DNA of 64,000 bases from positions 1-64,000 of the forward strand of contig LJHW01000035.1 of assembly GCA_001295865.1 (NCBI GenBank), in the 5' to 3' direction. This document shows, piece by piece, positions 1-64,000 of the stretch; positions within the stretch are counted from its first letter, which is position 1; each line of letters opens with the position of its first letter. The notes under the pieces were generated by a model, which saw nothing but the letters and a program-made list of their open reading frames with translations, was not told the DNA's origin and ran no database searches. The position numbers and the translations under genes are program-made. This DNA is from a beta proteobacterium AAP65. Its GTDB lineage: Bacteria > Pseudomonadota > Gammaproteobacteria > Burkholderiales > Burkholderiaceae_C.

Positions 1-1660
1 CGTCGGCGAAGGTGTGGGTGACGTTGCCGCTGAGGGCGGCGAGTTCTGCCGCGGTGATGGTCTGCAATGCCGAGCCGTCGCCCCAGTCGATGCTGTAGCT
101 CAGCACATCGGCCGGCACGTCGGTCCCCACGATGTTCAGCGTGTACACCGCACCCTCCAGGGTGTTGGCGTTGCCGCTGAGCACCAGGCCCGGTGAGGTG
201 TTGGTGATGGTCAGATTTTGCGTACCCAGGATGTGGGTGCCGTCTTCGTCGGCCGCGCTCACCACGATGATGCGGCCCGTGCCAGCGCCCACGCCATCGG
301 CGTAGACGTGCGTGAAGACCCCGCCTGCAGCAGCCCACTGCGCGGGCGTGAAGTTCTCGTTCGGCGTGCCGTCACCCCAACTGATGCTGTAGCCGGTGCG
401 GGTGTCGGCGCCCGGGTCGGTCACGGCGCCCACGTTCAGCGTGTAGGTCGCGCCTTCGGCCACCGTGGCGGCGCCGCTCACGGGTGCCGTAGGGGCCACG
501 TTGTTGACCGTGATGCTCCGCACGCCGGCATCGGCCCAAACACCGTCTTCGTCGGTCACGCTCACGCGGATCTGGCGCGTGATGTTGCCGTCGTCGTAGG
601 TGTGGTTGAACTGCCCGTTGGCCGGGAAGTCCACGGCCAGCACGGTCTGCACCGTGCCGTCGCCCCAGTCGATGACGTACTCGCTGATGGTGTCGGCGCC
701 CGGGTCGCTGCGGGTCAGCGTCATCGTGTAGACGCTGCCTTCGGCCACCGCGCTGCTGCCGCCAATGAAGATCTGCGGCGCCACGTTGTTGACGTTGACG
801 ATGAAGCTGTCGCTGCCGACCTGCTGCACGACGCCGCTGTCGTCCACCGTCACCGTCACGGTGTACGGGCCGCCGTTGTCGGCATAGCTGTGGCCGATGT
901 TGAAGCTGAACTGGCCGGCGGCGATGTTGCCGTTGCTGGTCTGGCCGTCGCCCCAATCCACCGTGTAGGTGCGGCCGGCGGCCCCCTGGTCGGTCGGGTC
1001 GTCGAAGAAGATGGTGCGGCTGAAGAAGTTGCCTTCGTTGACGGTGGTGTCGGCGCCCGCGTTGACCGTGATGACTTCGGCCGGGGCGCTGACATCGATG
1101 GTCTTGGTGCCGGCGTTGGCGTAGACGCCGTCTTCGTCGGTCAGGCCCACCACGATGGTCTTCGGACCCACGGTCACGAAGGTGTGCGTGAGGATGCCGC
1201 CGGGGGGCAGCGTGGCGGCGGTGTAGGTCTCCACCGGCGAGCCATCGCCCCAGTTGATGCGGTACTCGGTGACATCGTCATCACCCGGGTCGTTCACCGA
1301 GCCGAGGTCGAGCGTGTAGACCTGGCCTTGCTCCACGGTGGTGTTGCCGAAGAGCGGAATGGTCGGCGCGATGTTGGCGATGTTGGCCGTGAAGCTGCCG
1401 CTCTCGATGCTGTTGCCCTGGCCCTGCTGGTCGTTGACGGTGACGGTGACCGTGTAGTTGCCGTTGTCGGCATAGACGTGCGAGATGTTGGGGTTGGCCA
1501 GGCTCGTCACGAACACCGTGTTGGCGCTGCCATCGCCCCAGTTCACCGTGACCTGGTGCGATTCCGGGTCGGGGTCGCCGATGGTGATGCTGCGGCTGAA
1601 GACGCTGCCTTCGCTGCCGGCGGCGTCGGTCAGCAGGCCCAGGCGCGGCCCGTCGTTGAC
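1..1660 (-). repeat. Array of six PKD-like domains inside the giant protein
   Basis: Six WGDG cores have Trp codons ending at 1540, 1252, 955, 667, 379 and 85, a spacing of 96 to 99 residues. Each unit has the PKD pattern: a linker ending in a VxEGxxYTL-type strand, then WGDG, then an HTYADNG-type strand, then a V-T-V-T-V-D strand. PKD domains are immunoglobulin-like spacers in secreted proteins and often bind polysaccharide or protein. The array runs off the window, so the true number is at least six. Confidence 0.88.
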
Positions 1661-4600
1661 GTTGCTCAGCACGATGTTGGTGAACACCGGAGTGCTGGCG
1701 AAGGCCACGCCGTCGCTGCCTGTCCAGCGGAACTGGTCGTTGCCGAAATAATCGACGTTGCCCTGGTAGGTGAGCAGGCCGGCCTGCAGTTGCTCGATGG
1801 AGATTTCCTGCCCGCTGAGCACGGGTGTGCCGTCCAGCCGCAGCGTGCCTTCGGCCGGCAGCGTGACGATCTTGATCGCTTGCAGGCTCTGGCCGTCGGG
1901 GTCGGTGAAGCCGCCTTCGAACAGCGTGTTGCTCAGCGTGATCACCGCCTCTTCCGCGCCTGTGACCGTCACGTTCTGGATGTTGGGTGCCGTGTTGCTG
2001 AAGCGCTGCAGGCGGATTTCGTAGGTGTCGTTGCCGCCGTCGGGAATGCCGTCGCCATTGCCGTCGCCGGTGGCGATGTAGCCCGCGTAGGTGACGACGA
2101 ATCCGCCGTCGGCCATGCTGGCCACGGCCGGCTGCCACTGCGTGGAATAGCGGTAGCTGTTGACCAGTGTCTCGCCGTCCACCGCACGCCCGGCGGCGTC
2201 GTACTGCTGCGCGTAGACGTCGTAGCTGCCGACGTTGGTGTCGGTCCACGTGATCACCCAGCCGCCCGACTCCAAGGCCGTCACCGCCGGCTCGTACTGC
2301 TGGCCGTTGATGTTGGTGTTGACGCGGAATTCGGCCCCCAGCTTGGTGCCGGTGGCGTCGAAACGCTGGGCGTAGATGCCGGTGGAGCTCAAGTCCTGGC
2401 CGGCGGATTCCCATGTGACGACGAAGCCGCCATCTTTCAGCGCAGCCACCGAGGCCGCGCTCTGGGTGCTGTCGACATAGCTGTTGACCGCGAAGGCGGC
2501 CCCCTCGGCCACGCCCGCCGCGCTGAAGCGCTGGCCGAAGACGCCGAGCCCGTTGCCATCGGCGCTGTGGTCGGTCCAGATGACGACGAAGCCGCCGCCG
2601 GCCAGGCCGGCGATGCTGGGTTCGTTCTGCGTGGTGGTGCCCAGGCCTGAAGGATTGGCGCGCGTTTCCACGCCCTGCACCACGCCATTGCTGTCGTAGC
2701 GCTGGAAGAGGACGTCGCGGTACTCGGTGAAGCCCGCGTCGGTGTAGTAGTCGTCGTACCAGGCGACGACAAAACCACCGTCGGCCGTGGCCGTGATGCT
2801 GGGCTGGTACTGGTTCTGGTCGGTGCCGGTGTTGACGCGGAACTCGGTGCCTGCGGTGCTGCCATCGGCCGCGTAACGCTGGCCGTAGACCCCGGCGCCG
2901 CTGCCATCCTGGCTGTCGCTGCGCCAGGTCACGACCCAGCCGCCCCCAGTCAGCGCCGTGATCTGGGCCTCGTACTGGGCGTTGGTGGTGACGGTGTTGA
3001 CGCGGAACTGCCCGCCCACCGCGTTGTCGTCGCTGTCGTAGCGCTGGCCGTAGACGCCCCAGCTGCTGCCGTCGGCGCCGCCCTGGTCGGTCCACACCAC
3101 CACATAGCCGCCGTCGCTCACCCGCGCCACGGCGGGTTCGACCTGGTTGCCGGCCACGGTGGTGTTGACCACCTTCTCCAGACCGAACTTCACCGCGCCG
3201 TCGGTTTCGGGCCGCACGTTGATGTTGACGGTGCGCGCCTCGCTGGCGCCGCCGTCGCCATCGGTGACGCGGATGCTGATGGTGCGGTTGGCGATCGGGT
3301 TGCTGACGGTGTTGGCGTAGGTCAGGCTCTCGATGACCTGCTCCACCGCGTCCACGGTGGCGTTTGCATTGAACTGCACCGTGAGCTTGTTGCCGTTGGC
3401 GCCGTTGCTGACGATGGTGCCGATGGCCACACCCTGGTAGCTGACCACCGCGCCGGCCACGCTGACCTGCCGTGCACCGGTGCCTTCGCTGCGGATGCCC
3501 AGCTGGTCCTGGCTGTCCAGGCCTTGCTGGCCCAGCTGGTCTTGCGCGCCGTAGCCGGTGAGGTAGTTCACCTCGAGCAGGCCGCCGTCGAAGTTGGGCG
3601 AGTCCACGTCTTGCAGGCCGACGCCGGCATCGATGAGCTGCGGCACGGCGTTGACGAGGTTCTCACCGAAGCTCACGCTGCTGTTCACGTCGACCAGCAG
3701 CGGGTTGGCCTGGCGCACCAGCGTCGCGGGGTTGCCGAAAACCTGCTGGTAGACGTCATACTCGTTGGTGGTGTTGTCGTAGTCGTAGAACGACACGACG
3801 AAGCCGCCATCCGGCAAGGCCGCAAGGGCTGGCTGTCCCGCGTAATTGCTGGCGTTGGGGAAGAGGTCGGCCTTGATCTCGCCGTCCACACGCTCGCCCG
3901 TGGCGCTGAACTGCTGCACGAAGATCTGGCCCGAGCTCTCCCAGGCCACCACCCAGCCGCCGGTGCTTAGCGCCGCCACCGCCGCGTCGAACTGGTTGCC
4001 CGAGACCGTGGTGTTGACGCGGAACTCGGCACCCACGGGGCTGCCGTCGGCGGCGTAGCGCTGGCTGAAGATGCCGCCGCTGCTGCTGTCTTGCCCTTCT
4101 GAACGCCAGGTGACGAGGAAGCCGCCGTCGTTCAGGGCCGTGACAACGCTGTTGTCTTGCGAGCTGGTGGTGTAGGTGTTGACGCGGAAGCTCGCGCCCT
4201 GCGCGTTGCCGCTGGCGTCGAAGCGCTGGCCGTTGATGCCGTTGCTGTTGCCATCGGCGCCGTCGTCAGACCACGTGACCACGAAGCCACCGCCCACCAG
4301 GCCGGTGATGCTCGGTTCGTACTGCGACACCGTGCCCAGGCCGGCCGGGTTGGCGCGTGTCTCGCCGCCTTGCGCCACGCCGGCGGCGTTGTAACGCTGG
4401 AAGAAGATGTCGCGGTATTCGGTGAAACCGGCGTTGGTGTAGTAGTCGTCGTACCAGGCGATGACAAAGCCGCCGTCGGCCGTGGCCGCAATGCTGGGCT
4501 GGTACTGGTTCTGGTCGGTGCTGGTGTTGACACGGAACTCGGCACCCTGCGGCCGGCCGGCGCTGTCGTAACGCTGCGCGTAGACACCGGCGCCGCTGCT

Positions 4601-7600
4601 GTCCTGGTTGTCGCTGCGCCAGGCAATGACAAAACCGCCCCCGCTCAGCCCCACCACGGTGGCGTCGCTCTGCGAGTAAGGCGTGTAAGTGTTGACCTGG
4701 AACTCGGTGCCCAGGGGCACGCCGTTGGGGGCGAAACGCTGGGCGTAGACGGCCGCGTCCCAGCCGTCCTGTGCCGTGGCAGAGGTCCACACCGTGATGT
4801 AGCTGCCGTCGGCCAGGCTCGCCATCGCAGCGTCGCTCTGGGTGTTCGGGCGGTAGGAGTTGACACGCTCGTTGTCGAACACCGGCTGCGCACCGTCGAA
4901 CTGCGGCGTGACCTTGATCTCGACACTGCGCGCCACGCTGGCACCGCCGTCGCCGTCGGTCACGCGGATGCTCACCGTGCGCGTGGCCGCGGGGTCGCTG
5001 AAGGTGTTGGCGTAGGTCAGGCTCTCGATCACCCGCTCTACCGCCACCACGCTGGCGTTGGCGTTGAAGCTGATGGCCAGCTTGCTGCCGTTCACGCCGT
5101 TGCTGGTGATGGTGCCGATGGCCACGCCGCCGAAGCTGACGGTGTTGCCAGCCACCCCCACCTGGCCGACGCCGCTGCCCTCGTGGCGCACGCCGAGCTG
5201 GTCTTGCGCCGACAGGCCCGACAGGCCGAGCTGGTCTTGCAGCGCGTAGCCGGTGAGGTAGTTCACCTCCAGCACGCCGCCGTCGAAGTTGGTGGAGTCC
5301 GCGTCGGACAGGCCCACCACGGGGTCGATCAACTGCGGTGTGGCGTTGACCAGGTCCTCGTCGAAGGTGACGCTGGTGGCCACATCCACGAGCTGCGGGT
5401 TGGCTTGCCGCGTGAAGTCGGCCGGCTTGCCGAAGAGCTGCTGGTAGACGTTGTAGGTGCTGCCGTCGTTGTAGTCGTAGTCGCGGAAGGTGACGACGAA
5501 GCCGCCGTTGGCCAGTGCGACGATGCTGCTGGCGTTGCTGTTGCCGTTGTTGTCCAGGGCGTCGACACGCTGCTCGCCGTCGAGCCGGGCGCCCGTGGCG
5601 TCGTAGGCCTGCACCCACTGGTTGCCGCCGCTGTAGTAGCTGACGGCGAAGCCGCCGTGCGACAGGCCCGTCACCGACGGCAGGTACTGCGTGCTGGCCG
5701 TGTTGGTGTTGACGCGGAACTCGCCGCCCACCAGGCTGCCATCGGCCGCATAACGTTGCCCGAAGACACCCAGGCCGCTGCCGTCCTGGCCCTCAGAAGA
5801 CCAGACTGCGATCCAGCCGCCGTCGTTCAGTGCGGCCGCCGCCGCTTGCGACTGTGCGTTCGTGGTGTAGCTGTTGACCCGGAAACTGGCCCCCAGGGCG
5901 CTGCCGGCGGCATCGAAACGCTGACCGAAGACGCCGGTGCCACTGCCGTCCTTGCTGTCGTCGGTCCACATCATCACGAAGCCGCCGCCGCTCAGGCCCA
6001 CGAGCACGGGTTCGTACTGGCTGACGGTGCCCTCGCCTGCCGGGTTGGCACGGGTCTCGCCGCCCTGTGCCACGCCGGCGGCGTTGTAGCGCTGGAAGAA
6101 GACGTCGCGGTACTCGGTGAAGCCGGCGTCGGTGTAGTAGTCGTCGTACCAGCCGATGACGAAGCCGCCATCGGCCGTGGCCGCAATGGTGGGCTGGTAT
6201 TGGTTCTGGTCGGTGCTGGTGTTGACGAGGAACTCGCCACCGAGTGCGGTGCCGTCGTTGGCGAAGCGCTGTGCGTAGACGCCGGTGCCGCTGCCGTCCT
6301 GGCCGTTGCTGCGCCAGGTGACGACGTAACCGCCCCCGTTCAGCCCGGCCACCGCCGGTTCGTACTGGCTGTCGCGGGTGTTGCTGTTGATGCGGAACTC
6401 GGCCCCCACGGCCACGCCCTGGGCGTCGAAGCGCTGCGCGTAGACGCCCTCGTTCCAGCCGTCCTGGCCGCTGGATTCCCAGACGGTGATGTAGCCGCCG
6501 TCAGACAGGCGCGCAGAAGCCGGGTTGTCCTGTGTGCTCGGCGCATAGGTGTTGACACGCTCGTTGCCGAAGAGCGGCGAGCCGCCGTCGGCTTCGGGGG
6601 TGATGTTGATGACCACGGCGCGCGGCACGCTGGTGCCGCCGTCGCCGTCGGACAGGCTGATGCTGACGGTGCGTGCCGGCACCGGCGCCGAGGCCGTGTT
6701 CGCGTAGGTCAGGTTCTCGAGCAGCGCTTCCACCAGCGATGCCGTGGCGTTGGCGTTGAAGCTCACCACCAGGTCGGCGCCGTTCACGCCGGTGCCGGTG
6801 ATGGTGCCGATGGCCACACCGCCGACGCTGACTGTGTTGCCGGCAACGCCCACCTGCCCGGGGCCGTTGCCCTGGTGGCGGATGCCGAACTGGTCTTGCT
6901 GGGCCGCCGGGTCGGCGAGTTGCGCCGTTTCGATGTTGCCGTAACCCGAGATCACGCTCACCCACAGCGTGCCGCCATCGAAGTTGGCGGAGTCGGTGTC
7001 CACCAGGCCAATGCCGGCGTCGATGAGCTGCGGCGCACTGTTGACGAGGTTCTCGGCAAAGGTGACGCTGGCTGCCAGGTCGGTGAGCACCGGCGCTGCC
7101 GAACCGGTCAGGCTGCCGGGTGCGCCCAAGACCTGCTGGAAGACGCCGTAGGTATTGACGGTGCCTCTTTCCTGGTCGTAGCCCGCCCACACGACGACGG
7201 CCTTGTTGCCACCCAGCCCGACGATCTCGGGTTCGTACTGCGTGCTGCTGCGCACGGTGTTGAGCACCTGCACGCCGTCGACCTTGTTGCCCGCAGCATC
7301 GAACTGCTGCGTCATCACGTCCCAGCTGTTGCCACCCAGCGCTGCGCTGGGGTTGCCGTCCCAGGTGACGATGAAGCCGTTGTTGTCGAGGGCCGCGACG
7401 CGGGGTTCACCGTTCAGGTTGCTGGGGCTGTCGCTGCCGTTGACCCGCAGCTCCGTGCCCACGGGCGTGCCCGCGGCATCGAAGCGCTGGGCGCGCACAT
7501 CGTTGCCGTCGTCCCAGACCGCCACGAAGCCGCCACCGCTCAGCGCTGCCACGTGCACGCCGCTCTGGGCGCCGGCCGTGGTGGTGTTGATGCTGATGGG

Positions 7601-10600
7601 GCTGCCGACCTTGGCGCCCGCGTTGGTGAAGAGCTGGGCCACGACGCCGCTGCCGCTGGCGTCGCCGCTGGTGTCGGTCCACACGGCCACGAAGCCGCCG
7701 CCGCTCAGCGCGGCCAGCTGCGGCTGGTACTGCGTGGCGCCGCCGGCGGTGTTGAGCGTGATCTCGCTGCCGAGCAGGCTGCCATCGGCCGCGAAACGCT
7801 GCGCCAGCACGTCGTTGAGGCTCGAGTTGCCGGTGTAGTCGCTGCGGTAGGCGATGATGAAGCTGCCATCCGACAGCCCCAGCACGGCGGGCTCGTACTG
7901 GTTGCCGACGGTGCTGGTGGTGGCGCGGAACTCGGGGCCCGCCGGGCTGCCGTCGGCGTTGTAGCGCTGGGCATAAACGCCATAGCTGCCGCCGCCGTCC
8001 TGGCCGGTGGCGCGCCAAGCGATGACGAAGCCACCGCCCGCCAGGCCGCCGATGGCCGGCTCGGTCTGGCTGTTCAGCGTGGTGGTGTTGACCTGGAACT
8101 CGGGGCCGATGGCCGCGCCGTTGCTGGCGTAGCGCTGCGCGAAGATGCCATGGTCGTCACCGTCTTGCGCACCGACGGATGTCCAGGTGACGACATAGCT
8201 GCCGTCGTTGCTGCCCAGCAGGCGCGCCACGGCCGGGTTCTGCTGCTGGTTGCTTTCGAAGGTGTTGACCTGCTGCTCGGTGCCCAGCAAGGGCTGCACG
8301 GCATTGGCATCGTCTTCGGCCGCGACGGTGATGGAGACATCACGCGCGGTGGCCGCGTTGCCGGCGCCATCGTTCAGGCTGATGCGCACCGAACGGCTGG
8401 CCAGCGGTTCGCTGGAGGTGCTGCTGTAGCGCAGGTTCTCGATCACGCGCTCGATGGCGGTTTCGGTGGCCGTGGCTTTCCAGGTGATGTCCAGCGTGCT
8501 GCCGTTCGCGCCATTGAGCGTGGCGCTGATGGTGCCGATGGAGACACCGCCGAACAGCACATCGCTGCCCACCACGCCCACCTGCCCGGCGGCGCTGCCT
8601 TCGTTGCGGATGGCCAGTTGGTCGTCGCTGCGGTTGGTGCTGCTCAGGTAGGTGACGGTGAGCTTGCCGTTGGCCCAGTTGCTGCCGGTGTAGCTGAGCT
8701 GCACATCCGGGTCGATCAGCGCACCGGCCAGGGCCTGCGTCTCTGTCAGCGCCAGGGTGCTGGCCACGTCGTCCAGGCCCAGCACGGGTGCGCTGAAGCT
8801 GGCCTGGATGCGGATCTGCACCGTGCTGGCGTCGCTGGCGCCGCCGTCACCGTCGGTCAGGCGGATGCCGATGTGGCGGTCGGTGGTGCCGGCCGGCGGC
8901 GCCGTGTGCAGGTAGGTGATGTTCTCGCCCACGGCGCGCACCGCTTCGGCCGTGGCGTTGGCGTTGAAGGTCACCACGAGGTTGGGCGCGCCTGCGCCGC
9001 CGCCGGTGTAGCTGCCCACCACGGTGCCTCCAAAGCTGACATCGCTGCCGCTCACGCCCACCTGGCCGGCACCGTTGCCTTCGTTGCGCAGGCCCAGCGT
9101 GTCGTTGGCACTGAGGCCCGCGGTGAAGAAGACCGTCAGCTGGCCGCCGTCGAAGTTGGCCGAGTCGCTGTCGGTGACGCTGATGTCGGTGTCGATCACG
9201 CGCGCCGTGCCGGCGTAGAAATTGGCATCCGCCGGCGCGTTGGTCAGCGTGCGCAGCAGGCGCACGTCACCCAGCACGGGGTTGGCACTGGGGCGCGCCA
9301 GTTCGGCGGCGTCGCCGAAGATCTGGGTGCGGATTTCCCAGGTGTTGCCGCCGGCGCCGTTGATCGGCGTGGCGTTGTAGTCGCTGTAGGCAACGACGAA
9401 GTTGCCGTTGCCGAGGTCGGCGATGGCCGGCTGGTATTCGGTGCTGTTCGTCAGCGAAGGCAGCTTGCGCTCGCCGTCCAGCGCCACGCCCGCGTTGTTG
9501 AACTCGCGGATGTAGACATCGTTCTGCGTGCCCGTGCCGCTGACGTCGGTGTTGTCGTTGTACCAGGTGACGACGAAGCCGCCGGTGCTCAGCCCGGTCA
9601 CGTCAGGCTGGTATTGGCTGCCCGGCGTGCGCTGGTTGACGAGGAACTCGCCACCCACCTTGGCGCCCGTGGCGTCCAGCAGTTGCCCGAAGACGCCTGC
9701 AGCGTCGCCGTCCTGGCCGCCGTTGCTGCGCCACACGACGACGAAGCCGCCATTGGAAAGCGCCGCGACGCTGGGCTCGTACTGGCTGTCCGCGGTCTGC
9801 GTGTTCACCGTGAACAAGGGCCCGAGCAGGCCGGTGGCCGCGTCGTAGAAGCGGCCGAAAACGCCCCAGGCATTGCCATCCAGCCCAGCCTGGTCCTGCC
9901 AGACGATCAGCAGGTCGCCGTTGGCCTGCGCCGCCACATCGGGCAGCTCTTGCGTGCTGGTCTGCGCGGTGGTGCCGCTGGTGTTGTTGACCCGAAGTTC
10001 GGCCGTCACCTGCACACCGTTGTTGTCGAAGCGGCGCAGGTAGATGTCTTGCCCGCTGAACCCGGCGGCGCCTTGCGAACCCGACCACACCGCGGCAAAG
10101 CCGCCCGTGTAGCCCGCCACCACACCGTGGTACTGGCTGCCTGCCGTGGTGGTGTTGACCGTGAAGTTGCTGCCCACGGCCGCGCCGCTGCTGTCGTAGC
10201 GCTGACCGATCACCCCCCAGCCTGCGCCATCGCTGCCACTGATGTCTTGCCAGACGATGACGTAGCCGCCGTCGGACAGGGCCGTGATCTGCGAAAAATC
10301 TTGTGTGCTGCTGGTGGCCGTGTTGACACGCACCTCGTTGCCGATGGCCACGCCGGCCCCGGTGTAACGCTGGGCGTAAACGCCGTTGCCGCTGCCGTCC
10401 TGGCCGCTGCTGGTCCAGGTGACGACATAGCTGCCGTCGGCCAGCACCGCCACCTCGGGGTATTCCTGCGTGCTCTCGCGGTAGGTGTTGACGCTGCCCA
10501 GTGACTCGCCATACACCAGTGGTGCACCGTCGAGGTTGGGGGTGACGTTGATGGTCACGGCGGCCGGTGCCGTGCTGCCGCCGTCGCCGTCGGTGAGGCG

Positions 10601-13600
10601 CAAGCCCACGGTGCGGCTGAGGGCCGGGCCCTCGGAAGTGCTGCCGTAGGTGAGGCTCTGCACCAGCGCTTCCACCGCTTCGGTGCTGGCGTTGGCGTTC
10701 AGGTCGATGCGCAGCGCGCTGCCGTTGCTGCCCGTCAGGGCCGCGGCCACGGTGCCTATGGCCACGCCACCAAAGCTGATGGTGCCGCCGGCCACGCCGA
10801 TCTGGCCCGCAGCGTTGCCGACGTTGCGCACCCCGAGTTGGTCGCCGGCCTCGCCGCCCTGCACGTAGAAGAGGTCGAGGCGGCCGCCGTCGAAGTTGGC
10901 CGAATCGGTGTCGACCAGGGCCACGGCGGCGTCGATGAGCTGCGGCGTGGCATTGACGAGGTTTTCGGCAAAGGTGACGCTGCCGGTGAAGTCACCCAGC
11001 ACCGGGTTGGCCTGACGTGCCAGCGCGGCTGGGTTGCCGAAGAGCTGCTGCGCGATGCCGTAGGTGTTGTTGCCGCCGCCGGCGGTGGTCACGTAGTCGG
11101 CGTAGGCGACGACGAAGCCGCCGCTGGCCAGCCCGGCGATGGCCGGCTGTTGCTCGGTGCTGTTGGTGGCCGAGAGGAGCTTGCGTTCGCCGTCTATGGG
11201 CACGCCGGCATTGGTGAACTCGCGAACGAAGACGTCGCTGGACGTACCGGCGTCGGAGGTGTCGCTGTACCAGCTGACGGCGAAGCCGCCGCCACTCAGA
11301 CCGGTGACGGCCGCCTGGTACTGACCGCCCGCGGTGGTTTCATTGACGAGGAACTCGCCGCCCACCTTGGCGCCGGCCGCGGTGAAGACCTGCGCGTACA
11401 CGCCGGCGCTGGCGCCGTCCTGGTTGTCGCTGCGCCAGGTGACGACGAAGCCGCCGTCGGACAGCACGGCCACCGAGGGTTCGTATTGGTTGCCGGTCGT
11501 CGTGCCGTTGACAAGGAAGGTGTCGCCGAACGTGCCTGTTGTGGCGTCGTACAGGCGCGCGAAGACACCGTAGCTGGCACCATCGTTGCCGTTGGCGTCT
11601 TGCCACACGATGACGAGGTTGCCGTTGGCGTAGGCCGCCACGTCGGGCAGCTCTTGCGTGCCCGTCTGCGCGCTGGCAGCGACCACACTGACCCGGGTTT
11701 CCGCCGTCGTGATGGCGCCGGTGTTGTCGTAGCGCTTCAGGTAGATGTCGAAGGCGTTGCCGCCCGCCTGGCTGGACGCCCACACCACCGCGTAGCCGCC
11801 GTCGTAGCTGGCCACGGCGTCGTGGTACTGGGTGCCCGTGCTGACACTGTTCACGAGGAACTGCCCGCCCACGGCCACACCATCGGCGTCGTAGCGCTGG
11901 CCGTAGACCCCCCAGCCGCTGCCGTCGTTGCTGCTGTCCTGCCAGGTGACGACCCAGCCGCCGCCACCGGCGCCCGTCAAGCCGGCCACATGCGCGTAGT
12001 TCTGCTGGCTGACGGTCAGGCTGTTGACGCGGATCTCACCGCCCACTGCGACGCCCACGTTGTTGTAGCGCTGCATGTAGACGCCATCGGCCTGGCCGTC
12101 TTGCCCGGCCGAAGTCCAGACGATGACGTAGCCACCGTCGGCCAGCACGCCGATTTCGGGGTCGTCCTGGGCGTCGACGGTGTAGGTGTTGACGGCTTCC
12201 TCGCCCCACACCAGCGGCTGGCCGTCGAGTTCGCGCGTGACGTTGATGGTGATCAGGCTGGCATCGGTGCTGCCGCCATCGCCGTCGCTCAGGCGCAGGC
12301 CCACGGTGCGCTCGGCCGCCGGGCTTTGCGAGGTGCTGGCGTAGGTCAGGTTCTGCACCAGGGCCTGCACGGCCTCTACCGTGGCGCCGGCGGTGAAATC
12401 GATGCGCAGGTTGTTGCCCTGGCCGCCGGTGCCCAGACCGCTGATGCTGCCGATGGCCACGCCACCGTAGCTGATCGTGCTGCCGGCCACGCCGATCTGG
12501 CCCGCGCCGTTGCCGACGTGGCGCACCCCGAACTGGTCGGTGTTCTCGCCGCCCTGCACGTAGTACAGGTCGAGCCGGCCGCCGTCGAAGTTCGCTGAAT
12601 CGATGTCGTTCAGGCTCACGGCGCCGTCGATCACCTGCGGCGTGGCGTTGACCAGGTTTTCTGCGAAGGTCACGCTGCCCGTGAAGTCGCCCAGGCTCGG
12701 GTTGGCCTGGCGCGGCACTTCGGCTGCGTTGCCGAAGAGCTGCTGCACGATGTTGTAGGTGCTGTTGGCGCCCGGCACGCCGGTGTTGTAGTCGGCGTAG
12801 ACAACGACGAAGTTGCCGTTGCCCAGGTCGGCCAGGGCCGGCTCGAACTCGGTGTTGTTCGTGGGCGAGAGCAGCTTGCGCTGGCTGTCGACGGCCACAC
12901 CGTTGGCGTCGTACTGGCGGATGTAGACGTCGTTCTGGGTGCCGGTGCCCGTGAAGTCGTAGTTGTCGTTGTAGAAGCTGACGACAAAACCGCCCGTGGA
13001 CAGCCCGATCACCTTGGGCTGGTACTGCCCGCCCGAGGTGGTTTCGTTGACGATGAACTCGCCGCCCACCTTGGCGCCGGCCGCGTCAAAACGCTGTCCG
13101 TAGACACCGGCGCTGCTGCCGTCCTGGCCGTCAGAACGCCAGACGGCCACGAAGCCGCCGTCGCTGAGCGTGGCCACGTCCACCTCGTACTGGCTGCCCG
13201 CGGTGGTGGTGCTGATCAGGAAGGTGGGGCCGAAGCTGTCCGTCGCCGCGTTGAACTGGCGGCCGAAGACGCCGACGCCGCTGCCGTCGTTGCCGCTGTC
13301 GTCGCGCCAGGCGATGACGAGGTCGCCGTTGGCGTGGGCTGCGATGCTGGGTTCGTACTGCGTGCCGGGCTGTGCCGTGCTGGCGCCCACGGCGTCGCTG
13401 ACCCGCAACTCGCCGCCGACCTTGTTGCCGGCATTGTCGAAGCGCTGGAGGTAGATCTCCCACCCGCTGCTGTCAGGGTTGTTGCCGCTCGAGGCCCACA
13501 CCACAGCGTAGCCGGCCGCCACCGGGCCGGCCCCGGCCCAGCTGGCCACATCGTTGTACTGCTGGGTGCTGCTGGTGAAGGTGTTGGCGAGGAAGTTGTT

Positions 13601-15634
13601 GCCCAGGGCCTGGCCCTGGCTGTCGTAGCGCTGGCCGTAGACACCGCGGCCGCTGCCGTCGCTGCCCGAGGCGTCGTCCCACGTAATCACGAAGCCACCG
13701 TTGGACAGGCCGGCCACGTGCGGCAGTTCTTGCGTGCTGCTGGTGACGGTGTTGACACGCTGCTCCGGCCCGACCGCCAGGCCGCTGGCGTTGAAGCGCT
13801 GGAAGAAGATCTCGTAGGTGTTGTCGACTTGCAAAGACGACTGCCACACCACGACATAACCACCGTCGGCCAGCGTGGCCACGGCGGGAGCGCGCTGCTC
13901 GCCTGCGACGAAGCTGTTGACCGTGCTCTCGCCGTAAAGCGCCAGCTCACCGTCGGCTTCGGGCGTGACCTGGATGATCTTGGCGTAGCCCGGGCTGGCG
14001 CCACCGTCGCCATCGCTGACACGCAGGCCCACCACGCGGCTGGCCGCCGGGCTCTGGCTGGTGTTGGCGTAGGTCAGCTGCTGGATCAGTTCTTCCACCG
14101 CATCCACGGTGGCGTTGGCGTTGAACACCACGCTGAGGCCGCTGCCATTGGCGCCGCCGCTGAGCGTGCCGAAAACCACGCCCTCGAACAGCACGTTGGC
14201 GCCAGACACCGAAATCTGGTTCGGGCCCGTGCCCCCGCTGCGCACGCCCAGCTGGTCGGCCGTGCTGCCGCCTTGCACGTAGTACAGGTCGAGGCGGCCG
14301 CCGTCGAGGTTGGCGCTGTCCAGGTCGGTCAGGGCGACGACGATGTCGATCAGCTGCGGTGCTGCGTTGACCGTGTTTTCGGCGAAGGTGATGCTGCCTT
14401 CCCAGTCGCCGATGGCCGGGCCGCCTTGCTGGATGGGGCCGATGAAATCGGGCCCGAAGATCTGCTGCACGATGTCCGAACCGCCGTCGGGCGTGTCGTC
14501 GGTGTAGACCACCAGGTAGCGGCCGGCGCCCAGGTCTGCGATGGTGGGCTGCGATTCGGTGCCGCTGGTCTGCGAGGCCAGCTTGATCTCGCCGCCCAGC
14601 GCCGCGCCCGCGGCGTCGTACTCGCGCAGGTAAACGTCGCGGCTGGTGCCGCTGCCGTCGTTGGCGCTGGAGTCGTCGTACCAGGTGACGACGAAACCGC
14701 CGGTGGACAGCACCGTCACCTGCGGCTGGTACTGGTTGTTGTCGGTGGCGACGTTGACGCGGAACTCGGTGCCCGCCGTGCTGCCATCGGCGTTGAAACG
14801 TTGGGCGAAGACGCCGGCGCCGCTGCCGTCCTGGCTGTCGCTGCGCCACACCACCACGAAGCTGCCGTCGCTGGCCATGGCCACGTCGGGCTCGTACTGG
14901 CTGCCGGCCACGAAGGTGGTGATGAGAAAGGTGTCGCCGAAAGTGTTGGTGCTGGCGTTGTAGCGGCGCCCGTAGACGCCGTTGCCGCTGCTGTCGCTGC
15001 CGCCCTGGTCGGTCCAGACCATGATCTGCTGGCCCGCGGCATTGCTGGCGATGGCCGGGGCCACCTGGCTGCCGGCCTGGGCGGCTGCATTGCCCGCGCC
15101 CGTGGCCGTGCCCACCAGCGTTTCGGTGCCGACGCGGTTGCCCGCGGCGTCCCAGCGCTGCATCACGATGTCTTGGGTGCCTGTGCTGCTGTTGTAGCCG
15201 CTCCAGACGGTGGTGTAGCCACTGTCCCAGCCTGCCGAAGCGCCGTCGTTCTGGGTGCTGAAGGTCGTGGTGTTGACGATGACGTTGCCGCCCTGGGCCG
15301 CGCCGTTGGCGTCGTAGCGCTGGGCCAGCACGGTCTGCCCGCTGCCATCGAGGCCGTTGTCGTCGGTCCAGTTGATGACAAAGCCACCTCCCGGCACGGC
15401 ACTGAGCTTGGGCTCGGTCTGGTTGTTCGTGGTGCTGGTGCTGACGCGGAACTCGGGCCCGAGGGCTGCGCCCGTGGCCGAGTAGCGCTGGGCGTAGATG
15501 CCCCACCCGCTGCCGTCCTGCCCCTGCGATTGCCAGGCGATGACGTAGCTCCCATCAGCCAGCACGGCCACTTGTGCGTTGGTCTGTTCGCCAGTGCGGA
15601 AGGTGTTGACGCGTTTTTCAGGGCTCAGGATCAC
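1..15634 (-). CDS. Giant repeat protein with predicted beta-propellers, cadherin-like and PKD modules (3' end outside window)
   Basis: One minus-strand frame stays open from GTG 15634 to the window edge, giving at least 5,211 codons. The frame was checked by the phase of conserved Trp codons (for example ending at 85, 379, 955, 1540, 2413, 4456, 6316, 8185 and 11437), which all agree, so no frameshift is seen at the sampled points. GTG is chosen because an in-frame TGA lies five codons upstream and GGGAG sits 6 bases before it. Modules from the N terminus are eight groups of seven blade repeats (typical DGGFVVTWRS...QDGSG...YAQRYDA), alternating with cadherin-like modules (DSANFDGG...IGTI...TDGDGG), then one further cadherin-like module and six PKD domains with a WGDG core. 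The protein opens directly in repeat sequence without a signal peptide. Architecture resembles very large secreted adhesins exported by type I systems, but the C terminus that would show this is not here. Function is inferred only as extracellular or surface. Confidence 0.9.
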   Translation of the reverse strand, partial: MILSPEKRVNTFRTGEQTNAQVAVLADGSYVIAWQSQGQDGSGWGIYAQRYSATGAALGPEFRVSTSTTNNQTEPKLSAVPGGGFVINWTDDNGLDGSGQTVLAQRYDANGAAQGGNVIVNTTTFSTQNDGASAGWDSGYTTVWSGYNSSTGTQDIVMQRWDAAGNRVGTETLVGTATGAGNAAAQAGSQVAPAIASNAAGQQIMVWTDQGGSDSSGNGVYGRRYNASTNTFGDTFLITTFVAGSQYEPDVAMASDGSFVVVWRSDSQDGSGAGVFAQRFNADGSTAGTEFRVNVATDNNQYQPQVTVLSTGGFVVTWYDDSSANDGSGTSRDVYLREYDAAGAALGGEIKLASQTSGTESQPTIADLGAGRYLVVYTDDTPDGGSDIVQQIFGPDFIGPIQQGGPAIGDWEGSITFAENTVNAAPQLIDIVVALTDLDSANLDGGRLDLYYVQGGSTADQLGVRSGGTGPNQISVSGANVLFEGVVFGTLSGGANGSGLSVVFNANATVDAVEELIQQLTYANTSQSPAASRVVGLRVSDGDGGASPGYAKIIQVTPEADGELALYGESTVNSFVAGEQRAPAVATLADGGYVVVWQSSLQVDNTYEIFFQRFNASGLAVGPEQRVNTVTSSTQELPHVAGLSNGGFVITWDDASGSDGSGRGVYGQRYDSQGQALGNNFLANTFTSSTQQYNDVASWAGAGPVAAGYAVVWASSGNNPDSSGWEIYLQRFDNAGNKVGGELRVSDAVGASTAQPGTQYEPSIAAHANGDLVIAWRDDSGNDGSGVGVFGRQFNAATDSFGPTFLISTTTAGSQYEVDVATLSDGGFVAVWRSDGQDGSSAGVYGQRFDAAGAKVGGEFIVNETTSGGQYQPKVIGLSTGGFVVSFYNDNYDFTGTGTQNDVYIRQYDANGVAVDSQRKLLSPTNNTEFEPALADLGNGNFVVVYADYNTGVPGANSTYNIVQQLFGNAAEVPRQANPSLGDFTGSVTFAENLVNATPQVIDGAVSLNDIDSANFDGGRLDLYYVQGGENTDQFGVRHVGNGAGQIGVAGSTISYGGVAIGSISGLGTGGQGNNLRIDFTAGATVEAVQALVQNLTYASTSQSPAAERTVGLRLSDGDGGSTDASLITINVTRELDGQPLVWGEEAVNTYTVDAQDDPEIGVLADGGYVIVWTSAGQDGQADGVYMQRYNNVGVAVGGEIRVNSLTVSQQNYAHVAGLTGAGGGGWVVTWQDSSNDGSGWGVYGQRYDADGVAVGGQFLVNSVSTGTQYHDAVASYDGGYAVVWASSQAGGNAFDIYLKRYDNTGAITTAETRVSVVAASAQTGTQELPDVAAYANGNLVIVWQDANGNDGASYGVFARLYDATTGTFGDTFLVNGTTTGNQYEPSVAVLSDGGFVVTWRSDNQDGASAGVYAQVFTAAGAKVGGEFLVNETTAGGQYQAAVTGLSGGGFAVSWYSDTSDAGTSSDVFVREFTNAGVPIDGERKLLSATNSTEQQPAIAGLASGGFVVAYADYVTTAGGGNNTYGIAQQLFGNPAALARQANPVLGDFTGSVTFAENLVNATPQLIDAAVALVDTDSANFDGGRLDLFYVQGGEAGDQLGVRNVGNAAGQIGVAGGTISFGGVAIGTVAAALTGSNGSALRIDLNANASTEAVEALVQSLTYGSTSEGPALSRTVGLRLTDGDGGSTAPAAVTINVTPNLDGAPLVYGESLGSVNTYRESTQEYPEVAVLADGSYVVTWTSSGQDGSGNGVYAQRYTGAGVAIGNEVRVNTATSSTQDFSQITALSDGGYVIVWQDISGSDGAGWGVIGQRYDSSGAAVGSNFTVNTTTAGSQYHGVVAGYTGGFAAVWSGSQGAAGFSGQDIYLRRFDNNGVQVTAELRVNNTSGTTAQTSTQELPDVAAQANGDLLIVWQDQAGLDGNAWGVFGRFYDAATGLLGPLFTVNTQTADSQYEPSVAALSNGGFVVVWRSNGGQDGDAAGVFGQLLDATGAKVGGEFLVNQRTPGSQYQPDVTGLSTGGFVVTWYNDNTDVSGTGTQNDVYIREFNNAGVALDGERKLPSLTNSTEYQPAIADLGNGNFVVAYSDYNATPINGAGGNTWEIRTQIFGDAAELARPSANPVLGDVRLLRTLTNAPADANFYAGTARVIDTDISVTDSDSANFDGGQLTVFFTAGLSANDTLGLRNEGNGAGQVGVSGSDVSFGGTVVGSYTGGGAGAPNLVVTFNANATAEAVRAVGENITYLHTAPPAGTTDRHIGIRLTDGDGGASDASTVQIRIQASFSAPVLGLDDVASTLALTETQALAGALIDPDVQLSYTGSNWANGKLTVTYLSSTNRSDDQLAIRNEGSAAGQVGVVGSDVLFGGVSIGTISATLNGANGSTLDITWKATATETAIERVIENLRYSSTSSEPLASRSVRISLNDGAGNAATARDVSITVAAEDDANAVQPLLGTEQQVNTFESNQQQNPAVARLLGSNDGSYVVTWTSVGAQDGDDHGIFAQRYASNGAAIGPEFQVNTTTLNSQTEPAIGGLAGGGFVIAWRATGQDGGGSYGVYAQRYNADGSPAGPEFRATTSTVGNQYEPAVLGLSDGSFIIAYRSDYTGNSSLNDVLAQRFAADGSLLGSEITLNTAGGATQYQPQLAALSGGGFVAVWTDTSGDASGSGVVAQLFTNAGAKVGSPISINTTTAGAQSGVHVAALSGGGFVAVWDDGNDVRAQRFDAAGTPVGTELRVNGSDSPSNLNGEPRVAALDNNGFIVTWDGNPSAALGGNSWDVMTQQFDAAGNKVDGVQVLNTVRSSTQYEPEIVGLGGNKAVVVWAGYDQERGTVNTYGVFQQVLGAPGSLTGSAAPVLTDLAASVTFAENLVNSAPQLIDAGIGLVDTDSANFDGGTLWVSVISGYGNIETAQLADPAAQQDQFGIRHQGNGPGQVGVAGNTVSVGGVAIGTITGTGVNGADLVVSFNANATASLVEALLENLTYANTASAPVPARTVSISLSDGDGGTSVPRAVVINITPEADGGSPLFGNERVNTYAPSTQDNPASARLSDGGYITVWESSGQDGWNEGVYAQRFDAQGVAVGAEFRINSNTRDSQYEPAVAGLNGGGYVVTWRSNGQDGSGTGVYAQRFANDGTALGGEFLVNTSTDQNQYQPTIAATADGGFVIGWYDDYYTDAGFTEYRDVFFQRYNAAGVAQGGETRANPAGEGTVSQYEPVLVGLSGGGFVMMWTDDSKDGSGTGVFGQRFDAAGSALGASFRVNSYTTNAQSQAAAAALNDGGWIAVWSSEGQDGSGLGVFGQRYAADGSLVGGEFRVNTNTASTQYLPSVTGLSHGGFAVSYYSGGNQWVQAYDATGARLDGEQRVDALDNNGNSNASSIVALANGGFVVTFRDYDYNDGSTYNVYQQLFGKPADFTRQANPQLVDVATSVTFDEDLVNATPQLIDPVVGLSDADSTNFDGGVLEVNYLTGYALQDQLGLSGLSAQDQLGVRHEGSGVGQVGVAGNTVSFGGVAIGTITSNGVNGSKLAISFNANASVVAVERVIESLTYANTFSDPAATRTVSIRVTDGDGGASVARSVEIKVTPQFDGAQPVFDNERVNSYRPNTQSDAAMASLADGSYITVWTSATAQDGWDAAVYAQRFAPNGVPLGTEFQVNTYTPYSQSDATVVGLSGGGFVIAWRSDNQDSSGAGVYAQRYDSAGRPQGAEFRVNTSTDQNQYQPSIAATADGGFVIAWYDDYYTNAGFTEYRDIFFQRYNAAGVAQGGETRANPAGLGTVSQYEPSITGLVGGGFVVTWSDDGADGNSNGINGQRFDASGNAQGASFRVNTYTTSSQDNSVVTALNDGGFLVTWRSEGQDSSSGGIFSQRYAADGSPVGAEFRVNTTVSGNQFDAAVAALSTGGWVVAWESSGQIFVQQFSATGERVDGEIKADLFPNASNYAGQPALAALPDGGFVVSFYDYDNTTNEYDVYQQVFGNPATLVRQANPLLVDVNSSVSFGENLVNAVPQLIDAGVGLQDVDSPNFDGGLLEVNYLTGYGAQDQLGQQGLDSQDQLGIRSEGTGARQVSVAGAVVSYQGVAIGTIVSNGANGNKLTVQFNANATVDAVEQVIESLTYANTVSNPIANRTISIRVTDGDGGASEARTVNINVRPETDGAVKFGLEKVVNTTVAGNQVEPAVARVSDGGYVVVWTDQGGADGSSWGVYGQRYDSDDNAVGGQFRVNTVTTNAQYEAQITALTGGGWVVTWRSDSQDGSGAGVYGQRYAADGSTAGTEFRVNTGTDQNQYQPSITATADGGFVVAWYDDYYTDAGFTEYRDVLFQRYDSNGVVQGVETRANPSGLGTTTQNEPSIAGLAGGGFVVIWTDHSADGNGLGVFGQRFSAAGVAEGAAFAVNSYVDSTQSAASVAALKDGGFVVTWESAGQDLSSTGIYAQRFDATGTKLGAEFRVNTNINGQQYEPAVTALESGGWVITWTDTNVGSYDVYAQQYDAAGRAVDGETLVNSYRYSTQWQPAVASMADGGFVVTYAGYIATGDGNGDGIPDGGNDTYEIRLQRFSNTAPNIQNVTVTGAEEAVITLSNTLFEGGFTDPDGQSLQAIKIVTLPAEGTLRLDGTPVLSGQEISIEQLQAGLLTYQGNVDYFGNDQFRWTGSDGVAFASTPVFTNIVLSNVNDGPRLGLLTDAAGSEGSVFSRSITIGDPDPESHQVTVNWGDGSANTVFVTSLANPNISHVYADNGNYTVTVTVNDQQGQGNSIESGSFTANIANIAPTIPLFGNTTVEQGQVYTLDLGSVNDPGDDDVTEYRINWGDGSPVETYTAATLPPGGILTHTFVTVGPKTIVVGLTDEDGVYANAGTKTIDVSAPAEVITVNAGADTTVNEGNFFSRTIFFDDPTDQGAAGRTYTVDWGDGQTSNGNIAAGQFSFNIGHSYADNGGPYTVTVTVDDSGVVQQVGSDSFIVNVNNVAPQIFIGGSSAVAEGSVYTMTLTRSDPGADTISEYVIDWGDGTVQTVLAVDFPANGQFNHTYDDGNITRQIRVSVTDEDGVWADAGVRSITVNNVAPTAPVSGAATVAEGATYTLNVGAVTDPGADTRTGYSISWGDGTPNENFTPAQWAAAGGVFTHVYADGVGAGTGRIIVVSAADEDGTHILGTQNLTITNTSPGLVLSGNANTLEGAVYTLNIVGTDVPADVLSYSIDWGDGSALQTITAAELAALSGNVTHTFAD
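1700..1975 (-). repeat. Single cadherin-like (CSPG-type) module between the last propeller group and the PKD array
   Basis: The translated segment contains FTDPDGQSLQAIKIV, then LPAEGTLRLDGTPV, then LTYQGNVDYFGNDQFRW. This is the usual signature of the cadherin-like or CSPG repeat found in long bacterial adhesins. It occurs once here and differs from the eight DSANFDGG modules upstream. It marks the switch from propeller-type to PKD-type repeats. Confidence 0.7.
1985..15600 (-). repeat. Fifty-six blade-like repeats in eight groups of seven
   Basis: Each unit is 53 to 61 residues with a strand core such as LADGGYVVTWQS, then QDGSG, then a YxQRYDAxG strand, then EFRVNT and Q-x-x-P-x-V-A. Counting the W or V core by eye gives seven units in every group: roughly 15600-14410, 13925-12715, 12235-11015, 10540-9255, 8320-7085, 6600-5375, 4910-3700 and 3200-1985. 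Seven antiparallel repeats per group is the number expected for a closed seven-bladed beta-propeller. That fold assignment is inference. The DGSG loops could hold calcium. Confidence 0.8.
3210..14400 (-). repeat. Eight cadherin-like spacer modules of about 157 residues
   Basis: Modules lie near 14400-13930, 12710-12240, 11010-10545, 9250-8790, 8785-8320, 7080-6605, 5370-4915 and 3690-3210. Each begins with FAENLVNATPQLID-type sequence, has DSANFDGG, LGVRNxGxGxGQIGV, an (V/I)GTI strand and ends in a LTDGDGG strand. One module sits at each boundary between propeller groups, except for the pair at 8.3-9.25 kb. Together with seven blades a module makes a super-repeat of about 1.7 kb. The consensus is common in giant bacterial proteins; its ligand is not known to me. 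Confidence 0.8.
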
Positions 15635-15886
15635 GGCTCGCTCCCGTCAGGGGGGTGTTTGAACGCAGCGCCGCTGTGTGCGGCGCATGGCGTTGCCCGG
15701 CGGCATGGCCACCGGTAACGCGCTGTGTTCGTTGTAGTCAGGCCCCATGACCGCTACAACCTCACCAAGGAGGGAGGCCCCCGGGTCGAGGGGGCCGTGT
15801 GGGCCCCAACTCCTAGGGGGTTGCCGTGCTAACCCTTACGCGCGCCGAAGGAGAAAGCCTCGGCCACGTGCCCCAAGGCCGCTGCG
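15635..15886 (-). promoter_or_regulatory. Upstream region of the giant gene with several inverted repeats
   Basis: This 252-base gap separates the giant gene from the small gene upstream on the same strand. It holds a perfect 7-base stem, GGCCCCC 15776-15782 and GGGGGCC 15790-15796, with a 7-base loop. It also holds an imperfect palindrome, CAACTCCTAGGGGGTTG at 15807-15823, in which six of eight pairs match, and a dyad GTTGTAG 15731-15737 with CTACAAC 15754-15760. The hairpin could end transcription of the small gene, although no T run follows. The two dyads are plausible operator sites for the giant gene. No clear sigma-70 promoter was recognised. Confidence 0.4.
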
Positions 15887-16123
15887 TCAGCAGCGGCCCG
15901 AGCGCCGGCTGCGCGGCTGCAGCTTGTCGAGTTCGGCGAACTGCTGCTTGAGCAGCAGCATCAGCGTTCGAGCGTGTTCCACCGGCAGGCGCAGGCAGCT
16001 GGTGGGGGCGCCTTCGTCCTGCGCCTTGCGCGCCAGCACCAGCGCGTCGACGTTCACTTCGATCAGCCCCTTGTCGTGCTTCAGGGACTTCAGGCGCTGC
16101 ACTTCGATGTCATAGGGTTTCAA
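15887..16123 (-). CDS. Small conserved Burkholderiales hypothetical protein (78 aa)
   Basis: The product begins LKPYDIEVQRLKSLKHDKG and contains NVDALVLARKAQDEG and a Leu-rich helix (ARTLMLLLKQQFAELDK) before a basic tail ending SRRSGRC. I recognise it as a small soluble protein common in Comamonadaceae-like genomes, with no assigned function. The start is TTG 16123, chosen because GGAG lies 6 bases upstream and the sequence before it reads as non-coding; longer in-frame extensions run antisense to the PEP-CTERM gene. It is divergent from that gene and upstream of the giant gene on the same strand. Confidence 0.75.
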   Translation of the reverse strand: MKPYDIEVQRLKSLKHDKGLIEVNVDALVLARKAQDEGAPTSCLRLPVEHARTLMLLLKQQFAELDKLQPRSRRSGRC

Positions 16124-16258
16124 GCGGGGCTCCAGAGGGCGTGCCGGTGGGCATTGTCGTGCCGGGCGGCGGGCCCCCCGCACTCGGGTGGTCGGACGCA
16201 TTGCGCCCGGGGCGGGCACGGGCCTAGCATCCTCGCAGACTTCCTTGGAAAGCCATCG

Positions 16259-16870
16259 ATGCTGAAACCTGTACTGCTGTCTTGTGCCCTGGCCGTGGCC
16301 AGCCTGCTGCCGGTCGCCCACGCCGCCACCGCCTGGGACGAGGGTGTGTCCGGCGATCTGTCCAACGTCGGGCTGGCGCCCAACACCGTCAGCATGACGG
16401 CCGGTTCCAACTTCGTCATCGGCAGCACCGGCCGTGACACCCAGGGCGTGGTCGACCGCGACTACTTCACCTTCACCCTGGCCGAGGGTTACCAGATCGA
16501 TGCCCTGGTGGTCATGCCCGGCTCCACCTTCCTCGGGCCCGAGAGCATCTCCTTCATCGCCATCCAGTCGGGGCCGCTGTTCACGGTCAGCCCCACCAGC
16601 AACAGCCCCGAGGGCCTGCTGGGCTACTGGCTCTACGGCCCCAACGACCTCGGCCTGGACATCCTGCAGCAGATGGGCTCCAGCCCAGGCGCGGTGGGTT
16701 TCTTCGGTTCGCTGCCGGCCGGCACCTACAGCATGTGGATCCAGGAAACCGCCCCCGGCGTGGCCAACTACAACTTCGATTTCCAGGTCTCGCAGGTGCC
16801 CGAACCCGCCACGGCGCTGTTCATGGTGGCCGGCCTGGCCGCGCTGGGCTGGCGCGCGCGCCGGCGCTGA
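16259..16870 (+). CDS. PEP-CTERM sorting domain protein (203 aa)
   Basis: The N terminus (MLKPVLLSCALAVASLLPVAHA) is a Sec signal peptide. The mature part is a compact beta-rich domain with FTFTLAEGYQIDALVVM and a GTYSMWIQE strand. The C terminus carries VPEPATALFMVAGLAALGW followed by RARRR, the complete PEP-CTERM signal of motif, membrane segment and basic tail. Such proteins are thought to be processed by exosortase EpsH and sent to the exterior, often with exopolysaccharide. No exosortase gene is in the window. GGAAAG lies 7 bases before the ATG. The role of the mature domain is unknown. Confidence 0.9.
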   Translation: MLKPVLLSCALAVASLLPVAHAATAWDEGVSGDLSNVGLAPNTVSMTAGSNFVIGSTGRDTQGVVDRDYFTFTLAEGYQIDALVVMPGSTFLGPESISFIAIQSGPLFTVSPTSNSPEGLLGYWLYGPNDLGLDILQQMGSSPGAVGFFGSLPAGTYSMWIQETAPGVANYNFDFQVSQVPEPATALFMVAGLAALGWRARRR

Positions 16871-17136
16871 GCGCCGCAGCCCCCTCGAACCCGGGGTGAG
16901 CGGCCGCGACTCCACTGCATTTGCTTGTTGGGCTCGAAAGTTGCCGCGGTTGCTGCTACCGTCTCCGGCACGGGTTCAAGGTGCTGCGCTGGCAGTTGTG
17001 ACGCCATGGCGTCGGGCTGCGCTGCAGGGCTGAAGATCTCCCATCGTCTGTGCGGCCACCGGCCCCCAAGGCCGGCCGCCGCGCTTTTTCAGCAGTTGCG
17101 CGTGGGCGTGTCGCCCAGTTTGCGAGAGGGGTCGAG

Positions 17137-19110
17137 ATGAAGGTTTCTGGACAACGGGTCTTCAAGGCACTGGTGGTGGCCATGGCGGCTGCCACGGCAA
17201 TGGGCGTGCAGGCGGCGGGCGCCAAGAGTGCGGTCGCCACGGCGAGCGCGAAGGCACAGCACTGGTCGGCTTCCAGCGGCACCGTGGGCGTGCGCTGGAA
17301 CCGCGATCTGGCGGCCGACCTCGGCCTCACGCTGGGTGCAGCGCAGGCGCGCCATGCGCGCATCGGCGCCGACGACCACGAGTTCTTCGACCTGCAGTCG
17401 GCCGGCAGCCTCGATTTCAACGTGCGCAGCGGCAACCTCGACGCCTTTGTCGGCGGTTCGCTGCAGGCCGCGGGCGGGTACGCGATCGACTCGCGTGCGG
17501 GCGGTCGCATCGACCTCACCAACTTCCGCCTCGTGCCGCGTGTCGGGGCCCCCGTGCCCACGCTGGACGTGATGGGTGCCGATGGCAAGGCGTGGTTCTA
17601 CCTCGACCGTGTCATGTACGAACTGATCGACGGCAACCAGCGCCTGGCCCTGCGCACCATGGACCTGCGCATCTCGCCCGAACTGGCACAGCGCATCGGC
17701 CACCCCGAGGTGGCCGATTGGGCCATCGCTGACGTGATGGTCACCGCGAACGTGCTGCGCCAGGGCCCCCTGCCGGCGCCGCGTGGCGCGCCGAAGTGGC
17801 ATGGCACCCCCGTGCCGGGCGTGCCGGGTCAGACCTACCAGGCCGACCTGTTCATGACCACCTTCAGCATGCAGTACTCGCGCTGCCAGGGTTGCACGGG
17901 CGCGGGCGGCAACGGCCTGACGGTGTTCACGCCGTCTTCGACGCTGCGCAACAGCCTGAACAACGGCAGCTTCGTGGCCACGGTGCCGGGTGATCCGCTG
18001 GGCACCAGCACGGCGCTCTACGCGGCCGACATCCCCTGGTACGAAAAGTTCACCGGCCCCTTCGCGCCGTACAACAACGACCAGCACCCCTACCTGATCT
18101 GGAACATGTACCGCTACAACGCGGACGGAAGCATCGACCAGATCGGCCGCTCGGGCGTCAAACACGCCTTCCTGACGCTGAACACCAGCTGCCTGGACAA
18201 CCCCGGCAACAGCCACATCCTGGGGCTGGGTTGCGCCGACGTCTACAGCGTGGGCAACAACGACAGCAACAACTCGCTCGGCCCGCGCGGTGAAATCATC
18301 GCCGCCAGCAACGTGTGGGGCCGTTGCGGGTCGATCTACGACACCAACTGCGACGGTTTCGCCAACAGCACGCCCAATGGCAGCTACGACCAGCGCCTGA
18401 CGGTGCGCGAGTCGCAGTTCAGCGGTGCGGCACACGCCGGTGCCACCTACCGCTTCGAGAGCTGGTACCTGGCGCGTCAGGACATCAACATCCTGAACTC
18501 GATGGCCTCGGCGAGCGCCAGCTTCTCGCGCCCCTCGACCGTCTGGGTGGTGAACAACACCAACAACCAGTACCGCCTGGGCCCGGCCATCGACCGTTGG
18601 GTCGACCCCACGGCGCCTGGCGCGAACGCCAGCTCGGTGATGCTGACCACGGCCGAAGGCAGCGTGAAGGTCGCCATGAAGGCCATCAGCCTCGGGGGCG
18701 GGCTCTGGCGCTACCACTACGCGGTGATGAACCTCGACTTCGCCCGCGCCCAGACCGAAGGGGCCGAGCCCAACCTGCGAGTGCTGCGTAACCTGGGTTT
18801 CGACAACTTCACGGTGCCGGTGGGCGCGAGCACGGTCACCGATCTCGTGTTCAGCGACGGGGATCTCGACGGCTCCAACGACTGGGTCGCCAACATCCGC
18901 GACGGCCGCCTCACCTGGACGGCGGCCACGCGCGGCAACGCCTTGAACTGGGGCACGATGTTCCGCTTCTCGTTCACCACGAACCAGGCGCCGAGCAGCA
19001 GTGCCGTGACCATGCACATCGCCGCCGACAACACGCGTGACGTGCTGCGCGCCAACGGCGTGCTGGCTCCGGCGGCGCTGCCGCGGCCCGCGGCCACCGC
19101 TTCGCGCTGA
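17137..19110 (+). CDS. Exported protein of unknown function (657 aa)
   Basis: The start is ATG 17137, preceded by GAGAGGGG. The first residues, MKVSGQRVFKALVVAM with an AAATAMGVQAAG stretch, form a Sec signal peptide. The mature protein is rich in Asn, Gly and aromatic residues and has Cys pairs (SRCQGCTG and the region around TSCLDNPG, LGCADV and DTNCDGF) that could form disulfides. A beta-rich look and WxxNIRDGRLTWTA near the C terminus suggest an extracellular or periplasmic location. There is no PEP-CTERM tail. I do not recognise the family. A strong hairpin terminator follows within 15 bases. Confidence 0.8.
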   Translation: MKVSGQRVFKALVVAMAAATAMGVQAAGAKSAVATASAKAQHWSASSGTVGVRWNRDLAADLGLTLGAAQARHARIGADDHEFFDLQSAGSLDFNVRSGNLDAFVGGSLQAAGGYAIDSRAGGRIDLTNFRLVPRVGAPVPTLDVMGADGKAWFYLDRVMYELIDGNQRLALRTMDLRISPELAQRIGHPEVADWAIADVMVTANVLRQGPLPAPRGAPKWHGTPVPGVPGQTYQADLFMTTFSMQYSRCQGCTGAGGNGLTVFTPSSTLRNSLNNGSFVATVPGDPLGTSTALYAADIPWYEKFTGPFAPYNNDQHPYLIWNMYRYNADGSIDQIGRSGVKHAFLTLNTSCLDNPGNSHILGLGCADVYSVGNNDSNNSLGPRGEIIAASNVWGRCGSIYDTNCDGFANSTPNGSYDQRLTVRESQFSGAAHAGATYRFESWYLARQDINILNSMASASASFSRPSTVWVVNNTNNQYRLGPAIDRWVDPTAPGANASSVMLTTAEGSVKVAMKAISLGGGLWRYHYAVMNLDFARAQTEGAEPNLRVLRNLGFDNFTVPVGASTVTDLVFSDGDLDGSNDWVANIRDGRLTWTAATRGNALNWGTMFRFSFTTNQAPSSSAVTMHIAADNTRDVLRANGVLAPAALPRPAATASR

Positions 19111-19124
19111 TACACCGGCCGGCC

Positions 19125-19174
19125 CATCGGGCCCCGGCGGCACCGCGTTTCGGCGGTGCTGCCGGGGCCCGATG
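19125..19174. terminator. Long bidirectional hairpin between convergent genes
   Basis: Arms 19125-19146 and 19153-19174 are 22 bases each and pair with a single mismatch around the 6-base loop GTTTCG. The stem is almost all G and C. The element lies between the stop of the exported protein on the plus strand and the stop of the AhpD-like gene on the minus strand, so it can serve both. TCTTT follows on the plus side. Confidence 0.85.
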
Positions 19175-19178
19175 TCTT

Positions 19179-19541
19179 TCAGGCCGCCAGGGTTTGCCGG
19201 GCCTCGTCGAAGGCCTGCACGGCGCTGGCGGCGTACATCAGCGACGGCCCGCCGCCCATGTAAACGGCCACGCCCAGGGTTTCGTCCACCTCTTGCCGCG
19301 TGGCGCCCAGCTTGGCCAGCGCCTGCGTGTGGAAGCCGATGCAGGGGTCGCAGCGCACGGCCACGCTCAGCGCCAGCGCGATCAGCTCCTTGGTCTTCTT
19401 GTCGAGCGCACCGGTGGCCGTGGCGGCGCGGCCGAGGTCGGCAAAGGCCTTCATCACCTCGGGTGTGCTGCTGCGCAGGCTGGCGAGCTCGGTGGAAACG
19501 GCCTGGGTCAGGCTGCGGTAGTTGTCGTGGGCCAGGGGCAT
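19179..19541 (-). CDS. Carboxymuconolactone decarboxylase / AhpD-like protein (120 aa)
   Basis: The sequence has the AhpD-type core: a helical domain with KTKELIALALSVAVRCDPCIGFH and GATRQEVDETLGVAVYMGGGP. The CxxC plus downstream His (CDPCIGFH) is the redox-active arrangement of alkylhydroperoxidase-like members, so a peroxidase or thiol-disulfide role is more likely than lactone decarboxylation. Length is normal for a single-domain member. The substrate is not predictable. The DUF3149 gene lies upstream on the same strand with a 47-base gap, so they may be co-transcribed. Confidence 0.88.
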   Translation of the reverse strand: MPLAHDNYRSLTQAVSTELASLRSSTPEVMKAFADLGRAATATGALDKKTKELIALALSVAVRCDPCIGFHTQALAKLGATRQEVDETLGVAVYMGGGPSLMYAASAVQAFDEARQTLAA

Positions 19542-19588
19542 GGGTCGGTTTTGTGAGGGTGGTGGTCTGGAGGGCAGGGTTGCTTGTT

Positions 19589-19762
19589 TCAGCGCGGGCT
19601 GCGCGCTTCTGCCGCTGCGCGCGCAGCGGCGGCAGCCGTGTCTTCACGGATGTGCCGCTGGAAGTAGCGCAGGAAGAACACGCCCATGCCCAGCATGAAA
19701 GTGATGCCGGCGATGCTCATCAAGCCGACATCGGTGGTGAAGAGTTCCTGCAGCGTGCGCAT
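19589..19762 (-). CDS. DUF3149 small membrane protein (57 aa)
   Basis: The product starts MRTLQELFTTDVGLMSIAG and has one transmembrane helix (MSIAGITFMLGMGVFFLRYF), a basic stretch and an Ala/Arg-rich tail. The FxTDVGLMS motif followed by the helix is typical of DUF3149, a small inner-membrane family of unknown function. The start at 19762 is chosen over an upstream ATG because AAGGAG lies 8 bases before it. Confidence 0.85.
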   Translation of the reverse strand: MRTLQELFTTDVGLMSIAGITFMLGMGVFFLRYFQRHIREDTAAAAARAAAEARSPR

Positions 19763-19922
19763 GGTCGCGCTCCTTCTTGGCGTTGGTGAGGATGGTTTTT
19801 CATTGGGCGCCGCCTGGGGCGTGCTGGCCTTGAGGTGGGTCAAGGTGTGTGCGCCGGAGTACCGACGCGCCGGCCTGCGGCCGCCATGCTGGGCTCCGTC
19901 TTCCTGCAGGAGCTACATCGCC

Positions 19923-19964
19923 ATGACCCGTCCCAGCCCGCCGCGGCCGCGCAAACCGGCATGA
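19923..19964 (+). CDS. Possible 13-residue leader peptide coupled to the next gene
   Basis: AGGAG at 19908-19912 precedes ATG 19923, which opens a short frame MTRPSPPRPRKPA that ends in TGA at 19962-19964. That stop overlaps the ATG of the following gene (ATGA at 19961-19964). The downstream gene has no Shine-Dalgarno sequence of its own, so translational coupling through this leader is plausible. The run of Pro codons could slow ribosomes and respond to EF-P. It could also be chance. Confidence 0.35.
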   Translation: MTRPSPPRPRKPA

Positions 19965-20365
19965 GCCTCTTTGCGGTGGACACCGACACGCTGCCGACCT
20001 CCTTCGGCGTCTTCCGGCCCGTGGGCCATGTGATGGTGGGCCTGCCGACGCAGGCGCAGACCGACACGCTGGCCTCGGCCCTGCAAGGCGCGGGCTGGGC
20101 CAGCAGCGCGGTGCAGCAGTTCACCCCGCGTGAAAGCGTGGCCGACATGGAGGTCCTGGTCGAGCAGGCCGGCCCCATGGCCGGCTTCGGCTACGAAATC
20201 ACACTGCTGCGCCGCTACCTGGCGCTGGCGCGCGAGGGCCACCGCTGGCTGCTGGTGAAGGTGAGTGGCACCGAGCAGGCCGCGCAGGCCGCCGAACTGG
20301 CTCGCGAACGCGGCGCTACGCTCGCCGTGCACTACCGGCTGCTGACCGAAGAAGAGCTGATCTGA
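19961..20365 (+). CDS. Conserved hypothetical protein (134 aa)
   Basis: The protein starts MSLFAVDTDTLPTSFGVF and contains GHVMVGLPTQAQTD and a C-terminal alternation of helix and strand (GHRWLLVKVSG then ARERGATLAVHYRLLTEEELI). This looks like a small alpha/beta domain of the kind that handles general stress or cell-surface interaction in Burkholderiales, but I cannot name a family. It has no signal peptide or membrane helix. The ATG overlaps the stop of a possible leader peptide, and GC-rich palindromic repeats follow its stop codon. Confidence 0.6.
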   Translation: MSLFAVDTDTLPTSFGVFRPVGHVMVGLPTQAQTDTLASALQGAGWASSAVQQFTPRESVADMEVLVEQAGPMAGFGYEITLLRRYLALAREGHRWLLVKVSGTEQAAQAAELARERGATLAVHYRLLTEEELI

Positions 20366-20366
20366 C

Positions 20367-20439
20367 GGCGGCTCCGCCGCCGCGGCTTCAGATGTGAAGG
20401 CGGCTCCGCCGCGGTTTCAGGTGCGGAGGCGGCTCCGCC
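20367..20439. repeat. Three copies of the palindrome GGCGGCTCCGCC
   Basis: The 12-base palindrome occurs at 20367-20378, 20399-20410 and 20428-20439, spaced 32 and 29 bases apart with related spacer sequence (CTTCAGATG and TTTCAGGTG). It fills the gap between two convergent genes, where it may act as a terminator in both directions. Similar short palindromic elements are often dispersed in GC-rich genomes. Confidence 0.75.
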
Positions 20440-20442
20440 ACC

Positions 20443-21402
20443 TCAGGCGCGCGGCTTGCGCGCTTTCTTCGAGGCCGCCTCGCGCGCGGCCTTCTTCGCG
20501 CTGCGCAAGGCCTCGCGTTCGGCGGTGGCGGCCAGCCACACCACCTGGTCTGCCGGCGTTTCCAGCGTCACGCGGCCGATGGCGGCCGAGCGGAAATCGT
20601 TGAGCACGGCCTCGGCGGCCTTGTGCACGTGCGGCACGCCACCCGGCCCCATGTAGCCTCGGTGGCGGGCGATGCGCTCTAGCACGGCGTCCGAGGGCCG
20701 CGCCGCCAGCTCGGCCACGGCCTCGGGCGTGGTGGCGAGCTTGTAGCGCGCAGCCAGCGCCGCCGCGTAGCCGGCCTGCAGGCGTTCGATCAGGCCCAGC
20801 GCCACTTCTTCTTCGTCATAGGCGTTGCGGCCCACCGCGCCGCTGGCGGCCAGCAGGATGCCGTGCTCGGGCACGGTGATGCGCGGCCACAGCAGGCCGG
20901 GCGTGTCGTACAGCGTCACGTCGCTGGCCAGCGCGATGGCCTGCTCGGTTTTCGTGATGCCGGCTTCGTCACCGGTTTTCGTGGCCTTGCGCTTGGCCAG
21001 GGTGTTGATCAGCGTGCTCTTGCCCACATTGGGCACACCGCAGATCAGCACGCGCAGCGGCTTGACCATGCCACCGCGCAGCGGCGCCAGCGCACGGCAG
21101 GCCTGCACCAGGCGCGCCGCGGGCGCGGCTTCGCTGGCGTCCAGGCCGTAGGCGTGGGTGTCGGGCAGCGCGTTGTAGTGCGCGAGCCAGGCCTCGGTGC
21201 GCGCGGGGTCGGCCAGGTCTTGTTTGTTGAGGATCTTCAGTGCGGGCTTGCCGGCTGTCAGCTCGGCCAGCAGCGGGTTCAAGCTGGCGGCGGGCAGGCG
21301 CGCGTCGAGCAGCTCGATGACGACGTCGATGCCGGCCTTGAAGCGCTCCACCATCGCCTTGCGCGTGGCGTGCATGTGGCCGGGGAACCATTGGATGGCC
21401 AT
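20443..21402 (-). CDS. rbgA: Ribosome biogenesis GTPase YlqF/RbgA (319 aa)
   Basis: The order of GTPase motifs is circularly permuted, as in RbgA: NKQD (G4) at residues 59-62, GVPNVGKST (G1) at 122-130, a GIT switch near 148 and DTPG (G3) at 166-169. The N terminus MAIQWFPGHMHATRKAM is diagnostic of the family. RbgA acts in late maturation of the 50S ribosomal subunit. The C terminus ends in a Lys/Arg/Ala-rich tail suited to RNA binding. A 48-residue upstream extension is possible but lacks family similarity, so ATG 21402 is used. Confidence 0.93.
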   Translation of the reverse strand: MAIQWFPGHMHATRKAMVERFKAGIDVVIELLDARLPAASLNPLLAELTAGKPALKILNKQDLADPARTEAWLAHYNALPDTHAYGLDASEAAPAARLVQACRALAPLRGGMVKPLRVLICGVPNVGKSTLINTLAKRKATKTGDEAGITKTEQAIALASDVTLYDTPGLLWPRITVPEHGILLAASGAVGRNAYDEEEVALGLIERLQAGYAAALAARYKLATTPEAVAELAARPSDAVLERIARHRGYMGPGGVPHVHKAAEAVLNDFRSAAIGRVTLETPADQVVWLAATAEREALRSAKKAAREAASKKARKPRA

Positions 21403-21503
21403 GTCAGGGCGCGCAGCCAGCAGGCGGGGGCAGGGGAGAGAACATCGGCCGATGCTACCCAGGTCGGCCGCGGGGCCGGCCGGGCATGCCTTAGGCTCAA
21501 GGC

Positions 21504-22292
21504 ATGCGCTTGCCCCTGCCCCTGGTTCTTGTTCTGACTGCATGGCCTGCCAGCTGGCGGCGTTTCTGCCTCGCTGCCACGCTGTTGCTGGCGTTGCCGC
21601 TGCAGGCGCAGACGCTGAACGTCGGTGTCGACACCAGCCTCGCCGCCGCTATCGCAACCGCCGCACCGGCCTTCGCGGCCACGCGTCCCGGCGTGCAGCT
21701 GGTGCTGAAGACCGCGCCCGCCGCGGCGTTGCTGAACGAGTTGGCGCGCGGCGCACCGCTGGATGTGCTGGTGGGCATCGAACGCGAAACCGCAGCGCTG
21801 GGTGAACAGCGCCGGCTGCTGCGCCCCGAGGCCCGGGCCGCTTTCGCCAGCAACCGCCTCGTGCTGGTGGTGCCGGCCAACGCGGCCACGGTGCAGCGCC
21901 TGGCCGATCTGGCCAAGCCCGAAGTGCAGCGGGTGGCCCTGGGCCGCAGCAGCAGCCTGCCGCTGGGTCGCCATGGCCGCGAAGCGCTGAACGCGCAGCG
22001 CCTGTGGCCCAGCGTGCAGCGAAAGGTGGTGCTGGCCGACGACAGCACGGCGCTGCTGGCGCTGGTGAAAGACGGCGCTGCCGATGCCGCACTCGTCTAC
22101 GAAACCGACGCCCTGGCCGCCGGCGCCGCGCTGCGCGTGGTGCAGGTGCTGCCCACGCCCGAGCCGCTGCGCCACGGCGTGCATGTCAGCACCGCCAGCC
22201 GGCAGGCCGAGCTGGCATCGGCCTTCGCGGCCTGGCTGCGCAGCGACGCGGCGCGCGCGCTGCTGCAGGCGCGCGGTTTCGGCCCGCCCTGA
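21504..22292 (+). CDS. modA: ModA-like periplasmic molybdate-binding protein (262 aa)
   Basis: A signal peptide (RRFCLAATLLLALPLQAQ) is followed by LNVGVDTSLAAAIATAAPAFA, the start of a periplasmic binding fold. ModA-type landmarks include GAPLDVLVGIE, FASNRLVLVVPA and GAADAALVYETDAL. The family captures molybdate or tungstate for an ABC importer. No ModB or ModC gene is nearby, so this copy is an orphan or serves transport genes elsewhere. Divergent from rbgA with a 100-base gap. The metal specificity is not certain from sequence. Confidence 0.82.
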   Translation: MRLPLPLVLVLTAWPASWRRFCLAATLLLALPLQAQTLNVGVDTSLAAAIATAAPAFAATRPGVQLVLKTAPAAALLNELARGAPLDVLVGIERETAALGEQRRLLRPEARAAFASNRLVLVVPANAATVQRLADLAKPEVQRVALGRSSSLPLGRHGREALNAQRLWPSVQRKVVLADDSTALLALVKDGAADAALVYETDALAAGAALRVVQVLPTPEPLRHGVHVSTASRQAELASAFAAWLRSDAARALLQARGFGPP

Positions 22293-22407
22293 GCGCGCCA
22301 GCAGCCACCCACCACCCCCGACCCAGGGTGCACCCGCAGCGGCACGCGGGGGGCTTGTGCGCACAATGCGCCGCTTCACCGCCCATCGCCCCATCGGGGC
22401 CCACCGC

Positions 22408-24567
<2,160 letters not shown>

Positions 24568-24580
24568 GCGCACGACCCGC

Positions 24581-24796
24581 ATGAACGACGCCGTCGACAA
24601 CCGCCTTACCGAGCTGGAGATCAAGGCCAGCTACAGCGAAGACCTGCTCGACCGCCTGAACGAGGTGGTGGTGCGCCAGCAGGCGCAGATCGACGCGCTG
24701 CAGCGCGCCTTGTTCGAGCTGCGTGCGCAGGCGCTGGCCACGCCGGAGCAGCCGGGCTCGGGCAGCTTGCGCGACGAGTTGCCGCCGCACTACTGA
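24581..24796 (+). CDS. slyX: SlyX family protein (71 aa)
   Basis: The protein begins with RLTELEIKASYSEDLLDRLN and VVVRQQAQIDALQRAL, a two-heptad coiled coil typical of SlyX, and ends in LRDELPPHY. The PPHY end is characteristic of the family. The function of SlyX is still unclear. It lies 13 bases after a prolyl oligopeptidase gene and is followed by a strong terminator. Confidence 0.9.
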   Translation: MNDAVDNRLTELEIKASYSEDLLDRLNEVVVRQQAQIDALQRALFELRAQALATPEQPGSGSLRDELPPHY

Positions 24797-24800
24797 AAAC

Positions 24801-24837
24801 AAAACGGCCCCGGGGCAGCGCGCCCCGGGGCCGTTTT
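24801..24837. terminator. Bidirectional rho-independent terminator
   Basis: Arms 24801-24816 and 24822-24837 pair perfectly over 16 bases around the loop AGCGC. The arms begin with AAAA and end with TTTT, and a further T follows, so the element works in both directions. It lies between convergent slyX and the minus-strand S9 peptidase. Confidence 0.93.
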
Positions 24838-24852
24838 TGCGGCGAGGCAGGC

Positions 24853-26889
24853 TTACTTTGCCGCCATCGCTTCTTTCAGCCCGGCCGCGAACTCCGCGCC
24901 GTGGCGCACCTGCGCGGTGCTGGGCTTGAGCGTGTTGCCGATGGCTTCGGCACGGCCGCCCAGACATTGCGCGAGGAAGTTCTCCGTCACCGCGTTGAAG
25001 GCGATGTTGTTGACCGGGCGCGCGAAGCCGTGGCCTTCGTCGGGGAAGACGATGTAGGTCACGGGGATCTTGCGCGCCTTCATCGCGTCGACGATCTGGT
25101 CGCTTTCGGCCACGTTCACACGCGGGTCGTTGGCGCCCTGGCCGATGAGCAGCGGCCGCTCGATGTTGGCCGCGAAGTTCAGCGGCGAACGTTCCTTCAG
25201 CAGCGCCTGGCCTTCGGGCGTGCCCGGGTCGCCCATGCGGCGGTAGAGCTGCTTCTTGAAGGCTTCCCAATACGGCGGGATGGTGCCCAGCAGCGTGAAC
25301 AGGTTGCTCGGGCCGACGATGTCCACCCCGCAGGCGAACTCCTTGGGCGTGAAGGCCAGGCCGGCCAGCGTGGCGTAACCGCCGTAGCTGCCGCCCATGA
25401 TGGCGACCTTGTCCTTCTGCGCCACGCCGCGCTGCACGGCCCACTGCACGGCGTCGAGCAGGTCGTCGTGCATCTTGCGGCCCCATTGCAGGTCGCCGGC
25501 GTTGACGAAGCTCTTGCCGAAGCCGGTGCTGCCGCGGAAGTTCACGCTCAGCACCGCGTAGCCGCGGTTGGCCAGCCACTGGTGGTAGCCGTTGTAGCCG
25601 TAGTCGTCACGCGCCCAGGGGCCGCCGTGCACCAGCAGCACCATGGGCACGGGCTGGCGCGGCTTGCCTTGCGCATCGGGCTGGGCCTGCGCCGGCACGG
25701 TGAGGTAGCTCACCAAGGTGAGGCCATCACGCGACTTGATCTCGTGCGCCTGCATCGGCACCAGCGGTGCGCCCACCAGCTCGGGGCGGCTCACGTAAAG
25801 CGGGTTCAGCTGGCGCGCCTTGCGGTCGTACACGTGCACGGCCGCGGGAGCGGTGACGGTGTCCACCGCCACCAGCCACTTGTCGTCGGCCTCGGTGCGC
25901 GAGGTGATGGCGAACTGGCCTTTGGCTTCGCGCGTCAGGAACTCCAGGTCGGCCTTCAGCGCCGGGTCCAGCGCCACGGGTTCGCTCTTCAGGTAGTTCA
26001 CCGCGTAGCCCTGCACGCGGCCGGTCTGCGGGTCGAAGAGGCCGTCGGTGATGTCGGCGCGGCGGTCTTGCGCCACCACCGTCATCTGGCCCGTGGCCAC
26101 GTCTTGCGCCATCAGCGCGGCGGTGTCGCGGCCGCGCGCGTCCACCCAGTACAGCGTCTTGCCATCGGCGGTGTAGCCCATGGGCGCGGTGGTCTGGCTG
26201 TCTTCCAGGCCCACGCTGATCATGGGCGTGGCCTCGACCTTGTTGTCGCTGATGCGGAAGTAGTCGCTGCCACCGGCGGCATTCGGGCGGCTGGCCAGGC
26301 GCAGGTTCAGGTCGCGGTCGGCGCGGAAGTCGCCGTAGCCCTCGTTTTTCAGCACCAGCGTCAGCTCGCCAGTGGCCAGGTTCAGGCTGTGCACGTCGTG
26401 GAAACGCGGGTCGCGGTTGTTCAGGCCCACGAGGATGCGGTCGCGCACCTTGGGGCTGATGCCGATGACGCGCACCACGGTCTTGTCGAAGGGCGTGTAG
26501 CTCTTCAGCGCGCCCGTGGCCACGTCCACGCCGTAGAGGCGGAAGTTCTCGTCTCCGCCCTGGTCGTTGACGTAGAGCAGGGTCTTGGAATCGGGGGACC
26601 AGAAGCTGTTGCGGATGGGGCGCTTGCGTTCATCGGTGAGCGCGCGCGCCTGCTCGGGCTTGTCCAGCGGTGCCACCCAGAGGTTGAGCACGCCGTCGCG
26701 CGGGGCCACCCAGCTGAGCCAGCGGCCGTCGGGGCTGATGCGCCCGCCGGCCTTGGTGGGGTTGCCGAAGAACTTGGCGCGCTCGATCAGCGGCACGTTG
26801 GGGCCGCTGGAGGCTTGCGCAAACGCGCCTTGCATGTGCAGGGGCAGAGCGGCGGCGATCAGCAGCGCGGGCAGGTAACGTGGGTTCAT
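24853..26889 (-). CDS. S9 family peptidase, acylaminoacyl-peptidase type, exported (678 aa)
   Basis: A signal peptide (LPALLIAAALPLHMQGAFAQ) is followed by a WD-like propeller with GGRISPDGRWLSWV and DSKTLLYV. The C-terminal hydrolase domain has the nucleophile motif GGSYGGYA, the Asp region GQGANDPRVN and the His motif DEGHGF, forming a full Ser-Asp-His triad. This arrangement matches the S9C group of dipeptidyl or acylaminoacyl peptidases. It likely degrades peptides in the periplasm. It converges with a second, unrelated S9 enzyme across slyX and the terminator. Confidence 0.92.
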   Translation of the reverse strand: MNPRYLPALLIAAALPLHMQGAFAQASSGPNVPLIERAKFFGNPTKAGGRISPDGRWLSWVAPRDGVLNLWVAPLDKPEQARALTDERKRPIRNSFWSPDSKTLLYVNDQGGDENFRLYGVDVATGALKSYTPFDKTVVRVIGISPKVRDRILVGLNNRDPRFHDVHSLNLATGELTLVLKNEGYGDFRADRDLNLRLASRPNAAGGSDYFRISDNKVEATPMISVGLEDSQTTAPMGYTADGKTLYWVDARGRDTAALMAQDVATGQMTVVAQDRRADITDGLFDPQTGRVQGYAVNYLKSEPVALDPALKADLEFLTREAKGQFAITSRTEADDKWLVAVDTVTAPAAVHVYDRKARQLNPLYVSRPELVGAPLVPMQAHEIKSRDGLTLVSYLTVPAQAQPDAQGKPRQPVPMVLLVHGGPWARDDYGYNGYHQWLANRGYAVLSVNFRGSTGFGKSFVNAGDLQWGRKMHDDLLDAVQWAVQRGVAQKDKVAIMGGSYGGYATLAGLAFTPKEFACGVDIVGPSNLFTLLGTIPPYWEAFKKQLYRRMGDPGTPEGQALLKERSPLNFAANIERPLLIGQGANDPRVNVAESDQIVDAMKARKIPVTYIVFPDEGHGFARPVNNIAFNAVTENFLAQCLGGRAEAIGNTLKPSTAQVRHGAEFAAGLKEAMAAK

Positions 26890-26944
26890 GCGGTCTCCGT
26901 GGGCGCAGGGCTGCGCCGGGTGGTCGGGAAGGCCGCGATTCTGC

Positions 26945-26977
26945 GTCGCGCGGCGGGCGGGGTGCAGCCCGCGCGAC
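26945..26977. terminator. GC hairpin downstream of the minus-strand gene at 27018
   Basis: GTCGCGCGG at 26945-26953 and CCGCGCGAC at 26969-26977 form a perfect 9-base stem with a 15-base loop. It lies in the 128-base gap after the stop of the upstream minus-strand gene. No T run follows, so termination is only possible. It could instead be part of the regulatory region of the S9 peptidase. Confidence 0.35.
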
Positions 26978-27017
26978 AGGCCGTCGTCCTGGCCGGATGG
27001 ACGGCCTGAACGGCGGC

Positions 27018-27509
27018 TCAGTGGAACTTGCCGCCCTTGCCCGCGGTTTTGCCAGCCGGTTTGCCGCCGGCTTTGCCCGCGGGCTTGCCGGTGAAGCGTT
27101 TGGGCGGCGTGGGCTCGGGTTCAGGCGCCGGGGCTGCGCCGCGTGCGCTGGCCTGCGCGGCCAGGGCCGCGCCGCTGACACCGGCGAAGAGCGCGGCGGC
27201 ACGCACCTTGATCTCCAGCAGCTCGCTGGCGCTCACCGAGTACTGGCCGGTGACGGTGTTGACCTCGATGCGGAACTCCACATCCTTGCCGTTGTTCGAC
27301 AGCGTGCCGCAGGTGAACTCGTAGTCCTCGCTCTCGAAGGGCAGGCCCTGGGTGTCGATGTCGTAATCCTCGTACTCGATGCGGCCGATCTCGCCACTGG
27401 CGAGGTTCAGCAGGCCGGTGGAGGTGATGACCTCGTCGGTCAGTTCATCGGCGATCGAGATCGGCACTTTCAAATCCACGGGCAATCCTTGCAATTTCAG
27501 AGTGCGCAT
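27018..27509 (-). CDS. Conserved hypothetical protein with Lys/Gly/Pro-rich tail (163 aa)
   Basis: The start MRTLKLQGLPVDLKVPISIADE leads into a soluble domain with GRIEYEDYDIDTQGLPFESEDYEF and VEFRIEVNTVTGQYSVSASELLEIK. The last 40 residues are low complexity: PEPEPTPPKRFTGKPAG followed by repeated KAGGKPAGK units. Such basic tails usually bind nucleic acid or acidic polymers, but this is inference. The family is not known to me. It is divergent from the DUF1275 gene with an 87-base gap. Confidence 0.7.
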   Translation of the reverse strand: MRTLKLQGLPVDLKVPISIADELTDEVITSTGLLNLASGEIGRIEYEDYDIDTQGLPFESEDYEFTCGTLSNNGKDVEFRIEVNTVTGQYSVSASELLEIKVRAAALFAGVSGAALAAQASARGAAPAPEPEPTPPKRFTGKPAGKAGGKPAGKTAGKGGKFH

Positions 27510-27596
27510 TCTGAGGCCTGGGGCCTGGGCGGCCCGTGGGCCGGTCTTCGGGCGAGGCCGCGGCCGGGCCGCCGGCGATGCGCTTACAGTGCCCCG

Positions 27597-28334
27597 ATGC
27601 CCTTGGACTACGCACGTTTCCTGGTCGGCCGCCAGCGCACCGTGGCGGCCAACCGGCAGCTCGGCTGGGTGCTGGCCTTCACGGCCGGGGCCATCAACGC
27701 CGGTGGTTTTTTGGCCGTGCAGCAGTACACCTCGCACGTCACCGGCATGGTCTCGGCGCTGGCCGACAACCTGGTGCTGGGCCAGGGTGCGCTGGTGGTG
27801 GATGCCTTGGTGGCGGTGCTGGCCTTCCTGCTCGGCGCCATGGTGTGCGCGCAGCTGGTGAACCACGCGCGGCGGCGTGCCATGGCCAGCGAGTACGCGC
27901 TCCCGCTGCTGCTGGAGGCCGGGCTCATCCTCGTGTTCGGGCTGCTGGGGCCCTGGCTGGCGCATTACGAAGGCCTGCTGCTGCCTTTCACCGTGCTGCT
28001 GCTGTGTTTCATCATGGGCTTGCAGAACGCGGTGGTCACCAAGCTCAGCCACGCCGTCATCCGCACCACGCACATGACGGGCATCGTCACCGACCTGGGC
28101 ATCGAGCTCGGCAAGCTCGTCTACTGGAACCGCGACCGCACCCAGCCCCCCGTGCGCGCCGACCGTGAACGCCTGGGGGTGCTGGGCGGGCTGCTGGGGT
28201 GTTTTCTGGCCGGTGGCATCTCCGGTGCTTACGGCTTCAAGGCGGTGGGCTACGGTTTCACCGTGCCGCTGGCGGTGCTGCTGACGGTGCTGGCCCTGGT
28301 GCCCGCCTGGGACGACCTGCGCCGCGCCCGATGA
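27597..28334 (+). CDS. DUF1275 (YoaK-type) integral membrane protein (245 aa)
   Basis: The protein has about six hydrophobic segments and the DUF1275 hallmarks AFTAGAINAGGFLAV, TSHVTGMVSAL and GLQNAVVTKLSHAVIRTTHMTG. The HxTG motifs recur in both halves. The family is found in the inner membrane and its function is unknown, though transport has been suggested. Its TGA stop overlaps the ATG of the following helicase gene (ATGA), so the two are translationally coupled. Confidence 0.9.
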   Translation: MPLDYARFLVGRQRTVAANRQLGWVLAFTAGAINAGGFLAVQQYTSHVTGMVSALADNLVLGQGALVVDALVAVLAFLLGAMVCAQLVNHARRRAMASEYALPLLLEAGLILVFGLLGPWLAHYEGLLLPFTVLLLCFIMGLQNAVVTKLSHAVIRTTHMTGIVTDLGIELGKLVYWNRDRTQPPVRADRERLGVLGGLLGCFLAGGISGAYGFKAVGYGFTVPLAVLLTVLALVPAWDDLRRAR

Positions 28335-30817
28335 AGCCGCGCCTGCGCTTGCGCACCCTCACGCGCGGCGACGGCCTGCTCGGCAGCCGCGCCTGCACCG
28401 GCTTCGGCCCGCGTGGCACGCAGCTGACCGTGGCACAGGTGCACTACACCTACCCGGCGGCCGGGGCGCTTGCGGACAGCAACCCCTTCGCCGTGCCCGC
28501 CCCGCGCAGCGTGCTGCAGCCGCGGCCCTGGCCGGTGCCGCCGGGCCGCGACCTCGCCGCCGAAGCCACCGCCGCCGACCAGCTGTGGGCCAGCGCCTTG
28601 CGCCCGCTGCCCGACTTCGCGCCGCAGTGGCGCGCGCCCGAAGCTGCGGCCGGTCTGGACGACCTGTGGACCCTGCCCGAAGAAGGCCACTGGCCCGACT
28701 TCTGGGCCGACGAGGTGCCGCGCCTGCAGGCGCTGGGCTGGCAAGTGCTGGTGATGCCGGGTTTTGCGCACTTCAGCGTGCCGGTGCAGCGCTGGCACCT
28801 GGGCTTGCAGCCGCTGGCCGAGGCCGGGCTGGAGCCGGCCGTGGTGGCCGCGCTGCCCACCGAGGCGGGTGTGGCCGGCCTGCTGCCGCTGCAGGGCCCG
28901 AAAGGTGTGGGGCAGGGCGTGGGACAGGCCGGCGGCTGGCGCATGGCGCTGGGTGTGGAGGTGGAAGGCGAGGTGCTCGACCTCGCGCCCATGCTCGCCG
29001 CGCTGCTGCGCCGCGACAGCCGCTGGCTGAAGGCCGACGAGCTGGCCGCGATGGACGAGGCCCTGACGGTGACACTGCGTGCGCCGGGTGGCAAACGCAT
29101 CGAAGCGCCGGTGGGGCCGCTCAAGCGCATCGTCAGCGCGCTGCTCGACCTGCTGCTCACGCTGCCGGCCGAAGACAGCGCGGCGAAAGAGGCCCACCGT
29201 TTGTCGGCCTGGGAAGCGGCGCAGGTGCAGGCGCTGCAAGACTCGCTGGCCGACACCATGCCGGCGCGCGCTGGTGCCCACACCTGGCAGTTGCAGGGCG
29301 ATGCCGGCCTGGCCGCGCTGGTGCAGCGCCTGCGCGAAGCCGGCGCGCCGCCGGCCGTGCCCGCTCCCACGGGCCTGGCCACCGCGATGCGGCCCTACCA
29401 GCAGCACGGCCTGGCCTGGCTGCAATACCTGCGGGCGCAGGGCCTGGCGGGCATCCTGGCCGACGACATGGGCCTGGGCAAGACGCTGCAGGTGCTGGCC
29501 CACGTGCTGGCCGAAAAGGAGGCCGGCCGCCTCACGGCCCCCGCGCTGGTGGTGCTGCCCACCTCGCTGCTGGCCAACTGGCAGGCCGAGGCCGCGCGCC
29601 ACGCGCCGGGCCTGCGTGTGGCGCTGCTGCACGGGCCGGGGCGTGAGGTGGTGTTGACGGCTGCTGATGAAGCAGAAGCGAGCCCGGCGCACGACCTTGT
29701 CCTCACCACCTACGCCCTCGTCTGGCGCGACATCGACACGCTGGCCGCACGCGATTGGCACCTGCTCGTCCTCGACGAAGCCCAGCAAGCCAAAAACGCC
29801 GGCAGCCGCGCCGCCCGCGCTTTGCGCCAGCTGCGCGCGCGCCACCGCCTGTGCGTGACCGGCACGCCGCTGGAAAACCACCTCGGCGAGCTGTGGGCGC
29901 ACTTCGACCTGCTGATGCCGGGTTTTCTCGGCGACAGCCGCAGCTTCACGCGCCTGTGGCGCAAGCCCATCGAGGTGAACGGCGAAACCGCGCGCGCCGA
30001 GCTGCTGGCGCGCCGCCTGCGACCCTTCATCCTGCGCCGGCGCAAGGAAGACGTGGCGCCCGAGCTGCCGCCGCTGACCGAAGTGCTGCGCCGCGTGCCG
30101 CTGCAGGGCGCGCAGCGTTCGCTGTACGAAAGCGTGCGCATCGCGGTGGACGAACAGGTGCGCCGTGTGCTCGAACGCCAGGGCCTGGCGCGCGGGCAGA
30201 TCGAGGTGCTGGACGCGTTGCTCAAGCTGCGCCAGGTGTGCAACCACCCGCGTCTGCTGAAAACGCCCGGCGCTGCCGGCGTGCCCAGCGCGAAGCTGGA
30301 ACTGCTGATGCAGATGCTGCCGGCCTTGGTGGCCGAGGGCCGCCAGGTGCTGGTGTTCAGCCAGTTCACCGAGATGCTGGCGCTGGTGGCCGAGGCCCTG
30401 GCCCTTCTGCCCACCGCCGAACGTCTGCCCTGGCTGCAGCTGACCGGCGACACGCCTGCGGCCCGCCGCGGCGAGGTGGTGCGCGCCTTCCAGGCCGGCG
30501 AAGCACCGCTCTTGCTGCTGAGCCTGAAGGCCGGCGGCGTCGGCCTGAACCTCACGGCCGCCGACACCGTGATCCACCTCGACCCCTGGTGGAACCCCGC
30601 CGTGCAGGCCCAGGCCACGGCGCGTGCGCACCGCATCGGCCAGCACCGGCCGGTCTTCGTCTACCAGCTGGTGGCCGAAGGCAGCATCGAAGAACGCCTG
30701 CTCGCGCTGCAGGCGCGCAAGGCGGCTTTGGCCGAAGGGGTGCTGGGGCAGGACGCGGCTTTTGCGCCCAAGTTCGGTGAGGACGACTTGCGGGGATTGC
30801 TCGCGCCGCTGCGCTGA
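28331..30817 (+). CDS. SNF2-family DEAD/DEAH helicase (828 aa)
   Basis: Residues about 360-600 form the first helicase lobe, with PYQQHGLAWLQYL, DDMGLGKT (Lys384 of the P-loop) and LVLDEAQ as motif II. The second lobe contains VLVFSQFTEML, LLSLKAGGVGLNLTAAD and a final ARAHRIGQ motif, all characteristic of SNF2 ATPases. The N-terminal 350 residues lack a recognised domain. SNF2 proteins translocate on DNA and remodel nucleoprotein complexes or RNA polymerase. The start overlaps the DUF1275 stop in ATGA. Confidence 0.92.
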   Translation: MKPRLRLRTLTRGDGLLGSRACTGFGPRGTQLTVAQVHYTYPAAGALADSNPFAVPAPRSVLQPRPWPVPPGRDLAAEATAADQLWASALRPLPDFAPQWRAPEAAAGLDDLWTLPEEGHWPDFWADEVPRLQALGWQVLVMPGFAHFSVPVQRWHLGLQPLAEAGLEPAVVAALPTEAGVAGLLPLQGPKGVGQGVGQAGGWRMALGVEVEGEVLDLAPMLAALLRRDSRWLKADELAAMDEALTVTLRAPGGKRIEAPVGPLKRIVSALLDLLLTLPAEDSAAKEAHRLSAWEAAQVQALQDSLADTMPARAGAHTWQLQGDAGLAALVQRLREAGAPPAVPAPTGLATAMRPYQQHGLAWLQYLRAQGLAGILADDMGLGKTLQVLAHVLAEKEAGRLTAPALVVLPTSLLANWQAEAARHAPGLRVALLHGPGREVVLTAADEAEASPAHDLVLTTYALVWRDIDTLAARDWHLLVLDEAQQAKNAGSRAARALRQLRARHRLCVTGTPLENHLGELWAHFDLLMPGFLGDSRSFTRLWRKPIEVNGETARAELLARRLRPFILRRRKEDVAPELPPLTEVLRRVPLQGAQRSLYESVRIAVDEQVRRVLERQGLARGQIEVLDALLKLRQVCNHPRLLKTPGAAGVPSAKLELLMQMLPALVAEGRQVLVFSQFTEMLALVAEALALLPTAERLPWLQLTGDTPAARRGEVVRAFQAGEAPLLLLSLKAGGVGLNLTAADTVIHLDPWWNPAVQAQATARAHRIGQHRPVFVYQLVAEGSIEERLLALQARKAALAEGVLGQDAAFAPKFGEDDLRGLLAPLR

Positions 30818-30863
30818 AAGCGCGGTGGCGCAGGGCGGTGCGCCCTTGCGGTAGAACCTCGGC

Positions 30864-31235
30864 ATGCGCAAGAACGCTACAGCCGGCGACAGCGGCCTCG
30901 TTTATTCCACCGACACCGGCCGCATGTGCCCGGCCTGCCGCCAGCCGCTGGCGAACTGCCTCTGCAAGGCGCTGGCCAAGGCCGTGCCGGCCGGCGACGG
31001 CATCGCACGTGTCACGCGTGAAAAGCAGGGCCGCGGCGGTAAGACCGTCACCGTGGTGCGCGGCCTGCCGCTGGAGGCCGAGGCCCTGGCCGTTCTCGGC
31101 AAACAGCTGCGCGCGGCCTGTGGCGCCGGCGGCACCGCCAAAGACGGCGTGCTGGAAGTGCAGGGCGACCACGCCGACAAGGTGCTGGCGCTGCTGCTGG
31201 CCGCCGGCCACCAGGCCAAACGCGCCGGCGGTTGA
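30864..31235 (+). CDS. yciH: YciH / SUI1 family translation factor (123 aa)
   Basis: An N-terminal Cys cluster (CPACRQPLANCLCK) is followed by the SUI1 domain: VTREKQGRGGKTVTVVRGLPL, LGKQLRAACGAGGTAKDG and VLEVQGDHADKV. The K-x-GRGGKTVT segment is the conserved core of eIF1-like proteins. In bacteria YciH influences fidelity of translation initiation and responds to stress. It follows the helicase gene by 46 bases on the same strand. Confidence 0.92.
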   Translation: MRKNATAGDSGLVYSTDTGRMCPACRQPLANCLCKALAKAVPAGDGIARVTREKQGRGGKTVTVVRGLPLEAEALAVLGKQLRAACGAGGTAKDGVLEVQGDHADKVLALLLAAGHQAKRAGG

Positions 31236-31349
31236 AAGCCTCGACGACCGCGAACGCAGCCGGCCGCACAAACACGGCATCACCACGGGGTGTTGCCGCG
31301 CGGGCATGATGCGCCGGCACCGTCTGCCTGCCACCCCTGGGAGCCCCGC

Positions 31350-32213
31350 TTGAACCCACCCCGTCGCCGTACCCTGGCGCCTGCTGCCGCCGCGCTGGCC
31401 CTCCTGCTCGCCGGCACCGTTGTGCACGCGCAGCGCGAAGAAGTGCCGGCGTCCTCGCTGCCGCTGTGGGAGCTGGGCGTCTTCGCCTTCGGTGTCTCGC
31501 AGCAGGCCTACCCGGGTTCAGACGAACAACTCGCGCGCGGCCTCGTGCTGCCCTACGGCCAGTACCGTGGCCGTTTTTTGCGCGCCGATCGCGACACCGC
31601 CGGCCTGCGCGCCGTGAAGACGCCGGTGTACGAGCTGGACATCGGCGTGGCCGGCTCTTTCGGGGGTAGCTCGGCCGAGATCGGCGCGCGACGCGGCATG
31701 CCCGAGCTCGGCACGCTGGTCGAGTTCGGCCCGCGGCTGAAGATCAATCTGGGCCAGTGGGGCGAAGGCCGCCATGCCGGCCGCTGGCGCGTGGAGTTGC
31801 CGCTGCGGGGTGTGTTCGACATCAGTGACGGCGCCGCCCACCGCGGCATGAGTTTCGAGCCCGAGATCAACTTCCAGCGCCGCAGCCTGGGCGGCTGGGG
31901 TTATGCGGTGAGCCTGGGCGCCATCGTCGGCGACAAACGCCTGAACCGCACCTTCTACGGCGTCGACCCGGTCTACGCGCTGCCCGACCGCCCTGCCTAC
32001 GCGGCGCAGAGCGGCCTGATCTCGTGGCGCCTGAGCGGCTCGGTCTCGCGCCAGCTCACGCCCGACTGGCGCCTGGTGAGCTTTGCGCGCTGGGCCAGCG
32101 TGGCCGGCGCCGCCAACGAGGCCAGCCCGCTGGTGCGGCGCACCAACGGCCTGAGCGTGGGCTTCGGCCTCAGCTACACCTGGCTGCGCTCAGAGGCGCG
32201 CGCCAACGAGTGA
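31350..32213 (+). CDS. MipA/OmpV family outer-membrane protein (287 aa)
   Basis: A signal peptide (LAPAAAALALLLAGTVVHAQ) precedes a beta-barrel sequence with amphipathic strands and the MipA motifs YPGSDEQ, GVAGSFGGSS and RTFYGVDPVYA. It ends in SFGLSYTWL-type strands, typical of outer-membrane barrels. The family includes MipA, a scaffold for murein-synthesising machinery, and OmpV. TTG 31350 is chosen as start because GGGAG lies 6 bases upstream; the region before it is not family-like. ParA lies convergent downstream. Confidence 0.88.
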   Translation: MNPPRRRTLAPAAAALALLLAGTVVHAQREEVPASSLPLWELGVFAFGVSQQAYPGSDEQLARGLVLPYGQYRGRFLRADRDTAGLRAVKTPVYELDIGVAGSFGGSSAEIGARRGMPELGTLVEFGPRLKINLGQWGEGRHAGRWRVELPLRGVFDISDGAAHRGMSFEPEINFQRRSLGGWGYAVSLGAIVGDKRLNRTFYGVDPVYALPDRPAYAAQSGLISWRLSGSVSRQLTPDWRLVSFARWASVAGAANEASPLVRRTNGLSVGFGLSYTWLRSEARANE

Positions 32214-32216
32214 CGC

Positions 32217-32237
32217 GGCGCGCGCCGGTTGCGCGCC
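32217..32237. terminator. Short GC hairpin between convergent mipA-like gene and parA
   Basis: GGCGCGC at 32217-32223 pairs with GCGCGCC at 32231-32237 around a 7-base loop. It sits in the 30-base gap between the two stop codons. No T run is present, so this is a weak call. Confidence 0.35.
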
Positions 32238-32243
32238 TTCGCG

Positions 32244-33065
32244 CTACTTCGCTGCGGCCTTGCCGCGCGCTTTCTTGGCCGCCGGCGGCGGCGCGCTCAG
32301 CGTGGCGTACAGCGCCGCGAATTCCAGCGTCACCTTGTGCTTCGCATCGAGGTGGACCATCGGCCGGGCCAGCTCGTGCGATTCCTTGATCTTCACGCTG
32401 GCGCTCAAGCAGGGCTGCAGCACCGGCAGGCCTTCGTCGATCAGCTCTTGCACCGTGCGCCGCGGCAGGCTGGCGCGCGGCTGGAACTGGTTGACGACGA
32501 TGCCCTCCACCTTCAGCGCCGGGTTGTGGTCGGCCTGGATCTCTTTCACCGTCTCCAGCAGGCCGTAGAGCGCGCGGCGGCTGAAGTCGTCGCAATCGAA
32601 GGGGATGAGGCAGCCCTGCGCGGCGATCAGCGCCGAGCGGGTGTAGAAATTCAGCGCCGGCGGTGTGTCTATCCACACCTCGTCGTAGGCCTCGGCCAGC
32701 TCGTCCAGCGCGTCGCGCAGCTTGTAGATCTTGTAGCGGCTTTCCAGCTTGCCGTGCAGCTCATCGAGCTGCGGGCCGCCGGGCATCAGGTGCAGGTTCG
32801 GCCAGGGCGTGGCGACGATGAAGTCGCTGCTGGGCTGCGGGCGCAGCGTGAACTTCAGCGTGGTCTCGAAGAAGCCCGCGGCGCCCGGCGCCTCGGCGTG
32901 TTCGCCATCGGCCGCGGCGCCCAGCAGGTAGTGCGTGCTGTTGCCCTGCGGGTCGAGGTCGATCACCAGCACACGCCGGCCCGAGGCAGCGGCCAGCGCG
33001 GCCAGGTTGCAGGTGATGGTGGACTTGCCCACGCCACCCTTCTGGTTGAAAACGACGCGACGCAT
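32244..33065 (-). CDS. ParA family ATPase (273 aa)
   Basis: The N terminus MRRVVFNQKGGVGKST holds the deviant Walker A motif (Lys9 and Lys14). VLVIDLDPQGNSTHYLL and VWIDTPPALNF give the other nucleotide-binding motifs. The C-terminal tail is rich in Lys and Ala. ParA/MinD-like ATPases position DNA, protein complexes or pili. No parB or parS-like gene or array was seen beside it, so it is not an ordinary chromosome partition pair. It is divergent from a small hypothetical gene. Confidence 0.9.
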   Translation of the reverse strand: MRRVVFNQKGGVGKSTITCNLAALAAASGRRVLVIDLDPQGNSTHYLLGAAADGEHAEAPGAAGFFETTLKFTLRPQPSSDFIVATPWPNLHLMPGGPQLDELHGKLESRYKIYKLRDALDELAEAYDEVWIDTPPALNFYTRSALIAAQGCLIPFDCDDFSRRALYGLLETVKEIQADHNPALKVEGIVVNQFQPRASLPRRTVQELIDEGLPVLQPCLSASVKIKESHELARPMVHLDAKHKVTLEFAALYATLSAPPPAAKKARGKAAAK

Positions 33066-33156
33066 GCGGCCCCCGGCAGGGTGTTTCTGGAAGGCTCTAT
33101 TGTGCGCTGCAGCAAAGCCGGCGGGGCGGGCCCGGGGTGCCGCCTATGATCTGGTG

Positions 33157-33642
33157 ATGAGTGCCGAAAACGAAGACCCGAACGCCCCCATCCACGAGCC
33201 GCGCCTGTGGCGCGACAACGGCTGGACGGCGCGTGTGGTGAAGAACAACGACGACGAAGGCTGGGCGGTGGAGATGTACCGGGCGGGCCAGGCCGAGCCG
33301 GCCTTGATCGGCCCCTGGACCATGGGCCGCGACAAGAAGAACCCCAAGCCGCTGGACACCAACGCCTTCAACACCCTGGTGAAAACCGCGCACGAAGTGG
33401 TGCGCCGGCACGAGCAGGCGCAGCACGCGCTGCTGCACAAAGAGGTGGTGCTGGCGCTGGACAGCGGCCGCGTCACGGTGACGCTGGACGTGGTGCCCGA
33501 CGAAGACGACCCCCACGCGTGGCTCGCCGCCACCGATGCCGAGGGCAGCGAGCTCGGCCGCGTGCGCGTGGCGCCGAACTTCAAGCTCAACAGCAGCAGC
33601 GCGGCCGCGTGGGTGGAGGGCGGCTGCGGCAAGCCGCGTTGA
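33157..33642 (+). CDS. Conserved hypothetical protein (161 aa)
   Basis: The protein reads MSAENEDPNAPIHEPRLWRDNGWTA, then EGWAVEMYRAGQAEPALIGPWTMGRDKKNPKPLDT and a helix EVVRRHEQAQHALLHKE, ending in a strand-rich part. It has no signal peptide and is acidic in the middle. I recognise it only as a conserved hypothetical protein of Burkholderiales. It is divergent from parA with a 91-base gap, and its stop is 21 bases from the convergent receiver gene. Confidence 0.7.
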   Translation: MSAENEDPNAPIHEPRLWRDNGWTARVVKNNDDEGWAVEMYRAGQAEPALIGPWTMGRDKKNPKPLDTNAFNTLVKTAHEVVRRHEQAQHALLHKEVVLALDSGRVTVTLDVVPDEDDPHAWLAATDAEGSELGRVRVAPNFKLNSSSAAAWVEGGCGKPR

Positions 33643-33663
33643 AGACGGCGGCGCGGGTCCTGC

Positions 33664-34035
33664 TCAGCCCAGCCCGCAGAGCTTGCGCAATGGCCCGAGC
33701 AGCGTCTCGCCCTTGAAGGGCTTGACGATCCAGCCCGTCACGCCGATGGCCTTGCCGCGTGCGCGCATGGCGGCGTTGTCTTCGGTGGTCAGCATCACGA
33801 TGCGCACCGCGGTGTTGCCCATCTCGCTGCGGATCTTCTCGGCCATCGTCAGCCCGTCCATGTTGGGCATGTTGATGTCGCTGAGCACGAGCCGGATGTC
33901 GGGGTTCTGGCTCAACTGCGCCAGGCCGTCGCGCCCGTCGGTGGCCACGGCCACCTCGAAGCCGTTGTTGCTGAGAAAGCTGGCGACGATCTCGCGCATG
34001 GTGGCGGAGTCGTCGACGACCAGTACTTGGGCCAT
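33664..34035 (-). CDS. CheY-like single-domain response regulator (123 aa)
   Basis: The whole protein is one receiver domain. Acidic pair Asp8-Asp9, phosphoacceptor Asp53 in VLSDINMPNMDG, Thr in MLTTEDN and Lys in VKPFKGE form a complete phosphorylation site. There is no output domain, so it signals by protein contact, as in chemotaxis. It lies 50 bases after the CheX-like gene on the same strand, and both are likely one operon. Confidence 0.92.
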   Translation of the reverse strand: MAQVLVVDDSATMREIVASFLSNNGFEVAVATDGRDGLAQLSQNPDIRLVLSDINMPNMDGLTMAEKIRSEMGNTAVRIVMLTTEDNAAMRARGKAIGVTGWIVKPFKGETLLGPLRKLCGLG

Positions 34036-34085
34036 GGCTTGCAGTCCTTGCAGGAGGGGCTGGGGCGCCACGCGGGCGCCCGGCT

Positions 34086-35051
34086 TCAGAACAGTTCGAG
34101 TTCGCCCGTGTCGGCGGCTTGCTCGGGGGCTGCCGCGAACTCGGTGAACTTCTCGGGCAACCACAGCAGGTTGAAGATCAGGCGCTGCACGATCGTCAAG
34201 GGCGGCAAGCCCGGCCGGCGCGGGTCGCTCAGCAGGTAGCGCACGCACAGCTGCGGGTCTTGCGATCCGAAGCTCATGTACTTGTGCTGGTGGTTGATGA
34301 CGATGGGCACCTGCGTCTGCTGGTTGGCAAAGGCCTCGGGCGGGATGTAGCGGTTCTTGAACGCGCCCCAGATCAGGTTGGTGGTTTCGCCCAGCAGGTT
34401 GTTGAGCTCGCGGAAGTTCAGGTCACCGCCCACGCCGGCCAGGCCGAAGCCCTGCAGCAGGCCCTGGCGCAAGGCGCTTTCTTCGGTCTGCAGCATCATG
34501 TAGCCGCGGCACCAGGTGCTCTCCAGCGCGATCAGCGTGGAGACCTCGCCGAAGATGATGCGGTCGTGCACCACGTAGGGCGCCTCGTGGCCGACCTCGG
34601 CGTGCGGGAACATCGAACGGATGCTGCGCAGCGTGAGCTCCAGCACGCCCTGCACCAGCTCGGGCGGGTAGCGCAGGCCGTACAGGCTGCTCTCCACCGC
34701 GCCGCGCAGGCCGTCGGTGTCGCCACCCTGCCAGGCGTGTTTGACGGCGGCGGCCTCGGGCCCGCTGAGCACCCGCGTGCTCACGCGGCGCAGGAAGATC
34801 GGCAACTCGGGGCGCTGGCCGTGGATGGTCTGCGCCAGGCCCAGGCTGTCGGGCAGCACGCCGGGCAGGTCTTCGGCGAGCAGCACGCCGGCCAGGTCCT
34901 GGTGTTCGGCCAAGGTGGCCACGGCGTTGACGGCGGTGCGCGGCAGCGGCCTGAGGCCCAGCTCCTGGCAGAAGTCCAGCAAGGCCTGGTAGTGCTGGGG
35001 GTCGTGCTCCAGCAGCAGCACCTTGGCGGCCCGGAAGGCGTTGTCGGACAT
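34086..35051 (-). CDS. Pseudo-receiver plus CheX-like phosphatase protein (321 aa)
   Basis: The N-terminal 120 residues resemble a receiver (KVLLLEHDPQHYQALLDFC, then DLAGVLLAEDLPG) but the acidic triad is weak, so phosphorylation there is doubtful. The C-terminal half contains ELNNLLGETTNLIWGAF, which matches the E-x-x-N core of CheC/CheX/FliY phosphatases. Such domains dephosphorylate CheY-type receivers. The neighbour immediately downstream is a single-domain receiver with an intact Asp, a fitting substrate. The signal it serves (chemotaxis or other) cannot be told from here. Confidence 0.75.
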   Translation of the reverse strand: MSDNAFRAAKVLLLEHDPQHYQALLDFCQELGLRPLPRTAVNAVATLAEHQDLAGVLLAEDLPGVLPDSLGLAQTIHGQRPELPIFLRRVSTRVLSGPEAAAVKHAWQGGDTDGLRGAVESSLYGLRYPPELVQGVLELTLRSIRSMFPHAEVGHEAPYVVHDRIIFGEVSTLIALESTWCRGYMMLQTEESALRQGLLQGFGLAGVGGDLNFRELNNLLGETTNLIWGAFKNRYIPPEAFANQQTQVPIVINHQHKYMSFGSQDPQLCVRYLLSDPRRPGLPPLTIVQRLIFNLLWLPEKFTEFAAAPEQAADTGELELF

Positions 35052-35127
35052 GGCGATGGCAACAGGTTGGCGCTCGTGCGGAGCTGGTGTGACGCACGCG
35101 GCCCCGCTTTCGGGGCCGGCCCTTGGC

Positions 35128-35652
35128 TTATCGGCAGGGCGGTGGCCCAGGTTGAGGGCGGCTGGCGCCGGCCGCCGCCTCGCGCGCCGTCAGCCACAGG
35201 CGCGTCTCGAACTCCAGCTGGTGGTAGTCGGCCGCCATGTGCTGGCACAGCGCGTAGAAGGCCTTGTCGTGTTCACGCTCGCGCAAGTGCGCGAGTTCGT
35301 GCACGACGATCATGCGCAGGAAATCGGCCGGTGCGTCTTTGAAGACGCTGGCGATGCGGATCTCGCGCTTGGCCTGCAGCCGCCCGCCCTGCACACGCGA
35401 GATGGCGGTGTGCGTGCCCAGGGCCTGGTGCACCACGTGCAGGTGGTTGTCGTAACGCACCTGCGCCAGCGGCGGCGCGTTTTTCATGTGCCGCGCCTTC
35501 AGCTCGGCCACGTGCGCCTGCAGCGCGCGGTCGCTGCGCACGGTGTGGGTCTCGGGGTGGCGTTCCAGCAGCCAGGGCATCAGCCGGCCTTCGGCCAGCA
35601 TCGCCTGCACCCGCGCCAGCACCTCGGGCGGGTGGCCCTGCAGGTACTTCAT
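35128..35652 (-). CDS. YgjP-like zinc metallopeptidase, M48/DUF45 type (174 aa)
   Basis: His118, Glu119 and His122 form HELAH within VVHELAHLREREHDKAFY, the zinc site of the YgjP/DUF45 family. The downstream His and Asp in REREHDKAF complete the site. The N-terminal region is helical. The family is cytosolic and metal-dependent, of unclear substrate. ATG 35652 overlaps the stop of the preceding lipoprotein gene by ATGA, making it the third member of a tightly coupled operon. Confidence 0.88.
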   Translation of the reverse strand: MKYLQGHPPEVLARVQAMLAEGRLMPWLLERHPETHTVRSDRALQAHVAELKARHMKNAPPLAQVRYDNHLHVVHQALGTHTAISRVQGGRLQAKREIRIASVFKDAPADFLRMIVVHELAHLREREHDKAFYALCQHMAADYHQLEFETRLWLTAREAAAGASRPQPGPPPCR

Positions 35653-36505
35653 CGCGCGGGTGCGGTGTCTGCGGCCGGCCGCGGCACGATGCGCAAGGCG
35701 TTGGCCACGGCACGCTGCGCGGGCTCGTTGGCCGGACGTGCCGCCAAGGACCGGCCCTGCACGAAGAGCGCGCTGCTGCCGCCGCCATCGAGATTGACGG
35801 CATCGAACACGCCCTGCGCCTGCAGCCATTGCGCCAGCGGCGCGAGCACGACGCCAGGCACGCCCGGGCGCCGGCCTTCGGCCACCAATATCCAGAGATG
35901 GCGGCGCGCGGCGTCCAGGCCCACCACGGTGCGCGGGTGCTCGCGTGCGCAGAGGCCCGGGCAGCGCTGGTCGTCGGCGGGCACGCGCGCACGGCCTGCG
36001 CGCACCAGCCAGGGCGTGCCGGCCACGGCGTTGAACCAGGCGGGGGGCGGCGCTGCGGGCGGTTCGAAGACGATCTCGCAGCGCTGCTCACGCGTGCAGG
36101 CCAGCAGCGGGCTGGTGGCCACGGCCAGCGGGCGCGGCCAGACTTCACCTTCGCTCACCGTCCAGCCGCGGGCGTCGAACTGTCGGTCGAAGAAGGACGC
36201 GTTGACCACGGCCAGCGCCGCAGCCGCGCCCGGCATGGCATCCAGCGTCTGGCCGCGTTCAGAGGGTGTGCTGAGGGCCAGGCGCAGGCCGGGCGCCTGC
36301 AGGTCCAGGCGCAGCAGGTGCAGTTCGGCGCCGGGCCAGGGCTGGGCACGGCGGTATTCGAGGCCCGGGGCGATGCGGGCCCAGGCTGCAGCCGCTGGCA
36401 CCGCCGCCGGCGGCACCACGGGCGGGCCCGCCGGCGGCAGCGCACACGCACCCAGCAGCAGCGCCAGCGCTGCGCTGGCGGCGCCGGGCAGCGCCCGCAG
36501 ACCCT

Positions 36506-36509
<4 letters not shown>
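35649..36509 (-). CDS. Phosphodiester glycosidase (NAGPA-like) lipoprotein (286 aa)
   Basis: A lipobox in LALLLGACALPPAG marks it as a lipoprotein. The domain contains VVNASFFDRQF, FNAVAGTPWLV, RTVVGLDAARRHLWILV and VNLDGGGSSALF, all signatures of the phosphodiester glycosidase (NAGPA) family that uncovers sugar-phosphate diesters or acts on cell-envelope glycans. GTG 36509 is chosen because it overlaps the stop of the upstream helicase as GTGA; its own stop overlaps the next ATG. The substrate is unknown. Confidence 0.87.
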
Positions 36510-38794
<2,285 letters not shown>

Positions 38795-39026
38795 GCCTGG
38801 GGGCAGCGCCGCGGGGGCGCCACCGGTGTTGTAACGGCCGTGAAGCGGCACGGCACCGGGTGCCGCCGACTTTAAACCCGCGGGATGGGCCGCGAAACCC
38901 GCGCTGTTCCGCCGATCGGGCCGCGGCCGCCTTGCCAACAATCGCGGCATCCAGATGTAACAGCTTCCACCATGCACGCCTGCTACCGCCCTGCACCCAG
39001 TGCCCGGCCAGCTCCGTGGGGCAGCG

Positions 39027-40799
39027 ATGTCGCCAGCTGAACTCGACATCGCCACCCTGTCGGTGCTGGACGCCACGCACCAACACATCGCCGTCGTTGA
39101 CGCGGCGGGCTTGATCGTCGCCGTCAACCGGCCCTGGCTGGCCTTCGCCCGCCGCCACGGCGTGCTGGGCCCCGACGAAGACCCCGTCGGCCGCCCCTAC
39201 CTGCCGCTGTGCCGCGCCTGCGGCCTGCCGGTGGATGCGGCCACGCAGGCCGGCCTGGCCGAGGTGCTGGCCGGCAGCGACCGCAGTTTCGAGCTGGAAC
39301 ACCCTTGCCCGCGCCGCAGCCTGGGCGGCACGCCCGAGGGCGCCGAGCGCTGGTTCCTGATGCGTGCTTCGTCGCTGGCCGGCGGCCGTGGCGGGGCGGT
39401 GGTCACGCACGAAGACATCAGCGCGCGGCGCCACGCCGAGCAGCAGATCCGCAACCTGGCTTTCATCGACCCGCTGACCGGCCTGCCCAACCGCCGCATG
39501 CTCTTCGACCGCCTGCAGCAGGCCTGCGCCACCAGTGCGCGCCACGGCCAGCACGGCGCCCTGTTTTTCATCGACCTCGACCACTTCAAGCTCGTCAACG
39601 ACACGCTCGGCCACGACCACGGCGACCTGCTGCTGCAGCAGGTGGCGCGCCGCCTGCAAGGCTGCGTGCGCGGTGAAGACACCGTGGCGCGCATCGGCGG
39701 CGACGAGTTCGTGGTGATGACCGTGGGCCTGGACGGCGCTGAAAAGACCGCCGCCACGCAGGCCGCGGTGGTGGGCGAGAAGATCCTGGCCGCCGTGGGC
39801 CAGCCCATGCAACTGGGCGAACACCCCCACACCGTGACGCCCAGCATCGGCGTGAGCCTGTTCCGCGGGCGCGAGCACACGCAGGAAGCGCTGATCAAGC
39901 GCGCCGACGTGGCCATGTACCAGGCCAAGGCTGCGGGCCGCGGCACCGTGCGCTTTTTCGACCCCGTGATGCAGGCCGGCCTGGACGCGCGTGCCGCGCT
40001 CGAGACCGACCTCAAGCGCGCGCTGGGTGCGAACCAGCTCAGCCTGCACTACCAGGGTCAGGTGGACGACCAGCGCGGCACCGTGGGTGCCGAGGCGCTG
40101 CTGCGCTGGGTGCACCCGCAGCGCGGGTTGCTGCGGCCCGAGCAGTTCCTGCCGCTGGCCGAGCAGAACGGCCTCATCGTGCCCATCGGCCAGTGGGTCA
40201 TCGACCGCGCCTGCGCACAGCTGGGCCTGTGGCAACGCAGCGGGCAGCACCCGGGCCTGCACCTCTCGGTGAACGTGAGCGCCCGGCAGTTCCGCCACGA
40301 CGGCTTCGTCGACAGCGTGGCGCAGGCGCTGCGCCGCCACGGCGCCGACCCGCGCCGCCTGCGCCTGGAACTGCGCGAAAGCCTGGTGCAGGACAACCCC
40401 GCCCGCACGCTCAGCCGCATGGGCGCGTTGAAGGACCTGGGCGTGAGCTTCGTGCTCGACGACTTCGGCATCAGCTATTCGTCACTGAGCCTCTTAAAAC
40501 GCCTGCCGCTGGAGCAGATCAAGATCAGCCAGACGCTGATGCGCACGCTGCTCAGCGACCCGCACGACGCCGCCATCGTGCGCACCATCGTCGGCATTGC
40601 CGATGGCATGGGCCTGGGGGCCGGCGCGGTGGGTGTGGAGAACGTGCAGCAGCGCGACAAGCTGCTGCAGCTGGGTTGCCGCCAGTTCCAGGGCGACTAC
40701 TTCGGTGCGCCCGCGCCGCTGGGCCAGTTCGAGGCGTTCATGGCCACCGGGACTGGCGCCGCCGCGCTGCCGCACACACGCACCAGCCTGCGCGCCTGA
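39027..40799 (+). CDS. PAS-GGDEF-EAL signalling protein with degenerate EAL (590 aa)
   Basis: A PAS-like sensor (about residues 5-140, with IAVVDAAGLIVAVNRPW) precedes a complete GGDEF domain: RIGGDEF with the RGED inhibitory site five residues upstream. The EAL domain keeps EALLRW, the Asn in VNVSARQF, DDFG and Lys in KIS. However, AEGVE reads AVGVE, losing one conserved catalytic Glu, and loop 6 [10 protein letters not shown] reads DDFGISYSSL. The protein is therefore probably a diguanylate cyclase whose EAL is a sensor or is inactive. ATG 39027 is preferred over GTG 39000; neither has a strong ribosome site. Confidence 0.9.
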   Translation: MSPAELDIATLSVLDATHQHIAVVDAAGLIVAVNRPWLAFARRHGVLGPDEDPVGRPYLPLCRACGLPVDAATQAGLAEVLAGSDRSFELEHPCPRRSLGGTPEGAERWFLMRASSLAGGRGGAVVTHEDISARRHAEQQIRNLAFIDPLTGLPNRRMLFDRLQQACATSARHGQHGALFFIDLDHFKLVNDTLGHDHGDLLLQQVARRLQGCVRGEDTVARIGGDEFVVMTVGLDGAEKTAATQAAVVGEKILAAVGQPMQLGEHPHTVTPSIGVSLFRGREHTQEALIKRADVAMYQAKAAGRGTVRFFDPVMQAGLDARAALETDLKRALGANQLSLHYQGQVDDQRGTVGAEALLRWVHPQRGLLRPEQFLPLAEQNGLIVPIGQWVIDRACAQLGLWQRSGQHPGLHLSVNVSARQFRHDGFVDSVAQALRRHGADPRRLRLELRESLVQDNPARTLSRMGALKDLGVSFVLDDFGISYSSLSLLKRLPLEQIKISQTLMRTLLSDPHDAAIVRTIVGIADGMGLGAGAVGVENVQQRDKLLQLGCRQFQGDYFGAPAPLGQFEAFMATGTGAAALPHTRTSLRA

Positions 40800-40833
40800 G
40801 CCGGCTTTCAGCCGCGCCGTGACAATCGGCGTG

Positions 40834-42276
40834 ATGAATCCCCACGTTTCCACCGCGGCCCCCGGCTTCGACGCCCTGCCGCTGCCCCCCGCCACGCTGC
40901 AGAACCTGGCCCGCCTGGGCTACAGCGCGATGACGCCGATCCAGGCCGCCGCGCTGCCGCTGGCGCTGGCCGGGCAAGACCTGCTGGCGCAGGCGCGCAC
41001 CGGCAGCGGCAAGACCGCCACCTTTGCACTGGCGCTGCTGGCGCGCCTGGGCGCCAACCCGCAGCAACGCAGCCCCATGGGCGCGCTGGCCGTGCAGGCC
41101 CTGGTGCTGTGCCCCACGCGCGAGCTGGCCGACCAGGTGACGCAGGAGATCCGCCGCCTGGCCGCGGCGGAGGACAACATCAAGGTGCTCACGCTCTGCG
41201 GCGGCAGCCCCATGCGCCCGCAGCTGGCCAGCCTGGAGCACGGCGCGCACGTGGTGGTGGGCACGCCCGGCCGCTTGATGGACCACCTGGCGCGCGGCAG
41301 CCTCGACCTGGCGGTGCTGCAGACGCTGGTGCTGGACGAAGCCGACCGCATGCTCGACATGGGTTTCTTCGACGACATCGTCACCGTCGTCAAGCAGTGC
41401 CCCAAACAGCGCCAGACGCTGCTGTTCAGCGCCACCTACCCGGAAGGCATTGCCAAGCTGGCTGCGGCCTTCTTGCGTGAACCGAAAGAAGTGAAGATCG
41501 CCGCGCCCGCGCCCAGCGTGGCCGCCGCGCAGATCCAGCAGCGTTTTGTGCAGGTCAGCGAAGAAGACCGCCTGCACACCGTGGGCCTGCTGCTCGACCA
41601 CGTGCGCCCGGCGCGCACGCTGGCCTTCTGCAACACCAAGCAGCAGTGCCGCGACCTCGTGGCCGTGCTGCGCGCGCAAGGCCTGGTGGCGCTGGAACTG
41701 CACGGTGATCTGGAGCAGCGGGAGCGCGACCAGGTGCTGGTGCAGTTCAGCAACGGCAGCGCCAGCGTGCTGGTGGCCACCGACATCGCCGCACGCGGGC
41801 TCGACATCATCGGCCTGGAGGCGGTGGTCAACGTCGACGTCAGCCCCGACGTGGCCACGCACACCCACCGCATCGGCCGCACCGGCCGCATGAGCGCCGA
41901 GGGCCAGGCCGAAGGCGCGGCCTACACGCTGGCCAGCCTGGACGAGATGGGCCGCGTGGGCGCCATCGAGCAGGCCGGCGGCTTCACGTCGCAGTGGCTG
42001 GCGGTGGACAGCCTGGCGCCCAGCGAGGCGGGGCCGCTGGTGCCCGCGATGGCCACGCTGCAGATCCTGGGCGGCCGCAAAGAGAAGATCCGCGCCGGTG
42101 ACGTGCTGGGCGCGCTGACGAAAGACATGGGTTTTGCCGCCGCGCAGGTGGGCAAGATCAACGTCAACGAGTTCAGCACCTACGTGGCCGTGGCGCGTGG
42201 TGTGGCCGACGCCGCCGTGCGCAAGCTGAACGCGGGCAAGGTCAAGGGCAAGAGCGTGAAGGTGCGGCGTTTGTAG
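40834..42276 (+). CDS. dbpA: ATP-dependent RNA helicase DbpA (480 aa)
   Basis: All DEAD-box motifs are present: ARTGSGKT with Lys60, PTRELADQV, VLDEAD, SATYPEG, VATDIAARGLD and HRIGRTGR. The C terminus has the DbpA RNA-binding domain (VGKINVNEFSTYVAVARG and KGKSVKVRRL) that recognises helix 92 of 23S rRNA. DbpA acts in 50S subunit assembly. It lies 34 bases after the GGDEF gene on the same strand and converges with an esterase gene. Confidence 0.93.
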   Translation: MNPHVSTAAPGFDALPLPPATLQNLARLGYSAMTPIQAAALPLALAGQDLLAQARTGSGKTATFALALLARLGANPQQRSPMGALAVQALVLCPTRELADQVTQEIRRLAAAEDNIKVLTLCGGSPMRPQLASLEHGAHVVVGTPGRLMDHLARGSLDLAVLQTLVLDEADRMLDMGFFDDIVTVVKQCPKQRQTLLFSATYPEGIAKLAAAFLREPKEVKIAAPAPSVAAAQIQQRFVQVSEEDRLHTVGLLLDHVRPARTLAFCNTKQQCRDLVAVLRAQGLVALELHGDLEQRERDQVLVQFSNGSASVLVATDIAARGLDIIGLEAVVNVDVSPDVATHTHRIGRTGRMSAEGQAEGAAYTLASLDEMGRVGAIEQAGGFTSQWLAVDSLAPSEAGPLVPAMATLQILGGRKEKIRAGDVLGALTKDMGFAAAQVGKINVNEFSTYVAVARGVADAAVRKLNAGKVKGKSVKVRRL

Positions 42277-42306
42277 GCGGGCCGTCCGGCGCCGTCTTCA
42301 GCCAGC

Positions 42307-43212
42307 TCAGCGCACCAGGAAGGCCGCCAGCGACGCCACGTCGATGGCGCAGTGCCCGCCGTAGAGCGGGTGCCACTCGGTCGGCAGGCCGCGCTGTGCG
42401 GCCCTTTGCGCCAGGCGCTCGACGCCTTCGTAGAGGCCGTAGCGGTCGTACAGGCCCGCCGACAAATACAGACTCGGCCGCGCCGTCTGCAAGGCCGCGG
42501 TTTCGATCAGCGTCAGCGGCGAGAGGCGGCGCCACTCGGCTTCGTCGGCCACGTAGTCGCGGGCCAGTTGCCAGATGCCGAAGGTGGTGCGCGGGTCGGC
42601 CCCGGTGCGCACGATGGCCTCGCGTATCTGGGGCCAGGGGGCGAAGGGCGAATCGACATAGACGTTGGGGCAGAGGGCCGCCACCTTGTGGAAGTGCTGG
42701 GGCTGGCTCAGGCCCAACACCAGGCTGTTCAGGCCGCCCATCGATTCACCCACCAGCAGGCGGCGCCGCGGCGCGCCCATGCGGGCCTCGATGGCGCTGA
42801 TGTCTTGCCAGACGGTGCCGAGCAGGCCGCTCTGCCCGGCCTGGCCCGGGGGCGCCAGCAGCCACACCGGCCCGTAAGACAAGGCCACCACCGTGGGCGG
42901 CACGAGGCCGGCGCGCTGCCATTCGGCCTGTACCTGGGCGGTGAAGTAGGTCGGGTCGTTCCAGATTTCAGGTTCGAGCTTGCGGCCGTGCAGGTGGTAG
43001 ACCACGTCGCCGTTCACACCGCCCGCAGCGCGGTACACGCAGTAGCGCAGCCGGCCCTCTTGTGCACACTGCTGCTGGGCCGGTGTGAAGTTCACGGCCT
43101 GGCTGCCCCAAGGGCGGCTGACTTGCTGCCAGGCCCACCACCCGAAGAGGGTCAAGAGCAGCAGGATCAGCGCGAGGGCTGCAGCCTGGCGCGGCGGTTT
43201 GCGGGTGGCCAT
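42307..43212 (-). CDS. Esterase D-like alpha/beta hydrolase, membrane-anchored or exported (301 aa)
   Basis: An N-terminal hydrophobic helix (LALILLLLTLFGWWAWQQV) may be an anchor or uncleaved leader. The hydrolase has the nucleophile elbow GESMGG, a VVYHLHG strand and a C-terminal YGGHCAIDV with the likely catalytic His. It resembles the esterase D/tributyrin esterase group. AGGAG lies 9 bases before ATG 43212, and the gene starts inside the end of the upstream membrane-protein gene, giving a 46-base overlap and probable co-expression under the PadR regulator. Confidence 0.85.
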   Translation of the reverse strand: MATRKPPRQAAALALILLLLTLFGWWAWQQVSRPWGSQAVNFTPAQQQCAQEGRLRYCVYRAAGGVNGDVVYHLHGRKLEPEIWNDPTYFTAQVQAEWQRAGLVPPTVVALSYGPVWLLAPPGQAGQSGLLGTVWQDISAIEARMGAPRRRLLVGESMGGLNSLVLGLSQPQHFHKVAALCPNVYVDSPFAPWPQIREAIVRTGADPRTTFGIWQLARDYVADEAEWRRLSPLTLIETAALQTARPSLYLSAGLYDRYGLYEGVERLAQRAAQRGLPTEWHPLYGGHCAIDVASLAAFLVR

Positions 43213-44300
43213 GTGCGGGGTCTCCTGGGGAAGCTTCGGGCCTGCAGCGGCCGCGACTGTGTGTCCTGGGGCAGCAAGGCCAGGCTCAGCAGGTAGGCCC
43301 CGATGAAACTGCCGCCGAAACCCACCAGCGGCGAGGGCAGCCAGCCGGGCAGCGAGCAGAGCACCACCAGCCCCCAGACCAGGCCGTGCTGGCGCGCGTG
43401 GCGGTGCCGCAGCGCAGGCCACAAGGGCAGCAGTTGCAGCCCGGTGAGCGCGATGCCCGTGGCCAGACCCTGCGCCAGGCCGTGCTGCAGCACCTGGTCG
43501 ACAAAGGGCGCAGCCTCGGGGGCCTGCCATGCGGCGCGGACATGCAGCGCCGTGCCCCAGGCGGCCAAGGCCAGCAGCGCCAGCGCGCCACTGCGGCGGC
43601 GCCAGGCGCGTTGGCTGAGCACGGCCGCCAGCAGGCCGGCCAGCACGGGCTCGGCCAGCAGGGCGAACGCACCGCAGGCCATCAGCAGGCCGCCCAGGGC
43701 CCAGGGGCGTGCCGCGGGCACCGCGCGCACATCAGCGGCCACCAGCAGGGCCGGCAGCAGCAGCCACGGCAGGTTCAGCTGCACCGGGCCGAGCTTCAGC
43801 CACGCAGACGCGCCCGCGGGCGTGGGGGCCAGCGCAGCCCCGAGCAGCAGGGCACCCAGGGCGCAGGCCAGCCGCGCGCGCAGCGCTTCGTCTTGCGCCA
43901 GGCGCTGCCGCGGCAGCAGGCAGAAGCTGGCTACCGCCAAGGCCAGCGACAGCAGGTTCATCAGCGCGTAGGGACTGGGTGCGCCGGCACCGAGCATGAA
44001 GACGCAGCCCAGCAGCACGGTGGTCACGCACGCCGCGAGGCCGGCGTTGTGGGCCTGCGCCAGACCAGCAAAAGCCGCAGCGAGTGCGTGGCCGGCGGCC
44101 GTACAAAAACAACCCCAGGCAAAACCAAGCGCCTCGCGCCCAGCGTCGGGCGCACCGGCCGGTTCATGACCGATGGTGTCGATCTCGGCCTGCATCGCAC
44201 GGGCCCAGTTGGCGCCCTGATGGCCCAAGAGCGCCGTGGCCGCGCGCATCAGCAGCCGGCCGGTGCCGGCCCGCAGCCGCGCAGAGAAGCCCGGCCTCAC
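43167..44300 (-). CDS. PadR-linked polytopic membrane protein (377 aa)
   Basis: The start is GTG 44300, which overlaps the padR stop as GTGA. The first 45 residues include GHQGANWARAMQAEID, a motif I associate with PadR-linked membrane proteins, followed by nine or ten hydrophobic segments rich in Ala and Leu. The C terminus is basic. No catalytic motif is visible and the family is not recognised further. The overlap and the shared operator make it a likely regulated target or partner of the PadR protein. Confidence 0.75.
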   Translation of the reverse strand: MRPGFSARLRAGTGRLLMRAATALLGHQGANWARAMQAEIDTIGHEPAGAPDAGREALGFAWGCFCTAAGHALAAAFAGLAQAHNAGLAACVTTVLLGCVFMLGAGAPSPYALMNLLSLALAVASFCLLPRQRLAQDEALRARLACALGALLLGAALAPTPAGASAWLKLGPVQLNLPWLLLPALLVAADVRAVPAARPWALGGLLMACGAFALLAEPVLAGLLAAVLSQRAWRRRSGALALLALAAWGTALHVRAAWQAPEAAPFVDQVLQHGLAQGLATGIALTGLQLLPLWPALRHRHARQHGLVWGLVVLCSLPGWLPSPLVGFGGSFIGAYLLSLALLPQDTQSRPLQARSFPRRPRTWPPANRRARLQPSR

Positions 44301-44617
44301 GGGCGCACCTTCGCAACGCGCAAGGCCGCGGGCTGGGTGCGCACGGCGGCCAGGGCCTCGGCCAGCGTGGCGACCCAGGCGCGCCCGGCCGCGTTCAGCC
44401 GGTAAACGTGGCGCGGCGGTCGCCCTGGCTGCGGGGCCTCCACCCATGCCGCGTCCAGCAGGCCCTGGGCCTCCAGGCGCATCAGCAAGGGGTAGAGCGT
44501 GCCGGACTTCACCCCGGCCTGCGCCATGAGCTCGTAGCCGTGGCGCCAGTCGTCGGTGCTGGCCAATTCGGCAACCACGGCCAAAGCCTGTGGAGAGAGG
44601 GCGCGGCTGCGGTTCAT
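44297..44617 (-). CDS. PadR family transcriptional regulator (106 aa)
   Basis: A winged-helix domain with WRHGYELMAQAGVKSGTLYPLLMRLEAQGLL is the PadR signature, where the recognition helix follows GTLYP. The protein ends soon after a short helix, as in the PadR-s1 group. PadR proteins sense small molecules and usually repress their own operon. A perfect 14-base palindrome lies 9 bases before its ATG and probably is its operator. The membrane-protein and esterase genes follow with overlapping starts. Confidence 0.93.
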   Translation of the reverse strand: MNRSRALSPQALAVVAELASTDDWRHGYELMAQAGVKSGTLYPLLMRLEAQGLLDAAWVEAPQPGRPPRHVYRLNAAGRAWVATLAEALAAVRTQPAALRVAKVRP

Positions 44618-44625
44618 GCAACAAC

Positions 44626-44639
44626 TCTACATATGTAGA
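44626..44639. promoter_or_regulatory. PadR-type operator palindrome
   Basis: TCTACATATGTAGA is a perfect 14-base palindrome, 9 bases upstream of the padR start codon. The core ACATATGT contains the ATGT/ACAT half sites typical of PadR operators. It is AT-rich in a very GC-rich region. The position, at or near the transcription start, fits autorepression. Confidence 0.85.
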
Positions 44640-44867
44640 TTTAACGCGTCAACGGTCCAGGGAGCGGGCCTGCATACCGGGCCGCGCAGCGCCCGCGCCC
44701 TTGCTGCGGCCTGAAGTTGCGGATTGCAGGCGGCCGGCGATCGACCTATGCTGCGACAGCTTTGCAGCGGGTTGGCGACGTTCCATGCGCGTCTCGACCC
44801 GGCCCCTGCCCCAGCCACCTGACCGTGGTCGGCAGCATCCAACCAGTTTTTGGCCCGCGGGAGAGGC

Positions 44868-46304
44868 ATGGCGACATCTGCACCCGAACACCCGCTCTGG
44901 CATGCCGCCATGCAGGCCATCTTCGAGGCCGATTCACCGGTGGGCAAGGCCGTGCTGGACCGCGATCTCCGCTACGTCTGCATCAACGAGACCCTGGCTG
45001 CTTTCAACGGCAAGTCCGTCGAACAGCATTTGGGGTGCACGGTGCAGGAGGTGCTGCCCGAAGCCTTCCCGACGCTGAAGCCGATGCTCGACCAGGTGAT
45101 CCTGGAAGGCAGGCCGGCCACGCAGTTCCGCATCGCCGTGGCCATGCCCGGCGGCGCTGGCGAGTTGGCCGAATGGGAGGCCAGCTACCTGCCCATCCCG
45201 CTGCAGGATGGCAGCGTGGGCGGCGTCTACGTGCAGGCGGTCAATCTCACCGCCAAGCTGCTGGCCGAGCGCGCCCTCGCCGACAGCGAGAAGCAGCTGC
45301 GCCGCGTGCTCGACAGCCTCTTTGCCTTCGTGGGCGTGATGGCACCCGACGGCACGCTGCTGCAGGCCAACCGTGCCCCGCTGGAGGCCGCTGGCATCGA
45401 CGCGCAGGACGTGATGGGCAAGCCCTTCTGGGACACCTACTGGTGGAGCTACTCAGACACGGCGCGCGCGTGGGTTCGCACCGCCTGCGAGCGCGCGGCC
45501 GCGGGCGAGATCGTGCGTGAAGACGTCACCGTGCGCATGGCGGGTGACACGCGCATGGCCCTGGATTTCATGCTGGTGCCGATGCGCGACGACAACGGCG
45601 TCATCACCCACCTGATCCCTTCGGCCATCGACATCTCTGACCGCCAGGCGGCCCAGCAGCGCATCGAGTCGGCGCTGCGCGAGCGCACTGTGCTGCTGCA
45701 GGAGATCCACCACCGGGTGAAGAACAACCTGCAGATCATCGCCAGCTTGCTGCGGCTGCAGTCGCGCGCGGCCGCACCCGAGGTGGCCTTGGCCTTGCGC
45801 GACAGCGAAAACCGCGTCATGGCGATGGCGCTCACACACCAGCTGCTCTACGAGCGCACCGATTTCTCCTCACTGGAACTGGGGCCCTACCTGAAGCGCC
45901 TGGCCGCGAGCCTGCGCGACGCCCACGGCCCGCTGATGCAGCGCATCCAGCTCGCCGTCGAAGCGCCCGAAGGCGGCCTGCAGATCGAGCTGACGCAGGC
46001 CGTGCCGGTGGCCCTGGTGGTCAACGAGCTCTTGACCAACGCCCTGAAACACGCCTTCGAGCCGGGTGTCACGGGCTGCGTGCGGGTGCAGGCGGCCCGC
46101 GAGAACGAGCAGATCACGGTGCGGGTGAGCGACGACGGGCGCGGTCTGCCCGCCGACAGCCCGCTGTCCGGCGGCGCCAGCCTCGGCTTCAGCCTTGTGA
46201 GCTTGCTGACCCAGCAACTCAACGCCACGATGGTGTGGCCGCAGCCCGGGCGGCCGGGGGCCACCTTCATCCTCACGCTGCCCGTGACGGCGCCCGCGCT
46301 ATGA
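44868..46304 (+). CDS. PAS-PAS histidine kinase of the HisKA_2 type (478 aa)
   Basis: Two PAS domains (about residues 15-130 with [15 protein letters not shown], and 140-265 with [15 protein letters not shown]) precede [14 protein letters not shown], the HisKA_2 phosphoacceptor region with His281 or His282. The ATPase domain has [21 protein letters not shown] and GASLGFSLV. There is no membrane segment, so the sensor is cytosolic. Its stop overlaps the start of a REC-PAS-GGDEF-EAL gene in ATGA, so the two form a coupled kinase and partner. GGGAGAGG lies just upstream of the ATG. Confidence 0.92.
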
Positions 46305-48712
46305 ACCTTGCCGACGCCACCTCGCCTGCCGCCGAAGTCAACACCGTCCTCATCGTCGAAGACGAAAGGATCGTGGCGCTCGACCTCCAGCAGACCCTCA
46401 CCGGCCTGGGCTACCGGGTGCTGGGCATGGCGACTTCGCAGGAGGAAGCGCTGCGCATGACCCTGTTGCACCGCCCGCAGCTGGTGCTGATGGACATCAA
46501 CCTGGGGCCGGGGGGCGATGGCATCGCTGCGGCGGCAGACATCAACGGTGTGCTCGACGTGCCCATCGTCTTTCTCACGGCCTATGCCGACAACGACATC
46601 CTGCGCCGCGCCGGGCACGTGGCACCGCACGGCTACCTGGTCAAGCCGGTACAGCAGCGCGAGTTGCATGCCGTGGTGCAGATGGCGCTGGCGCGTTTTC
46701 GGGCTTCGCACGGGCGCATGCGCGCCGAACGTCGGCTGTGGCTGGCGCTGGACAGCGCCCGCATGAGCATGATCACGCTGCCCGCCGGCACCGACCTGGT
46801 GGAAGTCGACGGTCACTTCGCCCCGGTCGCCGATGCGCCGCTGCGCGGTTTGCGCATGCCACTGGCAGAGTTCCTGGGGCACCTCTCGCGCGAAGCCCAA
46901 GCCCAGGTGCGGCGTTTGCTCGACGAGGGCGGCGACCTGCACCTGCTGGCCCGCTGGCAATCGGGCGAGACGGCCCCGGTGCAGTGGCTGGAGGTGCACG
47001 CCAGCTTCGTTGCCACCGAGGGTGCGGTGGTCGGGATGTGCCGCGACGTGACACGGCAGGTGCAGCAGGAAGATGAGCTGCGGCAGGCCGCCGTGGTGTT
47101 CGAGTCGGCGGCCGATGCCATCCTGATCCTGAACGCCGAGGGCCGGGTCACCACGGCCAACCCGGCCTTCTCGCGCCTGACCGGGTGGCAGCGCGCCGAC
47201 ATCCGCGATCGCCACCCCAACGAGTTCCTGCACGCGCGGCGAGACGCCGACCGCGAACTGCTGGAACAAACCCCGCTCGACGAGTTCGGGCACGCCGAGG
47301 TGGTGTGCATACGCCGCGACGGCAGCACCTTCCCGGGCTGGGAGCACGTGGCGCCGGTGCGCGATGAACAAGGCCGCATCACCCAGCGTGTGCTGACCTT
47401 CACCGACATCTCGGCCCTGCGCGTGGCCGAGAGCAAGGTGCACCACCTGGCCTACCACGATGCCCTCACGGGGCTGGGCAACCGGCACCAGCTGCGAGAG
47501 TCGATGTCGGCACTGTCGGGGGGCGAGGTGGCCTGCCTGATGTTCCTCGACCTCGACGGTTTCAAGGTCATCAACGACAGCCTGGGCCACGACGCCGGCG
47601 ACCGCCTGCTGGTGGAGATCGCGCGCCGCATCGAAGGCATCCTGCGCCAGGGCGATGTCGCCATCCGGCTGGGCGGTGACGAGTTCGTGCTGCTGATCCG
47701 CAGCGTGGGCCCCGACAAGGTCAGTGGCGTGGCCCAGCGTGTGCTGGACGTGGTGCACGCGCCGGTGGAGATGTCGCCCGGGGGGGCGGTGCAGGTGTCT
47801 GGCAGCCTGGGCATCGCCATGTTCCCACGCGACGGCTTGGATGCAGACGCCTTGCTGCGTTCGGCCGACATCGCGATGTACGCCGCGAAGTCGGCCGGGC
47901 GGCACCGGTTCGCGCACTACCAGCCTGCCATGGCCCGCACGGCCAACGAGCGCCTGGCCATCGAACAAGGCCTGTTGCAAGCGATGGGCAATGGCGAGCT
48001 CACGCTGCACTGGCAGCCGCAGTTGGCGCTCGACGACCAGCGCGTTTTGGGCGCCGAGGCCTTGCTGCGCTGGAAGTCGGCGCGCAGCGGTGTCGTGCCG
48101 CCCGACCGTTTCATCCCCATCGCCGAAGAGTCGGGGCTGATCCAGCCCCTGGGCCGCTGGGTGCTGCGCCAGGCCCTCATGCTTTGGGCGCAGTGGTGGC
48201 GTGACGGGTTTGTGCAAGGGCGCCTGGCCGTCAACGTGTCGGCACTGCAACTGCAGGACGAAGCCTTCCCGGCGCACCTGGCCGAAGAGTTGCGCGCCTC
48301 GGGCCTGCCGCCGCACTTGCTGGAGATCGAGGTCACCGAGACCGCGCTGCAGCGCGTGCACCAGGTCGAACAGAAGCTGATGCGCATCCAGGCCCTGGGC
48401 GTGTGCATCGCGCTGGACGATTTCGGCACCGGCTATTCCTCGTTGTCGATGCTGAAGCTCCTGCCCTTGAAGCGGCTGAAGATCGACCGTGCCTTCGTGC
48501 GCGACGTTGTGGCCAACGGCTCTGACCAGGCCATCGTGCGGGCCATCGTGGCCATGGCCGGGGCGATGGGCATCGAGCTCATCGCCGAGGGCGTGGAAGA
48601 GCTCGCCCAGAGCGACTGGTTGCGCGCTGCCGGCGTGCTGGAAGCCCAGGGCTGGCTTTTCGCCAAGGCCATGCCCGCCGAAGATTTTTTGAGCTGGCTG
48701 GGCACCCGCTGA
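46301..48712 (+). CDS. REC-PAS-GGDEF-EAL bifunctional c-di-GMP protein (803 aa)
   Basis: A receiver domain with acidic pair Glu20-Asp21 and phosphoacceptor Asp65 in VLMDINLG is followed by one or two PAS-like regions, then RLGGDEF with a RQGD inhibitory site, then an EAL domain with [33 protein letters not shown] and AEGVE. All conserved EAL residues are intact. The protein can therefore make and degrade c-di-GMP, tuned by phosphorylation. It starts in an ATGA overlap with the histidine kinase, which is the obvious phosphodonor. Confidence 0.94.
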
Positions 48713-48772
48713 CCGTGCAGCGCCTTGCGGCGCCCCCGGGGCCGGCGCGGCTGCCGATGAAGTGGGCCGGGG

Positions 48773-51748
48773 TCAGCGCGTGTCGACGGTCTGCCGCTTG
48801 CGCGCATGCTGGTTCAGCGTCGAGACCAGCACGTTCAGGTCCAGGGGTTTCTGCACGATGGCCACCATGCCCACCGCGCGGCAGCGATCGGTCTCTTCCT
48901 TCATCGCATGGGCGGTCTGCCCGATGACCGGCAGATCGGGGTGCGTCAGGCGGAGCCGCCGTGCGGCTTCCAGGCCGTCCATCACGGGCATCTGCACGTC
49001 CATCAGCACCGCGTCCCAGGCGGAGCCCGTGTCGGCCACCCGGGCCAGGGCCTGGGCGCCGTCGCTGACCATCACCACCTCGGCGCCTTCGGCGCGCAGC
49101 ATCTCGCTGAGCACGATCTGGTTCACCTCGTTGTCCTCGGCCACCAGCAAACGCAGGCCCGTCAAGCGCCGGGTCCCCTGCAGCGCAATGAGCGGGTCCG
49201 GGAACACATCTGCGTCCGTCACGCGCAATGGCAGGCGCAGCGTGAAGGTGCTGCCGCTGCCCGGCGTGCTGTGCACGTCCAACGTGCCGCCCATCTGCTC
49301 GGCCAGGCGCCGGCTGATGGCCAAGCCCAGGCCCGTGCCGCCATGTTTGCGCGTGAAGGTGCCGTCGGCCTGCTCGAAGGGCTGGAACAGCCGCTGCAAG
49401 GCTTCTGGGGCGATGCCCATGCCCGTGTCGCGCACGGCGAACACCAGCTCTTGGCCCGAGGTCTTGGCCAGCAGCGTCACCTCGCCGCGCTCGGTGAACT
49501 TGATGGCGTTGGACAAGAGGTTGAAGAGGATCTGCGCGATCCTCACCGGGTCGCCCATGACGGCAGGCGGCAGACCGACCTTGTCGGCGCGCAGCGGAAT
49601 ACCCTTTTCGGCGGCCAGCACCGCCACGCCGTGCAGGGTTTCGTCGACACAGCGGGCGGGATCGATGGGAACGTTCTCGATGACCAGCTTGCCAGCCTCG
49701 ATCTTGGAGTAGTCGAGGATGTCGTTGACGATGGCCAGCAGCAACCGGCCCGAGTCGAGGATGTGGCTGAAGGCCGCTTGTGCCTTGGCGCGGCCGGCGT
49801 TGTCGCGGAAGCCGATCTGCGCCAGGCCCAGCACGCCGTTCAGGGGCGTCCGGATCTCGTGACTCATGTTCGCCAGGAAGCTGCTCTTGGCCTGGGCGGC
49901 GGCTTCTGCGGCTTCCTTGGCCCGCTGCAGGGCCTGTTCCGCGGCCTTGCGCCGGGTGATGTCCTGGTGGGTGCCGCTCATCAGCACCGGACTGCCCGCC
50001 GCGTCACGGCTGACGATCTTTCCGCGCGTCATCACCCAGATGCAGTGCCCGCCTTTGTGCTTCATGCGCAGCTCGCACTCGTAGAGCTGCAGGCTGCCGC
50101 GTGTGTGCAGTTCGAGTTGCTGCAGTGCCCGCGGCAGATCCTCGGGGTGGACCAGCGCCTGCCAGGCGTCGAAGCTGGTGGGGCCGAGTTCGGCGAGCGT
50201 GTAGCCGAGCATCTGCGCCCAGCGTTCGTTGAGTTGCAGCGCGCCCGTCTGCACGCTCCATTCCCAGGTCCCCGCGTCGGTGCCGATCAGGATGTCGTTC
50301 AGGCGCCGTCTCTCGAGGGCGAGTTCCGCGGTGCGCTGTTCGACCAGCTCTGCCAGGCGCTGGCGGTGCGCCTCCAGTTCCTTGGCGTTGCTGCGCAGCT
50401 CGGTGATGTCGCGCCCCACGCCCAGCACGCCGATCAGGGCGCCCGTGCTGTCGTACACCGGGGTTTTGATGGTCTGCAGCAATTCCCGGTGGCCGTCGGC
50501 GGCAAAGCTGACCTCTTCTTCGTTGACCCTCGGCCCGCCGAGCGCGATCGCGGCCAGGTCGTTGGCACGGAAAAAATCGGCCATTTCGTTGGAGACGAAA
50601 TCGTGGTCCTTCTTGCCGATGATCTCGGCCGCCTTGCGGCCGTACATCGTTTCGAAGCGCGGGTTGCAGGCCAGGTAGACGCCATCCGGATCTTTCAGCC
50701 ACACGAGATCGGGCAGGGTCTCGACGAGCGTGCGCAGCCGGGCCTCGCTGGTGGACAACTCACGTTCGCTGCGCACCAGCGCCTCCTGCTGGGCCATCAG
50801 CGAGGCGTTGAGTTCGCGCAGGTCCTGTGTGCGGGCTGCCACCTGGCGCCGCAGCGACCACACCCAGGCCAGGCCCAGGGCGCTGACGAGCACCAGCACG
50901 CCCAGGCCGAAGGCCAGGTGGCGGTAGTCGACGATCTCCGGGCTGCGCAGCGGTTGCCCGAACCACTTGTCGGCCAGCGCCTGCCGTTCGGCGTCGGTAA
51001 TGGCCGCTGCGCCGCGCTCCACCAGTTGCAGCACCTCGGCGCGCCCCTTGGGTGCGGCGCGGTGGAACTGCCCGGTGTACAGCGTGAACGCCTGGCGGTA
51101 CTCGTCGGTCAGGCCGAGCTTGTTCAGGTAGAAGTCCGCCGGGTATTGGTCCAGGCAGAAGACGCGGTATTCCTGGCGCTGAGCGCCTGCGAAGAGTTCG
51201 GCGTAGTTGGGGTACAGCACCTGTGTCGTGATGCCTCTGCGCGCCAGCTCTTCGGCGCAGGCGTCGCCCGCCTGCACGCCGATCTTGAAACCCTGCAGGG
51301 CTTCGACACCGGCGATGCCGGCGATCGACTTGTGGCTGTAGATGTTGACGGGCAAGTCGGCGTAAGGCGCGGTGAAGTCGTAGAGCGCCTCGCGGGCCGG
51401 TGTCCTGAAGATCATGTCGATCACATCGGCCTGGCCCGCCAGCACACCCTGCTGAGCAGCTTCCCAGCGTGTGGCGGTCAGCGTCACCGGCACACCCGTC
51501 TTGCGTTCCCACAGCCGCCAATAGTCGACGAGATAGCCCGCAACGCTGCCATCGTCGTTGCGGAACAGGTAGGGCGGGTAGTTCTCGTCCGAGACGACGC
51601 GCAGCGGCTGGGGTTCCGGTTCCTGGGCCGCGGGTGAAAACACCACCATCAGGACGCTCAGCGCCAGGCACCAGGGCCTGGCCGCGTGCAGCACGGCCCT
51701 CAGGGGTCGATGGGCACTGCTCACGGGTGGAACGGGGCTTGGTGGCAT
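48773..51748 (-). CDS. BvgS-like hybrid histidine kinase (991 aa)
   Basis: A signal sequence (PWCLALSVLMVVFSPAAQ) leads to a periplasmic binding-protein domain with VVSDENYPPYLFRN and DVIDMIFRTP, then a membrane helix (LAFGLGVLVLVSALGLAWV). Two PAS domains, a HisKA with His630 in MSHEIRTPLNG, an ATPase (DPVRIAQILFNLLSNAIKF, GTGLGLAIS) and a receiver with Asp917 in VLMDVQMPV follow. No HPt domain is present, so phosphotransfer must use a separate protein. It converges with the REC-GGDEF-EAL gene. An upstream in-frame start at 51790 is possible. Confidence 0.92.
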   Translation of the reverse strand: MPPSPVPPVSSAHRPLRAVLHAARPWCLALSVLMVVFSPAAQEPEPQPLRVVSDENYPPYLFRNDDGSVAGYLVDYWRLWERKTGVPVTLTATRWEAAQQGVLAGQADVIDMIFRTPAREALYDFTAPYADLPVNIYSHKSIAGIAGVEALQGFKIGVQAGDACAEELARRGITTQVLYPNYAELFAGAQRQEYRVFCLDQYPADFYLNKLGLTDEYRQAFTLYTGQFHRAAPKGRAEVLQLVERGAAAITDAERQALADKWFGQPLRSPEIVDYRHLAFGLGVLVLVSALGLAWVWSLRRQVAARTQDLRELNASLMAQQEALVRSERELSTSEARLRTLVETLPDLVWLKDPDGVYLACNPRFETMYGRKAAEIIGKKDHDFVSNEMADFFRANDLAAIALGGPRVNEEEVSFAADGHRELLQTIKTPVYDSTGALIGVLGVGRDITELRSNAKELEAHRQRLAELVEQRTAELALERRRLNDILIGTDAGTWEWSVQTGALQLNERWAQMLGYTLAELGPTSFDAWQALVHPEDLPRALQQLELHTRGSLQLYECELRMKHKGGHCIWVMTRGKIVSRDAAGSPVLMSGTHQDITRRKAAEQALQRAKEAAEAAAQAKSSFLANMSHEIRTPLNGVLGLAQIGFRDNAGRAKAQAAFSHILDSGRLLLAIVNDILDYSKIEAGKLVIENVPIDPARCVDETLHGVAVLAAEKGIPLRADKVGLPPAVMGDPVRIAQILFNLLSNAIKFTERGEVTLLAKTSGQELVFAVRDTGMGIAPEALQRLFQPFEQADGTFTRKHGGTGLGLAISRRLAEQMGGTLDVHSTPGSGSTFTLRLPLRVTDADVFPDPLIALQGTRRLTGLRLLVAEDNEVNQIVLSEMLRAEGAEVVMVSDGAQALARVADTGSAWDAVLMDVQMPVMDGLEAARRLRLTHPDLPVIGQTAHAMKEETDRCRAVGMVAIVQKPLDLNVLVSTLNQHARKRQTVDTR

Positions 51749-51829
51749 CGGTGTAACCCAGTGTGCGGTCCAGTCTCGCACACGGCGCAACCGCGCTGGG
51801 CTTGGGGAAATCGCTTGTTTTGTCCTGCA

Positions 51830-52522
51830 TCAAGCCGAGGCGCGCGCAGGCCCTGAGGGGCCGTCCTGTGCGCCACGGTGGTGGTCGGGCAGGCGCCTGC
51901 CGGCATCGCCGGCCACGCGGGGCGGCAACTCCTGCGCGCTGAAAAAACGCAGCTCCAGGCTGCGCCGCGGCTGCTTCATCGCAGGCGTGAGGTGGGTGCG
52001 GTGCAGGCACAGGCCGTCGAAGAGCAGCGCGTCGCCGGCTTGCAGCACGGCATGGCGCAGCGCCGTTGCGCCGAAGCGCGCCGACACCGCCTCGGGCGTG
52101 AGTTCGGGCGGGCTCAGCAGGCCGGGCAGCGTGTTGTGCACCCACTGCAGCGAAGGCGCCTCCTCACCGCAGGGCGTGAGCGCGATCCACAGCGTGCGCA
52201 TCTGCAGCGCCGCATCGGCGGGGGCCGGCTGGCCGGCGTGGGCCAGGAAATCGTGGCGCAGCGCGCCGTCCTGGTGCCAGTGGTGCGCCGGCCGCCCGCT
52301 GCGCAGCCAGCTCTGCGCCAGGTTGCACCAGGGCGCCGGGCCCAGGGCGCACACCAGCGGCGCGGCAGCGGCGCTGTCGGCCACGGCCTGCAGCACGGCG
52401 GCGGCGTCCAGCGGCAGGGTGTTGAGCGGCGTTGAGCCTTCGCTGTCGGCGGTGGCTGCCCGCCACGCTGCGCACAAGGCCGCTGGCAGCAGGCCGGGCA
52501 GCAGCTGCAGTGCCGTCGGCAT
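51830..52522 (-). CDS. PhyH-like Fe(II)/2-oxoglutarate oxygenase (230 aa)
   Basis: HHWHQDGALRHDFL contains the H-x-D iron ligand pair, GDALLFDGLCLHRTHL supplies the distal His, and RRSLELRFF the Arg that would bind 2-oxoglutarate. This is the phytanoyl-CoA dioxygenase (PhyH) type of oxygenase fold. Such enzymes hydroxylate lipids or small natural products. ATG 52522 lies 17 bases after the stop of the radical SAM gene, suggesting an operon and a shared substrate. No more specific function can be given. The C-terminal 30 residues look disordered. Confidence 0.75.
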   Translation of the reverse strand: MPTALQLLPGLLPAALCAAWRAATADSEGSTPLNTLPLDAAAVLQAVADSAAAAPLVCALGPAPWCNLAQSWLRSGRPAHHWHQDGALRHDFLAHAGQPAPADAALQMRTLWIALTPCGEEAPSLQWVHNTLPGLLSPPELTPEAVSARFGATALRHAVLQAGDALLFDGLCLHRTHLTPAMKQPRRSLELRFFSAQELPPRVAGDAGRRLPDHHRGAQDGPSGPARASA

Positions 52523-52539
52523 GGCCCGTGGCGCTGTTG

Positions 52540-54474
52540 TCAGTCGCTGTCGGCCAGCGCGCGTTCGATGCGGCGCCGCGCGATGCGCGTCTTGGGCACG
52601 TTGAAGTCGAACCACACGCGCACATCGTCTTCCAGCCCGATGCCGTGCATGTAGTTGTAGAGCGCCTTCTTCAGGCCCACGCCCAGGGCGTCGTGGTCGG
52701 TGCCGGTGGGGTCGAAAAAGCCGATGTCGTTCTTGCCGAAGCTGATCTCGGGCAGCTCTTGCAGCGTCACGCCGTAGGCCGCCGGGTCCAGACCCACGGG
52801 CGAGTGCACGGTGCAGGTGAAACGGTGCCAGAAGCCGCTCTGGATGCAGCCGTTGGTGAAAAGCTGGCGCACGAGCTCCAGCGCGTCCACGGTGTCTTGA
52901 ACCGTCTGCGTCGGAAAGCCGTACATCAGGTAGGCGTGCACCAGCACACCCGCGTCGCTGAAGCCCTTGGTCACGCGCGCCACCTGGTCGACGCTGACGC
53001 CCTTTTTCATCAGCGCCAGCAGCCGGTCGGACGCCACCTCCAGCCCACCGCTGATGGCGATGCAGCCGCTGTCGGCCAGCTGCTGGCAGAGCTGCGGCGT
53101 GAAGGTCTTTTCGAAGCGGATGTTGCCCCACCAGGTGATGGGCAGTTGCCGGCGCTGGATCTCCGCGGCCAGGGCCTTCAGCGATTTCGGCGGCGCGGCT
53201 TCGTCGACGAAATGGAAGCCGGTCTGCCCGGTTTCTTCGATGATGGCTTCGATGCGGTCGCACAGCAGCTCGGCACTGGCGGCGTCGTAGCGGCCGATGT
53301 AGTCGAGGCTCACGTCGCAGAAGCTGCACTTCTTCCAGTAGCAGCCGTGGGCCACGGTGAGCTTGTTCCAGCGCCCGTCGCTCCACAGCCGGTGCATGGG
53401 GTTGAGCATGTCCAGCAGGCTGAGGTACTTGTGCAGCGGCAGGCCGTCCCAGGTCGGCGTGCCCACCTCGGCGAAAGGCACCTCGGGTTCGGCGAAGTTC
53501 ACATAGCGCACGGCGCCTGTGTCTGCATCGCGCAGGAAGGTGCGCACGAGCCGGCTCTTGCCGCGGCGGCCCTGCAGGTGCTCCAGCAAGGCCAGCAGCG
53601 GGCGTTCGCCGGCATCCAGCGTGACGAAATCGAAGTGGTCGAAGACGCGCGGCTCTTTCAGCTCGCGCAGCTCGGTGTTGACGTAGCCGCCGCCGAGCAC
53701 GGTGACGATGTCCGGGTGCTGCGCCTTCACGGCCTGCGCGATGCGGAAGGCCGCGTACACCGCGCCGGGGAAGGGCACCGAGAGCAGCAGCACCGTGGGC
53801 TGGTGCTCGGCCACCGCGGCCAGTGCCAGGCGCTGCAGCGTGCGGTCCACCAGGTTCGGCGGCGCGGCCAGGGCGGTGGCCAGCGGCTCGAAGGTCGGCT
53901 GGCTCATCGCCAGGCGCTCGGCGTAGCGCACGAACTCGAAGCGCGGGTCGACCGCGTCTTTCAACACGTCGGCGATGTCGTTGAGGTAGAGCGTGGCCAG
54001 GTGGCGCGCGCGGTCTTGCACGCCGAGGGAGCCGAAGGCCCAGCCCAGGGCATCGGCGCCGGGTTCGTCTTCGGGGTCGGCATAGGCTTCCAGCGTCGCA
54101 AAGCGTGGGCCTTCGGGCAGGAAGCCGCGCGCGGCGATGCGGTGCGCGAGCGTCGAGTCACGCCCCTGCAGAAAAGCCAGCGTGGGGCCGATGCTGCGGC
54201 TGTAGGCCTCGTACTGCGCGAGAAAACCCTGCACGCGCTGGCTGGGCTTTTTCAGCGCCAGGGCCTCGTCGCGCACGGCTTGCAGGCCGGGGCGCGAGAG
54301 CAAATCGAGGATGAGCGCCAGCGCCAGATCCACCTGCTGCGCCTGAACGCCGCGCGAACGCAGGAAACCCGTGAGGTAGGCGGTGGACGGGTAGGGTGTG
54401 TTCAGCTGCGTCATCGGCGGGATGACGCTGAGCACACGCGGCTCGGGCCGCTCGGTTGGGGTGGGCGCAGTCAT
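52540..54474 (-). CDS. B12-binding domain radical SAM protein (644 aa)
   Basis: The N-terminal half holds a Rossmann-like cobalamin-binding region (TVLLLSVPFPGAVYAAF and VLGGGYVN). The radical SAM half has the cluster motif HGCYWKKCSFCD, with Cys378, Cys383 and Cys386. The spacing is C-x4-C-x2-C instead of the usual C-x3-C-x2-C. ISGGLEVASDRLLALMKKGVS and YLMYGFPTQT follow the barrel pattern. The N-terminal SVIPPMTQLNTPYPS resembles B12 radical SAM enzymes that methylate or rearrange carbon skeletons. The next gene is a PhyH-like oxygenase. Confidence 0.88.
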   Translation of the reverse strand: MTAPTPTERPEPRVLSVIPPMTQLNTPYPSTAYLTGFLRSRGVQAQQVDLALALILDLLSRPGLQAVRDEALALKKPSQRVQGFLAQYEAYSRSIGPTLAFLQGRDSTLAHRIAARGFLPEGPRFATLEAYADPEDEPGADALGWAFGSLGVQDRARHLATLYLNDIADVLKDAVDPRFEFVRYAERLAMSQPTFEPLATALAAPPNLVDRTLQRLALAAVAEHQPTVLLLSVPFPGAVYAAFRIAQAVKAQHPDIVTVLGGGYVNTELRELKEPRVFDHFDFVTLDAGERPLLALLEHLQGRRGKSRLVRTFLRDADTGAVRYVNFAEPEVPFAEVGTPTWDGLPLHKYLSLLDMLNPMHRLWSDGRWNKLTVAHGCYWKKCSFCDVSLDYIGRYDAASAELLCDRIEAIIEETGQTGFHFVDEAAPPKSLKALAAEIQRRQLPITWWGNIRFEKTFTPQLCQQLADSGCIAISGGLEVASDRLLALMKKGVSVDQVARVTKGFSDAGVLVHAYLMYGFPTQTVQDTVDALELVRQLFTNGCIQSGFWHRFTCTVHSPVGLDPAAYGVTLQELPEISFGKNDIGFFDPTGTDHDALGVGLKKALYNYMHGIGLEDDVRVWFDFNVPKTRIARRRIERALADSD

Positions 54475-54551
54475 GGCGGCGCCGATTGTCGCGGCCCGGC
54501 CGCGCTTCCGGGCCGCGGGGGCCGCGGGGGCCGATCAACCCAGGCCGTGGC

Positions 54552-54854
54552 TCACTCGCTGGGCATGAAGATCCACAGCAGCACATAGGCCAACGCGCCG
54601 AAGCCGCCCATCAGCAGCAGCGCCACGAAGAGCAGGCGCACCAGCCAGGCCTCCAGGCCCGCAAAACTGGCCAGCCCTGCGCAGACGCCGCCCAGCCAGC
54701 GGTCTTGGCTGCTGCGGCGCATCAGGCGGGTGCCGGGGCTTGTGGTGGGTGTTTCACCTTCGATCACGCGCGCCTTGGCGCGCTGGTACTCGTCGTCGCT
54801 GAGCTTGCCGCTGCTGTGCAGGGCGGCCAGGCGGTCGAGTTCGGTGGCAATCAT
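54552..54854 (-). CDS. PspC-domain protein with N-terminal SHOCT-like helix (100 aa)
   Basis: Residues 1-35 (MIATELDRLAALHSSGKLSDDEYQRAK) form a SHOCT-type short helix pair. The rest is a PspC domain with DRWLGGVCAGLASF and one hydrophobic helix (LVRLLFVALLLMGGFGALAYVLL). PspC domains are linked to envelope stress. AGGAG lies 8 bases upstream of ATG 54854. It follows the periplasmic protein gene by 29 bases on the same strand. Confidence 0.88.
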   Translation of the reverse strand: MIATELDRLAALHSSGKLSDDEYQRAKARVIEGETPTTSPGTRLMRRSSQDRWLGGVCAGLASFAGLEAWLVRLLFVALLLMGGFGALAYVLLWIFMPSE

Positions 54855-54883
54855 GGACGGCTCCTGGGGGTGGAAAGACGGCT

Positions 54884-55627
54884 TCAACTCTGCGGCTGCA
54901 AGGTGTATTCGCGGCGGCCTGAGCCCTTCTGGCCGGCGCCCGATCCGCTGTTGGTGCTGATGCGCTGCGTGGCCACGAGTCGTTCACCGACGACGGCAAA
55001 CACCTGCTCTTCGGTGTTCTGCATCTCGAAGCTGATGACGACGAAGGCGCTGCCCTCCAGGCGCTGCCGGTTGCGGCTGGCCAGGGGCACGCCGTCGGCG
55101 CCCAGCCACACCTCCAGCGTGGCCTCGTACTTCTTCACGTACTTGTCCTTCTTGGCCTGCGGCACGTCGAACACCAGCACGCGGGCCGGCCGGCCCTGCC
55201 AGGCTTCGTTGCGTTCGGCCTTGAAGGTGGCCTTGGCCAGGTCGCGCTGCAGGTTCTCGGCGGCGCGCGAGAGTTCGCTCACCTCGCTGAAACCCAGGTT
55301 GCGCAGGCCGGTGGCGGTGGGCGCCGGGGCCTTGGGGTTGGCGGCGCGGGCGGCGTCTTCCTGGGCGGCCTTGCTCAGCGCCGCCTGCGGGTAGCTCAGG
55401 CGCAGGCCCTGCGGGCCGTCTTCCAGCTGCACGCTGGCCAGGCCGGTGTTGGTTTCGGTTTCGTCGCCATCGGAGCTGCGGCCCTCGCTCTTGAGCTGCA
55501 CGAGCGCCTTGATCGGCGTGTGGCCGGCCAGGCGCGTGAGGGTGTCGCGCAGCTCCTGCAGCGGGTTGGCGTGCAGCGGCAGGGCCAGCAGCAGCGCGCT
55601 GGCGAAGACGAAGGAGGTTCTGATCAT
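54884..55627 (-). CDS. Exported hypothetical protein (247 aa)
   Basis: A signal peptide (MIRTSFVFASALLLALPLHA) precedes helix-rich sequence with LTRLAGHTPIKALVQLKS, LSRAAENLQRDLAKATFKAE and a strand-rich C-terminal half ending QRISTNSGSG. No known domain is recognised. It probably acts in the periplasm and shares an operon with the PspC-type gene 29 bases downstream, which hints at envelope stress. A start nine bases upstream (MRPM) is also possible. Confidence 0.7.
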   Translation of the reverse strand: MIRTSFVFASALLLALPLHANPLQELRDTLTRLAGHTPIKALVQLKSEGRSSDGDETETNTGLASVQLEDGPQGLRLSYPQAALSKAAQEDAARAANPKAPAPTATGLRNLGFSEVSELSRAAENLQRDLAKATFKAERNEAWQGRPARVLVFDVPQAKKDKYVKKYEATLEVWLGADGVPLASRNRQRLEGSAFVVISFEMQNTEEQVFAVVGERLVATQRISTNSGSGAGQKGSGRREYTLQPQS

Positions 55628-55752
55628 GGGCCGCATTCTGCAAAGCGCGGCGGCCTGGGGCCAGCGGCATGCGACCGTCCGCACTTTGCAGGGGGTGAAG
55701 CGTGTGCGGCAGGGCACGGTCGGCGGGGCGCCGCCGTGCCGCCGCGCCCCTT

Positions 55753-56994
55753 TCAGCGCGGGCCGGGGGCCAGCCAGGCCTGCAGCTGCTGCAGCACCGC
55801 CGGGCTGTGCATCAAGGCCAGGTGGCCGGTGGCCGGCAGCACCACGGTGTGGCCGGGTGCGAAGGCCAGGCGTTGCGCCACGGTGCTGTGTTGGCCCAGC
55901 GCGCTGGCCACGGGCACCAGGCCGTCGCCGCGCAGCCGGCTGAAGGCCAGGCGCGCGCGGCCGCGGGTCGCGCCGGGCTCCAGGCTGGCATCCAGCGTGC
56001 CGGCGATGGCCCAGCAGCGCGGGCCGGTGGGCAGGGGCCGCGCGCGGCCGGCGGCGTCCTGCAGGCCGTGCCGCAGGTCGGTGATGCCGGCGCTGCGCAG
56101 CTTGCCCAGGCGGGCCAGCGGTGCCGTGTAGCGCGCCAGGCCCGGCGTGGCGCCCAGCAGCAGGTCCACGCCGTAGCCGGCCTTCTCCAGCGGCGCGCCG
56201 TGGTGCGGGCTGCCCAGGCACACCAGGTCGCTGCACAGCGCGGCCCAGGCCTCGCCCGCCGCTTCGTGCAGCGCGCTGCGCGCGATCAGGCCGCCCATGC
56301 TGTGGCCGATCAGCACCACGCGCTGCACCGGCACCGGCCAGGCCGCCACCAGCTGCTGCATCAGCGCGGCGAACTGGTGGCCGTTGTCGGCGATGGGCAG
56401 GCCGGTGTTGGCGTGCAGGTAGAGCGGCAGCGCGCCCAGCGGCGCTGCCAGGGCGGTGCCCAGGTCGGGGGTGCCGTCGGCACGGCGCCATTGCAGGTCG
56501 TTCATGCACAGCCCGTGCAGCAGCACCAGCACCGTGGCCGGCGGCGGCGCGGCGCGCGCCTGCAGCCAGGCGGCCAGGGCGGGGGCCTGCAGCGGCAGCG
56601 CCTGCCCGCCGTGGCGCAGGGCCATGGCGATGGCCAGCGGGTTGCCGGTGGCTGCCAGGTGGTCGCCCAGCACACCGTTGAGCGCAGCCACCAGGGCCTC
56701 GCGGTCGGGGCTGGGCAGGGCGGCCGGGGTGTCGCCCGACAGCGGGGGCGTGATGAGCCCCAGCAATGCCTCCACGGTGCCGCCGGCCAGCCGCGTGACG
56801 CCGCGAACGCTGCGGTAGACCAGGCCCGTGATGCCCGTGGTGCGGCCTTGCAGCGCCCCCGGGGTGCCGGGCAGTTTGGCGATGCGCTCGTGCATCGCTT
56901 CCACCAAAGAGGTGAGGCCGGCCACGCCGTCGGTGGCCAGGCGGGCGGCGCCGCGCAGGTCTTTCGTGTCGATCGCCGCGCTCCTTGTCCGCAC
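55753..56994 (-). CDS. Alpha/beta hydrolase, lipase-like (413 aa)
   Basis: The N-terminal 140 residues are Ala-rich helices. The hydrolase domain starts VLVLLHGLCMNDLQWRR and has LIGHSMGGLIARSAL with the nucleophile Ser, VCLGSPHHGAPLE, and a His in LPATGHLALMHSP. GHSMGG and GSPHHG are signatures of PGAP1-like lipases and triacylglycerol lipases. The oxyanion Gly pair and the HG motif are present. No leader is seen. GTG 56994 is the longest start and uncertain. Confidence 0.82.
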   Translation of the reverse strand: MRTRSAAIDTKDLRGAARLATDGVAGLTSLVEAMHERIAKLPGTPGALQGRTTGITGLVYRSVRGVTRLAGGTVEALLGLITPPLSGDTPAALPSPDREALVAALNGVLGDHLAATGNPLAIAMALRHGGQALPLQAPALAAWLQARAAPPPATVLVLLHGLCMNDLQWRRADGTPDLGTALAAPLGALPLYLHANTGLPIADNGHQFAALMQQLVAAWPVPVQRVVLIGHSMGGLIARSALHEAAGEAWAALCSDLVCLGSPHHGAPLEKAGYGVDLLLGATPGLARYTAPLARLGKLRSAGITDLRHGLQDAAGRARPLPTGPRCWAIAGTLDASLEPGATRGRARLAFSRLRGDGLVPVASALGQHSTVAQRLAFAPGHTVVLPATGHLALMHSPAVLQQLQAWLAPGPR

Positions 56995-57113
56995 AGGGGC
57001 GCGCGGTGTTCCGACACTAACCGAAAGCCGTGCTGCAGCGGTGGCGCGGTGGGCGCAAGCCCTGTCTTCCCCTCGGGGCTGCCCGGCGGGCTTCGGTTTA
57101 AATTCGAACGCTT

Positions 57114-59009
57114 ATGCCTGTCTCCAGCCTGATTCACCACCCCACCGACCACCAAGACCAACTGCTCGACCGCCACCTGGGCGAGTTGCTGGGCCCCATG
57201 GAGCCCGAGGCCTTGGAGGCCCTGCGCGGCGCCTTCCAGTGGGTGGAGATCGCCGCCGGCGAGACGCTCATCACACAGGGTGAGCCCGGCGACGGCATGT
57301 ACCTCTCGATCAGCGGCCGCCTGCGCGCTTGCCTGCGCGGCGAAGACGGGCAAGACCGCCCGGTGCGCGAGATGGCCCGCGGTCAGGTCATCGGCGAGAT
57401 GGCGCTCTACACCGACGAGCCCCGCTCGGCCACGGTGGTGGCCATCCGCGATTCGGTGCTGGTGCGGCTGGACAAGGCGGCATTTCTCGGCCTGCTGGCG
57501 CAGAACGCGCAGCTCTCGGTGGCCTTGACGCGGCAGATCATCCGCCGCCTGCAGAGCGCCCAGCAGGGCCCCGAAGCTTCGCGCCCGGTGACCATGGCCC
57601 TGCTGCCCGTGACGGCTGGCGTGGACACGGCGGCTTTCGCCGCCGCGCTGGCCGCGCAGCTGCGCGTGGCGGTACCGCAGGTGCCCGTGCGCGTGCTCGA
57701 CGCCGCGGCGCTGGACGCCGAACTGCAGCAACCCGGCCTGGCGCGCAGCGATGCCGGTGATGTGCAGGCCAACCGCCGCATCGCGCTGGCGCTGGACGAC
57801 ATCGAGGCCACGCACGGCTTCGTGCTGCTGGTGGCCGACGACGGTCCCACGCCCTGGACCGAACGCTGCAGCCGCCGTTGTGATGAGCTGCTGCTGCTGG
57901 CCGACGCCACGCAGCCGCCCGCGCTGCACCCGAGCGAGACGCAGTTCCTCGCGTCGCGCGAGGGGCGCTCCGAGCTGGCGCAGGTGGCCGAGGTGCTGGT
58001 GCTGCTGCACCCCGAGGCCACGGCCAACCCGCAGAACACGCGCGCCTGGCTCGACCGCCGGCCCGTGGCCGATCACGTGCACGTGCGCCCGGCGCGCGTG
58101 GCCGACATGGCCCGGCTGGCGCGCCTGCAGAGCCGTACCGCGCTGGGCCTGGTGTTCGCCGGCGGCGGCGCGCGCGGCCTGGCGCACCTGGGCATCGTGG
58201 CCGAACTGGAAGCGCGCGGCCTGCACATCGACTGCGTGGGCGGCACCAGCATCGGCGCCATCATGGCCGCCGTCACGGCCAGCGGGCTGCCGCTGGAGCA
58301 GCGCCTGAACGTGGCCCGCCGCGCCTTCCTGCAGGGCCCCACGGGCGACTTCAACCCGGTGCCGCTGCTCAGCCTGATCCGCGGGCAGCGCCTGCGCAGC
58401 GTCGTCACCGAGGCCATCGGCGCGCTGTTCGGCGGCCCGGTGCATGCCGAAGACCTGTGGAAGAACTTCTACGCCGTGGCCAGCAACTACAGCCGCGCCA
58501 GCGAGGTGGTGCTGCGCCGCGGGCCGCTGCTGCAGACGCTGCTGGCCAGCGCGGCCATCCCCGGCGCGCTGCCGCCGGTATTGCGCGACGGCGAACTGCT
58601 GTGCGACGGCGGCACCTTCAACAACTTCCCGGTGGACGTGATGCGGCGCCAGCGCGGCATCGGCCGCGTCATCGGTGTCGACCTGGGCGCGCGGGCGCCG
58701 CGGCGCATTCCGCATGCCGAGGTGCCCAGCGCCTGGGCGCTGTTTCTCGACCGCTTGCGCCCGCGCCGCCTGCGCCGCTACCGGTTTCCTTCGCTGGTGT
58801 CCTACCTGATGAACGTCACCATCCTGTACAGCGGCTCGCGCCAGCGGCAGGCTCAAGCGCTCACCGACCTGTACTTCAACCCGCCGCTGCACCGCGTTGG
58901 CATGCTGCAGTGGAAGCGCTTCGACGCCATCGTGCGCCAGGGGCGAGACCACGCGGCGCAGCAGCTCGCGGCGATGTCCGACGAGGCCCTGGCGCCTTAC
59001 CGGCGGTGA
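57114..59009 (+). CDS. Patatin-like phospholipase with cyclic-nucleotide-binding domain (631 aa)
   Basis: Residues about 20-150 form a cNMP-binding fold with GEMALYTDEPRSATVVA, the phosphate-binding cassette. The patatin domain starts FAGGGARGLAHLGI (oxyanion loop) and has Ser379 in GTSIG and Asp498 in CDGGTFNNFP, giving the Ser-Asp dyad. This is the neuropathy-target-esterase-like arrangement. It hydrolyses phospholipids or lysophospholipids, perhaps gated by a nucleotide. Its stop overlaps the next GTG in GTGA. Confidence 0.94.
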   Translation: MPVSSLIHHPTDHQDQLLDRHLGELLGPMEPEALEALRGAFQWVEIAAGETLITQGEPGDGMYLSISGRLRACLRGEDGQDRPVREMARGQVIGEMALYTDEPRSATVVAIRDSVLVRLDKAAFLGLLAQNAQLSVALTRQIIRRLQSAQQGPEASRPVTMALLPVTAGVDTAAFAAALAAQLRVAVPQVPVRVLDAAALDAELQQPGLARSDAGDVQANRRIALALDDIEATHGFVLLVADDGPTPWTERCSRRCDELLLLADATQPPALHPSETQFLASREGRSELAQVAEVLVLLHPEATANPQNTRAWLDRRPVADHVHVRPARVADMARLARLQSRTALGLVFAGGGARGLAHLGIVAELEARGLHIDCVGGTSIGAIMAAVTASGLPLEQRLNVARRAFLQGPTGDFNPVPLLSLIRGQRLRSVVTEAIGALFGGPVHAEDLWKNFYAVASNYSRASEVVLRRGPLLQTLLASAAIPGALPPVLRDGELLCDGGTFNNFPVDVMRRQRGIGRVIGVDLGARAPRRIPHAEVPSAWALFLDRLRPRRLRRYRFPSLVSYLMNVTILYSGSRQRQAQALTDLYFNPPLHRVGMLQWKRFDAIVRQGRDHAAQQLAAMSDEALAPYRR

Positions 59010-60910
59010 GCACCGCACCTGCGACCGCCACGCTGCCGCCGCAGTTGCAGCCCTGGGCATCGCGCGTGTGCACCGCAGCCCAGGCGGTGGCCCAGGTGCG
59101 GCCGGGCGACCATGTTTTTGTGGGCGGCGTGTGCGCCACGCCGCGGGCGCTGGTGGCGGCGCTGGAGGCGCTGGAATTCGGCCCGGCCGACGTGGAGCTG
59201 CTGCACTTCCTCACCGACCAGGCCATGCCGCTGGACGCCCAGGGCCGGCCCGCCACGCGCTACCGCCACCGCTGCTTCTTCGTGGGCACGGACATGCGCG
59301 CCGCGGTGCGCGAGGGCCTGGCCGACTACGTGCCGCTCAGCATCGCGCGCGTGCCCGAGCTCATCACGCTGGGCCGCATCCCGGTGGACGTGGCCTTCAT
59401 CCAGGTTTCGCTGCCCGATGCCTTCGGCTACGTGAGCCTGGGCGTGGGCGTGGACGTGGTGCCCGCCGCGGTGGCGCGGGCGCGCCTGGTGGTGGCCGAG
59501 GTCAACCCGCACATGCCGCGCAGTTGCGGTGACAGCATGCTGCACGTGAGCCAGCTGCACCAGCTGGTGCTGGTGGACACACCCGTCATCGAGTACCAGC
59601 ACCCGCCCACGCCCAATGCCGCGCTGGAGCAGATTGCGCGCTACATCAGCGGCATCATCGACGACGGCAGCACGCTGCAGATCGGCCTGGGCCGCGTCAC
59701 GCACGAGGCGCTGAAGTTCCTCACCGACCGCCAGGACCTGGGCATCCACAGCGACGTCATCACCGATGCCATCGTGCCGCTGATCGAGCGCGGCATCCTC
59801 ACCGGCGCGGCCAAGACGCAGCAGCCGCGCAAGATCGTCACCAGCTTCGCCATGGGCACGCGGCGCCTGTATGACCTGATCGACGGCAACCCGCTCTTCG
59901 TCTTCCAGCCCATCGAGACCGTGTGCGACCCCGCCACCATCGCCGCGCAGCACAAGATGGTGAGCGTGACGCAGGCCTTCGCCGTCGACCTGAGTGGCCA
60001 GGTCTGCGCCGACCAGTACAACGGCGAGTTCTACGGCGGCCTGGCCGCGCAGGCCGAGTTCCTGCGCGGGGCCTCGCGCTCGCCGGGCGGCAAGCCCATC
60101 GTCTGCCTGGTGAGCTGCGACGAAGAGGCGCAGACCTCGCGCATCCGCGCGCAGCTGCTGCCGGGCGAAGGCGTGACCGTGCCGCGCACCGACGTGCACT
60201 ACGTCATCACCGAGTGGGGCATCGCCTACCTCTTCGGCAAGAGCATCCGCGAGCGGGCGCGGGCGCTCATCGAGGTGGCGCACCCGAAGTTCCGCGCCGA
60301 GCTGTTTGCGCAGGCGCAGGCCCTGGGCTACCTGGGCGCCGAGCAGACGCTGAAGAACCTGCACGCCTACGCGGTGGAAGACGAGGCCACCGTGGTGCTC
60401 AAGGACGGCCGCGACGTGCTGCTGCGCCCGGCCGCCAGCGGTGATGCGCCGGGCATCCGCGATCTGTTCCACGGCCTCAGCAACCGCGACGTCTACACGC
60501 GCTTCTTCCGCCGCATCCGCGGCCTGAGCGACCGCGATGTGCAGCGCCTGTGCAACCTGGATTTCGAGAACGAGGTGGCTTTCGTGGCCTGCAGCGGCCC
60601 GCGCGAAAACGCCAGCATCGTGGCGCAGAGTTGTTACTTCATCGACCCCAGCACCCACCTGGCCGAGACGGCCTTCATGGTGCACCCGCTGTGGCAGGGC
60701 AGCGGCCTGGGCAGCGCCTTGCAGCGCAAGATGATGGCGCACGCGCGCCGGCGGGGCGTGCGCGGCTTCGTGGCCGAGATCCTGCCCACCAACGAGAACA
60801 TGATCCGCCTGGCCCGTTCTGCCGAACTGGCCGGGGCGGCCAGCAGCAGCGTGCCGCGTGTGACGGTGGAACACACCGGCGGCACGGTGCGGGTGACGAC
60901 GCTGCTCTAG
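59006..60910 (+). CDS. Acetyl-CoA hydrolase/CoA-transferase fused to GNAT acetyltransferase (634 aa)
   Basis: Residues 1-430 have the CoA-transferase pattern of the acetyl-CoA hydrolase family, with VNPHMPRSCGDSMLHVSQ, GLGRVTHEALKFL and a TDVHYVITEWGIAYLFGKS segment containing the Glu expected to carry the CoA thioester. A linker leads to a GNAT domain (VLLRPAASGDAPGIRDLFHG, HPLWQGSGLGSALQRKM, ILPTNENMIRLA). The fused pair is a known bacterial architecture. GTG 59006 overlaps the patatin stop and has no separate ribosome site. The natural CoA substrate is unknown. Confidence 0.9.
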   Translation: MSTAPATATLPPQLQPWASRVCTAAQAVAQVRPGDHVFVGGVCATPRALVAALEALEFGPADVELLHFLTDQAMPLDAQGRPATRYRHRCFFVGTDMRAAVREGLADYVPLSIARVPELITLGRIPVDVAFIQVSLPDAFGYVSLGVGVDVVPAAVARARLVVAEVNPHMPRSCGDSMLHVSQLHQLVLVDTPVIEYQHPPTPNAALEQIARYISGIIDDGSTLQIGLGRVTHEALKFLTDRQDLGIHSDVITDAIVPLIERGILTGAAKTQQPRKIVTSFAMGTRRLYDLIDGNPLFVFQPIETVCDPATIAAQHKMVSVTQAFAVDLSGQVCADQYNGEFYGGLAAQAEFLRGASRSPGGKPIVCLVSCDEEAQTSRIRAQLLPGEGVTVPRTDVHYVITEWGIAYLFGKSIRERARALIEVAHPKFRAELFAQAQALGYLGAEQTLKNLHAYAVEDEATVVLKDGRDVLLRPAASGDAPGIRDLFHGLSNRDVYTRFFRRIRGLSDRDVQRLCNLDFENEVAFVACSGPRENASIVAQSCYFIDPSTHLAETAFMVHPLWQGSGLGSALQRKMMAHARRRGVRGFVAEILPTNENMIRLARSAELAGAASSSVPRVTVEHTGGTVRVTTLL

Positions 60911-60942
60911 CGGGCCGCGCCGCTGGCGCACCGTAAACTGCA

Positions 60943-60958
60943 CGCGAACAAATTCGCG
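60943..60958. promoter_or_regulatory. Short inverted repeat before the lacI-type start
   Basis: CGCGAA at 60943-60948 and TTCGCG at 60953-60958 flank CAAA, a 6-base perfect inverted repeat ending 6 bases before ATG 60965. It may be an autoregulatory operator or an mRNA hairpin at the ribosome site. It differs from the 14-base palindrome upstream of the beta-glucosidase gene. Confidence 0.35.
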
Positions 60959-60964
60959 GCAGGC

Positions 60965-62059
60965 ATGAACACGAAGACCGACAGCCGGGCCCGGCGCAGG
61001 GGCGCGGCCACGCAGGACAGCGGCAAGGTGACGCTGGAGATGGTGGCCGCGGCCGCAGGCGTTTCGCCGAGCACCGTCTCGCGCATCCTCAACGGCACGG
61101 CCGTGGTGGCAGAAGAAAAACGGGCCGCGGTGGACGAGGCCATCGCGCGCCTGGGCTTCGTGCCCAACCCCATGGCGCGCGGCCTGGCCGGCGGGCGCAC
61201 CATGAGCATCGGTGTCGTCACCCAGGCCATCGACAGCCCCTTCTACGGCGGCGCCTTGCGCGGCGTGGAAGAAGAACTCGGCCGCGCCGGCTACAGCCCG
61301 CTCTTCGTCAGCGGCCACTGGAGCGCCGCGCGCGAGGCGCAGTGCATCGAGACGCTGAAGGCACGCCGTGTCGACGGCATCATCGTGCTGACGGGCCGGC
61401 TGAGCGACGCCGCGCTGGCCCAGCACGCGCAGAGCCTGCCCGTCGTGGTGACGGGCCGCACGCTGACGGCGCCGCACCTCTACGCGCTGAACTTCGACAA
61501 CTTCGAGGGCGCGCGTCTGGCCACGCACCATTTGCTGAGCCTGGGGCACCGGCGCATCGCCTTCATCTCGGGCGACAGCCGCCACCCCGATGCCAAAGAA
61601 CGCCAACGCGGCTACCGCGCCGCGCTGGAAGCCGCCGACGTGCCCTACGAGCCGGCGCTGGTGCTGCCCGGGCAATACACCGAAGACAGCGGCCGCATGG
61701 CGGTGGAACGCCTGCTCGACAGCCGCGAGCCCTTCACCGCCATCTTCGCGGCCAACGACCAGATGGCCTTCGGCGCTGGCCTGGCCCTGCACCGCCGCCA
61801 CCTGCGCGTGCCGGACGACGTGTCGCTGGTGGGCTTCGACGACGTGGCCAGCGCGCTCTATGCCATCCCGCCCCTGAGCACGGTGCACCACCCGGTGTAC
61901 GAACTCGGTCAGGCCGCGGCCCAGGCCATGCTGCAGCTGCTGGCCAGCGAAACGCCCACCACCGTGCTGCCGGCGCCGCGCTTCATCTCGCGCGAGAGCA
62001 GCCGCGAGCTGCAGGCCCCCGCGGCCGACGGCGCCCCCCTGCGAGCGCGGCGGCGCTGA
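60965..62059 (+). CDS. LacI family transcriptional regulator (364 aa)
   Basis: A helix-turn-helix at about residues 23-45 (LEMVAAAAGVSPSTVSRILNG) is followed by the hinge and a periplasmic-binding-like ligand domain with IGVVTQAIDSPFYGGALRG, GHRRIAFISGDSRHPDAKERQRGY and VGFDDVASALYAIPPLSTV. LacI regulators bind sugars or sugar phosphates. The next gene, a beta-glucosidase, has a matching 14-base palindrome in its promoter, so this protein likely represses it until a beta-glucoside is present. The extra 20 basic residues before the HTH are unusual. Confidence 0.94.
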   Translation: MNTKTDSRARRRGAATQDSGKVTLEMVAAAAGVSPSTVSRILNGTAVVAEEKRAAVDEAIARLGFVPNPMARGLAGGRTMSIGVVTQAIDSPFYGGALRGVEEELGRAGYSPLFVSGHWSAAREAQCIETLKARRVDGIIVLTGRLSDAALAQHAQSLPVVVTGRTLTAPHLYALNFDNFEGARLATHHLLSLGHRRIAFISGDSRHPDAKERQRGYRAALEAADVPYEPALVLPGQYTEDSGRMAVERLLDSREPFTAIFAANDQMAFGAGLALHRRHLRVPDDVSLVGFDDVASALYAIPPLSTVHHPVYELGQAAAQAMLQLLASETPTTVLPAPRFISRESSRELQAPAADGAPLRARRR

Positions 62060-62104
62060 AGGGCCCGGCCGGGCACCCGCGCCCGGCTTCGCACTAACCC
62101 TCGA

Positions 62105-62148
62105 TTGACAGCCCGGGCGGCGCGCCTTAAATTCTGAAAGCGCTTTCA
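62105..62148 (+). promoter_or_regulatory. Sigma-70 promoter with LacI-type operator for the beta-glucosidase gene
   Basis: TTGACA (62105-62110), a 17-base spacer and TAAATT (62128-62133) give a near-consensus promoter. TGAAAGCGCTTTCA at 62135-62148 is a perfect 14-base palindrome with the central CG typical of LacI-family operators, and sits just after the -10 box, where bound repressor would block initiation. The beta-glucosidase ATG lies 82 bases downstream. Confidence 0.9.
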
Positions 62149-62230
62149 AGACGGCTTCAGCCTGCCTTGCCAGCGTCTGGCAGGGCGCCCGGGCGCGCTG
62201 CCGGTTCTGTGTCTCTCTTCCGCGATCGTC

Positions 62231-63619
62231 ATGAACCCCAAGCCGCCTTTCCCCGCGCCGCAGCGCTTTCCGAAAGATTTCGTCTGGGGCGTGGCCACCA
62301 GCGCCTTCCAGATCGAAGGCGCGGCCGCGGCCGACGGCAAGGGCCCGTCGATCTGGGACCGTTTCTGCCAGCAGCCCGGCACGATTGCCGATGCCAGCAA
62401 CGGCGACGTGGCCTGTGACCACTACCACCGCTGGCCGGCCGACCTCGACCTCATCCAGAACCTGGGCGTGGACGCCTACCGCTTCAGCATCAGCTGGCCG
62501 CGTGTGCAGGCCACCGGCAGCGGCGCCTTCAACGCCGCGGGCCTCGATTTCTATGAGCGCATCGTCGACGGCCTGCTGGAACGCGGCATCCGCCCCTACC
62601 TCACGCTGAACCACTGGGACTTGCCGCAGGCCCTGCAAGACGAGGGCGGCTGGGCGAACCGCAGCACCGTGCAGCGTTTTGTCGACTACGCCTGCGCCAT
62701 CGACCGCCGGCTGGGCAACCGTATCGCCGCCATCACCACGCACAACGAGCCCTGGGTGATGGCCGTGCTGGGCCACGAGACCGGCCTCTTCGCGCCGGGG
62801 CTGAAGAGCCGCGCCACGGCCATGCAGGCAGCGCACCACCTGCTGCTCAGCCACGGCCTGGCGCTGCAAGCATTACGCGCACAGGGCTGCAGCAGCCGGC
62901 TGGGCATCGTGCTGAACCTCTCGCCCATCCGCGCCGCCACCGACAGCGCCGCCGACCAGGCCCAGGCCCGCCTGGAAGACGGCCGCGCCGTGCGCTGGTA
63001 CATGGACCCGCTGTTCAAGGGCGAGTACCCCGAAGACGTCTGGCAGCACCTGGGCGCCGACGCACCGCAGGTGCAAGAAGGCGACCTCGCGGCCATCAGC
63101 ACGCCGATGGATTTTCTCGGCGTCAATTACTACACCCGCTCGGTGGTGAGCGCCGACGGCAGCTGGGACATCAAGACCAGCGGCAAGGCCCTCACCGACA
63201 TGGGCTGGGAGGTCTACCCCGAGGGCTTGACCGAACTGCTGGTGCGCCTGCACCGCGATTGGCAGCTGCCGGCGCTGTATGTGAAGGAAAACGGCGCGGC
63301 CTTCAAGGACGAGTTCCTGCCGGGCGCCGATGGCCAACCGGGCCGCGTGCACGACGTGGCCCGCACCGACTACATCGCCCGCCACATCGCGGCCGTGGCC
63401 GACGCCATGGCGCAAGGCGTGCCCATGGCCGGCTACATGGTGTGGAGCCTGCTCGACAACTTCGAATGGGCCTCGGGCTACGAGAAGCGCTTCGGCATCG
63501 TGCACGTGGACTACAGCACGCAGCAGCGCACGCTGAAGGACAGCGCGCTCTGGTACCGAGATTTCCTGCAGCTGCAGAAAAGCGCACGCCAGCCGGCCCT
63601 GAGCACTGTGGCGGTCTGA
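62231..63619 (+). CDS. GH1 beta-glucosidase (462 aa)
   Basis: The sequence begins FPKDFVWGVATSAFQIEGA, the family 1 N-terminal signature. The acid/base Glu173 is in THNEPW and the nucleophile Glu353 is in VKENG. YRFSISWPRV and MVWSLLDNFEWASGY are other hallmarks. It hydrolyses beta-1,4- or beta-1,3-linked glucosides and is cytosolic, as no signal peptide is present. The ribosome site is weak. A LacI regulator with a promoter operator precedes it and a GH16 glucanase follows by 14 bases. Confidence 0.95.
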   Translation: MNPKPPFPAPQRFPKDFVWGVATSAFQIEGAAAADGKGPSIWDRFCQQPGTIADASNGDVACDHYHRWPADLDLIQNLGVDAYRFSISWPRVQATGSGAFNAAGLDFYERIVDGLLERGIRPYLTLNHWDLPQALQDEGGWANRSTVQRFVDYACAIDRRLGNRIAAITTHNEPWVMAVLGHETGLFAPGLKSRATAMQAAHHLLLSHGLALQALRAQGCSSRLGIVLNLSPIRAATDSAADQAQARLEDGRAVRWYMDPLFKGEYPEDVWQHLGADAPQVQEGDLAAISTPMDFLGVNYYTRSVVSADGSWDIKTSGKALTDMGWEVYPEGLTELLVRLHRDWQLPALYVKENGAAFKDEFLPGADGQPGRVHDVARTDYIARHIAAVADAMAQGVPMAGYMVWSLLDNFEWASGYEKRFGIVHVDYSTQQRTLKDSALWYRDFLQLQKSARQPALSTVAV

Positions 63620-63633
63620 CCCCGGATGCCCCC

Positions 63634-64000
63634 ATGAAGCAACCCGCGCCGAAGAAGAAGCCCCCGAAGATCCCGGGCTGGAAGCTCGTCTGGCACGACG
63701 AGTTCGAGGGCGACGCCGTCGATCCGGCCAAGTGGGACTTCGACCTCGGCAACGGCTTCTACGACTACAAGAACCACGCCTGGGTGCCGGGCTGGGGCAA
63801 CGAAGAGCTGCAGTACTACACCGCCGAGCCCGAGAACGTGCAGGTGCGTGACAGCTGCCTGCGCATCCGCGCCGTGAAGGCACCGCTGCACGGCTGCGGC
63901 TACACCTCGGCGCGGCTCAAGACCAAGGCCCGTGACGGGCGTGTGCTCTTCGCCACCTGCTACGGCCGCATCGAGTTCCGCGCGCAGGTGCCCTGGGGCA
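63634..64000 (+). CDS. GH16 family beta-glucanase, truncated by window end
   Basis: About 122 codons are visible. KLVWHDEFEGDAVDPAKWDFDLG and NEELQYYTAEPENVQVRDSCLRI are typical of GH16 laminarinase-type enzymes, and YGRIEFRAQVPWG leads toward the catalytic strand, which lies beyond the window. The visible N terminus (MKQPAPKKKPPKIPG) is not a signal peptide. The enzyme would cut beta-1,3- or mixed-linkage glucans, giving substrates to the beta-glucosidase 14 bases upstream in the same operon. Confidence 0.9.
   Translation, partial: MKQPAPKKKPPKIPGWKLVWHDEFEGDAVDPAKWDFDLGNGFYDYKNHAWVPGWGNEELQYYTAEPENVQVRDSCLRIRAVKAPLHGCGYTSARLKTKARDGRVLFATCYGRIEFRAQVPWG

Follow-up and report, generated by a model that had tools for sequence, protein, structure and literature searches.

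A giant protein with eight predicted seven-bladed propellers, probably type I-secreted, in a bacterium related to Pelomonas

The 4.84-Mb genome of AAP65, a relative of Pelomonas, encodes a giant protein in which blade repeats are arranged as eight groups of seven. The eight-by-seven count, the fold prediction, the order of propeller classes in the family, and the secretion genes by the probable C-terminus were all computed. Our preferred reading, to which we give a probability of roughly two in three, is that the protein is a giant string of propellers and spacers with a PKD stalk and a C-terminal domain, that it is exported by a type I system, and that it serves as an adhesin or matrix cross-linker with many binding sites (multivalent). 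The body of this probable adhesin or matrix protein would consist of ring-closed propellers in place of Ig-like or RTX repeats. Giant surface proteins are already known; this giant, probably type I-secreted surface or matrix protein built from propellers gave no match over a model's cut-off in the two curated family libraries searched, Pfam and NCBIfam, for its propellers. In the family, propeller number is free, blade number is nearly fixed, and class order is kept.

Gene layout and blade count

The window (the whole 64,000-nucleotide stretch analyzed) is the start of contig C29. ORF reading placed the giant gene at 2..15634 on the minus strand, as a single open frame running from 15634 to 2 with at least 5211 aa and no stop. 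The start codon is GTG at 15634, after GGGAGCGA. As the window begins contig C29, the gene is cut off by the assembly. A 2115-aa mirror frame lies opposite the giant gene (4157-10504, plus strand); high GC content and the repeats most likely account for it.

Blades were counted with an iterated profile seeded from groups 6-8 of the giant protein. It found 56 blades in eight runs of exactly seven, with 3-5 residues between blades within a run; a 57th hit was dropped, its score being below zero. Because this profile was trained on the giant protein itself, a held-out profile (A4) was made from 26 blades of 26 other loci, with zero rows from the window. With E ≤ 0.001 as the limit, A4 recovered 55 of these 56 blades, seven each in groups 2-8 and six in group 1. 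Over the whole genome, it found no blade outside the giant frame at E ≤ 0.001. The seven repeats per group counted by eye in the initial annotation were thus confirmed, and no group of the giant protein had another count. The groups are 383-404 aa long (mean 393), or about 56 residues per blade, and the propellers span 15622-1988. The annotation had given about 57 residues per repeat and a span of 1985-15600, which agrees well for the repeats; as the extent of the gene it falls short, since the frame runs on to the contig end and the gene is unfinished in the window. Framework residues N7, Q14, G25, and W31 were conserved in 91-96% of 1297 blades.

The propellers were located by the blade profile and assigned to classes A to D; all lie on the minus strand and have seven blades. 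Class A comprises propellers 1 (14444..15622), 2 (12722..13933), 3 (11027..12205), and 4 (9305..10504). Propeller 5 (7115..8281) is of class B, propellers 6 (5420..6568) and 7 (3725..4876) are of class C, and propeller 8 (1988..3181), the last one, is of class D. Propeller 6 is also backed by a predicted structure and propeller 7 by a tandem model. Seven spacers separate the eight groups. Six of them are 170-182 aa long, including spacer 6 (4877..5419, 181 aa); by the group boundaries, the one between groups 4 and 5 has 341 aa (8282..9304). Gaps between adjacent seven-blade runs in related loci were 150-188 aa in 95 of 128 pairs and 323-343 aa in 20 of 128.

The tail (2..1987, minus strand) runs past the contig. 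By Pfam search, it contains a weak Cadherin_3-like stretch, under the cut-off with an E value of 0.057, followed by PKD domains (PKD_4, five stretches). The PKD domains sit after propeller 8, not between propellers, and do not tie the propellers together as the initial annotation had it. No Pfam cadherin family matched the spacers, which are beta-rich with short helices in the tandem model. In composition, the protein has zero cysteine in 5610 residues (5211 + 399), at most 1% lysine, and a strongly negative charge. Propeller 1 begins at residue 5, which leaves no space for an N-terminal signal peptide.

Beside the giant gene lies a divergent gene with a PEP-CTERM motif (15974..16870, plus strand). 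It is adjoined by a gene-like frame of 686 aa (17050-19110, plus strand) with no Pfam or NCBIfam match. A prolyl oligopeptidase gene (22084-24567, plus strand) is separate from the giant gene and encodes its own N-terminal propeller domain.

Predicted fold and comparison with known proteins

Propeller 6 alone and propellers 6 and 7 in tandem, out of the eight, were modeled. The AlphaFold2 model of propeller 6, from an alignment of 53 sequences, was all beta, with pLDDT of 93.0 and pTM of 0.93. It has seven blades with three long strands each and a short fourth strand in most. The model of propeller 6, spacer 6, and propeller 7 (948 aa) reached pLDDT of 89.9 and pTM of 0.81; in it, spacer 6 is beta-rich, with one nine-residue helix and shorter helical turns. 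Each group begins with a strand that elsewhere closes a blade, and ends one strand early. As read from the sequence and the model, the N-terminal strand of a group supplies what its last blade lacks, a ring closure design. Propeller rings are usually closed by their two ends in this way. By prediction, the modeled group is a closed ring of seven antiparallel blades; this is the fold that the initial annotation had proposed, and the modeled group showed no linear solenoid.

Propeller 6 was compared with the PDB using Foldseek. CylK ranked first (E = 2.5e-13, TM of 0.78 on the query); next came a polysaccharide lyase and the CV39L lectin (CV39L: E = 1.4e-10, TM of 0.68-0.72). The C-terminal domain of CylK is described as a seven-bladed propeller (PMC8916777). 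CylK and CV39L are among the closest solved single propellers, but the likeness is by fold only, with 11-13% identity; both are single propellers, and CylK is a biosynthetic enzyme. Searches of the PDB by sequence, with one group and with two profiles, found nothing significant, and a link to solved propellers at the sequence level was rejected.

The family libraries gave no name to the propellers. No Pfam model was above its cut-off; the nearest was CopC (23.1 vs 23.3 bits), whose match runs from the last part of a spacer into the first part of propeller 5, and the others were weaker. No NCBIfam model was above its cut-off either (PDIAV_lipo, 35.7 vs 90), and a PHROGs search with two of the eight propellers gave a best E value of 0.041. 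These results bear on whether the propellers could be lyase- or glycosidase-like enzymes in a secreted multi-enzyme chain. Many propeller enzymes are in the Foldseek list (CylK, polysaccharide lyases, sialidases), yet no Pfam or NCBIfam enzyme family scored above its cut-off, and the strongly conserved positions N7, Q14, G25, and W31 belong to the repeating framework. We consider a multi-enzyme chain improbable.

In the literature searched, no publication was recognized as describing the giant propeller protein, and no paper was found on Accumulibacter propellers or CV39L. The statement that no example of eight propellers on one chain is described was too strong. LRP2/megalin, an animal endocytic receptor, is described as having eight beta-propellers on one giant extracellular chain (PMC10451079), and LRP2 structures ranked high when the tandem model was searched with Foldseek, among the first matches listed. 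However, its propellers are six-bladed and of the YWTD type, it contains EGF and LDL-A modules, and it is membrane-anchored and animal. The LRP2 alignments to the tandem model had TM of 0.14-0.19 and about 10% identity, and we claim no common origin.

Propellers are also found in other surface proteins. Archaeal surface-layer proteins reportedly combine propellers with PKD domains, according to a 2002 paper. Surface proteins of Methanosarcina have YVTN-type blades. The combination of propellers and PKD domains is shared with the AAP65 protein, a likeness by description, whereas the blades of these archaeal proteins are YVTN-type. BapP of Pseudoalteromonas is described as having a Sec signal peptide and one N-terminal five-bladed propeller, along with Ig-like and cadherin-like domains in a chain (PMC12153261); the AAP65 protein instead has eight seven-bladed propellers and no room for a signal peptide. 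With the LapA-type and RTX giant adhesins, it shares the giant repetitive chain and probable type I export. It differs from LapA-type adhesins in having no room for an N-terminal retention module, with propeller 1 at residue 5. No RTX motif (GGxGxD, as in the GGxGxDxUx nonapeptide repeats of RTX adhesins) was present in the 5211 + 399 residues read.

Copying, blade number, and class order in the family

The nearest relative of each blade was determined within the giant protein. For 44 of the 56 blades, it was at the same position of another group; for one of the 56, it was in the blade's own group. The copied unit was therefore the whole propeller, not the blade, and since whole propellers were duplicated, constancy within the giant protein is weak evidence. 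Inner constancy as proof of selection was ruled out on these grounds.

Blade number was then counted in 74 related loci from public genomes, the best among at least 535 hits obtained with a full propeller as query. Exactly seven blades were found in 199 of 209 untruncated runs of at least two blades, single-group proteins included, in a sample that favors seven because it was picked as the best matches to a full-propeller query. The ten other runs had eight blades (two, in two Shinella loci), fifteen (one), six (two), four (three), three (one), and two (one). Three of the ten are fragments of a single array with a broken frame (L027), and another is adjacent to a masked stretch (L063). Besides these runs, 36 single blade hits in the 74 loci were set aside; 32 are located past the final propeller in their frame, and one, in L063, is a strong blade next to that masked stretch. 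The initial annotation had taken strict constancy over 56 repeats to suggest that folding into separate propellers is under selection. The 56 repeats are not 56 independent facts, which weakens this argument; the recurrence of seven in 199/209 runs of the 74 loci is better evidence, though there are related groups of eight.

As a control, 299 genomes of the phylum were searched with the blade only. Matches were found in 28 genomes, the AAP65 genome included, and 20 regions from 19 of the 27 other genomes were read. Their 34 untruncated runs had seven blades in 12 cases, six in seven, five in three, three in five, two in two, one in two, eight in two, and 49 in one. Seven was the commonest count here also, but in just 12/34 untruncated runs.

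Five control regions were looked at more closely (L126, L131, L133, L135, and L138). L126 (G182:C275:10000-28000) has a 4066-aa frame with five propeller groups and four six-blade runs; both of the six-blade runs examined (2/4) are followed by a degenerate seventh blade. The 1936-aa frame of L133 (G195:C1:1914000-1930000) consists of 363-aa repeats with 92% self-identity at that shift, each of which fits seven blades; the near-identical repeats are probably a recent amplification. L135 (G326:C1:948000-967000) has a 4178-aa frame with 49 blades unbroken and a period of 421 aa, which fits 7 x 7 blades without spacers. Related propellers with eight blades occurred as groups in L131, L138, L046, and L065. 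Seven blades is a rule, not a law, and the related loci are a natural series for asking why propellers settle on seven blades. Around the blade matches of L132 (G170:C1) is an open frame of 26117 aa, and the 18 kb read has one seven-blade run. In L074, from a Rhodobacteraceae bin, four separate frames on one contig each have a single seven-bladed run.

These counts also bear on whether the groups could form a long open beta-structure, such as a solenoid or an unclosed array, with the sevenfold grouping a by-product of module copying. Blades align by position between groups, so the count within one protein is inherited, as an open structure would allow. Against it stand the confident prediction and the match at TM of 0.78 to CylK, whose solved structure includes a seven-bladed propeller; in addition, seven recurs in single-group proteins, and two spacerless arrays have a period fitting seven blades. 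An open structure is very improbable, and we keep to closed seven-bladed rings.

Propeller number varied between loci. Six propellers were found in L012, L014, L015, L018, L025, and L041, eight in Pelomonas sp. UHG3 and in the AAP65 giant protein, and at least seven plus part of another in L016, L017, and L035. In the adjacent pairs L010_2/3, L041_2/3, and L016_4/5, both propellers share one identity profile across the eight window propellers; they are probably recent copies. Copy number differs between loci by whole modules.

Propellers of other loci were assigned to the class of their nearest window propeller: A (1-4), B (5), C (6 and 7), or D (8). The order A-B-C-D fits 24 of 26 loci chosen as betaproteobacterial or close to the window; five are single-class, so 19 of 21 informative loci agree, and all four classes are present in 12 of these 19. 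The 26 loci are not 26 independent cases because several lie in the same genome, and L030 overlaps L031 on one contig. The exceptions are L024 (A-C-B-C-D) and L025 (A-A-C-B-C-D). In both, the odd propeller is about as similar to B as to C in identity, with a margin of 0.02 or less; that of L025 stands beside class B members in the leaf order of a FastTree tree made without L024. Margins for B and C assignments are small in many loci, and in a rerun with another alignment L026 changed from BCD to BDD. When the rerun was extended to all 67 loci with a complete propeller, the classes were indistinguishable outside the giant family (e.g., L052 and L077). The classes also differ in their loops: the blade-3 loop is longer in C and D, and the blade-6 loop is short in C.

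Probable C-terminal end, secretion genes, and proposed role

Another contig of the genome, C21, opens in frame with two PKD-like repeats, followed by a 229-aa domain and a stop. The first 41 residues of its PKD-like repeats match those at the end of C29 with 93% identity. C21 probably holds the C-terminus of the giant protein, with a putative C29-C21 junction across an unsequenced gap. Downstream of the stop are a PEP-CTERM gene, a PrtD-type ABC protein gene (TIGR01842, 679 bits vs a cut-off of 510), and an HlyD adaptor gene (TIGR01843, 362 bits vs 209). The AAP65 genome has two TolC homologues over the cut-off. By way of the putative C21 continuation, the giant gene has PrtD-type ABC and HlyD genes nearby and TolC elsewhere in the genome.

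Pelomonas sp. UHG3 has the corresponding gene in one piece: a 6971-aa frame with eight propellers and the same C-terminal domain at 66% identity. The ABC and HlyD genes after it share 80% and 73% identity with those of C21. The C-terminal domain occurs once in the AAP65 genome and in just one of 48 congeners and one of 32 other genomes of the order, a distribution from which the giant gene looks optional. PrtD lies at most about 1 kb downstream in six of eight loci with the C-terminal domain (AAP65's own, L086, L011, L012, L018, and L020). HlyD follows PrtD in five of these six; L020 ends inside PrtD. No PrtD was found within 3.4 kb of the C-terminal domain in Thauera L013, and in Thauera L017 the best PrtD match of the genome is on another contig, not beside the C-terminal domain. 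In the Zoogloea genome G377, the contig with the C-terminal domain is likewise not the one with the best PrtD match, and the Zoogloea genome G376 had no match to the domain.

We propose that the giant protein is a non-RTX chain that would be exported by the type I (ABC/HlyD/TolC) system. As the neighbor genes suggest, it would pass through the ABC-HlyD-TolC channel C-terminus first, without a signal peptide; C-terminus-first export is general in type I secretion. The chain would then fold outside the cell. Propeller faces may bind ligands, in view of the class-specific loops and the lectin and sugar-enzyme neighbors by fold. Each class might offer its own binding face, and exopolysaccharide sugars would be the likeliest ligands. 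Lineages could alter reach or avidity by copying or losing whole propeller-spacer modules, and the blade number would stay at seven because the ring must close.

A possible though less probable reading is that the propellers are inert and supply length or bulk, as a spacer string or an S-layer-like coat, with binding by the C-terminal domain alone. The repeats of RTX adhesins are extenders, and propeller number differs between species here as it does in extender regions; the chain also has a PKD stalk and, distally, a conserved domain. Against this reading, the kept class order and class-specific loops exceed the needs of an inert spacer.

CylK has blade-bridging Ca2+ sites (PMC8916777), which suggests by analogy that Ca2+ could set the folding of the giant protein. 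A more specific and rather unlikely version of the binding role, set in aggregate-forming Betaproteobacteria, is that the ordered A..B-C-D string, with several A first and D last, would be a multivalent lectin cross-linking exopolysaccharide, in which interblade Ca2+ would replace RTX as the post-export folding trigger.

Among the sources of the related loci are Zoogloea, Thauera, and Accumulibacter. These are activated sludge genera, and Accumulibacter forms flocs; in activated sludge, floc cohesion is an applied question. Such relatives would fit a role of the giant protein in aggregates. Zoogloea and Thauera strains are described as forming flocs (PMC9012009, PMC4784049), and the mutations in Thauera floc mutants are described as putatively in EPS biosynthesis (PMC4784049).
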